Source: Prescottella subtropica
Lineage (GTDB): Bacteria; Actinomycetota; Actinomycetes; Mycobacteriales; Mycobacteriaceae
Assembly: GCF_005434945.1 (NCBI RefSeq)
Contig: NZ_SKCH01000001.1
Coordinates: 62,001 to 126,000, forward strand
DNA: 64,000 nucleotides
Reading direction: 5' to 3'
The notes under the pieces were generated by a model, which saw only the letters and a program-made list of their open reading frames with translations, was not told the origin of the DNA and made no database searches. Shown here piece by piece: positions 1 through 64,000 of this stretch (its first letter is position 1; the number at the start of each line of letters is the position of its first letter). The translations under genes were made by a program, and so were the position numbers.

Positions 1-1011
1 CCGCGTCCCACTCCCGGCCCACCGAAACCGTCGAAGCGGCCGGAACGGTCCGGCCCCCGCCGACCGGGACGGTGGCTGCGCCGCATCGCACTGACGCTGA
101 TCGTGCTGCTGGTCGCATCCGTCGGCGGCATCTTCTATCTGGACACCAAGGTGAACCGCATCGACGCCCTCGTCGACTACCCGGGCCGCATCGCGGACAC
201 CCCCGGCACCAACTGGCTGCTCGTCGGGTCGGACAGCCGGGCCGGCCTGACCCCCGAGCAGGAGCGGGAACTGTCCACAGGCGGTGACGAGGGCGGCCAG
301 CGCACCGACACGATCATCGTCGTGCACGTCCCGAAGAGCGGCCCCACGACGATGGTGTCACTCCCCCGCGACTCGTACGTCCCGATCCCCGGCTACGGCC
401 GGGACAAGATCAACGCGGCGTTCGCGATCGGCGGCGCACCACTGCTGGTGCAGACCGTCGAGGAGGCCACCGGGCTGCGGATGGACCACTACGCCGAGAT
501 CGGGTTCGGCGGATTCGCCGGCATCGTCGACGCCCTCGGCGGCGTCACCATGTGCGTGCCGTACCCGATCGACGATCCCCTCGCCGGCATCGATCTGCAG
601 GCCGGCTGCCAGAAACTCGACGGACGCAACGCACTCGGGTTCGTCCGCACCCGCGCCACCGCACTCGCCGACCTGGACCGGATGAACAACCAGCGGGCAT
701 TCATGAGTGCCCTGCTCGAGCGGGCCACGTCCGCGACGACACTGCTCAACCCGTTGCGACTGTGGCCGACGCTGTCCCACGCGGCCGGGTCGCTGCAGGT
801 GGACGAGGGCGATCACCTGTGGAACCTGGCGGGGTTGGCGTGGGGTCTGCACGGCAAGACGATCACCACCACCGTCCCCGTCGGCGGATTCGACTACGTT
901 CCCGGTTCCGGCGACGTGCTGTTGTGGGATCGGGAGAAGGCCGGTGAATTCTTCGATGCACTGGCACACGACCGACCCGTTCCGGAAGGCCTTCTCACCG
1001 GCACACCGTGA
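1..1011 (+). CDS. LytR-CpsA-Psr (LCP) family protein, 5' truncated
   Basis: The frame is open from the first base of the window, so the start codon lies upstream. The visible part begins with a Pro/Arg/Lys-rich cytoplasmic stretch, then one membrane segment (around codons 29-45, ALTLIVLLVASVGGIFYL), then an extracytoplasmic LCP domain with WLLVGSDSR, RTDTIIVVHV, SLPRDSYVPIPGYGRDKINAAF and the later FVRTRATALADLDRMNNQ block. LCP proteins transfer undecaprenyl-linked glycopolymers to peptidoglycan; in mycolata they join arabinogalactan to the wall. The conserved Arg and Asp residues of the pyrophosphate pocket are visible. Its place just before a ferritin gene resembles Rv3840-bfrB of M. tuberculosis. 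The ligase role is inferred from family membership. Confidence 0.88.
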   Translation, partial: PRPTPGPPKPSKRPERSGPRRPGRWLRRIALTLIVLLVASVGGIFYLDTKVNRIDALVDYPGRIADTPGTNWLLVGSDSRAGLTPEQERELSTGGDEGGQRTDTIIVVHVPKSGPTTMVSLPRDSYVPIPGYGRDKINAAFAIGGAPLLVQTVEEATGLRMDHYAEIGFGGFAGIVDALGGVTMCVPYPIDDPLAGIDLQAGCQKLDGRNALGFVRTRATALADLDRMNNQRAFMSALLERATSATTLLNPLRLWPTLSHAAGSLQVDEGDHLWNLAGLAWGLHGKTITTTVPVGGFDYVPGSGDVLLWDREKAGEFFDALAHDRPVPEGLLTGTP

Positions 1012-1074
1012 CACTCGTCGCTGCCGTAACTTTCCCGGCACCACCACGGCAATGGTGACGGTAGTGTTCCATTC

Positions 1075-1605
1075 ATGACTGAAACGAGCGACTTCCACCG
1101 ACTGCTGCAGGAACAGATCCGCAACGAATTCACGGCCTCACAGCAGTACATTGCCGTCGCCGTCTACTTCGATTCGCAGGACCTGCCCCAACTCGCCGGG
1201 CGCTTCTACCAGCAGGCCGCCGAGGAACGCGACCACGCGATGATGATGATCCAGTACCTGCTCGACAACGACCAGCCGATCACGGTGCCCGGCATCGACG
1301 CCGTCGTCACCGAGTTCACGTCGGTCCGCGAACCGGTCGCACTGGCCGTCGCGCAGGAGAAGACCGTCACCGATCAGATCACCCGCCTGGCCCGCACCGC
1401 CCGCGACACCGGCGATTACCTGGGCGAACAGTTCGTGCAGTGGTTCCTCAAGGAGCAGGTCGAGGAGGTCGCGAGTATGACGACACTGCTGACCATCGTC
1501 GACCGGGCCGGCGGCAACCTCTTCAACGTCGAAGACTTCGTCGCCCGCGAGATGAGTTCGGCGGTGACGGCCGATTCGACCGCCCCGCGCGTCGCCGGCG
1601 CCTGA
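1075..1605 (+). CDS. bfrB: ferritin (BfrB-type), first of a tandem pair
   Basis: A 176-residue non-haem ferritin that would assemble into a 24-mer shell, oxidise Fe(II) and store it. Ferroxidase-site residues expected for the family are visible: E18 in RNEF, Y25, the EERDH block with E51 and H54, E95 in AQEK, and Glu residues in the LKEQVEE helix (127-131). There is no haem-binding Met characteristic of true bacterioferritins. The ATG follows a 63-bp gap after the LCP gene, and the length fits M. tuberculosis BfrB. A paralogue follows about 170 bp downstream with very similar helices, so this is a local duplication. Which copy is the main store cannot be told from sequence. Confidence 0.93.
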   Translation: MTETSDFHRLLQEQIRNEFTASQQYIAVAVYFDSQDLPQLAGRFYQQAAEERDHAMMMIQYLLDNDQPITVPGIDAVVTEFTSVREPVALAVAQEKTVTDQITRLARTARDTGDYLGEQFVQWFLKEQVEEVASMTTLLTIVDRAGGNLFNVEDFVAREMSSAVTADSTAPRVAGA

Positions 1606-1623
1606 CCGACCGCAACCCCTCCA

Positions 1624-1662
1624 CCGTGCCGCAATTGCCATTTCCCGACAATTGCGGCACGG
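1624..1662 (+). terminator. 14-bp stem-loop after the first ferritin
   Basis: Perfect inverted repeat: arms 1624-1637 (CCGTGCCGCAATTG) and 1649-1662 with an 11-nt loop. There is no strong T-tract, as is common for actinobacterial terminators. It sits 19 nt past the stop codon and before the promoter region of the second ferritin, so it probably separates the two transcripts. Confidence 0.6.
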
Positions 1663-1681
1663 CGCAATTATGGAAAGCCCA

Positions 1682-1694
1682 ACCTCATTGAGGT
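1682..1694. promoter_or_regulatory. palindrome upstream of second ferritin gene
   Basis: ACCTCA-T-TGAGGT is a perfect 13-bp palindrome about 80 bp before the second ferritin start, followed by the comparatively AT-rich stretch AGCACTAAATAAGGG. Position suggests an operator or activator site. It shares only part of the IdeR consensus (AGGT and ACCT elements, but wrongly oriented and spaced), so the cognate regulator is unknown. Confidence 0.35.
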
Positions 1695-1774
1695 AGCACT
1701 AAATAAGGGAACACTAGCCTGGGTGAGGTTCCACTTGGGTGACAATCCCGCCCGGGCAGCGATATCTTCGACAC

Positions 1775-2326
1775 ATGAGTGCCGCAGATGATTCGCACCG
1801 GACGAAATTTCACGCACTTCTCCACGACCAGATTCGCAACGAGTTCAACGCGTCGCACCAGTACCTCGCGACCGCGGTCTATTTCGACAATGCGGATCTC
1901 CCCCAGTTGGCGTCCCACTTCTACAAGCAGGCCAACGAGGAACGCAACCACGCCATGATGATCATCCAGTACTTCCTGGATCGGGACATCACCGTCGAAC
2001 TCACCGGCGTGGACGCCGCGACAACCCACTTCGAGGACGCCCGCGAACCCATCGCGCTGGCCCTCACCCAGGAGAAGGCGGTCACCGAACAGATCGTCCA
2101 ACTCGCCCGCACCGCCCGCGACGACGGCGACTACCTCGGCGAACAGTTCATGCAGTGGTTCCTCAAGGAACAGGTCGACGAGGTCGCCCGCATGACGACC
2201 CTGCTCACCGTCGCCGACCGCGCCGGCACCAACCTGTTCGACCTCGAAACATTCGTCGCCCGCGAAATGGACAGCGCCGACGACGCCGCCGCCGGTGCAC
2301 CCCCCGTCGCCGGCGGCAAGATCTGA
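1775..2326 (+). CDS. ferritin (BfrB-type), second of a tandem pair
   Basis: A 183-residue paralogue of the upstream ferritin, with the same iron-storage fold. Conserved landmarks are RNEFNASHQYLA, EERNHAMMIIQYF, LTQEK and the near-identical block DYLGEQFMQWFLKEQ. The ATG at 1775 was chosen because homology begins there (MSAADDSHRTKFHALL); an in-frame ATG at 1739 would add 12 unrelated residues. It has its own upstream region after a stem-loop, so it is probably transcribed separately from its sister and could respond to different signals. The C-terminus is Ala/Pro/Gly-rich and diverges from the first copy. It is followed directly by a long perfect hairpin. Confidence 0.92.
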   Translation: MSAADDSHRTKFHALLHDQIRNEFNASHQYLATAVYFDNADLPQLASHFYKQANEERNHAMMIIQYFLDRDITVELTGVDAATTHFEDAREPIALALTQEKAVTEQIVQLARTARDDGDYLGEQFMQWFLKEQVDEVARMTTLLTVADRAGTNLFDLETFVAREMDSADDAAAGAPPVAGGKI

Positions 2327-2341
2327 GGCCACCCTCCCGAA

Positions 2342-2396
2342 ACAGCTGAAGGGACCCTTCGTGCGCTGCGAGCGAACGAAGGGTCCCTTCAGCTGT
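2342..2396. terminator. 21-bp perfect hairpin, dispersed repeat family A (copy 1)
   Basis: Arms 2342-2362 and 2376-2396 are perfectly complementary (core CAGCTGAAGGGACCCTTCG). The loop itself contains a 4-bp stem, CGCT/AGCG. It lies between a plus-strand ferritin and a convergent minus-strand gene, so it can terminate both. The central 53 nt are about 87% identical (46 of 53 by eye), loop included, to a second copy at 48147-48199, which shows it is a dispersed repeat and not an isolated terminator. Confidence 0.8.
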
Positions 2397-2408
2397 AGAA
2401 CAGGGACG

Positions 2409-3323
2409 TCAACGCAGGGTGACCTGGCGGCCGCGCAGGCCGTCGCGGGCGCGGACTTCGGCGGCGGTGAGGGGGGTGTCGACGGCGAGGGCGTCGTCGA
2501 GGCGCTTGCCGAGTTCGACGGTGGGGGCGGCCCATTCGTCGGGGTGCTTCTCGCGGTCGAGGTCGAAGACGGGGACGAGCAGGCCGTGGGTGCGGAAGGA
2601 TCCGGCGAAGCGGGAGCCTTCACCGAGGTGGAGGCCACCGGCGGCGTGGACGCGGGCGAGGGCGAGCATGAGCGCATCCTCGTCTTCGGGGCGGACCCAG
2701 CGCAGGTGGGCGCGTTCTCCGGCGTCGACCCACCAGGCGGCGACGACGCCGTCGGCGGTGAGTCGTGCGGACGGCATGATCGCGGCGTTGGCCTGTGCGA
2801 CGGTGGCGGCGACCTCGGGGGCTGGCCGGACGCCCTCGGGGATCCACCAGTCGAAGTTCTGGTGGACGGTGACCCGGGGGAGGGTGTCGGCGTCGAGGAC
2901 GTCGTTCAGGCGCGGGCTGTCGGCCTGCGGGTCGGCGAAGGTCAGTGAGGTGCCGGGTGCGGCGGTCTGGGCCCAGGTGACGGCGGCGCCGAGGTCGGCG
3001 CCGGGGTCGGCGGTGTGGGCCTGCACCTGCAGTCCGACGTAGCGTCCGGCGGCGGTGTTCTCGTCGCGGACGAGGGCGGCGACGGCGCCGGGGAGGACGG
3101 TTGCCGCGGTGACGGGCTTGCCGGTGTCGCGGACGGGCAGTTCGACGAGCGCGGACGGCACGAATTCGCGCAGGGCGACGAGGTCGCATTCGGCGGCCAG
3201 GCCGGCGAACGGCCGGGTCGGTGCGGTGGACTCGGCTTCCCGGTCGAGGCGGCGCTGTTCGAGCTTCGCGGCGCGGTTGCTGCCCGGCTTGGGACCACTG
3301 TTTCTCTTGCTCTTCTTAGCCAC
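2409..3323 (-). CDS. DUF5926 family protein
   Basis: A 304-residue soluble protein starting with GTG and a very basic tail (KKSKRNSGPKPGSNRAAK). The body contains the family-like stretches FAGLAAECDLVALREFVPSA, NFDWWIPEG, ALARVHAAGGLHLGEGSRF and HGLLVPVFDLDREKHPDEW. Proteins of this type are widespread in Actinobacteria and are sometimes annotated as SecA- or topoisomerase-like, but no enzymatic motif is visible and the function is unknown. It is the last gene of the minus-strand group rhodanese - DUF4328 - GlpQ - DUF5926, 33 bp after glpQ, and ends just before the family A hairpin. Confidence 0.75.
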   Translation of the reverse strand: MAKKSKRNSGPKPGSNRAAKLEQRRLDREAESTAPTRPFAGLAAECDLVALREFVPSALVELPVRDTGKPVTAATVLPGAVAALVRDENTAAGRYVGLQVQAHTADPGADLGAAVTWAQTAAPGTSLTFADPQADSPRLNDVLDADTLPRVTVHQNFDWWIPEGVRPAPEVAATVAQANAAIMPSARLTADGVVAAWWVDAGERAHLRWVRPEDEDALMLALARVHAAGGLHLGEGSRFAGSFRTHGLLVPVFDLDREKHPDEWAAPTVELGKRLDDALAVDTPLTAAEVRARDGLRGRQVTLR

Positions 3324-3356
3324 GAAGCCAAAACCTACACGGACACCCGCGGTATA

Positions 3357-4121
3357 TCAGCCGCCCAGCAGTTTCTTGGTGCGTCCGGGATGGTTGGTGG
3401 CCACCCAGTCCACGCCGAGTTCCTTACAGAGGGCGACGTCGGCGGGGTCGTCGACGGTCCAGCAGTAGGTGGCGCGGCCGGCGGCGGCGGCCTTGTCGAC
3501 GAGTTCGGGGTGTTCCCGCAGGGTTTTGACGGACGGTCCGATGGCGGTGGCGCCGACGGTGGTGGCGGCCCCGCCGCCGAGGTAGCGGGACGCGTCGCCG
3601 AGCAGGACGGTCGGCAGGAGCGGGGCGGCGCGGCGGATCCGCCACACGGCGGACGCGGCGAACGACATGACGACGGCCCGCGAGTGGTCGGCGGAGGCGG
3701 GGGCGGCGAGTCCGTAGCGGGCGAGTTCGGCGAGCACTTTGGATTCGACGAGTCCGCCGTAGCGAACAGGATGCTTGGTTTCGATGAACAGTTTGGTGGG
3801 CCGGGACGTCCAGTCGAGGGTGAGTTCGACGAGTTGCGACAGGGTCAGCAGGCCGGCGGGTTCGCCGTCGGTGCCGTAGTCGAGTTCGCCGAGCGATTCG
3901 AGGGTCATCTCGCTGACGATGCCGGTGCCGGACGAGGTGCGGTCGACGCTGCGGTCGTGGACGCACACGAGGTGCCCGTCGCGGGTGAGCCGGACGTCGC
4001 ATTCGAGTCCGTCGGCGCCTTCCTCGAGGGCGAGGTCGTAGGCGGCGAGGGTGTGTTCGGCTTTCGCGGCGGATGCGCCGCGGTGGGCCACCACGTGGGG
4101 TTCGCGGCGGTCGGGTTTCAT
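3357..4121 (-). CDS. glpQ: glycerophosphodiester phosphodiesterase
   Basis: A 254-residue GDPD TIM barrel that would hydrolyse glycerophosphodiesters to glycerol-3-phosphate and an alcohol, for lipid turnover or phosphate scavenging. Catalytic residues are visible: H13-R14-G15, the E40-x-D42 metal ligands in GLECDV, the general acid H55 in VCVHD, and Lys in IETKHP. The ATG at 4121 overlaps the stop of the upstream gene (ATGA), giving translational coupling. No signal peptide is seen, so it is probably cytoplasmic. It corresponds in content and context to GlpQ1 (Rv3842c) near bfrB in mycobacteria. Confidence 0.92.
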   Translation of the reverse strand: MKPDRREPHVVAHRGASAAKAEHTLAAYDLALEEGADGLECDVRLTRDGHLVCVHDRSVDRTSSGTGIVSEMTLESLGELDYGTDGEPAGLLTLSQLVELTLDWTSRPTKLFIETKHPVRYGGLVESKVLAELARYGLAAPASADHSRAVVMSFAASAVWRIRRAAPLLPTVLLGDASRYLGGGAATTVGATAIGPSVKTLREHPELVDKAAAAGRATYCWTVDDPADVALCKELGVDWVATNHPGRTKKLLGG

Positions 4122-5062
4122 GCGGCGGTCGCCTCCTCGGGTGGGGCGGCGGATGCGCCGCTGCGGGGCATGTTGATCCAGCGGTGGCCGCGGCGGGGCC
4201 GTCCGAGCAGGTCGCGGCCGTCGAATCGGCGGATGACGTGCAGCGTGAGCAGTGCGGTCGCGGCGGCGACGGCGGCGGTGACGGCGGCGAGGAGTACGCC
4301 GTCGGCCTGGGCTTGGAGGGTGTTTCGGCCACGCCAGAGCAGGCCGGCGGCGACGAGGACGCCGTTGGTCACCCAGGCGACCCACCAGAGTCGGACGGCG
4401 ACGACGGTGCGGCGGTCGCCGGCGATCTCGGTGAGGTACACGCCGGGCATCACGAGGTTGACGATCGGGACGAGCACCCCGGCGGCGAGGACGCGGGGGG
4501 AGCGCGGGTCGGCGAGGCCGCGGGCGCCGAGGACGTCCCGGCGGGTGACGACGAGGCGGCATGCTGCGGCGACGGCTGCGGCGACCGCGACGAGGGGCGC
4601 CGACAGTTGGGTGGCCCACACCAGGGCGTCGGACACGGCGAGGGTGATCGGGTCGACGAGTCGGACCCGGTTGAACAGGAGCAGCCCGTACCGGAAGGCC
4701 TCGGCGACGGCGGCGAGCCCGAACACGATCGCGGTGCACGCGAGGAGGGTGGGGGCGAGGTCGGCGGCGACCTCGGTGCGGGTGAACCGGTCGTCGGGTT
4801 CGGCGGGCGGCGGGTCGAGCAGCCCCCACCGCGGTGTCTGCGTGTACCGGGGCGTGGGACCGAGGGGGCGGGCCACGGGCCGACTGCGGCCGATCGGCGG
4901 GTACGGGCTGCGGGCGACCCATCGGAAGTGGCGTCGGGAGGTCGGGGCGGAGACGTCGGTGGGGGCCTGCAGCGCGCTGTGGCAGCGCGGGCACCACTGC
5001 GCGGGGACCCCGTGCACGGGCCACCGGGACGCGCAGCGGGTGCAGGCCTGGACGACGCTCAC
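4118..5062 (-). CDS. DUF4328 membrane protein with N-terminal zinc-ribbon-like motif
   Basis: A 314-residue protein. The N-terminus has CTRCASRW followed by QWCPRCHSAL, a CxxC/CxxC zinc-ribbon-like pair. A Pro-rich linker follows, then a polytopic DUF4328 region with roughly six hydrophobic segments (for example LLACTAIVFGLAAVAEAF, SAPLVAVAAAVAAACRL, AAGVLVPIVNLVMPGVYL). Start GTG at 5062 overlaps the TAG stop of the rhodanese gene by one base, and the stop overlaps the glpQ start. The three genes are therefore one operon. It may be an envelope partner of the cytoplasmic phosphodiesterase; the biochemical role is unknown. Confidence 0.78.
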   Translation of the reverse strand: MSVVQACTRCASRWPVHGVPAQWCPRCHSALQAPTDVSAPTSRRHFRWVARSPYPPIGRSRPVARPLGPTPRYTQTPRWGLLDPPPAEPDDRFTRTEVAADLAPTLLACTAIVFGLAAVAEAFRYGLLLFNRVRLVDPITLAVSDALVWATQLSAPLVAVAAAVAAACRLVVTRRDVLGARGLADPRSPRVLAAGVLVPIVNLVMPGVYLTEIAGDRRTVVAVRLWWVAWVTNGVLVAAGLLWRGRNTLQAQADGVLLAAVTAAVAAATALLTLHVIRRFDGRDLLGRPRRGHRWINMPRSGASAAPPEEATAA

Positions 5063-5409
5063 TAGTAGATCTTCGCGGACCCGGGGTCGCCGTCGGAGGT
5101 CAACGGCAGACCCGCCTGCTGCCAGGCGACCATGCCGCCGGAGACGTTGTAGGCGTCGTACCCGATGTTGTTGAGGTATTCGACCGCGAGGATCGAGCGT
5201 CCGCCCTGACGGCACACGACGTACACCTCGGCGTCGATGTCGATCTCGTCGGCGCGGGCCGGGATGTCGACGAGCGGGATGTGCTGGGCGCCGGGTGCGC
5301 GCCCGAGGGCCCATTCGTCGTCCTCGCGCACGTCCAACAGGACGACCGCCTCCGACGATTCGGCCGGAAGTTCGGTCACGGACACGGTGGGAACGTGCGG
5401 GGAGCTCAC
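5062..5409 (-). CDS. single-domain rhodanese (sulfurtransferase)
   Basis: A 115-residue rhodanese-fold protein with the DVRE motif (26-29), the GAQHIPLV loop and an active-site Cys66 in the loop CRQGGR (66-71). The GTG at 5409 (VSSPHVPTVSV) is preferred because homology starts there; upstream in-frame codons give 37 low-complexity residues extending into the DnaA-box region. Single-domain rhodaneses carry sulfane sulfur as a Cys persulfide. It leads the rhodanese - DUF4328 - GlpQ operon, with 1-nt and 4-nt junctions. The sulfur acceptor is not indicated by neighbours. Confidence 0.85.
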   Translation of the reverse strand: MSSPHVPTVSVTELPAESSEAVVLLDVREDDEWALGRAPGAQHIPLVDIPARADEIDIDAEVYVVCRQGGRSILAVEYLNNIGYDAYNVSGGMVAWQQAGLPLTSDGDPGSAKIY

Positions 5410-5554
5410 GACACGATTCTGGCACGGGACCCGTTCGGTGGCAGACGATCTCCTGTCCCGACGCGTTGTCGATCGTGATCCGGTCGAGACCATGTGCAGT
5501 GAAATTCTCACAAATGACACTCAAATTGTGATCCGGGTCACTATTCGAGTCGAG

Positions 5555-5682
5555 TTATCCACAGTATCCACAGGGTCATCCACAGCTCTGAACAACTTTG
5601 CGGCGGTTTGTTCACAGGTCAGGGGCTGCTGCCCGCGATCCGTTGACAACTGTGCACCGCCCGTTTTCCACAGCGATCCACA
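5555..5682 (+). other. cluster of DnaA-box-like sequences in a 334-bp intergenic region
   Basis: The intergenic stretch 5410-5743 has one perfect DnaA box, TTATCCACA (5555-5563). It also has same-strand near matches: GTATCCACA (5564-5572, abutting the first), TCATCCACA (5576-5584), TTGTTCACA (5608-5616), TTTTCCACA (5664-5672) and CGATCCACA (5674-5682). An AT-richer segment (about 5500-5555) lies directly upstream. The arrangement recalls an origin or a DnaA-titration/reactivation locus, but dnaA and dnaN are not adjacent, so it is not the usual oriC context. The region also carries the promoters of the divergent rhodanese and LLM genes. Confidence 0.6.
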
Positions 5683-5743
5683 GGCCGTGCGCAGCCGGCG
5701 ATCGGATGCACGTCACAGCAGACGGTGCGGCACAGTGGACCGC

Positions 5744-6670
5744 ATGGACCTGAGAATCTTCACCGAACCCCAGCAGGGCGCCACCTACGACGATCTCCTC
5801 ACGGTGGCACGGACCGCCGAACAGCTCGGCTACGACGCGTTCTTCCGGTCCGACCACTACCTCGCGATGAACGTCGAGGGACTGCCCGGCCCCACCGACG
5901 CCTGGATCACCCTGGCGGGGCTGGCCCGCGACACGTCCACGATCCGTCTCGGCACGCTCGTGACGTCGGCGACGTTCCGCTACCCGGGTCCGCTCGCCGT
6001 CGCGGTCGCCCAGGTCGACGCGATGAGCGGCGGACGCGTCGAATTCGGTATCGGTGCTGGCTGGTTCGAGGAGGAGCATCGCGCGTACGGCATTCCGTTC
6101 CCGTCGATCGGGGAACGGTTCGACCGCCTCGAGGAGTCGCTCGCCGTGATCACCGGACTGTGGGAGACGCCGGTCGGGCAGACGTTCAGCCACGACGGCA
6201 CCCACTACCCGATCGTGGACTCCCCCGCGCTGCCGAAGCCGGTGCAGTCACCGCGGCCGCCGATCGTGATGGGCGGCATGGGCAAGAAGCGCACCCCGGC
6301 GATGACGGCACGCTACGCTGACGAATTCAATCTGCCGTTCGTGTCGCTCGACACGACCGTCACCCAGTTCGAGCGGGTCCGGCAAGCGTGCCGGGCGATC
6401 GGCCGCGACCCGGAGTCGCTCACCTACTCGAGCGCGCTGGTCCTGTGCTGCGGCCGCACCGACGCCGAGATCGCCCGCCGGGCCGAACGGATCGGACGCG
6501 ACGTCACCGAACTCCGCGAGAACGGTCTCGCCGGCTCACCGGCCGAACTGGTCGACAAGATCGGCCGCTACCGCGAGGCCGGCACGCAGCGAATCTATCT
6601 GCAGACCCTCGACCTCGCGGACCTCGACCACCTCGAGCTGGTGGCGTCGGACGTGATGCCGCAACTGTAG
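5744..6670 (+). CDS. LLM-class F420-type oxidoreductase
   Basis: A 308-residue luciferase-like TIM-barrel protein. Landmarks are the N-terminal MDLRIFTEPQQGATYDDLL, the DAFFRSDHY segment, GTLVTSATFRYPG, and RVEFGIGAGWFEEEHRAYGIPFP typical of the F420-dependent LLM subgroup, then PIVMGGMGKKRTPAM. Such enzymes transfer hydride between F420 (or FMN) and diverse substrates; the substrate here is unknown. The ATG at 5744 matches the family start, and longer upstream reading is low-complexity. It is divergent from the rhodanese operon across the DnaA-box region and is followed 12 nt after its stop by a repeat hairpin. Confidence 0.85.
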   Translation: MDLRIFTEPQQGATYDDLLTVARTAEQLGYDAFFRSDHYLAMNVEGLPGPTDAWITLAGLARDTSTIRLGTLVTSATFRYPGPLAVAVAQVDAMSGGRVEFGIGAGWFEEEHRAYGIPFPSIGERFDRLEESLAVITGLWETPVGQTFSHDGTHYPIVDSPALPKPVQSPRPPIVMGGMGKKRTPAMTARYADEFNLPFVSLDTTVTQFERVRQACRAIGRDPESLTYSSALVLCCGRTDAEIARRAERIGRDVTELRENGLAGSPAELVDKIGRYREAGTQRIYLQTLDLADLDHLELVASDVMPQL

Positions 6671-6682
6671 GCAGCTGCGCTG

Positions 6683-6728
6683 CCCGTGCGTCTTTTTGGT
6701 AGCTGCTACTACCAAAAAGGCGCACGGG
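6683..6728. terminator. 20-bp hairpin, dispersed repeat family B (copy 1)
   Basis: Arms 6683-6702 (CCCGTGCGTCTTTTTGGTAG) and 6709-6728 pair with a single G-U-type mismatch and a 6-nt loop. Flanking GCTGCGC and GCGCAGC extend the stem across a bulge. It directly follows the LLM gene and includes a T5 run, so it should act as a terminator. A second copy at 15106-15151 matches at about 41 of 46 positions. Confidence 0.8.
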
Positions 6729-6772
6729 TGCGCAGCGCCGACCCGACGCAGTACCGTCACTCCGTCAATTTG

Positions 6773-6790
6773 GTTGAACGTTAGTTCAAC
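6773..6790. promoter_or_regulatory. GTTGAAC-N4-GTTCAAC operator-like palindrome
   Basis: Perfect 7-bp inverted repeat with a 4-bp spacer, 42 bp before the start of the secreted Ig-like protein gene. The same architecture, TTGAAC-N4-GTTCAA, occurs at the start codon of the TetR gene at 47491-47506, which suggests a shared regulator. Confidence 0.5.
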
Positions 6791-6832
6791 TGTTCGGGGT
6801 CGGGGTAGGGCTCGAGAAGGAGTGGGAAGTCT

Positions 6833-7717
6833 GTGAAGAAGAACATGCGTCGGATGGTGGCGGGTGCGGGTACCGCGGTGCTGGCGGTGGGTGTCGCGAC
6901 GTCGTTCGGTGCCGCGACGGCGAATGCGTTCTCGGTGAACACGAACGAGGGCATCGGCGGCCGCTGGACCATCGATCGGACCATCGAGGACGTACCGGCC
7001 GGCACCGGCACCCGGCCGGAGATCGGCAGCCGGATCAAGGTGAGCGCCACCCTCGGCACCGACAACGTGCTGCCTCCGACCGTCACCGCCGTCAAGGATG
7101 TGCACGATCCGTGCCTGACCTACGTGACGGACAGTTCCCGGATCAACGGCAAGGGTGTCGGCACCGAGTCCGAGGCCGACTCCGTCCGCATGACCGGATC
7201 CTGGATCACGAAGTCGCTCAGCTACGAGGTCCAGTACGACGTCACCCCGAACTGCGCGGTCGGCGTCGACCTGCTCTCGTCCGTCCACGTCGCGGCGAAC
7301 CTGAGCCTCAGCACCACGCCCACCACGGTCGGCCCGACGTTCCAGGTCACGAAGGCGGCGACTGCCACGACCGTCACGGCCACCCCGGCCCCGCAGGCCG
7401 GTGCGGCCTCGACCCTGACGGCCACCGTCTCGGCGGGCGCCACCGGCGACGTCGAGTTCTCGAACGACGGCATCGTCCTGGGCACCGCCACCGTCGTCGA
7501 CGGCACTGCCACCGTCGTGTGGACCCCGGCGGCCGCGGACGCCGACCGGCTGTACTCGATCACCGCCGCATACCGCGGTGACGCGAGCCACGAGGGGTCC
7601 GTCTCCGACCCGCTGACCGGCACCGTCGCACCGGCCGGCGGCACCGGGTCGCTCGGCTCCCTCGGCTCCCTGTCGGGACTGTTCGGTTCGCTGTTCTCGG
7701 TGTTCGGGACCCGCTAG
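6833..7717 (+). CDS. secreted Ig-like (Big_3-type) domain protein with Gly-Ser-Leu tail
   Basis: A 294-residue exported protein. The GTG start follows a GAAGGAG ribosome site. Residues 1-32 form a Sec signal peptide (two Lys, Arg-Arg, then AGTAVLAVGVATSFGAATANA). The mature N-terminal half is unassigned, with two Cys (DPCLTY and NCAVG) that could form a disulfide. Residues about 178-265 form a bacterial Ig-like repeat (TVTATPAPQAGAASTLTATV through YRGDASHEGSVSDPL). The last 26 residues are rich in GSL repeats with Phe, a hydrophobic tail that may anchor to mycolic lipids. Function is unknown. Expression is probably controlled by the TTGAAC palindrome just upstream. Confidence 0.8.
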   Translation: MKKNMRRMVAGAGTAVLAVGVATSFGAATANAFSVNTNEGIGGRWTIDRTIEDVPAGTGTRPEIGSRIKVSATLGTDNVLPPTVTAVKDVHDPCLTYVTDSSRINGKGVGTESEADSVRMTGSWITKSLSYEVQYDVTPNCAVGVDLLSSVHVAANLSLSTTPTTVGPTFQVTKAATATTVTATPAPQAGAASTLTATVSAGATGDVEFSNDGIVLGTATVVDGTATVVWTPAAADADRLYSITAAYRGDASHEGSVSDPLTGTVAPAGGTGSLGSLGSLSGLFGSLFSVFGTR

Positions 7718-7732
7718 ACACCCGGGCCGTTC

Positions 7733-7773
7733 CCGGCGTCCGCTGCGCGGTGACTACCCGCAGCGGACGCCGG
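7733..7773. terminator. 15-bp inverted repeat between convergent genes
   Basis: Arms 7733-7747 (CCGGCGTCCGCTGCG) and 7759-7773 are perfectly complementary with an 11-nt loop. The right arm lies inside the last codons of msrA, so the element can serve as a bidirectional terminator for the convergent secreted-protein and msrA genes. Confidence 0.6.
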
Positions 7774-8413
7774 TGGCGTGGACGGGGCAGTAGCCGTTCG
7801 GGTTCTTCGCGAGGTACTGCTGGTGGTAGTCCTCGGCGTAGTAGAACGTGGTCAGGGGTGCGATCTCGGTGGTGACGACGCCGTAGCCGGCGTCGGCCAG
7901 CCTGCTGCCGAACGTGTCGGCGGTGGCCTCGGCGACGGCCGCCTGCTCCTCGGAGTTCGTGTAGATCGCGGACCGGTACTGGGTGCCGTGGTCGTTGCCC
8001 TGACGCATGCCCTGGGTGGGGTCGTGGTTCTCCCAGAACCGTGCGAGCAGGTCCGCGTAGGTCAGGACGGTGGGGTCGAACACGACGAGCACCACCTCGG
8101 TGTGTCCGGTACGGCCCGAGCACACTTCCTCGTACGTGGGGTTCGGGGTGTAGCCGCCCGCATATCCGGCGGCGGTCGAGTGCACGCCGTCGAGTTGCCA
8201 GAACTCCTTCTCGGCACCCCAGAAGCAGCCCATGCCGATCACCGCGGTCTGCAGGCCGTCCGGGAACGGTGGCTGCAACCGATGCCCGGTGACGTAGTGG
8301 GTGTCGGGTACCGGCAGGGGCGTCGCACGGCCGGGGAGGGCCTGCTCGGCCGTCACCATGTCCGCCGTGGGGCGGACGATCCGGCCGTCGAGCAGTTCAT
8401 CGAACCAGGACAT
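7754..8413 (-). CDS. msrA: peptide-methionine (S)-S-oxide reductase
   Basis: A 219-residue MsrA that repairs the S-epimer of methionine sulfoxide in proteins. The catalytic motif GCFWGAE places the nucleophile at Cys63. Probable resolving Cys are near the C-terminus (Cys209 in YCPVH and Cys218 in VRCG). Family blocks [48 protein letters not shown] and [12 protein letters not shown] are all present. The N-terminal 50 residues are longer than in minimal MsrA but usual in Actinobacteria. It lies 9 bp downstream of the acyltransferase gene. It fits the oxidative-stress theme with sodA nearby. Confidence 0.95.
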
Positions 8414-8422
8414 AGACCGATG

Positions 8423-9589
8423 CTACGCGCGGTCCCGCGCCTGCACCGGGGGCCGATCCGGCTCCGGCTCGGCGGGCTCGCGGTCCCGTCCGATGTTGCG
8501 GGTGCGGGCACCGATCCAGCGGGCGGCGGGCATCTCGATCCACCGGTGGACCGCGTCCGACACGGCAGCGGTGACGATCAGGAACGCGACGATCGCACCG
8601 GTGCGGCCCAGGACGTCCACGGTGTTCTCGTAGACCCGGTAGAGGATCAGGGTGTGCACGAGGTAGATCGCGTAACTGCGGGTCGCGATCCAGCGGACGA
8701 CGGCCCAGCGGGTGGGCCGGCCCCGGTAGCGTCCGAGCACCAGGACGAGCGCGGTCACGACGGTGATGGTCCACAGGTAGCGGTCGCCGGCCCAGTAGAC
8801 GCGGTATTCGGTGGCCAGGCGGACGACCTCGATCTGGGCGAGGACACCGACGAGCGTCCAGCGCCAGTCGACGAGGCGTGCGAGCCACAGGTAGATGAGC
8901 TGTCCGAGGAACACGGTCGGCAGGGTCGCGGCGACCTTCGACAGCATCGGCACCGTGTAGGGCTGCGGTGCGAACAGGTTGTAGGCGATGACCAGCGCGC
9001 ACAGGGCTGCGCCGAGGAGAGGGACGACGATCGGCCGGGTGCGCAGGATCGGGCGGACGGCGACGCAGTAGAAGTAGAAGAGGACCTGCACGACGAGGGT
9101 CCACGTCACCCCGAGCACGGCGACCTCGGGCTTGAGGAAGAAACCGCCGAGCACGAAGCTCAGGGCGGCTTCGGAGTCGGAGATCCCGGTCTGCCCGCTG
9201 AACATGCCGTTGATGCCGAGACGGACCAGCAGGATCGCGGCGGCGATCGCGACCCAGAGCGCCGGCAGCAACCGTCCGATCCGGTCGAGCAGGAACCGTC
9301 CGGGGTGGTGCCGCATCGCGGAGCGGGTGATGACCGCACCGGTGAGCGTCATGAAGATCGCGACACCCACGAACGACAGGTGCTGGTTGAGGTTCAGTCC
9401 GTCGACGAACACGGCGTAGACGGCGTCGATCGCCCACCAGCCGGAGCCGAGGTCGTCGATGAGATAGAAGGATATGTGCGAGTAGAGGACGGCGAGGACC
9501 GCGATCGCGCGGAGCAGGTTCGCGCCGGTCAGTTCCACTCGAGGCGCCACCTCGGCCCGCGGATTTGGAGCGGGCGTCACGGAGGGCAC
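8423..9589 (-). CDS. acyltransferase 3 family membrane protein
   Basis: A 388-residue polytopic protein with about ten membrane segments. The acyltransferase-3 hallmarks are an N-terminal LTGANLLRAIAVLAVLYSHISF with the conserved His, then FVGVAIFMTLTGAVITR, LPALWVAIAAAILL, TWTLVVQVLFYFY and YAIYLVHTLIL. Such proteins acylate surface glycans or lipids. The start is a GTG at 9589 with no clear ribosome site; a slightly later start is possible. The C-terminal tail is Arg/Pro/Glu-rich and cytoplasmic. It is head-to-tail with msrA. The acceptor substrate cannot be deduced. Confidence 0.85.
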   Translation of the reverse strand: MPSVTPAPNPRAEVAPRVELTGANLLRAIAVLAVLYSHISFYLIDDLGSGWWAIDAVYAVFVDGLNLNQHLSFVGVAIFMTLTGAVITRSAMRHHPGRFLLDRIGRLLPALWVAIAAAILLVRLGINGMFSGQTGISDSEAALSFVLGGFFLKPEVAVLGVTWTLVVQVLFYFYCVAVRPILRTRPIVVPLLGAALCALVIAYNLFAPQPYTVPMLSKVAATLPTVFLGQLIYLWLARLVDWRWTLVGVLAQIEVVRLATEYRVYWAGDRYLWTITVVTALVLVLGRYRGRPTRWAVVRWIATRSYAIYLVHTLILYRVYENTVDVLGRTGAIVAFLIVTAAVSDAVHRWIEMPAARWIGARTRNIGRDREPAEPEPDRPPVQARDRA

Positions 9590-9817
9590 CCCGCAATATT
9601 AAGGTTCCGTTCACCGTCCGGCCCAATTTCGCGTCGAGTCCGGGATGTCCGGGAGCCGGATTTCACAGCAGTTTAAGGATACCCAAACTTTTTTGTGCGG
9701 CCATTCCCTCATCGGCGGGGCAGTTGCGGAGGGTGTACCAATGAGATTGGGTTGATCATCAGTACGACCCATCGAACACACACGTCAGGGCGCCACGCCC
9801 CTGAGGAAGGGAAACTC

Positions 9818-10447
9818 GTGTCTGTTTACACGCTGCCCGATCTCCCCTACGACTACGCCGCTCTCGAGCCCCACATCTCCGGCAAGATCATGGAGCTCCA
9901 CCACAGCAAGCACCACGCCGCGTACGTCGCCGGCGCCAACACCGCCCTCGAGAAGATGGCCGAGGCCCGCGAGAACGGCACGATGGCCGCGCAGGCCACC
10001 AAGCTGGAGAAGGACCTGGCGTTCCACCTCGGTGGCCACACCAACCACTCGGTGTTCTGGAACAACCTGTCCCCCGAGGGTGGCGACAAGCCCGAGGGCG
10101 AGCTGGCCGCCGCCATCGCCGACGCGTTCGGTTCGTTCGACGCGTTCCGCGACCACTTCTCGGCGAACGCCAACTCGATCCAGGGCTCCGGCTGGTCCAT
10201 CCTGGCCTGGGATTCGATCGGCCAGCGCCTGCAGATCGTCCAGCTCTACGATCAGCAGGGCAACATCTCCATCGGCCTGGTCCCGCTGCTCATGCTCGAC
10301 ATGTGGGAGCACGCCTTCTACCTCGACTACCAGAACGTCAAGGGCGACTACGTCAAGGCTTTCTGGAACATCGTCAACTGGGCGGACGTCACCGAGCGCT
10401 TCACCAAGGCTCGCACCCAGACCGCCGGTCTGATCGTTCCCGCCTGA
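9818..10447 (+). CDS. sodA: superoxide dismutase, Fe/Mn family, probably Mn-preferring
   Basis: A 209-residue Fe/Mn SOD. Metal ligands are H28, H77, D161 and H165 (in [11 protein letters not shown]). The residue aligned with M. tuberculosis H145 (in its YDHQTN) is Gln146 here (YDQQGN), the feature associated with Mn rather than Fe use in actinobacterial SODs. The start is GTG at 9818 after an AGGAAGGG ribosome site; upstream in-frame codons lack homology. The 228-bp upstream region includes an AT-rich element AGTTT-N10-AAACT near 9670 that could be a metalloregulator site. No signal peptide is seen. A strong terminator follows. Confidence 0.95.
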
Positions 10448-10479
10448 TTTTCAGGTGTGACTCCGTCAGGAGTATCCGT

Positions 10480-10514
10480 CGACGCCGCGCCCGGCATGTC
10501 CGGGCGCGGCGTCG
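10480..10514 (+). terminator. sodA terminator
   Basis: Perfect 15-bp GC-rich stem (arms 10480-10494, CGACGCCGCGCCCGG, and 10500-10514) with a 5-nt loop, followed by CGTGTTTCGT. It is 33 nt downstream of the sodA stop. Confidence 0.8.
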
Positions 10515-10559
10515 CGTGTTTCGTCACCCCTCGTCCGCCCACTCGGTAGCGTCGGCGTC

Positions 10560-11426
10560 ATGACGGACACCACAGTCGAGACGATCGTGTCGGGTCTGGC
10601 CTTCCCGGAGTGCCCGCGGTGGCACGGCGGCCGGTTGTGGTTCTCGGACGTCTACCGCGGGCTGGTGTTGCGCCTGGATCCGGCGACCGGCGACGTCGAG
10701 CAGGTCGTGGAGGTGCCCGGGCATCCGGCCGGGCTGGGTTTCCTGCCCGACGGGCGTCTGCTGGTGGCGTCCGGGCAGGAGCGGAAGCTGTACCGCCTCG
10801 AGGACGACGGATCGTCGACCGTGCACGCGGATCTGCATGCGATCGCGTCGTGGCATCTCAACGACATGACGGTCGATCACCGCGGCCGTGCGTACGTCGG
10901 CAACTACGGTGACGACAGTGCTCCTCCGACGCCGCCGCGGCCGGCGGATCTGGCGATGGTGGAACCGGACGGTACCGCGCACGTGGTGGCGGAGCAGATG
11001 CTGTTCGCGAACGGGATGGCGATCACGCCGGACGGGTCGACGCTGATCGTGGCGGAGACACGGTCGACGCCGGGCCGGCTGTCGGCGTTCCGGATCGAGT
11101 CGGACGGCAGTCTGGTGGACCGCAGGGTGTTCGCCACGTTCGACGATCCGCACGTCATGCCGGACGGGATCGCTGTGGACGCCGAATCCGGGGTGTGGGT
11201 GGCGTCGCCGTTCAGCGGCGAGGTGATCCGCGTCGACGCCGGCGGCACGGTCACCGACCGGATCGCGGTGCCGTATCCGTATGCGGTGGCGCTCGGTGGC
11301 CCGGACGGTCGGGATCTGTTCGTGTGCACCGCGGACACGTGGATGCCGGACGAGGCGTTGCGGTTGCGCAGCGGCGCGATTCGGCGGGTGCGCGTGACGA
11401 TTCCGGCGGCGCTGCCACATTCGTGA
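10560..11426 (+). CDS. SMP-30/gluconolactonase-like beta-propeller protein
   Basis: A 288-residue six-bladed propeller of the SMP-30/LRE family. The blocks FPECPRWHGGRLWFSDVYRGLV, GHPAGLGFLPDGRLLVAS, WHLNDMTVDHRGRAYVGNYG and MLFANGMAITPDGSTLIVAET carry the family's metal-site Glu, Asn and Asp (E in PECPRW, N in HLNDM and in ANGM, D in AVDAE). Members hydrolyse sugar or other lactones. The ATG at 10560 matches the family start. It stands alone between the sodA terminator and the manganese riboswitch, so the substrate is not indicated by context. Confidence 0.85.
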   Translation: MTDTTVETIVSGLAFPECPRWHGGRLWFSDVYRGLVLRLDPATGDVEQVVEVPGHPAGLGFLPDGRLLVASGQERKLYRLEDDGSSTVHADLHAIASWHLNDMTVDHRGRAYVGNYGDDSAPPTPPRPADLAMVEPDGTAHVVAEQMLFANGMAITPDGSTLIVAETRSTPGRLSAFRIESDGSLVDRRVFATFDDPHVMPDGIAVDAESGVWVASPFSGEVIRVDAGGTVTDRIAVPYPYAVALGGPDGRDLFVCTADTWMPDEALRLRSGAIRRVRVTIPAALPHS

Positions 11427-11500
11427 GCCTTCCCGAACTTCACCCGTTCGGTACTCCAAACTTATTGTGCCCTTTGCGTTTTCATGAAAGCACAACTATG

Positions 11501-11620
11501 GTCGACGCAGCGAAGGGGAGTAGCCTCCAATCGCTGCGTCGACATACTGGCCGGCACCTGTACGGTGTCCGCCCGGCGCAGCGGACCGGACGTGATCCGG
11601 TGGGCGAGACCTTCGGCCGT
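11501..11620 (+). promoter_or_regulatory. yybP-ykoY manganese riboswitch
   Basis: The leader of the GDT1-like gene carries both signature segments of the yybP-ykoY Mn(II) aptamer: CGAAGGGGAGTAGCC at 11511-11525 and GGGCGAGACCTTCGGCC at 11602-11618. It also has the conserved GTCGACATACTGG at 11539-11551. The basal helix pairs CGAAGG (11511-11516) with CCTTCG (11610-11615). The downstream gene is a manganese-type transporter, exactly the expected target. A 13-bp inverted repeat (GTCGACGCAGCGA at 11501-11513 with 11531-11543) overlaps the basal helix and may be the alternative metal-free fold. Confidence 0.92.
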
Positions 11621-11643
11621 GAACGCATCCGCGCGTTCGGGGC

Positions 11644-11689
11644 CGGAGGAAGGTTTCCCGACATCCTCCGAGAACGAGACATCCGGAGG
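11644..11689 (+). promoter_or_regulatory. riboswitch expression platform (anti-Shine-Dalgarno switch)
   Basis: CCTCCG at 11665-11670 can pair either with CGGAGG at 11644-11649 or with CGGAGG at 11684-11689, which is the ribosome-binding site of the downstream gene. This three-segment layout predicts that pairing with the upstream copy frees the ribosome site (on), while pairing with the ribosome site blocks translation (off). The control is inferred from sequence alone. Confidence 0.6.
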
Positions 11690-11699
11690 TTCGATCGAC

Positions 11700-12398
11700 A
11701 TGCTGGCCGCGATCCTGCTGAGTTTCGGCGTCATCTTCGTCGCCGAACTGGGCGACAAGTCCCAGCTCATGGCGATGACATTCGCACTGCGCTACCGCTG
11801 GTGGGTGGTGATCGCCGGCATCACCGTCGCAACCACCGTCGTCCACCTGGTGTCCGTCGGTGTCGGCCATTTCCTGGGGGCCGCGATCCCCACCACCGCG
11901 ATGTCGATCCTCGGCGGCATCGCGTTCGTGATCTTCGGTCTGTGGACGCTGCGCGGCGATTCCCTCTCCGACGAGGAGGAGCAGAAGGCCCGCAAGGTGA
12001 CCGGGTCGGCGTTCCTGGCGGTGGCGTCGGCGTTCTTCCTCGCCGAACTCGGCGACAAGACGATGCTCGCCACCGTCACCCTGGCCGCCGACCACGACTG
12101 GGTGGGCGTGTGGATCGGGTCGACGATCGGCATGGTCGCCGCGGACGCCCTCGCGATCGTCGTCGGCGCTCTGCTCGGCAAGCATCTGCCGGAGGCCGTC
12201 GTCCGGATCGGGGCGGCGGTGCTGTTCTTCGCGTTCGGTGCCTGGTTGCTGCTCGAGGGCCTGGTACCGGGCAGCCCGGCCGGGGTGATCGCCGCCGGCG
12301 TGATCGTCGTCGCCGCGGCGGTGGCCGCGCTCGCACGGCGGATCGTGACCCGGTCCCGTGTCTCGGAAGATCCGGTCGACGCGCCGCACACGTCGTAG
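11700..12398 (+). CDS. TMEM165/GDT1 family manganese exporter
   Basis: A 232-residue six-helix membrane protein of the UPF0016/GDT1 family. It has the duplicated signature ExGDK[ST]: E16-L-G-D-K20-S and E116-L-G-D-K120-T, which form the cation path. The central loop RGDSLSDEEEQKARK is acidic and cytoplasmic. Members export Mn(II) (MneA in Vibrio) or Ca/Mn in eukaryotes. The ATG at 11700 follows GGAGG with a 10-nt spacer; upstream in-frame sequence is the riboswitch leader and not coding. With the riboswitch and the Mn-type SOD nearby, it probably protects against manganese excess. Confidence 0.92.
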   Translation: MLAAILLSFGVIFVAELGDKSQLMAMTFALRYRWWVVIAGITVATTVVHLVSVGVGHFLGAAIPTTAMSILGGIAFVIFGLWTLRGDSLSDEEEQKARKVTGSAFLAVASAFFLAELGDKTMLATVTLAADHDWVGVWIGSTIGMVAADALAIVVGALLGKHLPEAVVRIGAAVLFFAFGAWLLLEGLVPGSPAGVIAAGVIVVAAAVAALARRIVTRSRVSEDPVDAPHTS

Positions 12399-12425
12399 AC
12401 GGACTCCATGGACCAGACTGGTCGC

Positions 12426-12911
12426 ATGGATCAGACGCAGCCCGACCTGCTCGCACCCCTCGGTGATCTCGCCGTGTTCGCCGGACGCTGGGTCGGCGGC
12501 GGCGCCGGTCACTATCCGACGATCGACGACTTCACCTACGACGAGGTGATCGAGTTCGAGCCGAGCGGCAAACCGTTCCTGTTCTACCGTTCCCGGACCC
12601 GCAAGCCCGGTGGCGGTCAGCCGATGCACACCGAGACCGGCTATCTGCGGCCGGCGGGCAGCAGCGTCGAACTGCTCGTGACGCAACCGACCGGTTTCGT
12701 GGAGATCCAGCGCGCGGAGTCGGTCGGCGGTGTCCTCGATTTCACGCAGCACACGCTAGGCCTGTCGCCGGACGCGAAGCCGGTCCACGGGATCCGACGC
12801 CGGTGGGAGCTGAGCGCAGACGGGCGGACACTCGCGTACGACATGTGGATGGCGTTCGACGACGTCCCCATGACGCATCATCTGCGGGCGGAACTGCGCC
12901 GGGCCAACTGA
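12426..12911 (+). CDS. nitrobindin family haem protein (peroxynitrite isomerase-like)
   Basis: A 161-residue ten-stranded beta-barrel protein of the THAP4/nitrobindin family. The signature GxWxGxGxGxYPTI is present as GRWVGGGAGHYPTI (20-33), with Ala replacing one Gly neighbour. The likely proximal haem His is H152 in the C-terminal MTHHLRAELRR. Family members bind ferric haem and isomerise peroxynitrite to nitrate. The ATG at 12426 fits the family start; an alternative ATG at 12408 adds six residues that nearly repeat the next six. It follows the GDT1 gene by 27 bp and may be co-transcribed, which would add to the local oxidative and nitrosative defence theme. Confidence 0.88.
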   Translation: MDQTQPDLLAPLGDLAVFAGRWVGGGAGHYPTIDDFTYDEVIEFEPSGKPFLFYRSRTRKPGGGQPMHTETGYLRPAGSSVELLVTQPTGFVEIQRAESVGGVLDFTQHTLGLSPDAKPVHGIRRRWELSADGRTLAYDMWMAFDDVPMTHHLRAELRRAN

Positions 12912-12964
12912 GCAATCCGCGTGAACCGGCCACAGCCGTGTCCGCGGCTCCTACACTCGCGGGA

Positions 12965-14392
12965 ATGGCCGACGATCCGCGCAGCACCCGTGTTCATGCC
13001 TTCCGTGACGACGCCCTCGGCGAGTTCGACGCCACCGGGGTGGCCGCCCGCATCGCGTCCGGGGAGGTGTCGGCGCGGGAAGTGATGGAGGCCGCGATCG
13101 AGCGCGCCGAATCCGTGCAGGGGCCGTTGAACGGCATCCAGGCACGAGACTTCGAGCGGGCGCTGCGGTCCGCGGACATGCCGCGTCCCGGCGTGTTCTC
13201 CGGGGTGCCGACGATCGTGAAGGACAACGTCGACGTCGCCGGCCTGCCCACCGGTCAGGGCAGTCACGCGTTCACCCCGTCCCCGGCGCCCCGCAACAGC
13301 GCGTTCGTCGACCAGTTGCTGTCGACGGGTGCGGTGTCGATCGGTAAGAGCCGGCTGCCGGAGTTCGGGTTCAGTGCGTCCACCGAGTACCCGAGCGACG
13401 ATCCCGTCCGCAATCCGTGGAATCCGGAGTACTCGTCGGGGGCGTCGTCGGGTGGCGCGGCCGCCCTGGTGGCGTCGGGGGCGTTGCCGTTCGCGCACGC
13501 CAACGACGGTGGCGGCTCGATTCGGATCCCCGCGGCCGCCTGCGGTCTGGTCGGGTTGAAGCCGACCCGCGGCCGGACGGTGGCGGACGCGACGGACAAG
13601 ACGATGCCGATCCGGATCATCGGCCAGGGCGTGGTGACTCGCTCGGTGCGCGACAGCGCTCGCTTCTACGCGGCCGCCGAAACCTACTACCGCAACCCGA
13701 AGTTGGCGCCGGTCCGGCTGGTCGAGGGGCCGGGATCGACGCGGCTGCGGGTCGGGATGATCGTCGACTCGGTGACGTCGGTGCCCACCGACGACGAGAC
13801 CCGCAAGGCCGTGCACGCCACCGCGGATCTGCTCGAGTCGCTCGGCCACCGGGTCGAGGAGGCGCCCCTGCCGGTCGGCATCGAGTTCCTGCACGACTTC
13901 CAGATGTACTGGGGTTTCCTGTCGTTCGCGCTCCTCACCGGCGGCAAGAAGATGTTCGGTCCGACGTTCGACGCCGCGAAGACCGACAACCTCAGCCGCG
14001 GTCTGGCCGCGATGTACCGCAAGCACATGGTCGAGACGCCACGGATGCTGTACCGACTGCAGCGCACCACCCGGCTGTATGCGCGCCTGTCCCAGTCGTA
14101 CGACGTGATCCTCTCCCCCACCCTCGGCCACACCACCCCGAAGATCGGATACCTTTCCGCCGCACTCGATTTCGAGACCCTGTTCGAACGGCTGACCAAC
14201 TACGCGTCGTTCACGCCGCTCAACAACGTGGCCGGCGGGCCCGCGATCTCACTGCCGCTGCACCGGACGTCGACGGGACTGCCACTGGGCGTGCACTTCT
14301 CCGCCGCCCACGGCGACGAACGCACCCTCCTCGAACTCGCGTACGAGTTGGAGGCGGCGGCGCCGTGGGCGCGGATCCAGGACCCGGACTGA
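12965..14392 (+). CDS. amidase signature family hydrolase
   Basis: A 475-residue amidase. The Ser-cisSer-Lys triad is visible: K86 in TIVKDN, S161 in GASSGG and S184 in GGGSIRIPA. Family blocks LTGVP-like FSGVPTIVKDNVDVAG, TEYPSDDPVRNPWNP and GLVGLKPTRGR are intact. It would hydrolyse an amide (or ester); the substrate is not evident, and it lacks GatA context such as gatB or gatC. The ATG at 12965 is 53 bp after the nitrobindin stop. It is convergent with the PadR gene, with only three bases between the stop codons. Confidence 0.9.
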   Translation: MADDPRSTRVHAFRDDALGEFDATGVAARIASGEVSAREVMEAAIERAESVQGPLNGIQARDFERALRSADMPRPGVFSGVPTIVKDNVDVAGLPTGQGSHAFTPSPAPRNSAFVDQLLSTGAVSIGKSRLPEFGFSASTEYPSDDPVRNPWNPEYSSGASSGGAAALVASGALPFAHANDGGGSIRIPAAACGLVGLKPTRGRTVADATDKTMPIRIIGQGVVTRSVRDSARFYAAAETYYRNPKLAPVRLVEGPGSTRLRVGMIVDSVTSVPTDDETRKAVHATADLLESLGHRVEEAPLPVGIEFLHDFQMYWGFLSFALLTGGKKMFGPTFDAAKTDNLSRGLAAMYRKHMVETPRMLYRLQRTTRLYARLSQSYDVILSPTLGHTTPKIGYLSAALDFETLFERLTNYASFTPLNNVAGGPAISLPLHRTSTGLPLGVHFSAAHGDERTLLELAYELEAAAPWARIQDPD

Positions 14393-14395
14393 CCG

Positions 14396-15028
14396 TCACC
14401 GGCCGTCCGGGTCGGCATTCTCGCCGGCCAGGATCAGATACAGGGCACGCCGGGCCTCGGTGAGGATCTTCTCGGCGGCCGCGACCTGGGCGGGGGTGCC
14501 GGACATCTGCACCTGACGGGCGGCACCGTGCAGGTCGTGCAACGGTCCGCGCAGGTCGACTCCGGCGCCGGCGAAGGCGAACGGGTCGCCCCACGATGCG
14601 GCGTTGCCCTCGACGTGTTCGCGTCCCGCGGCGGTGAGGGTGACGAGTTTGCGTCCGCCCTCCGCGGTGGTGTGCACCAGACCCTCGTCCTCCAACTGCT
14701 GGAGGGTGGGATAGATGGCACCGGCACTGGGCCGCCAACCGCCGTTGGTGCGGTCCGCGATCGTCTGCATCAACTGGTAGCCGTACATCGAATCCTCCTG
14801 CAGCAGCAGGAGAACCGCGGCACGGACATCGCCTCGTCCGGCGCGGCGCGGACCGCCGCGGCCGCGACCTCCCGGTCCACCGTGTCCCCGACCGCCCCGC
14901 ATACCGGGACCACGTGGATCCTCGGCGTCGAACGGGCGGTGATGGCGGCGACGGCGGTGCATTTCCTCGCCCCACGCGGGGTGTCCGTGCATGCGTTCCG
15001 GCCCTCGCCGGTGGTTCGTGTTCCTCAT
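14396..15028 (-). CDS. PadR family transcriptional regulator with His/Arg/Gly-rich N-terminus
   Basis: A 210-residue regulator. Residues about 67-150 form the PadR winged helix (DVRAAVLLLLQEDSMYGYQLMQTIADRT, SAGAIYPTLQQLEDEGLVHTT, GRKLVTLTAAGREHV). The C-terminal helix supports dimerisation. The first 65 residues are an unusual low-complexity tail rich in His, Arg and Gly (MHGHPAWGEEMHRRRRHH) that could bind metal or nucleic acid. The start ATG has a GGAAGGAG ribosome site six bases away. A perfect palindrome 32 bp upstream is the probable auto-operator. No obvious adjacent target gene is seen besides itself. Confidence 0.9.
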   Translation of the reverse strand: MRNTNHRRGPERMHGHPAWGEEMHRRRRHHRPFDAEDPRGPGMRGGRGHGGPGGRGRGGPRRAGRGDVRAAVLLLLQEDSMYGYQLMQTIADRTNGGWRPSAGAIYPTLQQLEDEGLVHTTAEGGRKLVTLTAAGREHVEGNAASWGDPFAFAGAGVDLRGPLHDLHGAARQVQMSGTPAQVAAAEKILTEARRALYLILAGENADPDGR

Positions 15029-15059
15029 CGGTTTCTCCTTCCATCAGCAACCGATACGA

Positions 15060-15075
15060 TCACGATATATCGTGA
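15060..15075. promoter_or_regulatory. putative PadR operator
   Basis: TCACGATATATCGTGA is a perfect 16-bp palindrome lying 32 bp upstream of the padR start, in an AT-rich patch. PadR regulators commonly repress their own promoter through such ATAT-centred palindromes. Binding is inferred from position and symmetry. Confidence 0.6.
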
Positions 15076-15105
15076 CTGTGTTTTTAAAAAGAGGCGCCTG
15101 CGGCA

Positions 15106-15151
15106 CCCGTGCGCCTTTCTGGTAGCTACAACTACCAAAAAGGCGCACAGG
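15106..15151. terminator. hairpin, dispersed repeat family B (copy 2)
   Basis: Arms 15109-15125 (GTGCGCCTTTCTGGTAG) and 15132-15148 pair with one mismatch around a 6-nt loop. It lies 2 bp past the stop of the minus-strand DUF6308 gene, whose transcript would read the T5-containing strand. It matches the copy at 6683-6728 at about 41 of 46 positions. Confidence 0.75.
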
Positions 15152-15153
15152 AC

Positions 15154-15789
15154 CTACCGCGGCGCCTTGAGTTGCATCCAGGCGAGGACGTCGAGGATGC
15201 GGAGGGCCGGGATCGTGTCGGGGAGTCCGGCCTGGTCGTGGAGTGCGACGAGGCGCCGGTGCAGGGCGCGGTCGTCGGCGCGCAGGGCCTGCCGGACGGG
15301 TTCGAGGTGTGCCTGCTTGGTGCCGAGGACTTCACCGACGACGCGGTCGTAGATCGGGTAGAGCCGCGGGCGTTTGCGGGCGATGAGCTTGGAGGCGACG
15401 GTGCGCCCGATGCTCGGGATGGTCCACAGCGCGGTCTCGAGCTGCCATGCCGGCCAGTCGGGGGTCAGTTCGTCGGGCTCGTCGACGAGATCACGGTCGG
15501 GGCCGACGGCGCGCAGCAGGGCGGTGAATTCGTCGCGGCGCTGCCGGAGCAGGATGTCGGCGCCGTCCGGGGACACGTCGACGGACAGGCAGGTCACGGC
15601 GACGAGGTCGTCGGCGGTGAACACGTCCGCGTCGGCGCCGCGGGTCCCGGTGGTGTCCCAGCCGTCCCACAGGGCGCCGCTGCGGAGGCGTCCGGTCTTG
15701 ATCCAGGGGCGGCGGAAGTAGTCGTGCAGGACGTCGACGGCCGCGGCATCGTCACCCGCGGTGAGGATCTTGGGGAGCCGAATCGTCAT
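15154..15789 (-). CDS. DUF6308 family protein
   Basis: A 211-residue soluble protein. The region about residues 117-150 (PAWQLETALWTIPSIGRTVASKLIARKRPRLYPIYDR) looks like the helix-hairpin-helix and following strand of DNA-glycosylase-like folds (IPSIGRTVASKL resembles IPGIGxxTAxxL). The catalytic Lys/Asp and iron-sulfur Cys of endonuclease III are not seen. The N-terminus contains DVLHDYFRRPW and a GALWDGWD stretch. Function is unknown. It is the second gene of a two-gene operon, starting 1 bp after the stop of the gene at 15791, and it is terminated by hairpin B. Confidence 0.65.
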   Translation of the reverse strand: MTIRLPKILTAGDDAAAVDVLHDYFRRPWIKTGRLRSGALWDGWDTTGTRGADADVFTADDLVAVTCLSVDVSPDGADILLRQRRDEFTALLRAVGPDRDLVDEPDELTPDWPAWQLETALWTIPSIGRTVASKLIARKRPRLYPIYDRVVGEVLGTKQAHLEPVRQALRADDRALHRRLVALHDQAGLPDTIPALRILDVLAWMQLKAPR

Positions 15790-15790
15790 G

Positions 15791-16372
15791 TCACTCTTCC
15801 TCGTCGATCACATCGAGGATGTGCTGCGCGAACGACCGGTTGTGCTGCTGCGCGTAGGGGCCGCGCCCCTTGCTCGCGAGTTTCTCGGCGAGCGGGGCGA
15901 TGGTGGTTTCGTCGAGGGGCAGGGTGAAGAACTGGTCGTCGGCGCCCTCGTCGGAGAGGAACCAGTCGATGAGCACACCGTCGCCGTCGGCGGCCTCGTG
16001 ATCGATTTTCTTCAGACGCAGCATGGGGTTGGCGAGGGCGAGGCCGTCGAGACTGTATCCGGTGCTGCGCTGCAGCGCGGACAGGGACGTGACGAGCACG
16101 GTGCGGTAGTCGACGGTTTCCCCGTTCTCGAGGTATCGCTCCACGTAGAGCACCTCCATCGGGCCGACGGCGAGCGTGAACAGCCGTTCGCGTTCGTCGG
16201 TCTTGTTCGACGGCAGGCAGGTGATCGTCCACCGGTCCACCTCGTCGGACGCCGGATCCTCGAACGCCGACGCAAGATAGCCGGCGATGAGGTCGACGAC
16301 CACGTCGAAGAACGGATCTTGTTGCAGCTTCGAGAAATTGGCTTCAGTGGCGGCAGGGTCGATGTCGGTCAC
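15791..16372 (-). CDS. conserved hypothetical protein, acidic
   Basis: A 193-residue acidic, soluble protein with no recognised domain. It is clearly coding: it has full-length codon bias and the next gene starts one base after its stop. Notable segments are DPFFDVVVDLIAGYLASAF, WTITCLPSNKTDERERLFTLAVGPMEVLYVERYLE and IDWFLSDEGADDQFFTLPLDE. The mix of beta-strand-like and acidic-loop segments and the single Cys do not suggest an enzyme. It is probably a partner of the DUF6308 protein encoded directly downstream. Confidence 0.75.
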   Translation of the reverse strand: MTDIDPAATEANFSKLQQDPFFDVVVDLIAGYLASAFEDPASDEVDRWTITCLPSNKTDERERLFTLAVGPMEVLYVERYLENGETVDYRTVLVTSLSALQRSTGYSLDGLALANPMLRLKKIDHEAADGDGVLIDWFLSDEGADDQFFTLPLDETTIAPLAEKLASKGRGPYAQQHNRSFAQHILDVIDEEE

Positions 16373-16402
16373 GAGAGGTCCTCAGGTAGACGAGTGGTGC
16401 AC

Positions 16403-17908
16403 TCAATCTACTGGAACCGCGGACTCCATCCGGTAGTCGTCGAGCGGGAACCGTTGCGCTTCCGAGAATGCGTTGGCTGTGGACGTCGGACGCAGCAGTG
16501 CGGCCTCGCCGTGTTGGTTGAAGTAGTAGGAGCGGGCCGTGCCACAGCTGCCGCCGTAGAAGACGGAGTCGTCGAGGTTCGCTGTCATGCGGTCGAGGAA
16601 GCGGGTGTTGGCGTCCTCGGTGACCTCGAAGACGTCGGTGCCGCGGCGCCGCATCTCGGTGAGCAGCCTGCTCATGTGCGCCATCTGCGATTCGATGGTG
16701 GTGAAGTAGGACAGTCCGCTGTACGAGTAGGGGCTGGCGAGGCTGAGGAAGTTCGGGAACTTCGGCACCGCCATCCCCTCGTATGCTTGGAATCGGTTGT
16801 CCCGCCACCACTTCCCGAGGTTGCGGCCGTCGCGTCCGATGACCTCGATGGCGGGGAAGTTCACGTCCCACAGGTTGAAGCCGGTCGCCAGGATCAGGGT
16901 GTCGATCTCGGTGCGGCGGCCGTCGGCGGTGACGATCGCGTCCGGTTCGATCAGATCGATCGACGTCGTCTCGAGGTGCACGTGCTCCTGGGTGAACGTG
17001 CGGTAGTAACTGTTGGAGAAGGTGGGCCGTTTGCAGCCGAAGTCGTAGTCGGGGGTCAGTTTCCGACGCAGATCCGCGTCCCGCACCTGCGCCCGCAGGA
17101 ACAACTTCGATGCTGCGGCGGCGCCCTTGTTGAGGAACTTCGCCTGCCGGTAGTGCAGCACCGCGCTCACCATGATGCCCTCGAGGATCGTGTCGCTGAC
17201 GAAACGCGCCACCCGCTGCGTCACCGGAACCCGCGCGAAAACCCGTTGCGCCACAGCGGGAATCGGCACATCCGCCTTCGGCACCACCCAGATCGGGGTG
17301 CGCTGGTAAACGGTGAGGTCCGCGGCCTGCCGGGCCACCTCCGGGATCAACTGGACGGCGGTGGCACCGGTGCCGATGATCGCGGCCCGCGACCCGGCCA
17401 ACTCGATCCCGTCCTCCCACGCCGTGGTGTGCAGAATGCGTCCGGCGAACGTGTCGATGCCGTCGATGGCCGGTAGTTGCGGCTGCGACAGGAACCCGGT
17501 CGCGGTGAGCAGGTAGCGGCCGGTCACCTGCTCACCGCTCTCGGTCGACACCACCCAGTGCCGGGCGTCGTCGTCCCAGCGGGCACCGGTGACGACGGTC
17601 CCGAACCGCATGTGGCGGCGCAGACGGTATTTGTCGGCGACGTGCTCGGCGTACCGCTTGAGTTCGGCGCCCGGCGCGAACAGCCGCGACCAGTGCGGGT
17701 TCGGTTCGAACGAGTACGAGTAGGTGACCGACGCGATGTCCACCGCCAGGCCCGGATAGCGGTTGACGTGCCAGGTGCCGCCGAGGTCGTCCTCGCGTTC
17801 GAGGATCGCCAGGTTCTCCAGACCGAGCCGGTTCAGGGCGATCGCGGCACCCATCCCGCCGAAGCCGGCACCGACGATCACTGCGTCGTACTGCGTGTTC
17901 CGCTCCAC
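16403..17908 (-). CDS. flavin-containing monooxygenase, Baeyer-Villiger type
   Basis: A 501-residue FAD/NADPH monooxygenase. The N-terminal FAD Rossmann motif GAGFGG is at residues 13-18, and the second dinucleotide motif is GTGATAVQ. The class B fingerprint FxGxxxHxxxW appears as FAGRILHTTAW, ending in Glu where classical BVMOs have Pro. It probably inserts oxygen into a ketone, but S- or N-oxidation is possible. The GTG at 17908 was chosen because GGGGAAGGG stands 7 bases before it and the sequence VERNTQYDAVIVGAG is the family start; a GTG at 17953 would add 15 residues. Short palindrome ACTGTCAGT near 17937 may be an operator. Confidence 0.88.
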   Translation of the reverse strand: MERNTQYDAVIVGAGFGGMGAAIALNRLGLENLAILEREDDLGGTWHVNRYPGLAVDIASVTYSYSFEPNPHWSRLFAPGAELKRYAEHVADKYRLRRHMRFGTVVTGARWDDDARHWVVSTESGEQVTGRYLLTATGFLSQPQLPAIDGIDTFAGRILHTTAWEDGIELAGSRAAIIGTGATAVQLIPEVARQAADLTVYQRTPIWVVPKADVPIPAVAQRVFARVPVTQRVARFVSDTILEGIMVSAVLHYRQAKFLNKGAAAASKLFLRAQVRDADLRRKLTPDYDFGCKRPTFSNSYYRTFTQEHVHLETTSIDLIEPDAIVTADGRRTEIDTLILATGFNLWDVNFPAIEVIGRDGRNLGKWWRDNRFQAYEGMAVPKFPNFLSLASPYSYSGLSYFTTIESQMAHMSRLLTEMRRRGTDVFEVTEDANTRFLDRMTANLDDSVFYGGSCGTARSYYFNQHGEAALLRPTSTANAFSEAQRFPLDDYRMESAVPVD

Positions 17909-18059
17909 GGGTTCACCCTTCCCCAGGTATATGTCACTGTCAGTATCACTCACATGGACGTGGGCGGCCAGGGTTTCGACCCGATCCGACGCCTGGAACC
18001 GGGAACGCGACCGGTGCGTCTGTTCTCATGGGTACTGCTGCACGATCGAGGGAGACGCG

Positions 18060-18593
18060 ATGAGGACGACGTATCGGCACGGACTCGCGATCGGGCTCGC
18101 GGCCGGACTGCTGGCCCTCACCGGCTGCTCCGGCACCACCGTCGCCGGACAGGCCGGGACGCCGACGCCCGCGGACGGGGAACCCGCCCTCGATCCGTGC
18201 ACCGTCCCCGACGACGCCCTCCGCGCCGCCGGCGTCGACCCGGCCACCGAGTCCCGCGACATCATGGGCGTCAAACAGCCCGGCTGGAGCCTGTGCCGGT
18301 GGCGGGGGCCGGATTACTTCGTCACGATCTTCGCGACGGGACGTCCCCTCGACGACATTCTCGCGAACGACCGCTTCACCGACGTCACCCCCGTCGCGGT
18401 GGACGGCCGTGACGCGGTGACGGTTCGCGAATCCAACGACACCCGCAACGAATACTGCGACGTCGTGTTCACCACCGGTACCGACACCGTCATGGTCAAA
18501 ACCACGCTACTCGAGGGACTGCCCCCTGCGGGCAGCCCGTGTCCACGGGCCGTCCGCACCGCCGAGGTCCTCACCCCGCATCTCTCCCGCTGA
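18060..18593 (+). CDS. DUF3558-type lipoprotein
   Basis: A 177-residue lipoprotein. Residues 1-22 are a signal peptide ending in the lipobox LTGC with the lipidated Cys at position 23. A Thr/Pro/Gly linker follows, then a DUF3558-like domain with the typical LDPCTVPDDALRAAGVDP opening, SLCRWRGPDYFVTIFA, and Cys residues in NEYCDVVF and GSPCPRAV that would form disulfides. DUF3558 proteins are common surface lipoproteins in Actinobacteria of unknown function. The ATG follows GAGGGAGA. The next gene, an ESX-like small protein, starts 16 bp later and is probably co-transcribed. Confidence 0.85.
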   Translation: MRTTYRHGLAIGLAAGLLALTGCSGTTVAGQAGTPTPADGEPALDPCTVPDDALRAAGVDPATESRDIMGVKQPGWSLCRWRGPDYFVTIFATGRPLDDILANDRFTDVTPVAVDGRDAVTVRESNDTRNEYCDVVFTTGTDTVMVKTTLLEGLPPAGSPCPRAVRTAEVLTPHLSR

Positions 18594-18609
18594 CCGGAAG
18601 GCATCCTCG

Positions 18610-18981
18610 ATGACCGACAACCTGTCCTGGCCCGAGATCGGTGCGCTCGTCGATGCCGGTCAGCTCACCATGGAACCCGGTACCGCCGAGCAGTGCGCGG
18701 CCCGCTGCACCCGGTTCATCGAACAACTCCAGGCCATCAAGATCCAGTCCGGTGAACTCACCCGCATCGACGGGCTGGGACATCTCCCGTCCGGTATCGC
18801 GTTGGCCCGCAAGTTCGAACAGAAGGCGTCCGGCGGCGAGTATTCACTCGATCAGGCGCTCGACGACAATATTTCCGTCGTGAAGCAGATGCGGGCGGTG
18901 TTCGAGAAGATCGCCGCCGACTACAACACCGCAGAGGAGTCGAACACGCAGGCGCTCAACGTGTTCGATACCGGAAACTGA
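18610..18981 (+). CDS. small helical protein, possible type VII (ESX/EspC-like) substrate
   Basis: A 123-residue protein predicted to be almost wholly helical, with two long helices (about residues 25-55 and 60-110) joined near GLGHLPSG. The C-terminal YNTAE (residues 106-110) fits the YxxxD/E export motif of WXG100 and EspC-type substrates, though a canonical WxG turn is missing. There is no signal peptide. It lies 16 bp downstream of a lipoprotein gene. No ESX secretion machinery is in the window. The assignment rests on size, helicity and the YxxxE motif, so it is tentative. Confidence 0.6.
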   Translation: MTDNLSWPEIGALVDAGQLTMEPGTAEQCAARCTRFIEQLQAIKIQSGELTRIDGLGHLPSGIALARKFEQKASGGEYSLDQALDDNISVVKQMRAVFEKIAADYNTAEESNTQALNVFDTGN

Positions 18982-18984
18982 TAG

Positions 18985-19344
18985 TCAGCGGTGGACGGCG
19001 ACGGCATCGATCTCGACCGTCGCCCCGTAGGGAAGTCCGCTGACACCGACGAAGGTGCGGGCGGGGCGTGGGGCGTCGAAGATGCGCTCGAACTGCTGGT
19101 TCGCTTCGTCGCGCAGCGACAGGTCGGTCACGAAATAGGTGAGTTTCACAACGTCTTTCAGTTCACCGCCGACGGTTGCGAGTCGGTCGACCATACGGTC
19201 GATCGCGGCGTCGAGTGCCTCCGTCCGACCGGGCACGGCGACACCGTCGGCGGTGACGGACAGCGCCCCGGACACGAACACGAATCCACCGGCGACGAAG
19301 GCCGGGCTGTACGGGTGGTCGGCGGACACCTCGGTCATCGACAT
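18985..19344 (-). CDS. RidA/YjgF/YER057c family protein
   Basis: A 119-residue member of the Rid family, which hydrolyses reactive enamines/imines to ketones or acts in related chemistry. Conserved blocks are YSPAFVAGGFVFVSGALSV, LDAAIDRMVDRLATVGGELKDVVKLTYFVTDL and the C-terminal RPARTFVGVSGLPYGATVEIDAVAV. The Arg that binds the substrate carboxylate is present (PARTFVGV). The ATG at 19344 follows GAGGGAATCCCG. Its 3' end is only three bases from the convergent small-protein gene. Confidence 0.92.
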   Translation of the reverse strand: MSMTEVSADHPYSPAFVAGGFVFVSGALSVTADGVAVPGRTEALDAAIDRMVDRLATVGGELKDVVKLTYFVTDLSLRDEANQQFERIFDAPRPARTFVGVSGLPYGATVEIDAVAVHR

Positions 19345-19498
19345 CGGGATTCCCTCGAGTAGTAGGCAGCAGCGAGTGTGTCCGACCATAGCCCGCGGGT
19401 GGGCCTCCAGCGATACGGACACGTCACCGTGACGATCCCCACGATCGACCTGCACACTTGGCAACTTGTCGGCCCCCTGCCGTACTTTCTGCCGAGTG

Positions 19499-20776
19499 AT
19501 GGAACCCTGGTCTCCCGCGCAGGTCGCGGCCGCGGCACCCGATGCGGCGTCGCTGGCGGCGGCGCGGTCGCTGGCATCGAAGTGGTCGGACCTGGGTGGC
19601 GACGACGTCGCCCTGTGGGGGTCGTGCCGGGGCAGCGGGAAGACGCCGTACCGGGCTGCGGTCGATCTGACGGGACCCGCGTACCGGTGTTCGTGCCCGA
19701 GCCGCAAGTTCCCGTGCAAACATGCGCTCGGCCTGCTGCTGTGCTGGTCGGAAGGCCGGATCCCGGCCGGGACGGCCCCCGAGTTCGTCACCGACTGGCT
19801 CACCGGACGGGCCGCGCGGGCCGCCGCGACACCCGTCGCCGACGCCGCCCCGGATCCCGCCACGGCCGAGCGTCGCACCGACCGGATCGCCGCGGGTCTC
19901 GACGAGTTGGACCGCTGGCTGACGGACCGGATCGTCGCCGGTCTCGGCTCGGTCTCCCACGACGCCGCAGCCTACGACGCGATCGCCGCCCGTATGGTCG
20001 ACGCGCAGGCCCCCGGTGTCGCCGCCACGCTGCGGTCCCTGCCCGCGCTGGTCGCGTCCGACTCGGACTGGCCGGCGCCGCTGCTGGCCGCGTACGCACG
20101 CCTGCACCTGCTGATCCGTGCGTTCCGGGACCGTGACCGGCTGCCCGACGCGTTGAACCACACCGTCGCAACACATCTCGGCGTGCCGGTGCGCGCCGAC
20201 GACGTCCGCGCTGCACCAGCGATCCGGGACCACTGGCGGGTGCTGGCGGTTCGCACCACCGAGGAGGGCCGGTTGATCGCCCGCCGGACGTGGCTGCTCG
20301 GACGCGACACGCGACGCTGGGCACTGCTCCTCGATTTCGCACACGGTAGCGCCCAATTCTCCACGGCAGCACCGATTCCCGGGACCGTTGTGGACGCCGA
20401 CCTGCACTACTATCCCGGTGCGGCACCGCTGCGCGCGCTCCTGGGTACCCGGCACGACGCCCCGAGACCGTGCCCCGCGCCACCGGCCACCGACCTCGAC
20501 ACCGCCCTCGACGGCTACACTGCCGCCCTGGCCGCCGACCCGTGGCTGCGAGCATGGCCGATGCTGCTCGCCGACGTCACCCCCACCGTCACCGCAGGCG
20601 TCTGGCACGTCGTCGACACGGCCGGACGCGCCCTCCCGGTCGGCGGCGGCGACGCGTCCCGTTGGCGGCTGCTGGCGGTGTCCGGTGGGCATCCGGTGAC
20701 GGTGTGCGGCGACTGGGACGGCTCCACCCTGATCCCGGTCTCCGTGTTCGATGCGGGGGCGGTGGTCGCGGCATGA
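19499..20776 (+). CDS. SWIM zinc-finger protein of the MoxR-VWA cassette
   Basis: A 425-residue protein, first gene of a five-gene coupled operon. A SWIM-type zinc motif CxC-x6-CxH is formed by C64, C66, C73 and H75 (RCSCPSRKFPCKH). The remaining 350 residues are alpha/beta with many Trp/Arg and no recognised catalytic motif. SWIM domains bind zinc and mediate nucleic-acid or protein contact. The ATG at 19499 is preferred; an upstream in-frame reading adds little. Its stop overlaps the next start as ATGA. SWIM proteins recur beside MoxR/VWA genes in many bacteria, but the role is not known. Confidence 0.85.
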   Translation: MEPWSPAQVAAAAPDAASLAAARSLASKWSDLGGDDVALWGSCRGSGKTPYRAAVDLTGPAYRCSCPSRKFPCKHALGLLLCWSEGRIPAGTAPEFVTDWLTGRAARAAATPVADAAPDPATAERRTDRIAAGLDELDRWLTDRIVAGLGSVSHDAAAYDAIAARMVDAQAPGVAATLRSLPALVASDSDWPAPLLAAYARLHLLIRAFRDRDRLPDALNHTVATHLGVPVRADDVRAAPAIRDHWRVLAVRTTEEGRLIARRTWLLGRDTRRWALLLDFAHGSAQFSTAAPIPGTVVDADLHYYPGAAPLRALLGTRHDAPRPCPAPPATDLDTALDGYTAALAADPWLRAWPMLLADVTPTVTAGVWHVVDTAGRALPVGGGDASRWRLLAVSGGHPVTVCGDWDGSTLIPVSVFDAGAVVAA

Positions 20777-22188
20777 ACCGCCCCTATCCGGAAAAACTCG
20801 CTGCGGCAGCCCTTCTCGGCACCGCACGCTCGACGCTACCCCTGACCGAACTGCACACCGCGTCGGCGGCAGAGGTGCTGGACGCCGATCCCGCGACGAC
20901 ACTGCTCGCGGCCGCGGCGCTCGAGTCGGCTTTCCTGTCCGGTGCCGCCGTCCCCACCACGGTGCCGGTTCCGGCGCCCGCCCCGACCGATCCGCGGCCG
21001 GCCCTGCCGGATGCGGCGGTCGAACGGCTACGCTCGCTGCTCGTCGTGGATTCGTCGTTGATTCCCGAATGGTTTTCGGCGGCAGCCGGTTTCCGTCCCT
21101 CGACGCATCTGCTGGTGGAGGTGCTCGAGGCCGCCCTGCGCCGCACCGCGCGCCGGGACCGGCTGGTGGAGTTGGCCGGACCGCGTGGGCAGTGGCTCGC
21201 CGCCCGCAACCCGGACTGGGCGCCGCTGCGTCTGCCCGACCCGTCGGACGACGAGGACTGGCGACACGGCACCCCCGCCGTCCGGTTGCTCTGGTTCGCG
21301 GCGCTGCGGCGTACCGACCCGGCCGCCGCCACCGCGCTCCTCGCTACCGCATGGACGTCCGAGAAAGCAGACATGCGGGCCACTCTCCTGGCGGCGCTCG
21401 CGGACGGCCTCGGTGCCGGCGACGAATCCCTGCTCGAGCGGGCCCTCGACGACCGCGGCCAGCGGGTCCGGCAGACAGCGGTCGGACTGCTGGCACGCCT
21501 GCCGGGGTCCGCTTTCGGACAGCGGATGGCGCAGCGGCTGCGGGACTGGGTGTCGGTCTCCGGCACCGTCGTGACCGTCACGCTGCCCGACGTCCAGGAC
21601 GACGCCGCCCGCCGCGACGGTCTCGACGAGCGGACCGCCCGCCGTCCGGACGCACTGCTCACCGCGGCCGTGCAGGCGGCGCCGCTGTCGGTGTGGGCGG
21701 ATCTCGGGGTCTCCACGGAGTCGTTGCCGCACATCACCGTTGCCGAACCGTTCACCACCGCCACCGAGATCGCGTGGTCGACGGCCGTCGCCGTGCAGGG
21801 CGACACCGACTGGGCGCTCGCACTGCTGCGCCGGGACGGCACCGTCACCGCCCCCGTCGCCCGGCACCTGCCGCGGGACGTCGTCGTGGCACGTCTGCTC
21901 GCCACCCCGGACGGCGCGGTACCCGACGCGAACCTGCTCGAGGCGCTGCCCGCGCCGTGGCCGCATCACGTGGCCGCCGCCGTCCTCGGCGCGGTGTACG
22001 CGGCGCGGGCCCCGCTCGCCGAGTTGCGGTATCCCATCGATCTGCTCGGACATCGGGCGCCGTTCGAGTTCCAGGACGCCCTGTCCGAGGCCGCCACCCG
22101 CGCCGGGCACCTCGATCGGCTCGCCTTGTTCGCGGCCGCCGCCGACATCCTCACCCACCGCCGACACCTGCATCAGGAGCTGACATGA
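20773..22188 (+). CDS. DUF5691 family protein
   Basis: A 471-residue protein, second gene of the cassette, coupled by ATGA overlaps at both ends. The N-terminus reads YPEKLAAAALLGTARSTLPL, typical of DUF5691. The centre (about residues 170-240) has HEAT-like alpha repeats (RLLWFAALRRTDPAAATALLATAW, ADMRATLLAALADGLGAGDE, RVRQTAVGLLARLPGSAFG). It has no catalytic motif, so it is likely a scaffold for other cassette proteins. The extent of the helical repeats is estimated by eye. Confidence 0.82.
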   Translation: MNRPYPEKLAAAALLGTARSTLPLTELHTASAAEVLDADPATTLLAAAALESAFLSGAAVPTTVPVPAPAPTDPRPALPDAAVERLRSLLVVDSSLIPEWFSAAAGFRPSTHLLVEVLEAALRRTARRDRLVELAGPRGQWLAARNPDWAPLRLPDPSDDEDWRHGTPAVRLLWFAALRRTDPAAATALLATAWTSEKADMRATLLAALADGLGAGDESLLERALDDRGQRVRQTAVGLLARLPGSAFGQRMAQRLRDWVSVSGTVVTVTLPDVQDDAARRDGLDERTARRPDALLTAAVQAAPLSVWADLGVSTESLPHITVAEPFTTATEIAWSTAVAVQGDTDWALALLRRDGTVTAPVARHLPRDVVVARLLATPDGAVPDANLLEALPAPWPHHVAAAVLGAVYAARAPLAELRYPIDLLGHRAPFEFQDALSEAATRAGHLDRLALFAAAADILTHRRHLHQELT

Positions 22189-23306
22189 CCGACACCGTTT
22201 CCGTCGAGACCGCCGAGCCTGCCGAACCCGCCCTGCTGCGCCCGCACGCCGAGCAGCAGTACGCCGGTGAGCTGGCGGCACTCGCCGCGGCCGACGACCG
22301 GCCCCGGCCGCCGTCGTGGCGGCTGTCGCCGCAGGCGGTGGTGACGTATCTGCTCGGGGGGACTCTGCCCGACGGCACCGTGATCTCCCCGAAGTACATC
22401 GGCCCGCGCCGGCTGATGGAGGTCGCGGTCGCGACTCTCGCCACCGACCGGGCGCTGCTGCTGCTCGGGGTGCCGGGCACCGCGAAGACGTGGGTGTCCG
22501 AGCATCTGGCGGCGGCAATCTCCGGGGAGTCGACGCGGCTCGTGCAGGGCACCGCGGGCACCGCGGAGGAGGCCGTCCGGTACGGCTGGAACTATGCGCG
22601 CCTGCTCGCGGAAGGTCCGTCGGAGGCCGCGGTGGTGCCGTCGCCGGTGCTGACCGCGATGCGGGACGGTGCGATCGCCCGCGTCGAGGAACTGACCCGC
22701 ATGCCCGCCGACGTGCAGGACGCGCTCATCACGATCCTGTCGGAGAAGACGCTGCCGGTGCCCGAGCTCGGCACCGAGGTGCAGGCGGCGAAGGGCTTCA
22801 ACGTCATCGCCACCGCCAACGACCGGGACCGCGGCGTCAACGAGCTGTCGTCGGCGCTGCGCCGCCGCTTCAACACCGTCGTGCTGCCACTGCCCGCGTC
22901 CGCGGACGACGAGGTCGCGATCGTGGCGCGCCGTGTCGAACAGCTCGGCGGCGCACTGGAACTACCGCCCGTCCCGGCGGCCGCGGAGGAGATCCGCCGC
23001 GTCGTCACCGTGTTCCGGGAGTTGCGTGACGGGGTGACCGTCGACGGCCGCACCAGGGTGAAGTCGCCGTCGGGCACGCTGTCGACGGCGGAGGCCATCT
23101 CGGTGGTCACCAACGGTCTCGCGTTGGCCGCGCACTTCGGGGACGGCACCCTGCGTGCGGGGGACGTCGCGGCCGGGATCCTCGGCTCGGTCCTCAAGGA
23201 TCCGGTCGCCGACCGCGTGGTGTGGACCGAATATCTCGAGGCCGTCGTGCGGCACCGCAGCGACTGGGACGACTTCTACCGGGCGTGCCGCGAGGTGACC
23301 GGGTGA
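22185..23306 (+). CDS. MoxR-type AAA+ ATPase
   Basis: A 373-residue AAA+ ATPase of the MoxR group. Walker A GVPGTAKT is at residues 95-102. The Walker B region is AIARVEEL, with paired acidic residues, followed by the helix-2-insert-like PADVQDALITILSEK. Sensor 1 is the Asn in NVIATAND, and the arginine finger region is ELSSALRRRFN. MoxR ATPases act as chaperones that remodel or metallate targets, usually with a VWA partner (RavA-ViaA, NorQ-NorD, CbbQ-CbbO are precedents). Here the VWA protein is encoded two genes downstream. The start overlaps the previous stop, and the stop overlaps the GTG of the next gene. Confidence 0.93.
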   Translation: MTDTVSVETAEPAEPALLRPHAEQQYAGELAALAAADDRPRPPSWRLSPQAVVTYLLGGTLPDGTVISPKYIGPRRLMEVAVATLATDRALLLLGVPGTAKTWVSEHLAAAISGESTRLVQGTAGTAEEAVRYGWNYARLLAEGPSEAAVVPSPVLTAMRDGAIARVEELTRMPADVQDALITILSEKTLPVPELGTEVQAAKGFNVIATANDRDRGVNELSSALRRRFNTVVLPLPASADDEVAIVARRVEQLGGALELPPVPAAAEEIRRVVTVFRELRDGVTVDGRTRVKSPSGTLSTAEAISVVTNGLALAAHFGDGTLRAGDVAAGILGSVLKDPVADRVVWTEYLEAVVRHRSDWDDFYRACREVTG

Positions 23307-25498
23307 CCACAGTGCAGGTCCGGGTGTTCGGCGTCCGGCACCACGGGCCGGGGTCGGCGCGGGCGGTGCTGCGGGCGTTGGACGCGTTCGAGCCGGATAC
23401 CGTCCTCATCGAGGGCCCGTCCGACGCCGACGCCCTCGCCCCGCTCGCCCTCGACGACGACCTGCGCCCACCGGTGGCACTGCTCGGGTATGCGGCGAAC
23501 GAGCCTGCGCGGGCGGCGTTCTGGCCGTTGGCCGGGTTCTCCCCGGAGTGGCAGGCGCTGCGCTGGGCTCTGCACCACGACGCCGACGTCCGCTTCTGCG
23601 ATCTGCCGGCGGCACTCGCGCTGGCCGCGGACCGTGCCCCCGACGCCGACCGGCCGGATCCGTTGACCGCGCTGGCCGCCGCGGCCGGCTACGACGACTT
23701 CGAACAGTGGTGGGACACCGTCGTCGAATCCCGCTGCCCCGGTGAGGATGCCGATCCATCGGAGGCCTTCGGCGCGATCACCGACGCGATGGCGGTGCTG
23801 CGTGAGGGCCACGACCTCGACGAGCACACCGCCCGCCGCGAGGCCCACATGCGGCAGGTGCTGCGGGCCACGATCAAGGCCGGGGCGCTGAAGGTCGCGG
23901 TGGTGTGCGGGGCCATGCACGCACCCGCACTCGCCGGCAAGCTCGGCCCGGCCGCGCCGGACGCCCGGCTGCTGCGCGGACTACCGAAGGTGAAGGCGTC
24001 ACTCACATGGGTGCCGTGGACGCATTCCCGGCTGTCGGTGGCGTCCGGCTACGGTGCGGGCATCGTCTCCCCCGGCTGGTACGAGCACCTGTTCACCGCC
24101 GGCGACCACCCGACGGCCCGCTGGTTCACGACGGTGGCGCGGGTACTGCGCAACGAGGACCTGCCGGTGTCCAGTGCGCACGTCATCGAGGCCGTCCGGC
24201 TCGCGGACACGCTTGCGGCACTGCGGGATCGACCGCTGCCCGGCCTCGAGGAGGTTACCGAGGCCACCCGGGCGGTGCTGTGCGACGGCGACGACCTGCT
24301 GCTCGACCTGGTGACCCGGCGGCTCGTCGTCGGCGAGGCGCTCGGCGACGTTCCCGCATCCGCACCGACCGTCCCCCTCGACACCGATCTGCAGGCCAGG
24401 TCGAAGTCGTTGCGGCTCAAGCGTTCCGCCGCTGCGAAGGAACTGAACCTGGATCTGCGGACCGACCTCGACCGGCAGCGGTCGCAGCTGCTGCACCGGC
24501 TGCGACTGCTCGACGTGGACTGGGCGGAACCCGCCCGATCGACGGTGCGGTCGGCCGGCACGTTCCGGGAGACGTGGAAGCTGCGGTGGGAGCCGGAACT
24601 CGCGGTCGCCGTCGTCGAGGCGGCCCGCTGGGGAACCACCGTCGAGTCCGCCGCGGACACGGTGGTCCGGGACCGGGCCGCGCGACCGGACGTCACCCTC
24701 GGCGAGGTCACCGCACTGCTCGAACAGTCACTGCTCGCGGATCTGCGCGACGCCGTCACCGACCTGCTGGCCGCTGTGGACGCGGCCGCCGCCCTCGACC
24801 ACGACGTCGCGCACCTGATGGCGGCCCTGCCCCCGCTGGTGCGGACGCTGCGCTACGGCGACGTGCGCGGCACCGACCTGTCCGCCCTCGACGCGGTGGT
24901 CGATGCGCTGCTGGTGCGGATCTGCGCGGGCCTGCCCGCCGCCGTCACCGGCCTCGACACCGACGCCGCGGACGCCCTGCGCGCCGCCCTCGACGACGTG
25001 CACGCCGCCGTGACACTGCGCGACGATCCGGCGTCCACGAGGCGCTGGCTGGGCACGCTCGAGACGCTGTCGCGGCGCGACGACGTCGACGGCCTGCTCA
25101 CCGGCCGCACCGTGCGCCTGCTGCGCGACGTGGGCCGACTCGACACGGCCGCCACCACCGTCCGGGTGGGGCGGGCACTGTCGGCGGGTGTCGCCGCGGC
25201 CGCGAAGGCCCGCTGGATCGACGGGTTCGCCGGCGGCAGCGGCCTGCTGTTGGTCCACGACCGGGAACTGCTCGGGCTCGTCGACGCGTGGGTGTCCGGA
25301 CTGCACGCCGACGAGTTCCTCGACGCACTGCCGGCGCTGCGACGCACGTTCGGCGGGTTCGGCCCGGCGGAACGCCGCACCCTCGGCGACATCGTCCGCG
25401 GCGGGACCCGTGCCGCCACCGGCGATCTCGCCCTCGACACCGACCGCGGCAGGCGGGCCCTCGCCGCCACCGCCCTGATCCTGGGGGTTCCGGCATGA
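23303..25498 (+). CDS. DUF5682 family protein
   Basis: A 731-residue protein, fourth gene of the cassette, starting with GTG in a GTGA overlap. The N-terminal third has VRHHGPGSAR (residues 11-20), IEGP (36-39) and further HH/Glu-containing strands (VVCGAMHAPAL, SLTWVPWTHSRLS). Such Gly-His/Glu patterns recall the EreA/ChaN/TraB hydrolase-like superfamily, but that is inference. The remainder is helical. It is found elsewhere with MoxR and VWA partners. It is the largest protein in the operon and the most likely effector or enzymatic component. Confidence 0.82.
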   Translation: MTTVQVRVFGVRHHGPGSARAVLRALDAFEPDTVLIEGPSDADALAPLALDDDLRPPVALLGYAANEPARAAFWPLAGFSPEWQALRWALHHDADVRFCDLPAALALAADRAPDADRPDPLTALAAAAGYDDFEQWWDTVVESRCPGEDADPSEAFGAITDAMAVLREGHDLDEHTARREAHMRQVLRATIKAGALKVAVVCGAMHAPALAGKLGPAAPDARLLRGLPKVKASLTWVPWTHSRLSVASGYGAGIVSPGWYEHLFTAGDHPTARWFTTVARVLRNEDLPVSSAHVIEAVRLADTLAALRDRPLPGLEEVTEATRAVLCDGDDLLLDLVTRRLVVGEALGDVPASAPTVPLDTDLQARSKSLRLKRSAAAKELNLDLRTDLDRQRSQLLHRLRLLDVDWAEPARSTVRSAGTFRETWKLRWEPELAVAVVEAARWGTTVESAADTVVRDRAARPDVTLGEVTALLEQSLLADLRDAVTDLLAAVDAAAALDHDVAHLMAALPPLVRTLRYGDVRGTDLSALDAVVDALLVRICAGLPAAVTGLDTDAADALRAALDDVHAAVTLRDDPASTRRWLGTLETLSRRDDVDGLLTGRTVRLLRDVGRLDTAATTVRVGRALSAGVAAAAKARWIDGFAGGSGLLLVHDRELLGLVDAWVSGLHADEFLDALPALRRTFGGFGPAERRTLGDIVRGGTRAATGDLALDTDRGRRALAATALILGVPA

Positions 25499-26697
25499 GC
25501 ACACCGGTCGACGACGAACGCCTGCGCCGCTGGCGACTGCTCCTCGGGGACGCCGCCGAGGAGTCGACGGGCACGCTGGCGTCGGCATCGGACACCGCGA
25601 TGGACGCGGCCCTGTCCGCGCTGTACGACGACCGCGGGACCGTCGACGGGAAGACCGGGCGCTCCGCCGGGCTCGGCGGGTCGGCGCCGCGGGTGGCGCG
25701 CTGGCTCGGCGACATCCGCACCTACTTCCCGGTGTCGGTGGTGCAGGTGATGCAACGCGACGCGATGGACCGGCTCGGGCTCACCCAACTGCTGCTCGAG
25801 CCGGAACTGCTCGAGGCCGTCGAACCGGACGTGCACCTGGTGGGGACGCTGCTGAGCCTGAACCGGGTGATGCCCGAGGCCACCAAGGCGACGGCCCGGA
25901 CGGTGGTGGAGACCGTCGTCCGGCAGCTCGAGGAACGCCTGGCCCGTGCCACCCGGTCCGCGGTGACCGGGGCCCTGAACCGGGCGTCCCGCACCACCAA
26001 CCCGAAACTGCGGGACCTCGACTTCCACCGCACCATCCGCGCCAACCTGCAGCACTACCTGCCCGAGTACCGGACGGTGGTGCCGGAGAAGCTGATCGGC
26101 TACGGGCGCCGCTCGCAAGCCGTGCAGCGGGACGTGGTCCTCGCGATCGACCAGTCCGGGTCGATGGCGTCGAGCGTCGTGTACGCGTCCGTGTTCGGTG
26201 CGGTCCTCGCATCGATGCGGGCGCTGCGCACGTCACTGGTCGTGTTCGACACCGCGGTGGTCGACCTGACCGACAAACTGGCCGACCCGGTCGACGTGCT
26301 GTTCGGCACCCAACTCGGCGGCGGCACCGACATCAACCGGGCCATCGCCTACAGCCAGTCACTGATCACCCGACCCACCGACTCGCTGTTCGTGCTCATC
26401 TCCGACCTGTACGAGGGCGGGATCCGCGCCGAGATGCTGTCCCGCGTCGCCGCGATGCAGGCCGCCGGCGTCCAGGTGGTGGTGCTGCTGGCCCTGTCCG
26501 ACGACGGCGCCCCCGCCTACGACCGCGACAACGCGGCCTCGCTTGCCGCACTGGGAGTTCCGGCGTTCGCCTGCACCCCGGACCGGTTCCCGGAACTCCT
26601 GGCACTCGCCCTCGAACGCGGCGATGTGGGTGCGTGGGCGCACCGCAGCGATCAGCGACTCGACCAGTCCTCGGAACCACGCTCGGTGCGTCCCTGA
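25495..26697 (+). CDS. VWA domain protein, partner of the MoxR ATPase
   Basis: A 400-residue protein, last of the five-gene cassette. The N-terminal 200 residues are helical. The VWA domain begins about residue 214 with the MIDAS motif D219-x-S-x-S223 (AIDQSGSM), followed by the conserved Thr in GGGTDINRA and the Asp in LISDLYEGG, so metal binding is expected to be intact. CoxE/ViaA-type VWA proteins of this size act with MoxR ATPases. The 3' end (26652-26697) overlaps, on the opposite strand, the coding end of the degenerate kinase gene. Start ATG overlaps the preceding TGA. Confidence 0.93.
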   Translation: MSTPVDDERLRRWRLLLGDAAEESTGTLASASDTAMDAALSALYDDRGTVDGKTGRSAGLGGSAPRVARWLGDIRTYFPVSVVQVMQRDAMDRLGLTQLLLEPELLEAVEPDVHLVGTLLSLNRVMPEATKATARTVVETVVRQLEERLARATRSAVTGALNRASRTTNPKLRDLDFHRTIRANLQHYLPEYRTVVPEKLIGYGRRSQAVQRDVVLAIDQSGSMASSVVYASVFGAVLASMRALRTSLVVFDTAVVDLTDKLADPVDVLFGTQLGGGTDINRAIAYSQSLITRPTDSLFVLISDLYEGGIRAEMLSRVAAMQAAGVQVVVLLALSDDGAPAYDRDNAASLAALGVPAFACTPDRFPELLALALERGDVGAWAHRSDQRLDQSSEPRSVRP

Positions 26698-28235
26698 TCG
26701 CTCGGCCAGTGAGGTTCCCCCCACACCGGCTCGGGCCGCGACGACGCGGCCCCGGCGAGTGGCCCCGGTTTCGGTGCGGCCCGTCGGCGAGGGATGCGTG
26801 CGCGAAGCCATATCGTCCAGTGCTCGAGCCGCTCGAGCTGCTCCCGTCGACGCGCTCGCCGTTGCGCCTGGCCCAGTGCCGCGTCCACACTGCCGAACAG
26901 ACCGTTCACGTCGATCGGCGGCAGAACGACCCGATCGAGCAGCCCGTCCATCGACCTGAACTGCTCCGCCCCGGACAGCGCCAGCAGGCTGTCGACCCAC
27001 GAATGCGATCGATCACCGAGGACCGTGTCCTGAAGCTTCTGCACATCGAGGCCCGTCACGCACCTCGACACCGACCCTAGATCCGGCACGTCGACGAACT
27101 GCACCGCCGGCGCGTCGAAGACCAGTACGATCTCACTCTCCTGCTCGTCGGTGCCGTGCTGGTTCGCTGCGATCAAACGGAACTGCCCGGACTGCCTCAG
27201 TTGCAGCTGTACGAAGTTACCCGCACCGATACCGAACGTACGGGTCTCGCCCCACGGGGTCTCGAGGGTCAGGGACCGGCGCCCCGTCACCTCCCATGAG
27301 ATCTCGACTGTCTGCCCACGCATCCCCCGGATCGGGTTCACCACGAACGAGCCGATGGACGGTGGCCGTGACAACGCCTGCACTCGCCCGTGGAAGTACT
27401 GGTACCAGGCGTCCGCGGTCGGTCGAGCGGACACGTCCGACCCCAGTGCCGCTGCCACCATGCCGATTCCGGCGTCGTCGAGACGCCCGGTCAGCCCGGA
27501 CAGCTTCTCGTCGACCGAAGCACCGGACGTGAGGATGTCGTGGAACAGAATCCCCATCTTGAACCGATCGGTGGCAGACGTCTGCGGAACTTGCCCGTGC
27601 CGACACTCGGGCGGCCGGGTTCCCGGCGCATGCGGTTGCTCGAACGTCGGTGACGATTCCACCCGCACCGACTCCACCCCGGTCAACATCGCCTGCGACG
27701 GCGCCGTGCAGTGCACCATCCCGACCTGATCGACAGCACCGACGACGACACCCCGAGCATGCAGGAAATCCACCACACGAGCGATACCCGCGCACACCGC
27801 CATGCGGGTACGTACGTCCGCTGCATCGACCACCGAGCCGGCACCCGCCCGTCTGGCACGGTCCGGTTCGACAAGCCAGTCCACGGTCCGCAACGTCGAC
27901 ACGGGGCCTGTGGACTGGACGATCGCACCCTCGACGAATCGATCAGGTATCGCGGTCGTCACGTATCCGACCGGCGCTCCTTCGTCCTCCACGATCGCCA
28001 ACGGCCATGCCGCGAGGGAATCGAGCAGCCGCCGGTCACTGTCGGACAGTTTCCGGCGAAAATCGATGAGCGCCTCCAGATTCGCCACCGACCCCGAGCC
28101 CGCAACCTGCAGATCGTTGTATGCACATGCGGGTGTACCGGTGAGCGCTGCCGGTGTCCTGATCTCGTGGACCGTCCCGAACGGGCCCTGGTTCCACTCA
28201 CGCACGAACGTCAACTGCGAACGGTCGATCGACAC
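26652..28235 (-). CDS. degenerate protein-kinase-like protein with Ig-like domain
   Basis: A 527-residue protein. Residues 1-290 resemble a kinase fold: a Gly-rich loop GPFGTVHEI (17-25), an interlobe segment, and an HRD-like loop H159-A-R-G-V-V-V-G-A-V-D-Q-V-G. There the catalytic Asp of GDLKPxN is Ala167 and the Asn is replaced by Gly172, so it should be a pseudokinase. Residues about 303-385 form an Ig-like beta-sandwich (IGSFVVNPIRGMRGQTVEISWEV). The C-terminus is Arg-rich. GTG at 28235 has a GGAGGAAGG ribosome site; an ATG at 28280 is an alternative that overlaps the previous gene by 14 bp. It is the last gene of a four-gene operon. Confidence 0.75.
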   Translation of the reverse strand: MSIDRSQLTFVREWNQGPFGTVHEIRTPAALTGTPACAYNDLQVAGSGSVANLEALIDFRRKLSDSDRRLLDSLAAWPLAIVEDEGAPVGYVTTAIPDRFVEGAIVQSTGPVSTLRTVDWLVEPDRARRAGAGSVVDAADVRTRMAVCAGIARVVDFLHARGVVVGAVDQVGMVHCTAPSQAMLTGVESVRVESSPTFEQPHAPGTRPPECRHGQVPQTSATDRFKMGILFHDILTSGASVDEKLSGLTGRLDDAGIGMVAAALGSDVSARPTADAWYQYFHGRVQALSRPPSIGSFVVNPIRGMRGQTVEISWEVTGRRSLTLETPWGETRTFGIGAGNFVQLQLRQSGQFRLIAANQHGTDEQESEIVLVFDAPAVQFVDVPDLGSVSRCVTGLDVQKLQDTVLGDRSHSWVDSLLALSGAEQFRSMDGLLDRVVLPPIDVNGLFGSVDAALGQAQRRARRREQLERLEHWTIWLRARIPRRRAAPKPGPLAGAASSRPEPVWGEPHWPSDQGRTERGSEDWSSR

Positions 28236-28266
28236 CGTCTGCCTTCCTCCACGGCCACCGCCGGCT

Positions 28267-28893
28267 CTACCCGACGGCATAGTTCACCTCCCCGATATGT
28301 GCGGTCAACCGATCCGACTCGGCCCACTCCCGCGCAGTGAAGTCGGCGCCGGTGACGACGTGTCCGAGAAGCGAATCGCACAACAGCCGAACAGGATCCG
28401 AATCGCTACCGTCGATCGCCACCGTGCGCGCGGCGTGCCACGCGGTATGCAGACGAGGCAGGCCCTCGGCCGCGTCGGACCCGATCGCGAACACGATCGT
28501 CACCCAGCCCGGACCCGACTCGTCCACTGGTGGGACACCGTCGTCTCCGGCACCGTCCACCAGGACGACCCGCACACCGTGTTCGGACACGACCGTCGGT
28601 CCCCCTGCGTCGGCGGCCCCGATACCCGCAAGCATCGTCTCCGGCTTGCCGAGGACCGTCACACCGTCTCGCGCACTGTCGACGACCGACTGCCGGCCGG
28701 CACCTTCGACGACAACCCTGAGCAGGCTCTCCAACCGTGGGCTGACCAGGAATTGGTCCCCCAGCCACCGGAGCACGGGCACGGCGGACCCCACTGCGGA
28801 ACCGTCAGCGCCGGAATCCTTCAGCGGTAGGTGCAGTAACAGTACGAACCGTTCGATCGGTTCGACGTCGATCTCGAACTTCGTCATCTGCAC
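28267..28893 (-). CDS. uncharacterised protein, possibly a degenerate VWA-like fold
   Basis: A 208-residue cytoplasmic protein between the DUF4407 and pseudokinase genes. It begins MQMTKFEIDVEPIERFVLLLHLPLKDSG and contains GGPTVVSEHGVRVVLVDGAG and PGWVTIVFAIGSDA. The alternation of hydrophobic strands and helices could be a VWA-like alpha/beta fold without a usable MIDAS, but similarity is weak and I give no function. It starts 13 bp after the DUF4407 stop and ends 31 bp before the preferred kinase start, so it belongs to the same operon. Confidence 0.65.
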   Translation of the reverse strand: MQMTKFEIDVEPIERFVLLLHLPLKDSGADGSAVGSAVPVLRWLGDQFLVSPRLESLLRVVVEGAGRQSVVDSARDGVTVLGKPETMLAGIGAADAGGPTVVSEHGVRVVLVDGAGDDGVPPVDESGPGWVTIVFAIGSDAAEGLPRLHTAWHAARTVAIDGSDSDPVRLLCDSLLGHVVTGADFTAREWAESDRLTAHIGEVNYAVG

Positions 28894-28906
28894 AGCCGAG
28901 CCGCCG

Positions 28907-30412
28907 TCAATTGAAGGTCGTCCGGTCGACAGGAGCCGTCACACGGCCGTCGTCGGCACCCGACAGCCACACGGGGCCGACCGCCCCGGTAGGTGCCGAT
29001 GTTCCCGTGGCGTGCGCCCGGTCACCGGGCTTCGCCAACCGGACGCCGGCGGGCGCGGTCGCCTCGTCCCGCAACGACCTCGACCACTCACGCATCCGCT
29101 CTGCGGACACCCGCTTGGCGTGCGCCGACCACTCCACGAGGGCTTCCTCGACCAGCTCTGCCTGATGCTCGACGACCGTGTCGTTGATCTTGAGGATCGT
29201 CGCGTGCTGCTGCTCGATCCGTGACTTCTCGGCGTCGAGTTCGGCCTGCCTGCGCAGATCGTCGACCTGCCTGCGCTTCTCGACTTCCTCGGTGGCCTCC
29301 CGCGCTTCCTCGGTGTCGAACTGTTCGACCGCGATGTCGTAGGAGGTGGGCGTCCCGAAGTTGGACATCACCTTGAACAGAACCGGGAGGATCTCCAAGC
29401 ACATGAACAGCAGCATCACCATCAGATGGGCGTTGGCGGCGGTCGCGTTGCCCGCCGTCAGGTCACCGAGCGCCTTCAGCCGCGAGATGATGCCGGTGTT
29501 CGCCTGCTCCAGTTCCCAGCTGCTGTCCTGTGCGCTGCGGATCTGGTCGCGCAACTGGTCCACCTTGCGCTCCACGATCGGAAGCTCCACCTCCGCATCG
29601 GCGATGGCCTTCTTGCTCTCCTCGAGAAGAGAGCCTTCGATGCTGTGGACGTAATCGACCGACTCCTGCTGCTTCGCGGCGATCTCGCCTCGCGTGGCCT
29701 CGAAACGCTGCTCGGCGTCCGACGCCAGCCGTTTCTTCTCGACACACATCGCGGCGCAGCCCGCGACACCGGTTCCAGCCGTACCCTCTTCTTCCGCAAC
29801 CGCACCGGCACGGAGTTCGTCCGCTTTCGCCTTCTCCGTGTCCGCCCGCGCCTCGAGCTTCTCGACATCGGCAGCGATCGCCTTGACCCGCGGGTTGGCC
29901 GACGGATCGGCGGTGGGACCGGTGTTGATCATGCTGCGGAGCTCGTACATCCGCGTCTCCGCGGTCGCCAGATCCTCGTTTGCCGTCGACTCGTTGATCG
30001 ACGACCGCAGTTCCTCCTGCGCCACCAGGATGTTCTTGTTCAGCTGCGCCGAGATCTCGGTGTCGAACACCTTGAGCATCAGTGGAGTCGAGATGACCGC
30101 ACCGATGACGAACGCCAGTGCCACTCGGGGCAGGGCCATCGCGATCGCACGCCAGCCCTTCTCCTTCGCGAGACCGATCACGAGCAGACGGTCCAGGTTG
30201 AGGATCGCCACACCCCACACCAAACCTGCCAGCACACAGACGAACCCACTCGCCACACCGGTGATCGACAACGCGTACGCCGCCGACATCGCCGCGAAAC
30301 CTGCGGTCGTCAACAGGACCGCACCCATCGCGGTCTGCTTCGCAACCGATCCCGGAACGTGTTTCAGGACGTCCACGCGGGCGCCCGCGATGCGCGCGAG
30401 GAGGTAATTCAT
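28907..30412 (-). CDS. DUF4407 membrane protein with long coiled coil
   Basis: A 501-residue membrane protein. Three hydrophobic segments lie near the N-terminus (AVLLTTAGFAAMSAAYALS, GFVCVLAGLVWGVAILNL, ALAFVIGAVISTPLML). A long charged coiled-coil region follows (about residues 130-320, with VEKLEARADTEKAKADELRAG). It includes CAAMC, a Cys pair. A fourth membrane segment is HLMVMLLFMCLEILPVLFKVM, then a second coiled-coil tail rich in Glu/Arg/Gln. DUF4407 proteins are of unknown function. ATG at 30412 overlaps the stop of the upstream membrane gene (ATGA) after an AAAGGA ribosome site. Confidence 0.85.
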   Translation of the reverse strand: MNYLLARIAGARVDVLKHVPGSVAKQTAMGAVLLTTAGFAAMSAAYALSITGVASGFVCVLAGLVWGVAILNLDRLLVIGLAKEKGWRAIAMALPRVALAFVIGAVISTPLMLKVFDTEISAQLNKNILVAQEELRSSINESTANEDLATAETRMYELRSMINTGPTADPSANPRVKAIAADVEKLEARADTEKAKADELRAGAVAEEEGTAGTGVAGCAAMCVEKKRLASDAEQRFEATRGEIAAKQQESVDYVHSIEGSLLEESKKAIADAEVELPIVERKVDQLRDQIRSAQDSSWELEQANTGIISRLKALGDLTAGNATAANAHLMVMLLFMCLEILPVLFKVMSNFGTPTSYDIAVEQFDTEEAREATEEVEKRRQVDDLRRQAELDAEKSRIEQQHATILKINDTVVEHQAELVEEALVEWSAHAKRVSAERMREWSRSLRDEATAPAGVRLAKPGDRAHATGTSAPTGAVGPVWLSGADDGRVTAPVDRTTFN

Positions 30413-31083
30413 TTCGATCCTTTCGAGGGGCCGACGACCCGGGGCTGCGCGCGTCGCACAGCGGACTGCGGGGAATACAGTGCAACTGCGATCGGAATCC
30501 CGATGTACAGCAGTGCAATACAGAGCATCGTCGGCAGCGCTGTCGGCATCTGCCACAGCCGCAGATAGCCGACGACGGAATAACAGGGCTCCGACACGGC
30601 CGTTCCTACGACCCCTTGGATCCATTGACACGTCGTGTACGACGGTATCCCCGGGGACGGACCGTAGATCGACTCCGGAATCCCGGCCAGCAACAGTGGC
30701 TGCCCGGACGCCTCGGCCGCGACGAACGGTGTCGCCATGGCGTGTAGGTCCCCGCGGAAGAACACCTGCGCGACGGGTACCGAGAGGACAGCCGCCAGCA
30801 GCGCCAACCGCACGTACCACCACAGTTTCGGCTGCCGTACCGCCCGCACACCCGCATCAGGATCCGGCGGCACGAACCTCCGACGCACAGTGCGGAGAAT
30901 CCGCCGGTACATCACGGCCCCCGCAACTCCTGCGAGGTATCCGAGCGGCCACCAGGTCACACTCGCTGCCGCCACCGCGGACACCACCGGCATCCCGGCG
31001 ACGACCATCAGGCAGATATCGAAGGAATCCCCCAGGCGTCGCTGGAGACTCACCCACCGCGCTCCCCGGAACACGTCACGCAC
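30409..31083 (-). CDS. uncharacterised membrane protein, first gene of the DUF4407 operon
   Basis: A 224-residue protein with four likely membrane segments: two near residues 24-60, one at LWWYVRLALLAAVLSVPVAQVFF, and one at ALPTMLCIALLYIGIPIAVAL. Between the last two is an extracytoplasmic loop with two Cys (YTTCQWIQG and SEPCYSV) that could form a disulfide. The C-terminus is basic. GTG at 31083 has GGGAGGGA nine bases upstream. Its stop overlaps the DUF4407 start. No family is recognised; it is probably an envelope subunit of the same complex. Confidence 0.72.
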   Translation of the reverse strand: MRDVFRGARWVSLQRRLGDSFDICLMVVAGMPVVSAVAAASVTWWPLGYLAGVAGAVMYRRILRTVRRRFVPPDPDAGVRAVRQPKLWWYVRLALLAAVLSVPVAQVFFRGDLHAMATPFVAAEASGQPLLLAGIPESIYGPSPGIPSYTTCQWIQGVVGTAVSEPCYSVVGYLRLWQMPTALPTMLCIALLYIGIPIAVALYSPQSAVRRAQPRVVGPSKGSK

Positions 31084-31302
31084 AGCGATGGTCCCTCCCA
31101 GGTAATCGGCCGACAGTCGGTGAACAGCAGGAGTGCCCGAACCTGTGCCGTACCGATAGAGACCCCCACGCCGAGTACAGCACTCTACCGGCTCGGCTTC
31201 GCCGGTCTTCCCGCACAGCCCCGCGGAACCGTCACGCCCGCGTTATGGTGCAGATCACCACGGCCGGCCGCGGGGGTCGACCCGGAGCGAAGGGGAGCAG
31301 CA

Positions 31303-32070
31303 GTGGATATTCAGGGAACCGCGGCACTGGTCACGGGGGCGGCGTCGGGACTCGGTGCCGCGACCGCGAAGCGTTTCGCCGATGCGGGTGCCACCGTGTT
31401 CGGGTTGGATCTGGCGCAGTCCATCGAGCGGGCCGGCGACAAGGTGCCCGCGGGGGTGACGTTCCTGCCCACCGATGTCACGAGCGAGTCCGAGGTGCAG
31501 GCGGCGATCGACACGATCGGCGGGTCGGGGGTGCCGCTGCGCACCGTCGTCAACTGTGCGGGTGTCGGCTGGGCGGGCCGGATCCTGTCGAAGAACGGGC
31601 CGCACGATCTGGAGTTGTTCCGCACCGTCATCACCGTCAACCTGCTGGGCACGTTCAACGTGATGCGGCTGGCCGCCGATGCGATGCAGCATCTTCCGAC
31701 GGTGGACGATGCGGGCCAGCGTGGCGTCATCGTCAACACGGCGTCGGTGGCGGCGTTCGAGGGGCAGGTGGGGCAGATCGCGTACACCGCGTCCAAGGGC
31801 GGTGTGCACGCCATGACGATCACCGCGGCCCGCGATCTCGCGCAGGTCGGTATCCGTGTCAACACGATCGCCCCCGGCACCATCGACACCCCGATGCTCG
31901 CGGGCGTCACCGACGAGTACCGCAAGAACCTCGAGGCCGGGATCCCGTTCCCGTCACGCCTCGGCAAGCCGGACGAGTACGCCCAGCTGGCGCAGTTCCT
32001 CGTCGAGCACGACTACCTCAACGGCGAGACCATCCGCATGGACGGTGCCCTGCGCATGGCGCCGCGGTAG
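31303..32070 (+). CDS. short-chain dehydrogenase, 3-hydroxyacyl-CoA dehydrogenase-like
   Basis: A 255-residue classical SDR. The cofactor motif TGAASGLG follows MDIQGTAALV, D61-like acidic residues appear in TDVTSE, the NCAG motif is present, and the catalytic Ser-Tyr-Lys set is NTASVAAFEGQVGQIAYTASKGG. The overall pattern resembles HSD17B10/type-II 3-hydroxyacyl-CoA dehydrogenases, so fatty-acid or branched-acid oxidation is plausible. GTG at 31303 follows GAAGGGGAG. It is divergent from the DUF4407 operon across a 219-bp promoter region (31084-31302) in which I see no clear operator. Confidence 0.88.
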   Translation: MDIQGTAALVTGAASGLGAATAKRFADAGATVFGLDLAQSIERAGDKVPAGVTFLPTDVTSESEVQAAIDTIGGSGVPLRTVVNCAGVGWAGRILSKNGPHDLELFRTVITVNLLGTFNVMRLAADAMQHLPTVDDAGQRGVIVNTASVAAFEGQVGQIAYTASKGGVHAMTITAARDLAQVGIRVNTIAPGTIDTPMLAGVTDEYRKNLEAGIPFPSRLGKPDEYAQLAQFLVEHDYLNGETIRMDGALRMAPR

Positions 32071-32083
32071 ACACTCCGCTCGT

Positions 32084-32114
32084 CGATGCCCCGGCTCCCC
32101 GAGTCGGGGCGTCG
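32084..32114 (+). terminator. SDR gene terminator
   Basis: CGATGCCCCG (32084-32093) pairs with CGGGGCGTCG (32105-32114), ten base pairs including one G-U, with an 11-nt loop, 13 nt after the SDR stop codon. Confidence 0.6.
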
Positions 32115-32146
32115 TCGTCTGTGCGCCCCGGAACGCCCCGCCCTCC

Positions 32147-32250
32147 CGCGTTTTGCGCACTTGTCGCGACCCACACCCCCTGATCCCCCGCGCTAAGTGC
32201 GCGAAACGCGAGGAGCGCCACAGGATTCAGGCGATAAGTGCGCGAAACGC
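32147..32250. repeat. three copies of an AAGTGCGCGAAACGC element
   Basis: A short repeat occurs inverted at 32147-32168 and direct at 32189-32210 and 32231-32250. Copies share the core AAGTGCGC(G/A)AAACGC. The first and second face each other and could form a long hairpin. The third forms the left arm of the adjacent terminator. No protein is encoded here; the region 32071-32316 seems to be built from repeat and hairpin elements. Confidence 0.7.
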
Positions 32251-32312
32251 ACCCCGAGCGTCGGGGGTCGGGGTGCGTTTCACGTGTTCAGATGTCGACT
32301 CGTCGAGTCGAC
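32244..32312. terminator. bidirectional hairpin plus palindrome before the micro-ORF
   Basis: GAAACGCACCCCGA (32244-32257) pairs with TCGGGGTGCGTTTC (32268-32281). A second palindrome, GTCGACT-N5-AGTCGAC, lies at 32294-32312 right after the micro-ORF stop. Together they can end transcription from both strands: the SDR on plus and the micro-ORF on minus. Confidence 0.65.
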
Positions 32313-32316
32313 GGAA

Positions 32317-32400
32317 TCAGATGCCGAGCAGGCTGCCGAGCCCACCGAGCAGACCGGTAACCAGGCCGCCCAGGGTAACTCCGAGAGAACCGAGAAGCAT
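32317..32400 (-). CDS. 27-residue hydrophobic Gly/Leu/Ser micropeptide
   Basis: On the minus strand an ATG at 32400 is preceded by a strong ribosome site (GGGGAGGTG; GGAGG nine bases away). It opens a 27-codon frame ending in TGA at 32317. The peptide starts MLLGSLGVTLGGLVTGLLGG and ends with a further GSLL segment. It is entirely uncharged apart from its termini, with small-residue (Gly, Ser, Thr) spacing every three to four residues as in membrane-packing helices. A hairpin follows its stop. It is 94 bp downstream of the RecB-like nuclease gene on the same strand. Translation is inferred from the ribosome site, codon bias and terminator; no homologue is claimed. Confidence 0.6.
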   Translation of the reverse strand: MLLGSLGVTLGGLVTGLLGGLGSLLGI

Positions 32401-32494
32401 GCGTATTCACCTCCCCAACAAACGTTTGACATGCAGGAACGGAAACACCATAACTTCCGGTTGGTTTACAACCCAAATTGCGAACTATGCCCGA

Positions 32495-34096
32495 CTAGGG
32501 ACGTAGGTCCCGAGCATGCGGGATCTCGTCGAGTGCACCGTCGCTCATCCACTCACGCAGCACCTTCGTCGCGTTGACGTCGTCCTCGTTGTACTCGAGC
32601 AGCCGCTGCCGCTGGGATACGTCGGGATCGCCGTCGTAGCCGACCGCCTCCCGGTACCAGCTCATCGACGCCTCGCCGCCGGCCTCGTCGTCGCGCCAGT
32701 GGAATCCGGCGATGGGTGCGATCTTCTTGAGTCCCTTGCCGTTCGGGCACACGAAGTTCTCCCCGACCGCCTGGTAGATGTCCACCCACTGCGGGCTGTC
32801 GATGAACTCGCGCACCTCGGCGACCGTCGGCACCCCCGCGGCACCGGCGAACCGGCGCGCCGACCCGAGCAGCCACTTGTCCTCCGCGGACCGCGAATAG
32901 CAGTAGGCGGCAAAGGTTTTCCCGGACGCTGCGGCAGCGGCGCGTTCGGTCATGAGCCATGTCCAGAACTCACCGAACGACCGGGCCTCGTCGCCGGTCG
33001 GCACCGGATCCCACGTCACGAACGGCCGGTAGGTCGACGTGCCGGCGACGTTGAGCAGCGTGCCCCACAGGTAGGCGCCGTGCTCCTGGTAGCTCTCCAT
33101 GTCGACGTCCACCTCGACGTCGGCGCGGACGACGGTGACGGTGTCGTGGCGGCGCACCAGCGGGGTACCGGCGAGCCACGCCTGCGCGGTGACGACGGCG
33201 TCCGCGAAGGGGCCCTGCGGCCAGTCCTCGGGCGGGTCCCCCTCCCACGCGGCGAGCTGGTCGACGGTGGTCACCCCGTGCGCACGCAGCACGTCGGCGC
33301 GGGTGCCGGACGCCACCAACGACACGTCGTGCGCCTCCTCGAGTTCACCGTGGCACCGCGACCACCACGGGCAGGCGCGGCACTCCCCGATCTGCGACGG
33401 CACCGTCCCGAGGTCGCCGCGGGCGACGGCGATCCGGTCGGCGAAGCGTGCGTCGTACTCGTCGAGGACGGCCGTCAGATCGTGCACGAGGATGCAGTCG
33501 GCGCCGTAGCCGATCGCGCCGCCCACCTTGGACGGGCTCGCCTGGCCGTGCCGTTCGAGCATCCGGTACACGTGGGCGAGCCGGATCTGGTCACGCAGCT
33601 GGGCCCGCACCTTGCGGGTGGCGTCGAGCGCCGGTTCCCACGCGAACAGCCCGGACGTGGTCGCCCCGCTGCCCGGGTCGGTGACCTTGTGGTTGACGAC
33701 GATGACGGGAATGTAGCCGCCGCGGTCGGCGTCGCGCAGCAGGATCTCGACGCGTCCGCGCCGTCCGGTGTCGCGTTCGTGCGGCAGCACCGCACCCCAG
33801 ATCTTGTCGGCGCCGGCCCGGCACGCCGCGAGGGTGTCGCGGGCGCGCTGCGCGGCCGGTCCGTCGGGGGCGATCCGCACCCAGCCGTCGGGGTCGGCCT
33901 CCGTCAGCCGCACCCGCACCGACTCGCGTTGCGCGGCGGCCGCCTCCTGCCGTTGCTTGACGCCGGTGTTCTCCGGCGCGACGGCCAGCTGCTCGGGGAA
34001 GGCGGCATCGAGGTGGACCCGATGCCGGCACCGCGTCAGCGCACCCGGCTCGAGGAGTACGGGGGCAGGATCTCGGGGACCGTTCGGGGAACACAC
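32495..34096 (-). CDS. TM0106-family RecB-like putative nuclease
   Basis: A protein of 533 residues with an N-terminal PD-(D/E)xK-type domain and a C-terminal RNase H-like region. The N-terminus has a Cas4/RecB-like first Cys in LTRCRHRVHLDAAF. Catalytic strands are ILLRDADRGGYIPVIVVNHKV, and the Cys cluster CRACPWWSRC could complete a four-Cys iron-sulfur site. The C-terminal half has VDVDMESYQEHGAYLWG (DEDD-like acidic residues), GFHWRDDEAGGEASM and LLEYNEDDVNAT, as in the TM0106 RNase-like module. The start is uncertain: GTG at 34096 or TTG at 34105, neither with a good ribosome site. It is divergent from the DUF6474 gene. Confidence 0.85.
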   Translation of the reverse strand: MCSPNGPRDPAPVLLEPGALTRCRHRVHLDAAFPEQLAVAPENTGVKQRQEAAAAQRESVRVRLTEADPDGWVRIAPDGPAAQRARDTLAACRAGADKIWGAVLPHERDTGRRGRVEILLRDADRGGYIPVIVVNHKVTDPGSGATTSGLFAWEPALDATRKVRAQLRDQIRLAHVYRMLERHGQASPSKVGGAIGYGADCILVHDLTAVLDEYDARFADRIAVARGDLGTVPSQIGECRACPWWSRCHGELEEAHDVSLVASGTRADVLRAHGVTTVDQLAAWEGDPPEDWPQGPFADAVVTAQAWLAGTPLVRRHDTVTVVRADVEVDVDMESYQEHGAYLWGTLLNVAGTSTYRPFVTWDPVPTGDEARSFGEFWTWLMTERAAAAASGKTFAAYCYSRSAEDKWLLGSARRFAGAAGVPTVAEVREFIDSPQWVDIYQAVGENFVCPNGKGLKKIAPIAGFHWRDDEAGGEASMSWYREAVGYDGDPDVSQRQRLLEYNEDDVNATKVLREWMSDGALDEIPHARDLRP

Positions 34097-34171
34097 GATG
34101 TGCAAGATTATGTGCTCGCCTAGGGTTGAGCCGAAAGCGGCGATCGAAGCACCAGATGGAAGGGCCTTTCC

Positions 34172-34801
34172 GTGGGGTTGTTCAAGAAACGTAAGCGGCG
34201 CGCCACGCGCAAGGCCGAAGCGAAGGCGCTCAAGCACAAAGCCGCGCTCGAGGCCAAGCTCGGCGCCAAGAACGACCGCAGGAAGCATCGGACCGACGCG
34301 AAGGCGCAGAAGAAGGTCGACAAGGCGCAGATCGCGACGTTCGAGGCCCAGAAGAAGGCTGCCGACAAGGCTGCGCAGAAGGGTCTGACGGTGGCGCAGC
34401 TGCGCCGCTACCTCGGGGTGGCCCGGATGCTGGCGCCGGTCGTGGTGCCGATCGCGTACCGCGGTGCGACGGTGCTGCGCGCCCAGCTCGACGCCCAGCG
34501 GGCGCAGCGGATGGGGATCGCCGTCGACCAGCTCGGCGAGTACACCGGGCACGGCGCCAAGCTCAGCGCCCGGATCGCCGGCGCCGACAAGTCGGTCACC
34601 GAGATCGTCACTAAGCACCCGAACGACACCGAGACGCAGCAGTTCGCGACCGCGATCCGCGCCCGTCTGACGGACCTGGACACCGCGGTCCGGGCCGCCG
34701 AGCAGATGCCGCCGGCCCGCCGCAAGCAGGCGCATCACGCGATCGCGTCGGAACTCGACGGTGTCGAGGCCGACATCCTGGCCCGTCTCGGCGTCCGCTG
34801 A
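34172..34801 (+). CDS. DUF6474 family protein, basic N-terminus
   Basis: A 209-residue protein. The first 70 residues are highly basic and helical (GLFKKRKRRATRKAEAKALKHKA through KAADKAAQKG), like a DNA/RNA-binding or coiled-coil region. A hydrophobic stretch follows (LGVARMLAPVVVPIAYRGATVL), then a helical C-terminal domain (GADKSVTEIVTKHPNDTETQQF). GTG at 34172 follows GGAAGGG. This resembles actinobacterial DUF6474 proteins, which are of unknown function. It precedes the copper genes by 13 bp, so it may be the operon's first gene. Confidence 0.75.
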   Translation: MGLFKKRKRRATRKAEAKALKHKAALEAKLGAKNDRRKHRTDAKAQKKVDKAQIATFEAQKKAADKAAQKGLTVAQLRRYLGVARMLAPVVVPIAYRGATVLRAQLDAQRAQRMGIAVDQLGEYTGHGAKLSARIAGADKSVTEIVTKHPNDTETQQFATAIRARLTDLDTAVRAAEQMPPARRKQAHHAIASELDGVEADILARLGVR

Positions 34802-34814
34802 CGCCCCTTCGCTC

Positions 34815-35339
34815 ATGTCTGCCCGTCGCCCCGCCCCGACCGCCGCGCTCCGCGGTGGCGCGGTCGGGGCGACGGTCGCGTCGCTGGCCGTCGCCGCGCA
34901 CGGTGTCGGCGGCGGTGGATGGCCCGACGCGACGGGGCTGACGCTGCTGCTGGCCGTCGCGGTCGCGGTCGGCGCGCTGACCGGTGGGGCGCCGGTGTTC
35001 GCGCGCAGCCGGTGGGCGCTGCTCGCGGCCCTCGCGGGTGGGCAGGCGGCCGGGCATCTCTCGTTGACGATCACGTCCGGCACCCACGCCCACGACGGTG
35101 TGCCCGCGACCGTGATGGTCGCCGCGCATGCCGTCGCCGCGCTGGTCTGCGCACTCCTGATCTCCACGGCGGAACGGCTGCACGGGCCGATCACCCGCGT
35201 CCTGCGGGCGGTGTTCGCACCGCCGACGCCCACTCCGCCGACGCCGTCACGGGTGCCGATCCCCTGGGATCCGCATCCGATCCGTCTTCCCGTGCTCGCA
35301 TCCGGCTGGTCCCGGAGAGGTCCGCCGCAGGTCGCCTGA
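34815..35339 (+). CDS. small membrane protein of the copper operon
   Basis: A 174-residue protein with four to five hydrophobic segments (ALRGGAVGATVASLAVAAHGVG, GLTLLLAVAVAVGALTGG, WALLAALAGGQAAGHLSLT, PATVMVAAHAVAALVCALL). His-rich loops in TSGTHAHDG and AAHAV are notable. The C-terminus is Pro-rich. The position directly before YcnI-CopC-CopD and the His content suggest a copper-related role, though no family is recognised. ATG at 34815 is 13 bp after the DUF6474 stop. Confidence 0.7.
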   Translation: MSARRPAPTAALRGGAVGATVASLAVAAHGVGGGGWPDATGLTLLLAVAVAVGALTGGAPVFARSRWALLAALAGGQAAGHLSLTITSGTHAHDGVPATVMVAAHAVAALVCALLISTAERLHGPITRVLRAVFAPPTPTPPTPSRVPIPWDPHPIRLPVLASGWSRRGPPQVA

Positions 35340-35374
35340 CCTCGCGTTCCGGTACCTCCGCACAGGAAGACAAC

Positions 35375-36010
35375 ATGAAGAAAACGATTTCCCGCGTCCT
35401 GGCCACGGCAGGCGCGGCCGGTGGCGTCGTGCTGCTGGCCGCCGGTGTGGCGTCGGCGCACGTCTCGGTCGCCGCACCCGGCGCCGAGCAGGGCGGCTAC
35501 TCCGTCCTCACCTTCCGCGTCCCCACCGAATCCGACACCGCCGGCACGACGGCGGTGACGGTGCAGTTGCCGAACCTGACGTCGGCGCGCACCGAGCCAC
35601 TGCCGGGCTGGACGTCGACCGTCGTCAAGGACGAGACGTCGAAGACGGCGACCGCGGTGACGTGGACCGCGGACCCCGGCGTGAGCGTCGGCCCCGGCCA
35701 GTTCCAGCAGTTCGTGCTCTCCGCCGGGCCGCTGCCCGAACGCGAGCAGGTGGAGTTCCCCGCCACCCAGACGTACAGCGACGGCACCGTCGTGCAGTGG
35801 AATCAGCAGCCCGGACCGGACGGCAGCGAACCGGACAAGCCGGCCCCGTCGCTGGCCCTCGCCGCCGAGAGCACGACCACGGACGCAGCCACCGCAACTT
35901 CCGTGTCCACCGACACCACTGCCCGCTGGCTCGGCGGCATCGGCCTGGTGCTCGGCGCACTGGGCGCCGCACTGGGCCTGGGCGCGACGATGAGGAGCCG
36001 ACGCTCATGA
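35375..36010 (+). CDS. ycnI: YcnI family copper-binding protein (DUF1775)
   Basis: A 211-residue secreted or membrane-anchored protein. The signal peptide ends ...GVASA, making His29 the first mature residue. That N-terminal His, with the conserved HVSV, is the copper ligand of YcnI proteins. The DUF1775 domain runs from about 29 to 155 (GYSVLTFRVPTESD, LPGWTSTVV, FPATQTYSDGTVVQWNQ). A Thr/Ser/Ala linker and a C-terminal membrane helix (LGGIGLVLGALGAALGLGA) ending in Arg anchor it. Its stop overlaps the copC start. It probably chaperones extracytoplasmic Cu(II). Confidence 0.92.
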   Translation: MKKTISRVLATAGAAGGVVLLAAGVASAHVSVAAPGAEQGGYSVLTFRVPTESDTAGTTAVTVQLPNLTSARTEPLPGWTSTVVKDETSKTATAVTWTADPGVSVGPGQFQQFVLSAGPLPEREQVEFPATQTYSDGTVVQWNQQPGPDGSEPDKPAPSLALAAESTTTDAATATSVSTDTTARWLGGIGLVLGALGAALGLGATMRSRRS

Positions 36011-36546
36011 CCCGACACACTCTCACCGGCCTGCGGGTCGTCGTGATCGGTTTCGTCGCGATGCTCGCCACGATGCTCGGGGTGGGGACGGCGGCCGCGC
36101 ATTCCGCGGTGATCGGCAGCACCCCCGAGAACGGCGCCGAGATCGCGTCCGCCCCCGACCGGGTGAGCCTGCAGTTCAACGAGGCCCTGCAGGAGAAGTT
36201 CGCGTCGCTGACCGTCGTCGGACCGGACGGCAACCTGTGGGCCAAGGGTGAGCCGACGGTCGCGGGCGATGCGATCAGCGTGCCGCTCGAGGGTCTCGGC
36301 CCGGTCGGCGAGTACACGATCGCGTTCCGCGTCACGTCCGCCGACGGTCATCCCGTCAGCGGCACCCGCACGTTCACGCTCACGCAGGAGGGCACCGGCA
36401 CGCCGGGCCCGAAGGCGGGCGGCCAGTCCTCGGACAGCGAATCCGGCGAGTCTGGCAGCAACCTGCTGATCTGGGTGTTCGTCGGTGTCGGTGTCGTGGT
36501 GTTCGCGGGCGGACTGTGGTTCGCGCTGCGCAAGCCGCGCAGCTGA
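36007..36546 (+). CDS. copC: CopC domain copper resistance protein
   Basis: A 179-residue protein with a signal peptide ending ...GTAAA, so His32 is the first mature residue and a Cu(II) ligand. The CopC domain (32-125) has AHSAVIGSTPENGAEIASAPDRVSLQFNEAL, VVGPDGN, and the second ligand set in RVTSADGHPVSGTRTF. A Ser/Gly linker leads to a C-terminal membrane helix (LLIWVFVGVGVVVFAGGLWFAL). Gene overlaps ycnI (ATGA) and is followed by copD. The three together are a copper uptake/handling operon. Confidence 0.93.
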   Translation: MTRHTLTGLRVVVIGFVAMLATMLGVGTAAAHSAVIGSTPENGAEIASAPDRVSLQFNEALQEKFASLTVVGPDGNLWAKGEPTVAGDAISVPLEGLGPVGEYTIAFRVTSADGHPVSGTRTFTLTQEGTGTPGPKAGGQSSDSESGESGSNLLIWVFVGVGVVVFAGGLWFALRKPRS

Positions 36547-36563
36547 CTGCTCGGACGTCACGG

Positions 36564-37499
36564 GTGAGGACGGTGGGCATCGGCCGCGGATGGCTGGTGT
36601 CCGCCGTCCTCACTGCCTTTCTCGGGGTCGGTGTCGCCTGGCTGCTGGCCGATCCGTCGCCCGTGGCCTCCGTGCGGGTGCTCGCACTGGGGTGCGGTGC
36701 GACGGTGTTCGGGTCGGCCGGCTGGTTGTGGCTGCTGCGCGACGAACGACGGCCCGCCCTCGACGCCGGGACGGTATGGCGGACGACGGCGGCCGTCGCC
36801 GGGGCGTGGACGGTCACCGAGATCGTGCTGGTGGTGGTCGAGGCCGCCGAGATCGCGGGACGGCCGGTGGTCGCGGTGCCGCCGGGCACGGTCGTCGACT
36901 TCGTGCGGATCGTCGACACCGGACGGATCGGAGCGGCCACGATCGTGTGCACGACACTGGTGACCGGACTGGCGGTGGTGGCGTTCCGACGCGCACTGCC
37001 CTGGCCGGCCGGCCCGGTGCTGGCGGTGTCGGGGCTGGCACTGATCGCCCGCCCGGTCAGCGGGCACATGTCGCAGCAAGTGCTGGGATCTCTGCTGGAC
37101 GCCGTCCACGTACTGGCGGCGGCCACCTGGTTCGGGATGCTGACCGCGCTCGCCCTGACCGCCCGGGGGCGCGGTGCGTGGGCGGCACTGTTGCCCCGCT
37201 ATTCGACGGTCGCGTGGCGGTGCGTCGCGGTGCTCGCCGCGACCGGTGTCGTCAACGCCGCGGTCCGGCTCGGCGGCATCACACCCCTGATCGCCACCGG
37301 CTACGGGCGGGTGGTGCTCGCCAAGATCGCGGCACTCGCGGTCCTGCTCACGGCCGCTTGGTGGCTGCGCCGCACCTGGGTCGTCCCCGCGGCCGCACAC
37401 CGGATGAGCGCAGACGCGTCCCTGCGCCGAGCGGTCGGCGAGGTCGCCGCCATGGCCGTCGCATTCGGACTCGCGGCGGGACTCGCGACGACGGGGTGA
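36564..37499 (+). CDS. copD: CopD family copper export/import membrane protein
   Basis: A 311-residue polytopic protein with about eight membrane segments and the CopD domain. Typical stretches are SGHMSQQVLGSLLDAVHVLAAATWFGMLTALALTARG, with the conserved His and Trp-x-Gly, and TGVVNAAVRLGG followed by TGYGRVVLAKIAALAVLLTAAW. GTG at 36564 was chosen; an in-frame GTG nine bases later is possible. It is 17 bp downstream of copC. Copper traffic is inferred from family and context. Confidence 0.9.
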   Translation: MRTVGIGRGWLVSAVLTAFLGVGVAWLLADPSPVASVRVLALGCGATVFGSAGWLWLLRDERRPALDAGTVWRTTAAVAGAWTVTEIVLVVVEAAEIAGRPVVAVPPGTVVDFVRIVDTGRIGAATIVCTTLVTGLAVVAFRRALPWPAGPVLAVSGLALIARPVSGHMSQQVLGSLLDAVHVLAAATWFGMLTALALTARGRGAWAALLPRYSTVAWRCVAVLAATGVVNAAVRLGGITPLIATGYGRVVLAKIAALAVLLTAAWWLRRTWVVPAAAHRMSADASLRRAVGEVAAMAVAFGLAAGLATTG

Positions 37500-37539
37500 G
37501 GGGCTGCGGAGACCTTACACGCATCCCCACTACCTGCAA

Positions 37540-37577
37540 ATACAAGCTAAAATACTAATTGATGTTTATGCTTGTAT
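37540..37577. promoter_or_regulatory. inverted-repeat operator of the AbiE-like module
   Basis: ATACAAGC (37540-37547) and GCTTGTAT (37570-37577) form a perfect 8-bp inverted repeat with a 22-nt AT-rich spacer. It ends 28 bp upstream of the AbiEi-like gene. AbiEi antitoxins repress their own operon by binding such inverted repeats. The spacer (AATACTAATTGATGTTTAT) is likely to hold the promoter. Confidence 0.65.
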
Positions 37578-37605
37578 CCCTAGACGAGGGAGGCGTGAGC
37601 CGACT

Positions 37606-38610
37606 ATGCACGAATCTTCTCCGGTTCTGTCGGCGGCGTTGACACTGCTTCGTCGCGTCGGTGTTCATGTCATCTCCGGGTCACTGAGCAAGCTGGAGTT
37701 AGCGACCCCCGATGGCCGGCATGCGACGGCCCTGGTCCTGGCACGGAGCCAGCCACCGACACCTCATCTGCTCACTGCGATGCTCAGCAAGCACCCGGAA
37801 TCCCGAGTTCTCGTCGCGACTTCTCGGCTCACCCCGTACCTACACGATCTCGCCGTCGACGGGACCGTCGACATAGCCGTGATCGACGACGAGGTCGTGT
37901 TCCTCTCCGGTATCGCGTACCGTGCCCCGAACGCCGTCGGCAATATCCCTACCCCGAAGCAGCACCAGGCTCGCGGCCGTAGACCTTGGACGCGCTGGGC
38001 CGTCGAACGCCTGCTTCTGCTGTCCGAGCGGGCACTACCTCAGAAAGACATCGCCACCCGCCTCGGCGTCACGCAGCAGGCCGTGTCACTGGTACTGCAA
38101 CGCAGCAGACACATACGCAAGACACCAGACGGATGGGTCGGTGATCCACGATCGGAACTACTCGACGGTTATCTGGCTGAGTATCCGGGGCCCGAAGGCG
38201 CCTCGACGTACTGGTACGAACTCGACCCGATCGCTCTTCAATCCACCACCGCATCCGAGTTCTGCGCCCGAACAGGGGTGGCGACACTACAAAGCGGTGA
38301 CGTGGCCGCCGACGTATACGCGCCGTGGAGACTGCCCACACGGGCCGTCATCTACACCCGAACCTTCGTCGACCTCGCTCCGGCAGGATTCACTCCGGCA
38401 ACCGAAGACTCGCACACCCTCGAGATCACGGTGCCCGCCGACACGACGCTCTGGCAGACGTCGACCCTCGTCGATATCGACGACAGGCCTACTGCCGTCG
38501 TCGATCCAGTCATCGCGCTGCACGACGTCGCACGCAGCACTGGCACCGACGTGGGTGAAGCAGTCGAGCATCTACGTACCGCAATCGAGGAGCGCACCTA
38601 CCGTGCCTGA
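37606..38610 (+). CDS. AbiEi-like antitoxin / transcriptional regulator
   Basis: A 334-residue protein. The middle (about residues 128-175) is a winged-helix segment (RWAVERLLLLSERALPQKDIATRLGVTQQAVSLVLQR). The remainder has the AbiEi-like C-terminal fold (TRAVIYTRTFVDLAPAGFTP, DTTLWQTSTLVDIDDRPTAVVDPVIALHDV). The upstream inverted repeat fits autorepression. The stop overlaps the GTG of the downstream nucleotidyltransferase-like gene by 8 nt. Codon use is less extreme and GC lower than neighbours, as for a transferred element. Type IV toxin-antitoxin function is inferred from organisation. Confidence 0.7.
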   Translation: MHESSPVLSAALTLLRRVGVHVISGSLSKLELATPDGRHATALVLARSQPPTPHLLTAMLSKHPESRVLVATSRLTPYLHDLAVDGTVDIAVIDDEVVFLSGIAYRAPNAVGNIPTPKQHQARGRRPWTRWAVERLLLLSERALPQKDIATRLGVTQQAVSLVLQRSRHIRKTPDGWVGDPRSELLDGYLAEYPGPEGASTYWYELDPIALQSTTASEFCARTGVATLQSGDVAADVYAPWRLPTRAVIYTRTFVDLAPAGFTPATEDSHTLEITVPADTTLWQTSTLVDIDDRPTAVVDPVIALHDVARSTGTDVGEAVEHLRTAIEERTYRA

Positions 38611-39373
38611 GGTTCACATCATCGCAGCATCGAACGCCGCCGACCTCGGCCTGCGGGCTCTAGCCGATCTTGCGACCGCAGTCGACGGTAACGATTACCG
38701 GATCGTCGGTGGCCACATGGTGCACATCCTCGGGCACATTTATCCCACGACCGAAGCCCTCGCCCGTGTCACTGTCGATGCCGATGACGGAATGGATGTC
38801 GCGGTCGCTGCCGGGCCCGGTCTGCACCGCCGACTCCTCGAGCGAGGCTATCGACAAGTCCACGGCAACCACTATCAGGCTCCGTCCGGATACGACACGC
38901 CCCTCGCTGTGGATCTCCTCGTGCCCAGTACCAGCGGTCGGCGCTGGGAGATGGTCGTGCACAACGGTCGCGGATTCGATGCTGTCCCCGGACTGCAATT
39001 GGCACTGAACTCCGCACCTTTGGACGTCACGGTCCACGCACACCTGACCACCGGGGAGATACAGGTCTTCGGCGTATCCGTTCCCGATGTCGAATCGGCT
39101 GTCGTTCTCAAAGCGCTCGCCTGGCGCAGTCGTCTCGCCGCAAAAGACATCGCCGACCTGTGTTCGTTGATGGCCATCGTGTTCGAGCACCGGGACACCA
39201 TCACCGGATGGCGATTGGACACTGTCCGCAAGGGTTCACGAGGCGATGCCGCTCGCGCCCTCTACGAGCTGGTAGCGATGATCGACAGACTTCATCCGAT
39301 AGACGGTACGACCATTGCGCCGGCCCGTCTGGCTGCCCTCATCCGTCGCCATGTCGCCGACCCGGACCACTGA
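38603..39373 (+). CDS. AbiEii-like nucleotidyltransferase-fold toxin
   Basis: A 256-residue protein beginning with GTG. The N-terminus has the nucleotidyltransferase-type YRIVGGHMVHIL (GG motif) followed by TVDADDGMDVAV, which supplies paired Asp. Downstream blocks PLAVDLLVPSTSG (third acidic position) and VVLKALAWRSRLAAKDIADLCSLM resemble the AbiEii/DUF1814 toxin group. The 8-nt overlap with the upstream gene gives coupling, as in AbiE pairs. If active, it would transfer nucleotides to an RNA such as tRNA. The DxD pair appears intact; no test of activity is possible here. Confidence 0.68.
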   Translation: MPEVHIIAASNAADLGLRALADLATAVDGNDYRIVGGHMVHILGHIYPTTEALARVTVDADDGMDVAVAAGPGLHRRLLERGYRQVHGNHYQAPSGYDTPLAVDLLVPSTSGRRWEMVVHNGRGFDAVPGLQLALNSAPLDVTVHAHLTTGEIQVFGVSVPDVESAVVLKALAWRSRLAAKDIADLCSLMAIVFEHRDTITGWRLDTVRKGSRGDAARALYELVAMIDRLHPIDGTTIAPARLAALIRRHVADPDH

Positions 39374-39425
39374 GTATATTCGAAAAGACTTGGTACACAG
39401 ACCGACTTCCCTATCCTCGACTTTC

Positions 39426-40283
39426 ATGGACTCGACGAACTGGTGGTTCCAGGTCAGGCATGCGCTCGACACCCGCGGCCCGTTCCCTCGTCGCGGGCGT
39501 CCGCTGCGCGAGGCCGTGTCGGGCAGGCGAGTCCTGATCACGGGGGCGTCGTCGGGGATCGGGCGGGCCGCGGCGATCGAGCTGGGGGCAGCCGGGGCCA
39601 CGGTGCTGCTCGTCGCCCGCCGCGAACCCGAGTTGCGTGCGGTCGCCGAGGAGATCACGGCGTCCGGCGGATCGGCGTTCGCGTACCCGTGCGACCTGAA
39701 CGACGCGGACGCGTCGGACACGATGACCCGACGGGTCCAAGACGAACACGGCGGCGTCGACGTCCTCGTCAACAATGCGGGCCGCTCCATCCGCCGCACC
39801 CTCGACCGGTCCTACGACCGCACCCACGACTTCGAACGCACCATGACCCTCAACTATGTTGCGGCCGTGCGACTCATGCTCGCGGTGCTGCCGGGGATGC
39901 GGGAACGCCGCGACGGCCGAGTGGTCAACGTGCTGTCCGCGGCCAACCTGTTCGGCGGCCCCGGCTACGCCGCCTACGTGGCGTCGAAGGCCGCACTCGA
40001 CGAGGTGTGCACGTCGTTCCAAGCCGAAACCCTCGGCGAGAACGTCACATTCACGTCGGTGTACATGCCGCTGGTGAGGACCGCGATGATCGCCCCCAAC
40101 GAGGCGTACCGCGCCGCGGCCGCCCTCACCGCCGAGCAGGGCGGGCACGTGCTGTGCGACGCGATCGCCCGCCGCCCACGCCGTGTCGGCCCGCTCGCCG
40201 GGCGACTCACCCGCGTCCTCGACGCCGTCGCCGTCGACCGGGCCGACGTGCGGCGGCACCGCCTGTTCACGTCCGGGATCTGA
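39426..40283 (+). CDS. short-chain dehydrogenase/reductase
   Basis: A 285-residue SDR with a 30-residue N-terminal extension (MDSTNWWFQVRHALDTRGPF) ahead of the core. The cofactor motif is TGASSGIG in LITGASSGIGRAA; VDVLVNNAG is the second motif. The catalytic set is Ser in NVLSAANLF and YAAYVASK (Tyr-x-x-x-Lys). VARREPELRAV suggests NADP preference through the Arg-Arg pair. It is next to the AbiE-like pair but separate. The substrate is unknown; similar SDRs act on lipids or alcohols. Confidence 0.87.
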   Translation: MDSTNWWFQVRHALDTRGPFPRRGRPLREAVSGRRVLITGASSGIGRAAAIELGAAGATVLLVARREPELRAVAEEITASGGSAFAYPCDLNDADASDTMTRRVQDEHGGVDVLVNNAGRSIRRTLDRSYDRTHDFERTMTLNYVAAVRLMLAVLPGMRERRDGRVVNVLSAANLFGGPGYAAYVASKAALDEVCTSFQAETLGENVTFTSVYMPLVRTAMIAPNEAYRAAAALTAEQGGHVLCDAIARRPRRVGPLAGRLTRVLDAVAVDRADVRRHRLFTSGI

Positions 40284-40304
40284 CGCCCGCCACCACAATC
40301 CCAC

Positions 40305-41201
40305 TCACCACCGCGGCATGAGTTCGTCCTGCCGGTCGGCGACCATTTCCCGGATCGCCTGCAGGACGGTCGCGGCGGCGGGCCGGCGCAGACGCCGCGG
40401 GCCGAGGCAGGCACTGAACTCGAGGGTGACGTTCACGTCCGACGGCAGCACCCGCCGCAGCGTCGGCTCGCGTTCGGCGACGAACGCGGGCAACAGACCG
40501 ATTCCGGCCCCGGCGAGCGTGGCCGCGGTCTGCGCCTGCACACTGGTCGATCCGAACGTCACCCGATGGCTGCCGGTAAGCCGAGTGAGGACATCCAGAT
40601 CCTCGACCCGCAGCAGGCTTTCGATGTAGTAGACGAGGGAATGCTCGGCCAGTTCGTCGATCGTGGTGGGCAGACCGCGCTCGGCCCTGTACTCGTCGGA
40701 CGCGTACAGGCCCATCCGGTAGTCGGTGAGCTTCTCCGCGCCGGGCCGTCCCGACACCGGCTCCCCCACCCCGATCTCGATGTCCGCGCCGGCACCGAAC
40801 GCGCTGAGCCGGGTCTGCGTCACGATCTCCACCGTCAGATCCGAGTTGATGCGGTGCAGGTCGGCGAGCAGTGGCGCGACGAAACAGGATCCGAACGCCT
40901 CGGTGGTCGCGATCCGCACCAGCCCGGACAGTTGCCGCTCCCGTGGCGTCGTGCTCACCAGGTCCCGGACGTCGGTGAGGGCCGATTCGATCTGTTCGCA
41001 CGACGCCAGCAGCCGATGCCCGAGGTCGGTGAGCTCGCAGCCCTGCACGCCGCGCACCAGGACCGGCGCGTGCAGTTCCGCCTCGAGCGCCGACATCCGC
41101 CGGGACACCGTCGCGTGGTTGAGGCCGAGGGCGGACGCGGCCCCGACCAGCGACCCGCAGCGGGCGATCTCCAGCAGCACCACCAGGTCGTCGGCGCGCA
41201 C
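40305..41201 (-). CDS. LysR family regulator of the mmsB-MFS-mmsA operon
   Basis: A 298-residue LysR-type regulator. The N-terminal winged helix is DLVVLLEIARCGSLVGAASALGLNHATVSRRMSALEAEL; the effector domain follows (GLVRIATTEAFGSCFVAPLLADL, ADIEIGVGEP). GTG at 41201 is favoured by GGAAGGGGA seven bases upstream; a GTG at 41207 is too close. It is divergent from mmsB, and the intergenic palindrome TGTGCAG-TT-CTGCACA abuts its ribosome site, which points to autoregulation and control of the valine-catabolic operon. The inducer is probably a 3-hydroxyisobutyrate-type metabolite (inference). Confidence 0.9.
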   Translation of the reverse strand: MRADDLVVLLEIARCGSLVGAASALGLNHATVSRRMSALEAELHAPVLVRGVQGCELTDLGHRLLASCEQIESALTDVRDLVSTTPRERQLSGLVRIATTEAFGSCFVAPLLADLHRINSDLTVEIVTQTRLSAFGAGADIEIGVGEPVSGRPGAEKLTDYRMGLYASDEYRAERGLPTTIDELAEHSLVYYIESLLRVEDLDVLTRLTGSHRVTFGSTSVQAQTAATLAGAGIGLLPAFVAEREPTLRRVLPSDVNVTLEFSACLGPRRLRRPAAATVLQAIREMVADRQDELMPRW

Positions 41202-41216
41202 GCCCACTCCCCTTCC

Positions 41217-41232
41217 TGTGCAGTTCTGCACA
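41217..41232. promoter_or_regulatory. LysR operator candidate
   Basis: TGTGCAG (41217-41223) and CTGCACA (41226-41232) form a perfect inverted repeat with a 2-bp spacer. It lies in the divergent lysR/mmsB promoter region, immediately next to the lysR ribosome-binding site. Confidence 0.65.
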
Positions 41233-41337
41233 ACTCATGTACCGAAACAGGGCTTTTCCCAAACTGTAATCCAGGTCACTCTTGCCGTCATGGCCGCGGC
41301 AGATCCACAGCTCGGCACCGGACGGAAGGGCACCAGC

Positions 41338-42249
41338 ATGAAGGTCGGTTGGATCGGTCTGGGCAACATGGGGTTGCCGATGGCCGCAAATCTGCACAGC
41401 GCAGGTCGCACCGCAGGTTTCACGGTCGTCGGGTTCGATCTCTCCCCCGACGCACGGGAAGCCGCATCCGCACAGGGTGTTCCGACCGCCGAGTCCGTGG
41501 CCGACGCCGCGACCGGCGCCGACGTGCTGTTCACGATGCTGCCCAAGGGCGAGCACGTGCGGTCGGTGCTGCTCGACGCCGGTGCGCTCGCCGTCGCCGC
41601 TCCGGGCGCACTGGTGGTCGACTGTTCCACGATCGGCACCGCCGACGCGGTCGCACTGTCGACGGCCGTCACCGGGGCGGGCCGACGCTTCCTCGACGCC
41701 CCGGTCTCCGGCGGCACCGCGGGCGCGCAGAACGCGACGCTGACGTTCATGGTCGGCGGCGCCGACGCCGACCTCGGCGCGGTCTGTCCGCTGCTGGACG
41801 CGATGGGGGCGCGCATCTTCCACGCCGGCGACACCGGCGCCGGGCAGAGCGCCAAGATGCTCAACAACATGATGCTCGCGATGAACATGCAGAGCACGTG
41901 CGAGGCGGCGGTGCTCGCGGAGCGTCTGGGAGTTGCGCCGAAGACCGTCATCGACATCGCGGGCGTGTCCACCGGCGACAGTTGGGCGCTGCGCCAGTAC
42001 TACCCGGTCGGGGGCGCCGTCGAGTCGGCGCCGTCGAGTCGCGATTTCACCGGAGGGTTCGCCGTCACGTTGATGCGCAAGGATCTCGGTCTCGCCCTCG
42101 ACGCGGCCACCGCGCACGGTGTCGACGCGGCCGCCACCGCGGAGGTGGCCCGCCGTCTGGACGTGCTGGCCGACAGCGGCTTCGGCGGCCTCGACTTCTC
42201 GGCGCTGATCCGTCTCGTCGACGGCACGGTAGGCGGGGACGCCCGATGA
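41338..42249 (+). CDS. mmsB: 3-hydroxyisobutyrate dehydrogenase
   Basis: A 303-residue NAD-dependent beta-hydroxyacid dehydrogenase. The Rossmann motif GLGNMG is at residues 7-12. The family blocks are DAPVSGGTAGAQNATLTFMVGG and the catalytic Lys173 in GQSAKMLNNMM. It oxidises 3-hydroxyisobutyrate to methylmalonate semialdehyde in valine catabolism. The third gene of the operon, mmsA, consumes the product. ATG at 41338 follows GGAAGGG. Its stop overlaps the MFS start (ATGA). Confidence 0.93.
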   Translation: MKVGWIGLGNMGLPMAANLHSAGRTAGFTVVGFDLSPDAREAASAQGVPTAESVADAATGADVLFTMLPKGEHVRSVLLDAGALAVAAPGALVVDCSTIGTADAVALSTAVTGAGRRFLDAPVSGGTAGAQNATLTFMVGGADADLGAVCPLLDAMGARIFHAGDTGAGQSAKMLNNMMLAMNMQSTCEAAVLAERLGVAPKTVIDIAGVSTGDSWALRQYYPVGGAVESAPSSRDFTGGFAVTLMRKDLGLALDAATAHGVDAAATAEVARRLDVLADSGFGGLDFSALIRLVDGTVGGDAR

Positions 42250-43619
42250 CCGCGCAGCTGGTCGACCCGGCACCCAGCCCGGATCGAAAGACCGGGACTC
42301 CGGCCGGATTCCGTCGCATCGTCGCCGCGTCGATGGCCGGCACGGTCGCCGAGTGGTACGAGTTCTTCCTCTACGGCATGGCCGCCGCCCTCGTCTTCGG
42401 GGACGTGTTCTTCCACTCCACCGGCAATCCCCTCGACGGCGTGATCGCCGCCCTGCTGACATATGCGATCGGCTTCGTGGCCCGCCCGATCGGCGGCATC
42501 ATATTCGGGCACTTCGGGGACAAGTTCGGCCGCAAGAAGCTGCTGCAGGTGTCGCTGCTGATGATCGGCGTGTCGACGTTCCTCATCGGCGCCATCCCGA
42601 GCTTCGCCACGATCGGGTACGCGGCCCCGATCATCCTGGTGCTGCTGCGCTTCCTGCAGGGCATCGCGATCGGCGGCGAATGGGGCGGCGCGGTGCTGCT
42701 GGTCGCCGAGCAGAGCCCCGACGACAAGCGCGGATTCTGGGCGAGCTTCCCGCAGGTGGGGGCGCCCCTCGGCAACGTCCTGGCCACGATCGTGCTGCTG
42801 GTGCTGTCCTTCGCGCTGCCCGAGGCCGCGTTCCTGTCGTGGGGGTGGCGGCTGGCGTTCTTCTTCTCCGCGTTCATCGTGCTGATCGGCTGGTTCATCC
42901 GCACCAAGGTCGAGGACTCGCCGATCTTCGCAGAGGCGAAACAGGAACAGCCGCAGGCGGAGAGCACGTGGCAAGCCGTCCGGCGCGTGTTCCGGGCACG
43001 GCCCCGCGAGGTGCTGACCGCGATGGGCGCCCGCGTCATCGAGAACATCCTCTACTACATGGTGGTCACGTTCTCGCTGACGTACCTGAAGGTGCAGTTG
43101 GGCATCGACACGTCGACGATCCTGCTGCTCATGCTGATCTCGCACATCGTGCACGCCGGCATGATCCTGGTGTTCGGGTGGATGTCCGACAAGGTCGGCC
43201 GTCGCCCCGTCTACCTCGTCGGCGCGGCCCTGGCCACCGTCTACTGCTTCGTGGCGTTCCCGTTGATGGACAGTCGCTCCGACGCTCTGATCCTGTGCGC
43301 CATCACGATCGGCCTGATCATCCACGCGATCATGTACGCGCCGCAGCCGGCACTGCTGTCCGAGATGTTCCCGACGCACATACGTTACATCGGCGTCTCC
43401 CTCGGCGCGCAGGTCACCGCGATCTTCGCCGGGTCGCTGGCCCCGGTGATCGCCACGATGCTGCTGCGCGCCTTCGATTCCTGGGTGCCGATCGCGATCT
43501 ACGTCGCGGTCGCCGGACTGATCTCGATCGTCGCCGTCCTGTTCATGCGGGAGACGAAGGGCCTGTCGCTGTCGACCCTCGACGACGAGCACCGCGCCCG
43601 TTTCGGCACCTCCCTGTGA
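42246..43619 (+). CDS. MFS transporter, metabolite:H+ symporter (MHS) type
   Basis: A 457-residue 12-helix permease of the MHS/ProP-KgtP group. Landmarks are GTVAEWYEFFLYGMAAALVF, FARPIGG-like FVARPIGGIIFGHFGDKFGRKKLL, RFLQGIAIGGEWGGAVLL, and WMSDKVGRRPVYL in the second half. It sits between mmsB and mmsA and overlaps mmsB, so it probably imports a branched-chain acid such as 3-hydroxyisobutyrate or a related dicarboxylate or keto acid. The substrate is inferred from context only. Confidence 0.9.
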   Translation: MTAQLVDPAPSPDRKTGTPAGFRRIVAASMAGTVAEWYEFFLYGMAAALVFGDVFFHSTGNPLDGVIAALLTYAIGFVARPIGGIIFGHFGDKFGRKKLLQVSLLMIGVSTFLIGAIPSFATIGYAAPIILVLLRFLQGIAIGGEWGGAVLLVAEQSPDDKRGFWASFPQVGAPLGNVLATIVLLVLSFALPEAAFLSWGWRLAFFFSAFIVLIGWFIRTKVEDSPIFAEAKQEQPQAESTWQAVRRVFRARPREVLTAMGARVIENILYYMVVTFSLTYLKVQLGIDTSTILLLMLISHIVHAGMILVFGWMSDKVGRRPVYLVGAALATVYCFVAFPLMDSRSDALILCAITIGLIIHAIMYAPQPALLSEMFPTHIRYIGVSLGAQVTAIFAGSLAPVIATMLLRAFDSWVPIAIYVAVAGLISIVAVLFMRETKGLSLSTLDDEHRARFGTSL

Positions 43620-43662
43620 CAACAGACCTCCGATTTCCCTTCTCGTACTGAAAGGTTCACTC

Positions 43663-45138
43663 ATGCGCACGATTTCCCACTGGATCGACGGAGCTGCAGT
43701 CACCGGCCGCGACACGATCGACGTCCTCGACCCCGCAACCGACCGTCCGGTCGCCACCGTGCCGATGGCCGACGCCGCCACCGTCGACGCCGCGGTCGCC
43801 GCCGCTCGTGCCGCGTTCGACGGGTGGTCGGCGACGTCGCTGTCCAAGCGCGCCCAGGTGCTCTACCGTTTCCGGGAGCTGCTGCTGGCCAACCGGTCCG
43901 AGCTCGCCGCCCTCATCACCGAGGAGCACGGCAAGACCCTCGACGATGCCGTCGGGGAGATCTCCCGGGCCGCGGACTCGGTGGAACTCGCCTGCGGCGG
44001 ACCGGCACTCGCACACGGCAGCACGTCACTGCAGACCGGGCCGAACATCGACACCAAGTCGGTCCTGCATCCGCTCGGCGTCTGCGTCGGCATCACCCCG
44101 TTCAACTTCCCCGCCATGATGGGCATGATGATGGTCTCCGTCGCGCTGGCGTCGGGCAACACGTTCGTATGGAAGCCCAGCGAACAGGATCCGAGCGTGT
44201 GCGTGCGGATCGCCGAACTCTTCCAGGAAGCCGGGCTGCCCGACGGCGTCCTCAACGTGCTCCACGGCCGCCAGGACTGCGCCGCACAGCTGATCGACTC
44301 CCCGGACACCGAGGCCGTCGCGTTCGTCGGCTCCAGCGCCGTCGCACATGCCGTCTACTCGCGGGCCGCCGCGGCCGGCAAGCGGGTGCAGGCGTTCGGC
44401 GGCGCCAAGAACCACATGATCGTCATGCCGGACGCCGACCTGGACGTCGTCGCCGACCAGCTCACGTCGTCGTGCTTCGGTGCGGCCGGTCAGCGCTGCA
44501 TGGCGATCTCGGTGGCGGTCGTCGTCGGCGACGATGCCGAGCCGCTGCTCGGGAAGCTGAAGGCACGCGCCGAGCAGGTGCAGCTCGGCGCCGGGTCGAC
44601 ACCGGGCACCGAGGTGGGCCCCGTGGTCAACCGACAGTCGCAGGAACGCATCCGCGCCACCGTCAAGGAGGCGATCGCGGCCGGTGCCCGCGCCGTCGTC
44701 GACCGCAGCACCGAGGACGTCCCAGGCTTCGAGAGCGGCTACTTCGTCGGCCCGACGATCCTCGCCGACGTCGACACCGACTCCCCCGCCTACCGGGAGG
44801 AACTGTTCGGCCCGATCCTGGTGGTGCTGCGTGTCGACACCCTCGACGACGGCATCGAACTGATCCGCAACCACCGCTACGGCAACGGTGCGTCGATCTT
44901 CACGCGGGACGGGGCCGCTGCCAACGAGTTCGAGCGCCGCGCCTCGGCCGGCATGATCGGCGTCAACGTCGCGATCCCGGTCCCGGTGGCTGCGTACGCG
45001 GTGCAGGGATGGAAGGACTCCGCGTTCGGCGACACCGGCCTGAACAACGCGTCGTGGAGCTTCTACACCCGCCCCAAGTACGTCACGTCGCGCTGGGACA
45101 GCGTCACCGGAACGGACTTCGGTTTCCGTCCGAACTGA
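43663..45138 (+). CDS. mmsA: CoA-acylating methylmalonate-semialdehyde dehydrogenase
   Basis: A 491-residue aldehyde dehydrogenase that converts methylmalonate semialdehyde and CoA to propionyl-CoA. The catalytic Cys279 lies in FGAAGQRCMAIS, as in MmsA. Characteristic blocks are GVCVGITPFNFPAMMGMMM, TFVWKPSEQDP, GVLNVLHG and FTRDGAAANEFERR. Unlike ordinary aldehyde dehydrogenases the general-base Glu is replaced (AFGGAKNHMIV rather than ELGGK), as in CoA-acylating members. ATG at 43663 follows GAAAGG. A terminator lies 33 bp after its stop. Confidence 0.95.
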   Translation: MRTISHWIDGAAVTGRDTIDVLDPATDRPVATVPMADAATVDAAVAAARAAFDGWSATSLSKRAQVLYRFRELLLANRSELAALITEEHGKTLDDAVGEISRAADSVELACGGPALAHGSTSLQTGPNIDTKSVLHPLGVCVGITPFNFPAMMGMMMVSVALASGNTFVWKPSEQDPSVCVRIAELFQEAGLPDGVLNVLHGRQDCAAQLIDSPDTEAVAFVGSSAVAHAVYSRAAAAGKRVQAFGGAKNHMIVMPDADLDVVADQLTSSCFGAAGQRCMAISVAVVVGDDAEPLLGKLKARAEQVQLGAGSTPGTEVGPVVNRQSQERIRATVKEAIAAGARAVVDRSTEDVPGFESGYFVGPTILADVDTDSPAYREELFGPILVVLRVDTLDDGIELIRNHRYGNGASIFTRDGAAANEFERRASAGMIGVNVAIPVPVAAYAVQGWKDSAFGDTGLNNASWSFYTRPKYVTSRWDSVTGTDFGFRPN

Positions 45139-45170
45139 CGATCCGACCGACATCCTGACGAACGACCGTT

Positions 45171-45206
45171 CGGGCGGGCGGCACCGATTCCGGTGCCGCC
45201 CGCCCG
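45171..45206 (+). terminator. mmsA operon terminator
   Basis: Perfect 16-bp stem (arms 45171-45186 and 45191-45206, CGGGCGGGCGGCACCG type) with a 4-nt ATTC loop, 33 nt after the mmsA stop. It is GC-rich without a T-run. Confidence 0.78.
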
Positions 45207-45282
45207 GCCCTGTACGCCGACCGTTTCCGGGCCTAGCCTCGAAGTACACAGATGTCGCACTTGGCCGAGGAGATGATCCGTC

Positions 45283-45759
45283 ATGTCGACTTCATCAGGC
45301 ATGTCCGTTACACCGGACCGGTCCCTGGAAACCCACCCCGACATCGCCGAACTGCGGGCCCGCTACGACGAGTTCGGGGAGGGCCCGGTGCCGCAGCTCG
45401 CCGAGGGGCTGATGGTGCTGGCCGGGCTGTACGCGGCGGCGTCGCCGTGGATCGTCGGGTTCGCCGGGCAGACCGCACTGGCAATGTGCAACGTGTTCGC
45501 GGGGCTCGCAATCAGCCTGCTCGCCGTCGGACACGCCACCACGTACGGCCGCACCCACGGCATCGCGTTCGTCGCCCCGCTGCTGGGGATCTGGCTGATC
45601 GCGTCGCCGTGGCTGGTCGCCGGGGTCACCACCACCGGCTCGGTGCTCTGGTCGAACATCGCGGTCGGCATCGTCGCGCTCGTGCTCGGCGCGGGCACGA
45701 TGGGACTCGGCATGGCCCGCTGGGAGGAGAGCCGGCACAGGCGGCATCCGTCGTACTGA
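45283..45759 (+). CDS. SPW-repeat membrane protein
   Basis: A 158-residue protein with four membrane segments arranged as two SPW repeats: AASPWIVGFAG and IASPWLVAGVT follow hydrophobic helices (GLMVLAGLYA, APLLGIWLI). The N-terminal 40 residues are cytoplasmic and charged. The C-terminus is Arg/His-rich (ARWEESRHRRH). SPW-repeat proteins are small membrane proteins of unknown role. It stands alone between the mmsA terminator and the convergent gabD2 gene, separated from gabD2 by 21 bp. Confidence 0.85.
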   Translation: MSTSSGMSVTPDRSLETHPDIAELRARYDEFGEGPVPQLAEGLMVLAGLYAAASPWIVGFAGQTALAMCNVFAGLAISLLAVGHATTYGRTHGIAFVAPLLGIWLIASPWLVAGVTTTGSVLWSNIAVGIVALVLGAGTMGLGMARWEESRHRRHPSY

Positions 45760-45780
45760 CGCCGCCCATGTCGGTGCCCG

Positions 45781-47334
45781 TCAGCGCCCCGGCAGCAACT
45801 TCATCGCCTTGATGAACGGCGGCATCAGCGTGGCCCACACCTTGGCCGGAAGCCACCGCGGCCCACCGAGATTGACGACGCGGGTGGTGGCGACGGTCTG
45901 TGCCTCGGTGTACTTGAGCAGGCCCTCGGCGCCGTGCCGCCGGCCCACCCCGGAGACGCCCATGCCGCCCATCGGTGCGGCGGTGCTGCCCCACGTCGGA
46001 CCGTAGCCCTCGTCGACGTTGACGGTGCCCGCCAGGATGCGGGCCGCGATGGCCTCGCCGTCGGCGTGGCCGGCGGCCCACACGCTCGCGTTGAGTCCGT
46101 ACTCCGTGTCGTTGGCGCGGGCGATCGCCTCTTCGACGTCGGCGACCGGGTAGATCGACACGAGCGGGCCGAACGTCTCGTCGGCGTAGCACTCCATGTC
46201 CGCGGTGACGCCGGTCAGAACCGTCGGTTCGAAGAACAGCGGCCCGAGGTCGGGGCGGGCGCTGCCGCCGGCGACGACGGTGGCACCCTTGGCGACCGCG
46301 TCGGCGACATGCCCGGACACCGTCTTGACCTGCGCTTCGGAGACGAGGGAACCCATCTCGATCCCGAACTCGTAGCCGGGGGCGACGGTCATGTTCTGCA
46401 CCCGCTCCCCGAACTGGCGGATGAACTCGGGGGCGATCTCCTCCTCGACGTAGATCCGTTCGACGGAGATGCACAGCTGTCCCGAGTTCGAGAAGCACGC
46501 ACGTACCGCGGCGTCGGTGACCTTCCGCAGGTCCGCACCCTTCGTGACGATCATCGGGTTCTTGCCGCCCAGTTCCGCGGAGAACCCGATCAGCCGGCGT
46601 CCGGCCTGCTCGGCGAGGAGCCGTCCGGTGGCGGTGGACCCGGTGAACATCAGGTAGTCGGTGTTCTCCACGAGCGCGGTGCCCACCACCGAGCCGGGAC
46701 CCGGCACGACCGCGAACAGTGCCCGCGGCAGCCCCGCCTGGTACAGCAGTTCGGCGCACGCGAGCGCACAGTACGGCGTCTGGCTGTCCGGTTTGATGAC
46801 GACGGCGTTGCCGGCGAGCAGGGCGGCGATGGCGTCGGACACCGCGAGCGTCATGGGGTAGTTCCACGGCGAGATGACACCGACGACACCCTTCGGGTGG
46901 TGCCGGACGACGGTCTTCGTCAGGCCCGGCAGCATCCCCTGGACCCGGCTGGGACGCAGCAGCTTCGGCGCCAGCCGCGCGTAGTAGCGGGACGTCATCG
47001 CGATGTCGAGGACCTCCTCCTGCGCCGACGCCCGCGACTTGCCGGTCTCGGCCTGCGCCATGTCCATCAGCGCGTCCTTGTGCTCGAGGACGAGATCGCG
47101 GTAGCGGAGGAACACCTCGGCCCGCTCGGCCGGGGTGCGCTGCGCCCACGCCTGCTGCGCCGTCCGCGCCCGCTCGATCGCGGCGAGCGCGTCGGCCGCC
47201 GTGCCGACGGGAACGGTGGCGAGTTCGCGTCCGGTGAACGCCTCGACGACCGGGCGCGTCGGCCGGTCCGCGGCATCCGGGATGGCGATGAGAGCGGCGA
47301 GTCGGGCGAAAGTCGCCGCGGACGGTGCAGACAT
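45781..47334 (-). CDS. gabD2: succinate-semialdehyde dehydrogenase (NADP)
   Basis: A 517-residue aldehyde dehydrogenase of the GabD2 type. The active-site Glu is in SAELGGKNPM and the catalytic Cys in ACFSNSGQLCIS. VVGVISPWNYPMTLAVSDAI and FTGSTATGRLLAEQAGRR are typical. It oxidises succinate semialdehyde to succinate, although a broader aldehyde range is usual. ATG at 47334 is preferred over longer upstream reading. It is divergent from the tetR gene; the two share the 160-bp promoter region with TTGAAC half-sites, so the TetR protein may control it. Confidence 0.9.
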   Translation of the reverse strand: MSAPSAATFARLAALIAIPDAADRPTRPVVEAFTGRELATVPVGTAADALAAIERARTAQQAWAQRTPAERAEVFLRYRDLVLEHKDALMDMAQAETGKSRASAQEEVLDIAMTSRYYARLAPKLLRPSRVQGMLPGLTKTVVRHHPKGVVGVISPWNYPMTLAVSDAIAALLAGNAVVIKPDSQTPYCALACAELLYQAGLPRALFAVVPGPGSVVGTALVENTDYLMFTGSTATGRLLAEQAGRRLIGFSAELGGKNPMIVTKGADLRKVTDAAVRACFSNSGQLCISVERIYVEEEIAPEFIRQFGERVQNMTVAPGYEFGIEMGSLVSEAQVKTVSGHVADAVAKGATVVAGGSARPDLGPLFFEPTVLTGVTADMECYADETFGPLVSIYPVADVEEAIARANDTEYGLNASVWAAGHADGEAIAARILAGTVNVDEGYGPTWGSTAAPMGGMGVSGVGRRHGAEGLLKYTEAQTVATTRVVNLGGPRWLPAKVWATLMPPFIKAMKLLPGR

Positions 47335-47490
47335 GATCGGGCCCCTACTGGTGAGTAGATTTCGAAGTGTCCCCAACCTACCCGGTCCGTGGCCGCCGTC
47401 ACAGGTAACCCGGGAGCGAGACCCGGCCGTCAAAATTCCGTCAGGACCACGGGCATACGGTTGCCCACCGTTGAACGGACGAGCAATGCT

Positions 47491-47506
47491 TTGAACATGC
47501 GTTCAA
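47491..47506. promoter_or_regulatory. TTGAAC-N4-GTTCAA operator at the tetR start codon
   Basis: TTGAAC (47491-47496) and GTTCAA (47501-47506) flank the ATG of the tetR gene. A further GTTGAAC half-site lies at 47470-47476. The same palindrome occurs upstream of the secreted Ig-like protein at 6773-6790. Binding here would directly block translation or transcription start of tetR. Confidence 0.6.
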
Positions 47507-48153
47507 CGAGTACGGATCGACTCGATGCGGACCTCACCACCCGGGCCCGGATCCGCGACGCCGCGATCCGCGTCTTCGGGCACCAGGGATTCGCCGCCGG
47601 CATCCGCGCCGTCGCCGCCGACGCCGGCGTCTCCCCCGGACTCGTCAACCACCACTTCGGCTCCAAACAGGGCCTGCGCGCCGTCTGCGACGACCACGTC
47701 CTCGGCATCATCACCGCCGAGAAACGTGACATCCTCACCGCCCCCGGACCCGGCCCGATGCTCGCGTCCCTCGCCGAAATCGACCGCTACGCACCGCTCG
47801 TCGCCTACCTCGTGCGGTCCTTCCAGGCCGGCGGCGAACTCGCCGCCACCCTGCTCGAACACATGGTCGTCGCCGTCGAGACCTACCTCGACGCCGCCGT
47901 CACCGAAGGCCGTATCCGCCCCAGCCGCGACCCCGCCGCCCGCGCCCGCTACCTCACCATGAACAGCCTCGGCTCCACCCTCCTGTACCTGCAGATGCAC
48001 AGCGACCCCGACGGCACCGTCGACTTCGCCGCGGTCCTCCGCACCATGACCGACGCGATCATGTTCCCCGCCCTCGAGGTGTTCACCGAGGGACTGTTCA
48101 CCGACTCGACCCTGCTCGATGCCTACCCCCATCCCTCCTCCCGTTTCAGCTGA
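47497..48153 (+). CDS. TetR family transcriptional regulator
   Basis: A 218-residue regulator. The N-terminal HTH is [45 protein letters not shown]. The C-terminal ligand domain ([25 protein letters not shown]) is followed by an acidic tail. ATG at 47497 sits inside a palindrome, so autoregulation is likely. It precedes a two-component ABC exporter whose genes start 73 bp downstream; this TetR-ABC arrangement is common in drug or lipid export. Codon use is strongly GC-biased. The ligand is unknown. Confidence 0.9.
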
Positions 48154-48200
48154 AGGGTCCCTTCGGTCGCTACAGGCGAACAAAGGGTCCCTTCAGCTGA
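48146..48200. terminator. hairpin, dispersed repeat family A (copy 2)
   Basis: Arms 48146-48163 (TCAGCTGAAGGGTCCCTT) and 48183-48200 pair with one central mismatch. The left arm contains the tetR stop codon (TGA, 48151-48153). The 53-nt core matches the copy at 2343-2395 at about 46 positions, loop included. It may attenuate read-through from tetR into the ABC genes. Confidence 0.75.
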
Positions 48201-48226
48201 CAGGGGAACCACCCTCAGGAGTCACC

Positions 48227-49126
48227 ATGACCACGATCATCGAAGTCGCGAAGCTGGAGAAGTCGTTCGGGTCGACGCGGGCGTTGGACGGGTTGGATCT
48301 GACGGTCGGGGAGGGTGAGGTGCACGGCTTCCTGGGGCCGAACGGTGCCGGGAAGTCGACGACGATCCGGGTGTTGCTGGGTCTGTTGCGTGCGGACGGG
48401 GGCGGTGTGTCGGTGTTCGGCCGCGACGCCTGGCACGACGCGGTGGATCTGCACCGGGAGGTCGCCTATGTGCCGGGTGATGTGACGTTGTGGCCGACGC
48501 TGACCGGTGGGGAGATCATCGATCTGCTGGCCCGGATGCGGGGTGGCCTGGACGAGCGGCGCCGCGCGGATCTGGTGGAGCGGTTCGATCTGGATCCGCG
48601 GAAGAAGGCCCGCTCGTATTCGAAGGGCAATCGGCAGAAGGTGGCGGTGGTGTCGGCGTTCTCGTCGAACGCGCGTCTGCTGCTGTTGGACGAGCCGACG
48701 TCCGGCCTGGATCCGTTGATGGAGAAGGTGTTCCGGGATTGTGTTGCGGAGGCGCACGGCCGGGGTGTGACGGTGTTGCTGTCGAGTCACATCCTCTCGG
48801 AGGTGGAGGCGCTGTGCCAGAACGTGACGCTCATCCGGGCGGGGCGTGCCGTCGAGAGCGGGTCGCTCGAGTCGATGCGGCACCTGAGTCGGACGTCGAT
48901 CACCGCCGAACTCACCGGGGACCCCGGCGATCTCGGCCGGATCGTCGGCGTCGACGACGTGCGATTCGACGGGCGGACGCTGCACTGTCAGGTCGACGCC
49001 GACGCCCTCGGCGCCCTGGTCCGCACGCTCGGCGACACCGGGGTGCGGAGCCTGGTGAGCACCCCGCCGACACTCGAACAACTGTTCCTGCAGCACTACC
49101 AACTCGCCGAGGAGGTGCGGTCATGA
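48227..49126 (+). CDS. ABC transporter ATP-binding protein
   Basis: A 299-residue ATPase of the DrrA/CcmA export group. Walker [10 protein letters not shown], the Q-loop region [10 protein letters not shown], the signature YSKGNRQKV in place of LSGGQ, Walker [14 protein letters not shown], and the H-loop SSHIL are visible. The C-terminal 80 residues form the accessory domain usual in this group. The signature motif is degenerate (SKGNRQK), which is typical for this subfamily. ATG at 48227 follows CAGGAG. Its stop overlaps the permease start. Confidence 0.92.
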
Positions 49127-50757
49127 CTGCCGTCACCGCGACACGGTCGACCCGACCGGAAGCGGCCGCAGCCCCGTCACCGTTCACCGGGACCGGGCTG
49201 CTGCTGCGGCTGAATCTGCGCCGCGACCGGGTGATCCTGCCCGCGTGGTCGATCGTGCTCGGACTGCTGCCCCTGGTCTACGGCAAGGCGATCGCCGGCC
49301 TGTACACCACGGATGCGCAGCGGGCCGCGTTCGCGGCGTCGACGGCCGTCGTCAAGTCCGAGATCGCGCTCGTGGGGCCGATTTTCGGGTCGAGTGCGGG
49401 GGCACTGACGACGTGGCGCGCCGGGTATCTGTTCACGTTCCTGGCGATCGCCGCGATCCTCACCGTCGTCCGGCACACCCGGGCGGAGGAGGAGGCGGGG
49501 CGCACCGAACTGCTCGGGTCGACCGCGGCGGGCCGGTATGCCGGCCTGACCGCGGCGGTCCTCGCCGCGGGGATCGGGGTGGCCGCCGGCTCGCTGATCG
49601 GTGCCGCAGCGCTGGCGTCGCTCGGAATGGGAGGCGCGGGGGCGATCGCATACGGGTCCGCGGCGTTCGGTGCGGGCGCGGTGTTCATCGGGGTGGCCGC
49701 GGTGGCCGCCCAGGTGAGTACCGGGGCACGCACGGCCCGCGGTATCGGATTCGCGGTACTGGCCGCTGCGTTCGCGCTGCGGGCCGTCGGCGATGCCGGG
49801 TCCGGGATGCTGTCGTGGGTGTCGCCGATCGGATGGGCACAACAGGTGCGCCCGTTCGCCGACGAACGCTGGTGGGTGCTGCTGCTGCCCGCGGTCACCG
49901 CCGTCGCACTCGTCGCCGTCGCGTATTCACTTCTGGCGCACCGTGATCTCGGGTCCGGTCTCGTCGCCGAACGACGTGGACCGGCCCGATCCCCGGCGAC
50001 ACTGTCCGGGCCTACCGGTCTCGCGTGGCGGACGCAGCGTGGACCGATGCTCGCATGGACGATCGGCATGACGGTGTTCGCGCTCGTGATCGGCGGCGCC
50101 GCACACGGTGTCGGTGACCAACTCGGCGACAACGAGCTGATCCTGCAGGCCCTCGCCCGTCTCGGCGGGGCCCGCGCACTCGAGGACTCGTTCCTCGCAA
50201 TGGGTTTCACCCTGCTCGGTCTCGCTGCCGGCGCCTACACCGTGTCGGCGACCCTGCAACTGCACGACGAGGAGGAGTCCGGGCGTGCGGAGAACGTGCT
50301 CGCGACCGCGATCGGGCGGCCACAGTGGGCACTGGGGCATCTGGTGTTCGCACTCACCGGGCCGGCCGTCGCCCTGACGGTCGCCGGACTGGTCACCGGT
50401 GTCGCGTACGGGATGTCGATCGGCGACATCAGCGCACAGGTCCCGCGCATGCTCGCCGCGGCGCTGGTGCAGTTGCCGGCGGTGTGGCTGCTGACAGGTG
50501 TCACCGTCGCACTGTTCGGCACGCTGCCGCGACTCGCGTCGGCGGCGTGGGCGGTATTCGCGGCGATACTCGCCCTGTACGTGTTCGGGATGGTCGCCGA
50601 CCTGCCCGGGCCGGTACTCGACCTGGTGCCGTTCCTGCATCTGCCGCGACTGCCGGGCGGCGAATTCCAGTGGTCGCCGATCGTCTGGCTGCTGCTGATC
50701 GCGGCCGCACTCGTCGCCGTCGGACTGACCGCGGTGCGCCGCCGCGATCTCCGGTAG
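49123..50757 (+). CDS. ABC transporter permease, polyketide/drug-exporter type
   Basis: A 544-residue membrane protein with about twelve helices in two similar halves, so it is a fused pair of permease domains. Each half has a long first helix ([18 protein letters not shown] and [19 protein letters not shown]) and a conserved EE loop ([32 protein letters not shown]). The pattern resembles exporters annotated for polyketide antibiotics in Actinobacteria. It overlaps the ATPase gene by 4 bp (ATGA). The TetR gene upstream probably regulates both. The substrate is unknown. Confidence 0.88.
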
Positions 50758-50771
50758 GCCACGACCGGGAC

Positions 50772-50808
50772 ACGGCGTCACGCTTTCGCGTCGGAACCGT
50801 GACGCCGT
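50772..50808 (+). terminator. ABC operon terminator
   Basis: ACGGCGTCACG (50772-50782) pairs perfectly with 50798-50808 across a 15-nt loop, and the flanking GGGA and TCCC extend the stem with a mismatch. It is followed by TTCCCGTT, 15 nt after the permease stop. Confidence 0.7.
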
Positions 50809-50847
50809 TTCCCGTTCGGCGGCATCGCCCGTTCCTAGACTCGGGGC

Positions 50848-52719
50848 ATGTCTGCAACACGTGCGGCGGACGAGGCCGTGAACTGGTCCAGGATCGAGGA
50901 GCGGGCGTCGTCGGTGGCGCACCTGTTCGTCGAGCGGGTGGCGTCGACCCCGCGGGCGGAGGCCTTCCGTTTCCCCTACGGCGACAGCCCCGACGGCGGC
51001 TGGGCGAGTGTCACGTGGTCGGAGGTCGGGGACCGGGTCCGACGGCTCGCGGCCGGGCTGATCGCGCTCGGGGTCGAGCCCGAGCAGCGGGTCGCGGTCG
51101 CGTCGGCCACCCGGTACGAGTGGGTACTGGCCGATCTCGCGGTCATGTGTGCCGGCGCCGCGACCACCACCGTCTACCCGACCACGACCGCGTCCGACGT
51201 GGCATACATCGTCGCGAACTCCGGTAGCCGGGTCGTCTTCGCCGAGAACGACACTCAGCTCGCGAAACTCCGGGAGCATCGTGCCGACCTGCCGGACGTG
51301 CGGTACGTCGTCCTCGTCGACGGCACCGCGCCCGACGACGGCTGGGTGATCGGGTGGGACGACCTCGAGCAGCGCGGCGACCGGTTGCTCGCCGATCGAC
51401 CGGACTGTGTCGCGGAGCGGATCGCCGGGATCGCATCCGACGACCTGGCGACGCTGATCTACACGTCCGGCACGACGGGCCGTCCGAAGGGAGTGCGGCT
51501 GACGCATGCGGCGTGGACGTACGAGGCGGCCGCGATCGACGCGGTCGGCATCCTCGACGCCGCCGACCTGCAATATCTGTGGCTGCCACTGTCCCACGTG
51601 TTCGGGAAGGTGCTGTTGACGCTGCCGCTGCAGATCGGGTTCGCGACGGCCGTCGACGGCCGCGTCGACCGGATCGTCGACAATCTCGCCGTGGTGCGGC
51701 CGACGTTCATGGGTGCGGCGCCCCGGATCTTCGAGAAGGCGCACGCCCGCATCGTCGGAACGGTGGAAGACGAAAGCGGCGTGAAGAAGCGGATCTTCGA
51801 CTGGGCGATGCGGGTGGGGCGGGCGGTGTCGAAGGCGCGCCAGTCCGGGAAACCGGTGTCACGCCGGCTGTCCCTCGAGAATACGCTGGCGGACCGGTTG
51901 GTGTTCCGGACGATCCGGGAACGGTTCGGAGGCCGGTTGAAGTTCTTCATCTCCGGGTCGGCCGCACTGGATCGTGATGTAGCGCAATGGTTCGACGCGG
52001 TCGGCATCGTGATCCTCGAGGGCTACGGGCTGACCGAGACCAGCGCCGCGTCCCTCGTCAACCGCCCGTACGCATACCGGTTCGGCACCGTCGGCCGGCC
52101 CCTTCCCGGAACCGAGGTGGCGATCGCGGACGACGGCGAGATTCTCGTCCGGGGCCCCGGGGTGATGAGCGGCTACCACCACAATCCCGACGCGACCGCT
52201 GACGCTCTCGACACCGACGGCTGGTTCCGCACCGGCGACATCGGCACGATCGACACCGACGGCTTCCTGCGCATCACCGACCGCAAGAAGGACATGTTCA
52301 AGACGTCCAACGGCAAGTACGTGGCGCCGTCGGCGATCGCCGCCATGTTCAAGGGGTTGTGCCCGTATGCCGGGGAGATCATCGTGCACGGCGAGGGCAA
52401 GTCGTACTGCGTAGCCCTGATCAGCCTCGACGGGGAAGCGATCATCGAGTGGGCCGCCGAGAACGGCATGGCCGACCGTCCGCTGCGCGAGATCGCCTCG
52501 GCCGGAGCGACCGTCGCGATGATGAGCTCCTACGTCGACCGACTGAACGCCGGCCTGAACCGCTGGGAGCAGATCAAACGGTTCACGATCCTCGAACGCG
52601 AACTGAGCGTCGAGAACGGCGAGATCACCCCGAGCATGAAACTCAAACGCACGAAGGTGGTCGACCACTTCTCCGAGAAGATCAGCGAACTGTACGGCCC
52701 AGCAGGACCATCGCGGTAG
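50848..52719 (+). CDS. long-chain fatty-acid-CoA ligase (FadD15-like)
   Basis: A 623-residue class I adenylate-forming enzyme. The AMP-binding motif YTSGTTGRPKG lies near residue 205. Later blocks are LPLSHVFGK, GYGLTETSA and WFRTGDIGTIDTDGFLRITDRKKDMFKTSNGKYVAP, the last being typical of long-chain FadD15-type ligases. The catalytic Lys is near the end in ITPSMKLKR. It activates free fatty acids to acyl-CoA. It overlaps the next, convergent gene on the minus strand by 38 bp (52682-52719). Confidence 0.93.
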   Translation: MSATRAADEAVNWSRIEERASSVAHLFVERVASTPRAEAFRFPYGDSPDGGWASVTWSEVGDRVRRLAAGLIALGVEPEQRVAVASATRYEWVLADLAVMCAGAATTTVYPTTTASDVAYIVANSGSRVVFAENDTQLAKLREHRADLPDVRYVVLVDGTAPDDGWVIGWDDLEQRGDRLLADRPDCVAERIAGIASDDLATLIYTSGTTGRPKGVRLTHAAWTYEAAAIDAVGILDAADLQYLWLPLSHVFGKVLLTLPLQIGFATAVDGRVDRIVDNLAVVRPTFMGAAPRIFEKAHARIVGTVEDESGVKKRIFDWAMRVGRAVSKARQSGKPVSRRLSLENTLADRLVFRTIRERFGGRLKFFISGSAALDRDVAQWFDAVGIVILEGYGLTETSAASLVNRPYAYRFGTVGRPLPGTEVAIADDGEILVRGPGVMSGYHHNPDATADALDTDGWFRTGDIGTIDTDGFLRITDRKKDMFKTSNGKYVAPSAIAAMFKGLCPYAGEIIVHGEGKSYCVALISLDGEAIIEWAAENGMADRPLREIASAGATVAMMSSYVDRLNAGLNRWEQIKRFTILERELSVENGEITPSMKLKRTKVVDHFSEKISELYGPAGPSR

Positions 52720-54313
52720 CACGGGCGGCCCGACGGTCCGTCTTGCCGCCCGGACCGAGTTCGAGCCGGTCGACGGTGACGACGTACTCGGGCAGGTATT
52801 CGGCGGTCGTGCCCCGCGACCGCAGCCACGCGGCGAGCGCGCCGGTATCGAGGGTGTCGTTGTCCGCGAGAACCACGACGGCACACACGCGTTCACCGAA
52901 GATCTCGTCGGGCACCCCGACGACCGCGACATCCGACACCGCCGGATGGCCGTGGACGAGGTCCTCGATCTCCACGACGGAAATGTTCTTCCCGCCCCGG
53001 ATGACGAAGTCCGCCGTGCGGCCCACCACCCGCAACCGGCCGGCGCCGTCGATCTCCACCACATCACCGAGCAGCATCGCGCCGTCGTCGGTGTACAGCT
53101 CGGCGTTCGCCGCCGGGTCGTCCCAGTATCCGGCGGACACCAGGGGACCCGATACCGCCGGCTGTCCACGACGGAGCCCGCCGGTGCACGGTGTCCCGGT
53201 ATCGTCGAGCACCCGTACCCGCATCGACTCGAGCAGGTGCCCGCACGTGCGCAGCCGGGTGTCTACATCGTCGGCCAGGGTCGTGCGGCTCACCCCGCCC
53301 GCCTCGTTCGACCCGTAGAACTGCAGGACGGTGGCACCGGTCCGTTCCTCGAACTCGCGGGCCGCGTCGTACGGGACGGGCTCACCACCGGTGTACAGGA
53401 TCCTCAGGCTCGACAAGTCACGATGTCGGGCCGCATCGGACCGCAACAACATCTTGAACTGGGTACTGACACAACACAGCACGGTCACCCGTTCGCGTTC
53501 GATGAGCATCGCGGTCTCGTCCACGTCGAATCGCGCGGTCACCACGGTCGGGACCCCGAGCAGTGCCGGCAGGAAGTGCGCCGACCACAACCCGAACCCG
53601 AACGGTGCCGGCACCACCGAGCAGATGACGTCGCCAGGCCCGATGTCGGCGCCCCACATCGCCTCCCGGGCGAACTCCACCCACTTGCGTTCGGTGTGCG
53701 CCACCACCTTCGGCAACCCGGTGGTGCCGGACGTCGAATTGAGCAGTGTCACATCCGATGTGGTGAATGTGCCGGTGGCACCGACATCACCCGCACTGCC
53801 GAGATGCTGCCGGACCACCGACCCGCTGCTCTCGTCGACGATCACCACTTCAGTCGGGGACACGTCGTACCCGCGTAGTTCGTCGACGAGTTCCTGCCAT
53901 GTACGGCCCCGAATCGATGCCGCGGTCACCAGAACCGTGGCATCGGTGCGGCGCATGATGTGCGAGATCTCCCGCACCCCCGACCGCACCCCGATGGCAG
54001 TCGCGATCCGGCCGGCCCGGAAACATCCACACAGCGCCGCATGCACACCCGCAGTGTCCGGCAGCAGTACCGCCACCCGGTCACCCGGACCTGCTGCCGT
54101 CCACCGCAACTCGACGGCGACAGCATCGGCCAGCTCGTCGTATCCACGCCACGTGGTCGTGCCGGCACTGCCGACGAATGCCGGACGCTCCGGGATCCGT
54201 CGCGCCCACGCCCGCACCACATCACTGACGGAAACGTCGGCGTAGGACTCGGGTGCGGTCGCGAAGGTACCGGGGGTGAGGAAGTCGGGCGTCGTGTCAC
54301 TGTCGATTGTCAT
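52682..54313 (-). CDS. acyl-CoA synthetase of the Liv-linked catabolic operon
   Basis: A 543-residue class I adenylate-forming enzyme, distinct from the long-chain type. The P-loop-like motif is STSGTTGLPKV; other marks are LYTGGEPVPYD, FYGSNEAGG and GDVVEIDGAGRLRVVGRTADFVIRGGKNIS. A Lys near the C-terminus (LGPGGKTDRRAA) is the likely catalytic one. It ends the operon, following livF by 7 bp, so it probably makes the CoA thioester of the imported acid. ATG at 54313 is preferred. The 3' end overlaps the convergent fadD gene. Confidence 0.88.
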   Translation of the reverse strand: MTIDSDTTPDFLTPGTFATAPESYADVSVSDVVRAWARRIPERPAFVGSAGTTTWRGYDELADAVAVELRWTAAGPGDRVAVLLPDTAGVHAALCGCFRAGRIATAIGVRSGVREISHIMRRTDATVLVTAASIRGRTWQELVDELRGYDVSPTEVVIVDESSGSVVRQHLGSAGDVGATGTFTTSDVTLLNSTSGTTGLPKVVAHTERKWVEFAREAMWGADIGPGDVICSVVPAPFGFGLWSAHFLPALLGVPTVVTARFDVDETAMLIERERVTVLCCVSTQFKMLLRSDAARHRDLSSLRILYTGGEPVPYDAAREFEERTGATVLQFYGSNEAGGVSRTTLADDVDTRLRTCGHLLESMRVRVLDDTGTPCTGGLRRGQPAVSGPLVSAGYWDDPAANAELYTDDGAMLLGDVVEIDGAGRLRVVGRTADFVIRGGKNISVVEIEDLVHGHPAVSDVAVVGVPDEIFGERVCAVVVLADNDTLDTGALAAWLRSRGTTAEYLPEYVVTVDRLELGPGGKTDRRAARATAMVLLGRTVR

Positions 54314-54320
54314 GGTCACC

Positions 54321-55040
54321 TCACTCGTGTGCTGCGGCATCGATGATCGCCTCGGTGATACCCATCGATCGGCGATATGCCTTGTCCAGTTCGTCGGCGC
54401 TCGCGCACTCCGCGGCGATCCGCCCTCGCTGCATCACATACCCACGGTCCACAATCGATTTCAGTGCCGTGAGCGATGGTTCAGCGATCAGGACGGCCAC
54501 GCCCGATGCGGCCAGTTCGCGGACGGTCTCGCGGAGGCCGGCGACGATCTTCGGGGCGAGGCCGGTGGTCATCTCATCCAGAAGTAGTACCTGCGGATCA
54601 GCGAGCAACGCTCGTGCCAGGACGAGCATCTGCTGTTCACCACCGCTGAGAACACCCGCGAATCGACCGGCACGTTCCCGGAGGACCGGGAATCGGTCCA
54701 TCGCGGTATCGACCGAGGACTTCGGGAGGCCGAGCAGATCGGCTCCGACCATCAAGTTCTCGGCAACCGACATCTTCATGAACAACTGGCGCCCCTGCGG
54801 GACGTAGGCGAATCCTCGTCGACCCCGAGACATCGCCGACTCTCCACTGATGTCCACGTCGTCGAGGCGAACGGTCCCCGTCGCCTTGATCGCGCCGTAC
54901 ACCCCGGAGAAGAGGCTGCTTTTCCCAGCCCCGTTTGGACCGACAATAGCTGTCACACAACATGGTTCGACGGTTATCGACACCGAGGAGACAGCCATCG
55001 CGGAACCGTACCGAACCGTCAGATCACGTACCTGCAACAT
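54321..55040 (-). CDS. livF: branched-chain-type ABC transporter ATP-binding protein LivF
   Basis: A 239-residue ATPase of the LivF type. Walker [20 protein letters not shown] (Q-loop), signature LSGGEQQM, Walker B LLLDEMTTGLAP and the switch AEPSLTALK (His replaced by Ser in the H-loop position) are visible. Start ATG at 55040 follows GAGGTG. With livG, livM, livH and livK it makes a complete importer for small acids or amino acids. The gap to livG is 4 bp. Confidence 0.92.
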   Translation of the reverse strand: MLQVRDLTVRYGSAMAVSSVSITVEPCCVTAIVGPNGAGKSSLFSGVYGAIKATGTVRLDDVDISGESAMSRGRRGFAYVPQGRQLFMKMSVAENLMVGADLLGLPKSSVDTAMDRFPVLRERAGRFAGVLSGGEQQMLVLARALLADPQVLLLDEMTTGLAPKIVAGLRETVRELAASGVAVLIAEPSLTALKSIVDRGYVMQRGRIAAECASADELDKAYRRSMGITEAIIDAAAHE

Positions 55041-55044
55041 TGCG

Positions 55045-55824
55045 TCACACCTCTTCCCCGAAGTACACCTCACGCATAGCCGGACTGCTCATGCACGCGT
55101 CCGGAGGTCCTTCGAACGCAACCTCGCCGAAGTTCAGCAGTACGACGCTCGTCGCGAGTTCACGAATCAGATCGACGTTGTGGTCGACGAGGACGACCCC
55201 GTTACCGCCCTCCTGGATGGTGCGGACGGCACCGGTGATCGCCTCGATACTCTCCGGGTCACCGCTGGCGAACGGCTCGTCGAGAAGAAGGACTGCCGGC
55301 TCGCTCGCCATGGCACGAGCCACCTCGACCAGGCGTCGGGTACCGAGGCTCATGTCGCCACACGGTGCCGTCCCATCGTCGATTCCGTACCGGGCAGCAA
55401 CCTTCGCCGCCCGGTCGATCGCAGAATCCGGTCGTTGGAACAGACCCAGCCATGCCCATTTCCACGCGGCCGGGAACGACCCGATCGAGCGACCGTACAG
55501 TCCGGGCACGATGTTCTCGAAGGCGGTCAACTCCAAGGCCACCTGTGGATGCTGGAACGTCCTTGCCAGTCCCTGCCGCGCACGGCGTTCTGCCGGCCCG
55601 GTCAAGGTACGTCCGAGAAGGCGAACCTCCCCCGCGTCGGCCCGCTGGGTACCGAAGATGATGTCGATCAGAGTCGTCTTGCCGGCACCGTTCGGGCCGA
55701 CGAGGGCTACGACCTCCCCGGGTCCGACGGTGAACGAAACATTCTGGACGGCTTTGACACCGCCGTAGGACTTCGACAGGCCACACACCTCGAGCAGCGG
55801 TGCCGAAACTGTAGGAACCGTCAT
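55045..55824 (-). CDS. livG: branched-chain-type ABC transporter ATP-binding protein LivG
   Basis: A 259-residue ATPase. Walker A is GPNGAGKTT, the LivG-specific RQGLARTFQHPQVALELTAFENI is present, and the signature segment is unusual: MSLGTRRLVEVARAMA instead of LSGGQ. Walker B is AVLLLDEPFASG and the H-loop VLVDHNVDLI. ATG at 55824 overlaps the livM stop (ATGA). The unusual Thr-Arg in the signature may lower activity, but the protein is otherwise complete. Confidence 0.92.
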   Translation of the reverse strand: MTVPTVSAPLLEVCGLSKSYGGVKAVQNVSFTVGPGEVVALVGPNGAGKTTLIDIIFGTQRADAGEVRLLGRTLTGPAERRARQGLARTFQHPQVALELTAFENIVPGLYGRSIGSFPAAWKWAWLGLFQRPDSAIDRAAKVAARYGIDDGTAPCGDMSLGTRRLVEVARAMASEPAVLLLDEPFASGDPESIEAITGAVRTIQEGGNGVVLVDHNVDLIRELATSVVLLNFGEVAFEGPPDACMSSPAMREVYFGEEV

Positions 55825-56867
55825 GAGTTTCCCTCTTCTCCGATCGGAGTCTCCCGCCGCGACGCGACCATGGAACGCAGTCGGGTCCAGCACCATTGCG
55901 CATACCCGATCAAGCCGCCCGGAGCAACGATGATGATCAGCAGCACGGCCAACGCAAGGAGGAGTTCACCGCTGCCCCTGTAGCCGGGCATGTTCAGCGT
56001 CACCGCAACGACCACGACCGCTCCCAGCGGTGCGCCCCACGCCGTCGCGCGTCCACCGATGATCGGCATGAAGATCGCCAGGAAGACGAGATTGAGGGTG
56101 AGTGTCTCCGGGGTCACCGCCTGTACCGAACCGACGAAGAGCGATCCACCGAACGCCGCGATCGCAGCACCGATCCCGAGCGCGACCATCCGCAGATGCG
56201 CCGGTTTCACACCACCGACACGGACTGCGTCGTCACTCTCCCGTGAGGCCTGCAAGGTGATGCCCCACACGGATTTCCGCAACCGGTCGACCAGAACCGC
56301 GATCACGCACACGAACACTACGGCCGCGGCGACGAGGATCGACCCGGATGGTTCCCAGCCGAACACCGACACCGGGGGAATCCGGGTGATCCCACCGGCA
56401 CCACCGGTGATCGAGCGCGCGTCGATGACCCAGTATTTGAAGGCGATGCTGAAGAGCAGGGTGACCGCGGCAAGATAGAAGCCGGACAGACGCTGGGTGA
56501 CCAACCCCAGCAACAGCGCAACCATCGCCGCGACGATCGCGCCGGCGATCCATCCCCACCACATCGACCAGTCGGTGTGTTTGACGACAAGGGCCACCGC
56601 GTACGCGCCGATCGCAGCGTAGGCACTGTAGGCCATGGACATCGATCCGGCGAGCACGAACGGCACGTACATGCCCAGCGCCACCAGCCCGTACATCGCG
56701 GCGAGGAACACGAGGTCCTGACGGTACAGGCTCGGCCCCACCCAGATCAGAACTGCCGCAACCACGACCACGGTGACGGCCAGTTCCCGCGTGGTACGCC
56801 TACCTCGACGGCCGCGTTGTTGCGTCTGAGGAGGATCGAGTACGCCTTTATCCATCGAAACAGCCAT
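55821..56867 (-). CDS. livM: branched-chain-type ABC transporter permease LivM
   Basis: A 348-residue permease with about ten helices, including VLAGSMSMAYSAYAAIGAYAVAL and GAGGITRIPPVSVFGW, a LivM hallmark region, and VRVGGVKPAHLRMVALGIGAAIAAFGGSLFV. The N-terminal 35 residues are cytoplasmic and basic. ATG at 56867 shares one base with the livH stop (TGATG). The C-terminus APGGLIGYAQW is typical. Confidence 0.91.
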   Translation of the reverse strand: MAVSMDKGVLDPPQTQQRGRRGRRTTRELAVTVVVVAAVLIWVGPSLYRQDLVFLAAMYGLVALGMYVPFVLAGSMSMAYSAYAAIGAYAVALVVKHTDWSMWWGWIAGAIVAAMVALLLGLVTQRLSGFYLAAVTLLFSIAFKYWVIDARSITGGAGGITRIPPVSVFGWEPSGSILVAAAVVFVCVIAVLVDRLRKSVWGITLQASRESDDAVRVGGVKPAHLRMVALGIGAAIAAFGGSLFVGSVQAVTPETLTLNLVFLAIFMPIIGGRATAWGAPLGAVVVVAVTLNMPGYRGSGELLLALAVLLIIIVAPGGLIGYAQWCWTRLRSMVASRRETPIGEEGNS

Positions 56868-57742
56868 CACACACGCACCTTTCGAGTGATCAGGCCTTCC
56901 GGTCGGAAGGCGAAGAACACGAGCGCGATGACCAGGATCGCGGTCTGTGCCGCACTTGCGCCGAAGTAGTAGGGGGCGAAAACCTGCGCGAATCCGAGCA
57001 CCAGGCCACCCACGAGAGGCGCCCATGCTCGACCGGTTCCCCCGATCACTAAGGCGAGGAAGGCGGTGAGTGTCCACGACAGGCCACTGGTGAACTGGAC
57101 ACCGGACTTGGGTGCGAACAGTATTCCGGCCACCGCTGCGATGATGCCCGCAACCACGAAGGCCACCACCCGAATCCGCGATACGGGCAGGCCGAGAATC
57201 CTGGCAGCTTCCGGATTGTCCCCGACCGCACGTAACAGTCGACCCGCAGCTGAGGAATGCAGCCACCAGGTCGTCGCGGCGAACACGATCACCGACCCCA
57301 CCACCAGGGTCACCGTCGTACCACTCACGGTCACCCCGGACACCTCGAACGGTCCGATGTCGAACAGGCTGACGCCGGGCAGCGGAGTTCGCCCGAAGAC
57401 GGTGCCCGCCAACTGCTGTACCGCGAAGAGCACCGCAGTAACGGCTACGAGTGCGGGTAGTTCACCACGCCCGGATCGGCGTTGCACCGGCCGGACGACC
57501 AACAGTTCGGTGGCGAGCGACAGAACCACGGCCAGAGCGACACCAGCGGCAACAGCGATCCACAAGCCGGCGCCCTGCTCGACGACGAGCCAACTCGTTG
57601 CGATCGCCGCTACCATCGCGTACGGCCCCATCGCGAAGTTGAAGAAATCGGTACCGATCACGACGAGATACATCGCCAACGCGATGAGCGCGAAGAACGC
57701 GCCGATCTCGACGGCCGCTATCCACAGTTGTGCATTGTTCAC
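56867..57742 (-). CDS. livH: branched-chain-type ABC transporter permease LivH
   Basis: A 291-residue permease with about eight helices. Marks are IALAMYLVVIGTDFFNFAMGPYAMVAA, RAVGDNPEAARILGLPVSRIR (the cytoplasmic EAA-like loop) and the C-terminal FFAFRPEGLITRKVRV. GTG at 57742 overlaps the livK stop and follows GGGGAGG. It would form the membrane channel with LivM. Confidence 0.92.
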   Translation of the reverse strand: MNNAQLWIAAVEIGAFFALIALAMYLVVIGTDFFNFAMGPYAMVAAIATSWLVVEQGAGLWIAVAAGVALAVVLSLATELLVVRPVQRRSGRGELPALVAVTAVLFAVQQLAGTVFGRTPLPGVSLFDIGPFEVSGVTVSGTTVTLVVGSVIVFAATTWWLHSSAAGRLLRAVGDNPEAARILGLPVSRIRVVAFVVAGIIAAVAGILFAPKSGVQFTSGLSWTLTAFLALVIGGTGRAWAPLVGGLVLGFAQVFAPYYFGASAAQTAILVIALVFFAFRPEGLITRKVRV

Positions 57743-58941
57743 TGGACCTCCCCTGCGCACGGCGGTTGGTAGGAACTCCACGGACCCTGCGGGGTGTTCT
57801 CCGGACCGAACTCCATCAGAACGAGTCCGCACAGGCTGTCCGCCGCAAGATGATCGGTGGGGCCGTACGACAGGGTCAGTGCCGACTGCCCGAACGACGC
57901 CGGCAAATCTCGGACGTTCTCGAGCGCGTCGCGCACCGCCGCACGATCGTGGGGATCGTCCACGGAGCCGAGTGCCGTCTGCAGAAGGCGGACCGTGTCG
58001 AGCGCCTGCGCGTCGTATGCGGTGGGCTCGTACTCCGGGCCCTTCACCGACTTCACGAGCTCGGCAAGTTCACCGGTTCGTGGATTCTCGTTCGTCAGGC
58101 TCCCCATGAACACCATTCCGTCCAGGGCACCCCGGTCGGCGAGCGCCCACGACTTGGGCTGATTACCGATGGACGCCAACGAGAACCGCGGCAGGTTCGG
58201 GGCCAGCTTGTGCAAGGTGTCGTGGGCGAGGACCTCGACGTGCCCACCGACGCTGGCCACCAGAACGGCGTCCGGCTTCGTCTCGAGCAGTCGCGACACC
58301 TGCGCGGTCAGATCGGCGGCGTCGACGTCGACCTTCTCCGTGGTGGTGATGTCGACGCAGTCGCGCAGCGGCGGCGCGAGCGTCGCCATGACCCCGTCGA
58401 TCGCGGCGCTGGAATCGGCCAGAACCGCGATCGTGCGGTACTTCTCGGCAGTGAACGCCCCGCAGTAGACCTCGGCGTACTGCGACAGCGAATTCGCGAC
58501 CATGAACGAGTACTGCTCGTCCGGAGCCTTGGCGAAACTGTCCACCAGTACGTTCGGTGAGATGCCGGGGATTCCGGAGCGTTGCAGTACCGACTTCGCC
58601 TGCATCACCGACCCACTGCCGGTCGCGAGAATGACGGCACTGGCACCTTTGTCGATCATGCGACGGATCACCGACGGCGTCTTCGTCGGATCGCTCTCGT
58701 CGTTGCCGACTTCGAGGACGATCCGCCGACCGTTCACACCGCCGTTCGCATTGATGTCGGCCACGGCCGCCCGGACGGTGTCGCCCACGATGACGCTGTA
58801 CGAGGCACCCGGTCCGGTCGAATCCTCGTCCATACCGATGACGATCGTGTCCGGGGCCGGTTCCGAGACCGCCGAGCATCCTGTGACGAGAACTGCTGCC
58901 GCCGTCAATATTCCGAGCTGTACACCACGCTTCTTCCGCAT
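57739..58941 (-). CDS. livK: Liv-type substrate-binding lipoprotein
   Basis: A 400-residue lipoprotein. The signal peptide ends in the lipobox VTGC with Cys22 as the lipid anchor. The mature protein is a two-lobe periplasmic-binding fold (TIVIGMDEDSTGPGASYSVIVGDTVRAAV, INANGGVNGRRI, SVIRRMIDKGASAVILATGS), as for amino-acid or aromatic-acid binding proteins. It is the first gene of the importer set, starting 33 bp after the acyl-CoA dehydrogenase stop. The substrate is probably the acid that the downstream ligase activates. Confidence 0.92.
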   Translation of the reverse strand: MRKKRGVQLGILTAAAVLVTGCSAVSEPAPDTIVIGMDEDSTGPGASYSVIVGDTVRAAVADINANGGVNGRRIVLEVGNDESDPTKTPSVIRRMIDKGASAVILATGSGSVMQAKSVLQRSGIPGISPNVLVDSFAKAPDEQYSFMVANSLSQYAEVYCGAFTAEKYRTIAVLADSSAAIDGVMATLAPPLRDCVDITTTEKVDVDAADLTAQVSRLLETKPDAVLVASVGGHVEVLAHDTLHKLAPNLPRFSLASIGNQPKSWALADRGALDGMVFMGSLTNENPRTGELAELVKSVKGPEYEPTAYDAQALDTVRLLQTALGSVDDPHDRAAVRDALENVRDLPASFGQSALTLSYGPTDHLAADSLCGLVLMEFGPENTPQGPWSSYQPPCAGEVQ

Positions 58942-58974
58942 ACTCGACCTTTCGAAAGGCAGTACATGGGTGGG

Positions 58975-60174
58975 TTATCGGTACTTCCGCAACTCCTGTC
59001 GCGCCACACTGCGGATGTGGACCTCGTCGGGGCCGTCGGCGATGCCGAGGATGCGGGCGCTGGCCCACATGCGGGCGATGGGGTAGTCGTCGGTGACGCC
59101 GCCGCCGCCGTGGCATTGGATGGCCCGGTTGAGGACGGAGCGGGCGACGCGGGGGCCGATGACCTTGACGGCGGCGATCTCGATCTGTGCGCCCTTCGCG
59201 CCGACCTTGTCGATCATCCACGCGGTTTTGAGGACGAGGAGTCGGGCCTGTTCGATCTCCATGCGGGACTCGGCGATCCAGGTGCGGATCACGCCCTGGT
59301 CGGAGAGCGGTCCGTCGAAGGCGTTGCGGCTCATGACGCGTCGTACCATCAGTTCGAGGCCACGTTCGGCCATGCCGATGCAGCGCATCGCGTGGTGGAT
59401 GCGGCCGGGGCCGAGGCGGGCCTGCGCGATCGCGAAGCCGTCGCCCTCGCCGGCGAGCATGTTGGTGACCGGAACCCGGACGTCGGTGTACTGGATCTCG
59501 GCGTGCCCCTGCTGGTCGTGGTAGCCGAAGATCGGTAGCGAGCGGACGATGTCGACGCCGGGGGTGTCGACGGGGACGAGGATCATCGACTGCTGGCGGT
59601 AGGGCGCGGCATCGGGGTCGGTCTTGCCCATGACGACGAGGATTTCGCAGCGCGGGTCGGCGGCGCCGGTGGTCCACCATTTGCGGCCGTTGATGACGTA
59701 CTCGTCGCCGTCTCGGACGATGGAGGTGGAGATGTTGCGGGCGTCGGACGATGCGACATCGGGTTCGGTCATGGAGAAGCCGGAGCGGATCTTTCCGTCC
59801 AGCAACGGGTCGAGCCAGCGCTGTTTCTGGCCGTCGGTGCCGAACATGTGCAGGATCTCCATGTTCCCGGTGGACGGCGCCGAACAGTTGAGGGCCTCCG
59901 GCGCGATGTACGGCGACCGTCCGGTGACCTCCGCGATGTGCGCGTAGTCGAGGTGGGTGAGCCCGGACAGGGCGGGCAGGAACAGATTCCACATGCCCTG
60001 CCGGCGGGCTTCGGCCTTGAGATCTTCGACGACGGGCGGCAGCACGTGGCTGTGCGGACCGGACGCCTCGAGTTGCTGCGCGTACACCGGTTCGGCCGGG
60101 TACACGTGCTCGTCCATGAACGCCTCGAGGCGTTCGATGATGTCCCGGGCTTCCGGGCTGGGTGCCAGATCCAT
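58975..60174 (-). CDS. acyl-CoA dehydrogenase family protein
   Basis: A 399-residue FAD-dependent dehydrogenase. FAD and acyl-binding blocks are SGFSMTEPDVASSDARNI, INGRKWWTTGAADPRCEI, RLGPGRIHHAMRCIGMAERGLELM and CHGGGGVTDDYPIARMWASARIL. The late acidic position (GPDEVH) is near where ACAD10/11-type enzymes carry the catalytic base. It would form the enoyl-CoA. ATG at 60174 overlaps the preceding stop (TGATG). It belongs to the catabolic operon. Confidence 0.92.
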   Translation of the reverse strand: MDLAPSPEARDIIERLEAFMDEHVYPAEPVYAQQLEASGPHSHVLPPVVEDLKAEARRQGMWNLFLPALSGLTHLDYAHIAEVTGRSPYIAPEALNCSAPSTGNMEILHMFGTDGQKQRWLDPLLDGKIRSGFSMTEPDVASSDARNISTSIVRDGDEYVINGRKWWTTGAADPRCEILVVMGKTDPDAAPYRQQSMILVPVDTPGVDIVRSLPIFGYHDQQGHAEIQYTDVRVPVTNMLAGEGDGFAIAQARLGPGRIHHAMRCIGMAERGLELMVRRVMSRNAFDGPLSDQGVIRTWIAESRMEIEQARLLVLKTAWMIDKVGAKGAQIEIAAVKVIGPRVARSVLNRAIQCHGGGGVTDDYPIARMWASARILGIADGPDEVHIRSVARQELRKYR

Positions 60175-61157
60175 CACTGGTTCCTTCCGCTGGTGAGAAT
60201 GACCTTGCCGCGGGCCTTGCGGTTCATCACCACGTCCAGGGCTGCCGACGCCTCCGTGAGGGGGTAGGTGCCGTCGACGTGCGGGTGCAGCGCGCCGCGG
60301 TCGTACCAGTCGAACAGGCTGCGCATGTTCTCCGCGTTGCGGTCCGGGTGGCGCCGCGCCCACGCCCCCCACAGCACACCGTGGACGGAGCCTTCGGTGA
60401 CGAGCAGTCGGTTCAGTCCCACTTTCGGGATGTCCCCGGACGCGTAGCCGACGGTGAGATACCGTCCACCCCACCTCAATGCACGCACCGCGGTCTGCGC
60501 GTGGTCGCCGCCGACGGGGTCGTACACGACGTCGACACCGCCGGGCGCCAGTTCCGCCAGACGGGTCCGCAGATCCTCGGCGGTGTAGTCGATCACCTCG
60601 TCGGCGCCGTGTTCGCGGCACAGTGTCAGCTTGTCGGTGCTCGATGCGGCCGCGATCACCCTCGCCCCCAGTGCTTTTCCGATCTCGACGGCCGTGAGGC
60701 CGACCCCGCCGGACGCACCGAGCACCAGCAGGGTCTCCCCCGCCGCCAGGCCGGCCCGGTCGACGAGACCGTGGTACGACGTGCCGTAGGTGACGGCGAA
60801 GCCGGCGGCGTCGACGTACGACATGGAGTCGGGGATGGGGAACACCATCGTCGCGGGGACGGCCACGAGTTCGGCGTAGCCGCCCATGCCGCAGAATGCG
60901 AGGACCCGTGCCCCGGACTCGATTCCGGTGACGTTCGCCCCGACCGCACGGACCACACCGGCGGCCTCGGATCCGGGTACGAACGGCAGGGCCGGTTTGG
61001 TCTGGTAGTTGCCGGACACGATGAGTCCGTCGGGGAAGTTCACCCCGGACGCACACACCTCGACGAGCACGTCGTCGACACCTACCTCCGGGTCGTCCAT
61101 CTCGGTGTACCGCAGCACCTCCGGGGTACCGAGCACCTCGCACAGTTGGGCCTTCAC
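60174..61157 (-). CDS. zinc-less MDR family (quinone oxidoreductase-like) reductase
   Basis: A 327-residue medium-chain dehydrogenase/reductase without the zinc ligands. Marks are GVNFPDGLIVSGNYQTKPALPFVPGSEAAGVV, GARVLAFCGMGGYAELV and the nucleotide motif GASGGVGLTAVEIG. It resembles NADPH:quinone oxidoreductases that reduce enoyl-CoA or other activated double bonds. GTG at 61157 overlaps the preceding stop. It could reduce a conjugated intermediate in the operon's pathway (inference). Confidence 0.88.
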   Translation of the reverse strand: MKAQLCEVLGTPEVLRYTEMDDPEVGVDDVLVEVCASGVNFPDGLIVSGNYQTKPALPFVPGSEAAGVVRAVGANVTGIESGARVLAFCGMGGYAELVAVPATMVFPIPDSMSYVDAAGFAVTYGTSYHGLVDRAGLAAGETLLVLGASGGVGLTAVEIGKALGARVIAAASSTDKLTLCREHGADEVIDYTAEDLRTRLAELAPGGVDVVYDPVGGDHAQTAVRALRWGGRYLTVGYASGDIPKVGLNRLLVTEGSVHGVLWGAWARRHPDRNAENMRSLFDWYDRGALHPHVDGTYPLTEASAALDVVMNRKARGKVILTSGRNQ

Positions 61158-61564
61158 GCGCCGGCTCCCGTCACGAACGTCGCCCACGCCTTGACCGCGA
61201 GTCCCCCGGTTTGCCGGGCACAGTCGAGTTCGAGGTCGACCTTGGCGGTGCCGTCGGCGTCCCGGTACTCGCGCAGGATCGTCGCCGAGCAGGTGAGCAC
61301 GTCGTCGGGCCACACCTGTTCGAGGAACCGGACCCGGAACGACCGGATATTCTCGGCCCCGAGCCAGTCGGTGGCGTAGGCGGCGAGCAGACCGGCCTGG
61401 TACATGCCCACCGAGAACGGGCTCCGGTAGCCGGCGGCCTCCGCGAACGTCTGGTCGTGGTGGATCGGGTTCATGTCTCCCGACGCCCCCTGATAGCGGA
61501 CGAAGTCGGTGCGGGTGACGGGTCCGACAGTCCGGGGCGCGGGTACCTGCAGCATCACGGTCAT
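61154..61564 (-). CDS. MaoC-type (R)-specific enoyl-CoA hydratase subunit
   Basis: A 136-residue single hot-dog domain with the hydratase motif YQGASGDMNPIHHDQTFAEAAGYRSPFSVGM: the catalytic Asp and His are in D-x-N-P-I-H. The rest forms the hot-dog helix and strands (NIRSFRVRFLEQVWPDDVL). It overlaps its neighbours by 4 bp on each side. It is likely paired with the next upstream hot-dog protein, as in HadAB-like or ChsH-like heterodimers where one subunit is catalytic. Confidence 0.9.
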   Translation of the reverse strand: MTVMLQVPAPRTVGPVTRTDFVRYQGASGDMNPIHHDQTFAEAAGYRSPFSVGMYQAGLLAAYATDWLGAENIRSFRVRFLEQVWPDDVLTCSATILREYRDADGTAKVDLELDCARQTGGLAVKAWATFVTGAGA

Positions 61565-62010
61565 GCCTCCTCCGTTGCGGGACGGGCGGTTTCGACGCCG
61601 GTCATGGTGGCGCGGGCCACCAGGGTGCCGGTGTCGTCCACGAAATCGGTGACCATGACCGCGAACGTCATCTCGCCGCCGCGGCGTCCCTGCTTGGTGT
61701 AGACGTCGGCGATGCGGGACGTGCACCGCAGCCGGGTGCCGGCCTTCGGCGGCGGGCCGAAGAACTCGTACTGCTGCTCGGCGTGCAGGCCTCGCTTCTG
61801 GTCGAGTTCGACGGCCTTCCACGGGTTTCCCTCGGGCGGCTGCCAGTGCAGGGTGGTAGTGAGGAATGTCGGCGGGGACACCGCATCCTCCCGCTCGAGG
61901 TAGTCGGGGTTGGACGATCCGGTGGCCCTTGCGAACTCACGGATCTTGCCGCGCTCGACATCGAGATCGAAGGGGATACCCTCGACTCCGACGGCGTCTG
62001 CGTTTGCCAT
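61561..62010 (-). CDS. MaoC-like N-terminal (FAS1-type) dehydratase subunit
   Basis: A 149-residue hot-dog-fold protein of the MaoC_dehydrat_N group (FARATGSSNPDYLERED, PPTFLTTTLHWQPPEGNPW, EQQYEFFGPPPKAGTRLRCTSRIADVYTKQGRRGGEMTF). It lacks the D-x-x-x-x-H dyad, so it should be the non-catalytic partner of the MaoC subunit encoded next to it. ATG at 62010 follows GCAGGAG. The pairing is inferred from overlap and fold. Confidence 0.88.
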   Translation of the reverse strand: MANADAVGVEGIPFDLDVERGKIREFARATGSSNPDYLEREDAVSPPTFLTTTLHWQPPEGNPWKAVELDQKRGLHAEQQYEFFGPPPKAGTRLRCTSRIADVYTKQGRRGGEMTFAVMVTDFVDDTGTLVARATMTGVETARPATEEA

Positions 62011-62039
62011 GGTTGCTCCTGCTCGTGATCCGGTGCGGC

Positions 62040-62915
62040 TCAGACGAGTCCGCTCATCTCGTGGACGAGTTCGTCGACGGTCCAGCGGGCGCCCTTGTCG
62101 ATGGTCTTGCCGTACTGCCAGCCGAGGAACTGGCGGATCTCGCCGCCCTTGGCGTAGAACACCGATCCGTTGGCCGGGCACGCCTCGGTGAGCAGGTAGG
62201 CGACGACCGGGGATACGTTGCCGGGGTGGTAGACGTCGAACGTGTCCGGGTCGGCCGGCTTCGCGACCATCTCCTTGATGCCGGGCACGTTCTCGGTCAT
62301 CCGGGTGCGGGCGACCGGAGTGATGGCGTTGGCCCGCACCCCGTACCGGTCGAGTTCCTGCGCGAGAATGACGGTGAGCGAAGCGATTCCGGCCTTGGCG
62401 GCACCGTAGTTGCTCTGCCCGACGGCACCGAGGAGCCCGGACGTGCTGGACACGTTCACGATCGACGCCTTCACCGTGTCACCTGCCTTGGAGCGGTCCC
62501 GCCAGTGCGCACCGAACACCCGGCACGGGGCGAACGTGCCGCGCAGCTGTCCGGTGATGACGTCGTCCCACTCGTCCTCGCTCATGTTGACGAACATGCG
62601 GTCCCGCAGGACGCCGGCGTTGTTGACGAGTCCGTCGACGCGACCGAACGTGTCGAGGGCGAGGTCCAGCAGTTCCTGGGCTCCGGCGATCGTGGTGACG
62701 TCGGCGCTGCTGGCAACGGCCTGCCCTCCGGCGGCGGTGATCTCGGCGGCGACCGCGGCGGCCAGGGACGGGTCGGTGCCGGCACCGTCCGGGCCTGCAC
62801 CGTTGTCGTCGACGACGACCTTCGCGCCCTCGGCGGCGGCGAGCAGCGTGTGTTCGCGTCCGATGCCGCGGCCCGCTCCGGTCACGACGATCACGCGATC
62901 CTGCAACTGGTTCAT
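62040..62915 (-). CDS. short-chain dehydrogenase of the catabolic operon
   Basis: A 291-residue SDR. Cofactor motif TGAGRGIG is in VIVVTGAGRGIGREHTLLAAAEGAKVVVDDNGAG. The VDGLVNNAGVLRD block and the catalytic set Ser in NVSSTSGLLGAVGQSNYGAAKAG follow. The longer C-terminus and the DDNGAG loop resemble 3-hydroxyacyl-CoA dehydrogenases of peroxisomal multifunctional-enzyme type (Hsd4B-like). It probably oxidises the 3-hydroxyacyl-CoA made by the MaoC pair. ATG at 62915 follows AAGGAG. Confidence 0.92.
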   Translation of the reverse strand: MNQLQDRVIVVTGAGRGIGREHTLLAAAEGAKVVVDDNGAGPDGAGTDPSLAAAVAAEITAAGGQAVASSADVTTIAGAQELLDLALDTFGRVDGLVNNAGVLRDRMFVNMSEDEWDDVITGQLRGTFAPCRVFGAHWRDRSKAGDTVKASIVNVSSTSGLLGAVGQSNYGAAKAGIASLTVILAQELDRYGVRANAITPVARTRMTENVPGIKEMVAKPADPDTFDVYHPGNVSPVVAYLLTEACPANGSVFYAKGGEIRQFLGWQYGKTIDKGARWTVDELVHEMSGLV

Positions 62916-62956
62916 GACTGTGTCTCCTTGCTGCCCAAAGGGGATGGTGGCGGGTA

Positions 62957-64000
62957 CTAGCGCGGTCCGGTCAGGCGGTTCAGGGCCGTCTCGGCCTCCG
63001 CGACGATGCGGTCGATCAGTTCGGCGCAACTGGGGACGTCGTCGATGAGGCCGACGACCTGCCCGGTGGCCATGACGCCGACGTCCGCGTTGCCGTCGAC
63101 GAGGGCGGAGCGGTACAGCATGGGGGCGTTGGCGGCCATGACCACCTGTCGCCAGCCGAGGTCGTGGCTCTTCTTCATCTCCAGGCCCTCGCGGATCATG
63201 TCCTTCCACGGGGTGCCCGAGAGGCGCTGGAACGCGACGGCGTTCCGGACCGCGCGCAGCATGCGCTGCGGTCCACGGGTGGATTCGAGCTGGTCGATGG
63301 TGCCGGCGCGCAGTACCCGCTGCGGGACGCCGTCGATCTCGAGGGTGACGACGGTGTCGTTCACCGACTTCGACAGGTACACGTCCTTGACCTGCTGCGC
63401 GACCGGGGAGTCGCTGGTGAGCATGAAGCGGGTGCCCATCGCGATGCCGTCGGCGCCGTACGCGAGCGCGGAGACCAGGCCGCGGCCGTCGAAGTAGCCG
63501 CCGGCGGCGATCACCGGGATGTCGACGGCGTCGACGACCTGCGGCAGCAGCAGGCTGGTGGGGACGGCGCCGGTGTGGCCGCCGCCCTCCCCGCCCTGCA
63601 CGACGACCGCGTCGACACCCCATTCGGCGACCTTCTCGGCGTGCCGGCGGGCCCCGATCGACGGCACCACCACCAGTCCGGCGTCCTTGAGTTTCGCGAT
63701 CAGATCCCGTTTGGGGGCCAGTGCGAACGACGCCACCTTCACCCCGGACCGGATCATCAGGTCGAGCCGCCGGTCGACGTCCTCCTGGTTGGCACGCACG
63801 TTCACCCCGAACGGGGCATCGGTGCGGTCCTTGACGTAGTCGATCGCCTGCTCGAGTTCCTCGTAGGTGAGCATGCCGCCCGCGATGATGCCGAGCCCGC
63901 CGGCCGCCGCGGTGGCGGCGGTGAGCTTCGCATCGGAGACGTAGCCCATGCCGGTCTGCACGATCGGGTAGCGCACCCCGAACAGGTCACACAGCCGGGT
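62957..64000 (-). CDS. nitronate monooxygenase-like (2-nitropropane dioxygenase family) protein, 5' truncated
   Basis: Open reading continues to the last base of the window, so the start lies beyond. The visible 347 residues show a FMN TIM barrel: RYPIVQTGMGYVSDAKL, GGLGIIAGGMLTYEEL, VVQGGEGGGHTG (with the catalytic-type His) and DIPVIAAGGYFDGRGLVSALAYGADGIAMGTRFM. Similar proteins occur in steroid and fatty-acid catabolic clusters (IpdC-like), where they act on CoA esters and not on nitronates. It opens the visible part of the minus-strand operon. The exact reaction is unknown. Confidence 0.87.
   Translation of the reverse strand, partial: TRLCDLFGVRYPIVQTGMGYVSDAKLTAATAAAGGLGIIAGGMLTYEELEQAIDYVKDRTDAPFGVNVRANQEDVDRRLDLMIRSGVKVASFALAPKRDLIAKLKDAGLVVVPSIGARRHAEKVAEWGVDAVVVQGGEGGGHTGAVPTSLLLPQVVDAVDIPVIAAGGYFDGRGLVSALAYGADGIAMGTRFMLTSDSPVAQQVKDVYLSKSVNDTVVTLEIDGVPQRVLRAGTIDQLESTRGPQRMLRAVRNAVAFQRLSGTPWKDMIREGLEMKKSHDLGWRQVVMAANAPMLYRSALVDGNADVGVMATGQVVGLIDDVPSCAELIDRIVAEAETALNRLTGPR

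Follow-up and report, generated by a model that had tools for sequence, protein, structure and literature searches.

Within the window, which is the whole 64,000-nucleotide stretch of Prescottella subtropica DNA that was analysed, a plus-strand cassette of five genes (cassette 1) converges with a minus-strand cassette of four genes (cassette 2), and their last genes share coding sequence. The locus raises the question of whether both cassettes belong to one conflict or stress system, as the first-pass annotation had proposed, or are separate units.

Gene content and the YehL-type operon

All nine reading frames of both cassettes were confirmed in the window, together with the 4-nt overlaps at every junction of cassette 1 (SWIM/DUF5691/MoxR/DUF5682/VWA) and a common coding stretch of 46 bp (26652-26697) between the VWA gene (plus strand, stop 26697) and the pseudokinase gene (minus strand, stop 26652); the frame calls agree with the first-pass annotation on these points. 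Pfam matches over the cut-off were obtained for SWIM, DUF5691, DUF5682, VWA_CoxE and DUF4407; both AAA_5 and AAA_3 were matched by the product of the MoxR gene. The pseudokinase probably starts at GTG 28235 (527 aa), where GGAGG lies upstream and where the starts of its relatives are also located, and the neighbouring protein U probably starts at ATG 28887. Both starts would be further in than those first called, so the small overlap between these two genes would disappear.

Junctions of 4 nt are common in the window (12 of 46 same-strand neighbour pairs by gene calls). All four of those in cassette 1 are conserved in five of six same-genus relatives; the frames are broken in the sixth (G008/L110), whose assembly is rated 79% complete. 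Among the nine convergent pairs of the window, another one overlaps by 38 bp, so the 46-bp tail overlap is unremarkable.

Judged by sequence similarity, cassette 1 is the homologue of E. coli yehLMP and is conserved as an operon. It begins with a SWIM zinc-finger protein (19499-20776, plus strand like the four genes that follow; Pfam SWIM E 3.1e-6), whose gene also heads the operon in relatives, and continues with a DUF5691 protein (20773-22188; E 2e-95). The YehL-like MoxR AAA+ ATPase (22185-23306; AAA_5 E 5.5e-38) has 41% identity to E. coli YehL (E 7.5e-75) and is accompanied by its expected partners, a YehM-like DUF5682 protein (23303-25498; DUF5682 E 2e-260; 29% identity to YehM, E 1.6e-41) and a CoxE-like VWA protein similar to YehP (25495-26697; VWA_CoxE E 3.3e-53; 39%, E 4.9e-81). 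YehL represents a subfamily of MoxR in the consulted portion of PMC3893208, and the earlier statement that MoxR works with a VWA protein is upheld by these homologues of YehL and YehP. Compared with yehLMPQ as given there, MoxR, DUF5682 and VWA are homologous at E 1.6e-41 or better and each has a SWIM protein, whereas the window has the SWIM gene first and DUF5691 in addition, and its SWIM protein, despite the shared domain, has no BLAST similarity to YehQ. Cassette 1 is best described as an actinobacterial YehL-type MoxR/VWA operon, comprising an AAA+ remodeller, a VWA adaptor, the SWIM protein, DUF5691 and DUF5682.

Neither DUF5691 nor DUF5682 matched a solved structure by sequence at E 1, no mention of either was found in the literature searched, and a viral_contigs scan with DUF5682 returned no relative. 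Proteins of the TraB/Tiki superfamily carry the motifs GxxH ... E ... GxxH. Invariant residues in the DUF5682 N-terminus resemble these motifs, which is a lead only: hhalign gave a weak match to the TraB profile (probability 18%, E 0.0014, over 33 columns) and 0.1% (E 0.68) against a single TraB protein. Structure prediction, proposed earlier for DUF5682 and protein U, gave a predicted vWA fold for U and, for the DUF5682 N-terminus, a single-sequence model too poor for fold comparison (pLDDT 45).

Distribution of the cassettes and the islet junction

Among 401 genomes of the family, cassette 2 was found in 11 (a count that excludes G590, whose locus has no cassette gene) and DUF5682 in 140. 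Both units were present in eight, and they were adjacent only in the window. No cassette-2 gene was seen at any of 20 cassette-1 loci, and at none of 14 further loci that carry cassette 2 in full or in part was a cassette-1 gene seen within the stretch examined. In 13 other genomes of the same genus, DUF5682 was present in six, and the pseudokinase, DUF4407 or U was matched in none.

A joint system, in which the MoxR/VWA remodeller would act on, or be gated by, the DUF4407-pseudokinase membrane complex, could draw on the adjacency and overlap in this genome, on the vWA folds in both units (that of U being predicted) and on the presence of DUF5682 somewhere in eight of the 11 cassette-2 genomes, as compared with 132 of the remaining 390. 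This excess may be explained by shared genera. The cassettes, however, are convergent rather than co-directional, the other unit was nearby at none of the surveyed loci, and the junction is an insertion. Independent distribution of the cassettes, which the first-pass annotation had named as evidence against one system, is what the survey shows. The proposal of one system was not borne out; it is largely refuted by the survey, and we regard it as very improbable on account of the distribution and the empty site described below.

In same-genus genomes that lack an insert, a short-chain dehydrogenase gene (31303-32070 in the window, plus strand; adh_short E 9.6e-44; placed by synteny) lies directly 3' of VWA. 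This junction is uninterrupted in five of the six same-genus genomes with cassette 1, and the sixth has a different insert. In the window the two genes are separated by an islet of about 4.6 kb (26651-31238), delimited by synteny with same-genus genomes, its ends being set by eye. The GC content of the islet is 0.663, compared with 0.736 for cassette 1, and the VWA tail in the window is unlike those of the six same-genus relatives.

The most plausible reading of the 46-bp overlap is that of an insertion scar. Cassette 2, probably a horizontally acquired islet, would have inserted just behind VWA and replaced the last VWA codons, thereby producing the overlap. In genome G001, an unrelated insert likewise runs into the end of VWA, with 20 bp shared according to the gene calls; with this and the 38-bp convergent overlap elsewhere in the window, a regulatory device is not needed to account for the overlap. 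If this reading is right, the locus illustrates how the insertion of an islet can give rise to a coding overlap that mimics functional coupling.

Several origins of the islet were considered and set aside. No repeat of at least 9 bp is shared between its two end regions, which rules out insertion-sequence target repeats of that length there. A phage origin was rejected: DUF4407 matched only 15 of 50,697 phage records, all of them Lak phages and in the N-terminal part only, and a viral_contigs scan with DUF4407 found no relative. Plasmid carriage was likewise rejected, with two of 72,556 plasmid records matching DUF4407, one of which is the R. opacus copy.

Proteins of the islet and their relatives

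Two of the four islet proteins have clear hydrophobic segments. These are the DUF4407 membrane protein (28907-30412, minus strand; E 5.4e-66; segments at residues 32-50, 52-82, 88-117 and 323-352) and TM2, a small membrane protein with three such segments (30409-31083, minus strand), which is the usual partner of this DUF4407 type and was matched beside it by tblastn in 11 of 12 cassette-2 copies. The 12 copies exclude L114 (where a kinase tail but no U was found) as well as L116 and L117 (TM2 and DUF4407 only). As to the envelope sensor suggested by the first-pass annotation, the protein that carries the Ig-like part has no clear hydrophobic segment, so this part is probably cytoplasmic.

That protein, the pseudokinase (26652-28235, minus strand), has 38% identity to the kinase of L071/L115, which matches Pfam Pkinase with 50.8 bits. 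In the window protein the Lys, the catalytic Asp and the DFG-type Asp are all replaced, so the name pseudokinase was justified, and no Pfam match was found at E 0.1 (the Pfam scan covered the kinases of the window, L071, L118, L152, L159, L111, L157 and L128). Its C-terminal part can be aligned with Ig-like tails in relatives and gave no Pfam match to a zinc ribbon or OB-fold. A single origin of the dead kinases was recovered in trees with fewer rows (support 85/82, 95/95, 67/75); with the motif columns dropped it was neither recovered nor rejected (p-AU 0.35).

Protein U (28267-28887, minus strand) belongs to an unannotated family and is predicted to have a vWA Rossmann-like fold without the MIDAS motif DxSxS. 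The motif was found within the first 60 residues in none of 12 U proteins and in all of 10 vWA comparators. The structure alignment covered six of the 12 U proteins, and the likeness by sequence is weak (hhalign E 4e-4, falling off to 5.5e-3 with more rows). A comparison of U with solved structures yielded no more than a short helical match to three designed proteins, which was not used. Judging from their sequences, neither the kinase of cassette 2 nor its metal-binding partner seems to have retained an active site.

In five cassette-2 relatives a kinase is clustered with a MIDAS vWA and a PP2C phosphatase; in three of the five, the cluster adjoins ter genes. This is the content of the TerY-P triad described in the accessible part of PMC11090510, citing Anantharaman 2012. 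The window differs in having a dead kinase whose tail is probably Ig-like instead of a zinc ribbon or OB-fold, and in the additional TM2, DUF4407 and MIDAS-less vWA (fold predicted); neither a MIDAS vWA nor PP2C was detected. Neither the L113/L115 vWA nor a PP2C had a tblastn match in the window, the L071 vWA had none in the genome to which the window belongs in a search run without a positive control, and the single PP2C_2 match of that genome lies some 35 kb outside the window. According to the same portion of that paper, type III-A CoCoNuT operons that encode a second TerY-like vWA also combine MIDAS-complete and MIDAS-incomplete vWA proteins; the middle Thr is missing from that second vWA, whereas U has no DxSxS at all and is barely recognisable as a vWA by sequence.

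Genes of the ter or GAP1 type adjoin eight of the 12 cassette-2 copies, which supports the earlier view of a link to stress or conflict as far as cassette 2 is concerned. GAP1-N2 and DO-GTPase2 genes lie beside five Rhodococcus-group copies (L111, L112, L118, L157, L158). In the third theme of GAP1-N2 GTPase-centric systems, as set out in the part of PMC7159879 consulted, a kinase that frequently carries a beta-strand-rich domain occurs with PP2C and vWA, and kinase and phosphatase are catalytically active. In contrast, the kinase is dead and no PP2C was found in the five Rhodococcus-group copies, and the L118 GAP1 and DO-GTPase2 had no match in the window. L128 counts against the reading favoured below, as its kinase motifs are intact and no vWA or PP2C was present in the stretch examined, although TM2 was not found there and the DUF4407 match starts only at residue 101. 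Dead kinases and missing PP2C genes go together in only one or two independent comparisons.

Possible roles of the islet

The reading that we moderately favour is that of two independent units, a YehL-type operon and an acquired islet whose dead kinase and dead vWA act as a scaffold with TM2 and DUF4407. The ancestor of cassette 2 would have been a ter-associated TerY-P-like module with a MIDAS vWA, a PP2C phosphatase, TM2, DUF4407, the MIDAS-less vWA and a kinase with an Ig-like tail. In the branch of the window, the MIDAS vWA and PP2C genes would have been lost and the kinase stripped of its phosphate-transfer residues. TM2 and DUF4407 may form a membrane platform, to which the dead kinase and dead vWA would bind, and also to each other. 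Such a scaffold could change shape on ligand or membrane stress and recruit or hold back a partner, with no signalling by phosphorylation.

The same losses could also mark cassette 2 as the decaying and no longer functional remnant of a TerY-P-like triad, and the low coding scores of TM2, U and the pseudokinase point the same way. We consider this unlikely: all four frames are open, DUF4407 retains about 60% identity over ~450 residues to Rhodococcus copies, and a loss of this kind is stably maintained, next to GAP1/GTPase/TerD genes, in the five Rhodococcus-group genomes. That an islet without use is slowly decaying is still conceivable because these Rhodococcus copies are the best matches and the window copy has no close relative.

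A stand-alone module against phages or other elements seems less probable again. In such a module, a phage product would be sensed by the dead kinase and dead vWA while DUF4407 and TM2 act on the membrane. L071 (same contig as L115) adjoins genes matching PADLOC helicase-type models and L114 a gene matching MzaC, in a scan of neighbouring genes at three loci; one copy is plasmid-borne near a restriction endonuclease. Intact-motif kinases weakly match defence kinases (mad6, E 1.9e-10 for L115 and 3.8e-7 for L113), and PMC11090510, citing Gao 2020, counts TerY-P-like modules whose kinase has an OB-fold among reported antiphage systems. However, none of the nine window proteins matched a PADLOC model at E 0.01 or better, the weaker matches being those of MoxR to IetA (E 0.013 and 0.028), and the frequent ter or GAP1 neighbours also speak against this role.

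Returning to the scaffold reading, a more general form of it can be put forward tentatively. A complete kinase/phosphatase/vWA switch may have become, possibly on two occasions, a membrane complex devoid of catalysis that signals by binding alone, a bacterial "pseudo-TerY-P" in which pseudokinase and pseudo-vWA would have been kept with DUF4407 and TM2 after kinase activity, phosphatase and MIDAS vWA were lost. If so, a bacterial phosphorylation switch would have lost its enzyme pair and a vWA metal site yet persisted as a conserved module, and the intact-motif relatives in neighbouring genera would be natural comparators. The neighbourhoods of the cassette-2 copies also connect one type of DUF4407 protein with systems of the ter and GAP1 kinds.

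The junction between the two cassettes

All nine reading frames of the plus-strand cassette 1 (SWIM, DUF5691, MoxR, DUF5682 and VWA) and the minus-strand cassette 2 (the pseudokinase PK with its Ig-like tail; U, a predicted vWA protein without MIDAS; DUF4407; and TM2) are present in the sequence, as are the four 4-nt junctions of cassette 1 and the 46-bp overlap of VWA and PK (26652-26697). The domain names of the first-pass annotation were borne out by Pfam, and PK, U (28267-28887) and TM2 gave no Pfam match over the cut-off. The PK start is more likely the GTG at 28235 than 28280. Such junctions and overlaps are not rare in the window: 4-nt junctions occur in 12 of 46 same-strand pairs and tail overlaps in 2 of 9 convergent pairs. 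The second such convergent pair (50878-52719 and 52682-54340, own gene calls) overlaps by 38 bp.

In five loci of the same genus (L094, L095, L096, L098 and L110), a gap of about 90-180 bp separates VWA from a short-chain dehydrogenase gene downstream. In the window, an islet of about 4.6 kb with four minus-strand genes occupies this junction, flanked by VWA (25495-26697) and the dehydrogenase gene (31303-32070). Judged by eye, DNA similarity between the window and L098 ends near 26650 and returns near 31239. The window VWA protein has 400 residues and a novel ending, compared with 393-395 residues in six relatives; GC content is 0.663 in the islet versus 0.736 in cassette 1, and islet GC3 is also lower. 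On these grounds, the overlap is best read as a product of islet insertion. An unrelated four-gene insert occupies the same VWA-end site in genome G001 (L093:3969-7365); the final gene of this insert shares 20 bp with the end of VWA, and two of its genes show WxL/WxLIP-type Pfam matches below the cut-off. The site behind VWA may be an insertion hotspot.

Distribution of the two cassettes

The two cassettes had been proposed to form one joint stress or conflict system, and this proposal did not survive a check of co-occurrence and adjacency. A survey of 401 family genomes located U in 12 of them (11 once G590 is dropped, its locus L160 containing no cassette gene) and DUF5682 in 140. Only eight hold both: G000 (the window's own genome), G392, G465, G475, G483, G510, G519 and G556. 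The two genes lie on separate contigs in five of these and more than 4 Mb apart in G519 and G556; they are adjacent in the window alone. In favor of a joint system, DUF5682 is present in 8/11 cassette-2 genomes versus 132/390 others, as raw counts ignoring genus. PK, DUF4407 and U had no match in 13 other genomes of the genus, and cassette-1 proteins had none in the fetched stretches L111-L118, L128, L151, L152 and L157-L159.

Copies of cassette 2 and loss of kinase motifs

Cassette-2 loci came from a genome contig scan with a DUF4407 alignment (eight), a plasmid search (one) and the family survey (five). DUF4407, U and PK occur together in 12 distinct copies: the window, L113, L115, L128, L151, L152, L159 and the Rhodococcus group (L111, L112 and L118 from Rhodococcus, with L157 and L158 placed beside them by a shared genus code, g23). 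TM2 accompanies them in 11, L128 being the exception, in which it was not found. The TM2/DUF4407 membrane pair can stand alone, since L116 (Smaragdicoccus) and L117 (a Nocardiaceae MAG) contain both genes and lack U and PK matches. Phage matches to the DUF4407 N-terminus comprised 15 records (H3-H17), all from Lak megaphages of Prevotella.

Genes for a MIDAS vWA and a PP2C precede TM2 in L113, L115, L151, L152 and L159 (Pfam checks: vWA in L071, the contig of L115, and L152; PP2C in L071, L113 and L152). The five copies of the Rhodococcus group carry other genes instead: GAP1-N2, DO-GTPase2, TerD and a vWA-TerF-like match that stays under the cut-off, by Pfam in L118 and by tblastn to L118 in the other four. 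TerD matches adjoin L113, L151 and L152, the neighbors in L152 being TerD, TerC/DUF475 and TerD. Thus, ter or GAP1/GTPase neighbors accompany 8/12 copies, and the same queries found none in the window, L115, L128 or L159. A TerD-rich cluster of the window's genome (8 of 10 TerD matches; G000:C65:131070-146658) lies on another contig, unlinked to the islet. Between U and the kinase, L115 alone of the 12 copies has a DA1-like peptidase match (HELGH) with Cys pairs (L115:12102-12878; Pfam on the same gene in L071, and tblastn).

Aligned motifs show the Gly loop, Lys, catalytic Asp, Asn and DFG-type Asp intact in L113, L115, L128, L151, L152 and L159. The Rhodococcus group has lost all but the catalytic Asp position; the window PK has a partial Gly loop and has lost Lys and both Asp. 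Among eight PK proteins scanned, L071/L115 alone, with 50.8 bits, scored above the cut-off of the Pfam Pkinase model; L152, L159 and L128 scored below it, and L111, L157, L118 and the window gave no match. PP2C was not found in any of six copies with a dead kinase; PP2C and vWA were present in five of six with an intact-motif kinase (Fisher p 0.015, ignoring kinship of copies). A link between dead kinase and absent PP2C is not established by these sequences, because the copies are related and the tree, with two activity changes, provides only 1-2 independent pairs. A single loss of kinase activity was not rejected (p-AU 0.35), and the residues lost differ between the window and the Rhodococcus group.

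Hydrophobic segments were found in DUF4407 and TM2 and none in PK or U; the former two could form a membrane platform, with PK-U as a cytoplasmic scaffold. GAP1-N2 systems, as presented by Kaur et al. (PMC7159879), include a kinase, PP2C and vWA, the enzymes being called catalytically active. The CoCoNuT paper (PMC11090510) gives the hypothesis that TerY-P is a phosphorylation switch that senses metal; it also describes a second vWA whose MIDAS is partial. Unlike these systems, the window cassette lacks the enzyme pair and MIDAS; its TM2/DUF4407 pair is a further difference. A Band_7/SPFH protein (L075:12323-14548) adjoins a TerY-P-like triad, and its C-terminal part resembles, by eye, a vWA with degenerate MIDAS, making it a second possible dead-vWA protein.

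Cassette 1 and the DUF5682 N-terminus

MoxR, DUF5682 and VWA are homologous to E. coli K-12 YehL (E 7.5e-75), YehM (E 1.6e-41) and YehP (E 4.9e-81), and the yeh cluster likewise includes a SWIM protein. DUF5682 was matched in 40 of 151 relatives. Stretches were fetched from 20 of these 40, and tblastn found all five genes in 15; in L100, L106, L107, L108 and L109, SWIM and DUF5691 had no tblastn match above 40 bits. All four 4-nt junctions are retained in five same-genus loci; frames are broken in the sixth, L110.

TraB/Tiki proteins carry the motifs GxxH...E...GxxH. In ten DUF5682 members, R12, H13 and H14, E37 and P39, and G203 and H206 are invariant, and these residues of the N-terminus (window 23303-24058) resemble the TraB/Tiki motifs, which offers a lead at most. 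At the last of the motifs, a profile of seven TraB-family proteins aligned with E 0.0014 and a probability of 18%, against 0.1% for a PP2C control. One TraB protein taken alone gave no alignment at that motif, and the structure model of residues 1-252 was too poor for use. Judging from conserved residues, YehM-type proteins may possibly contain an enzyme domain.
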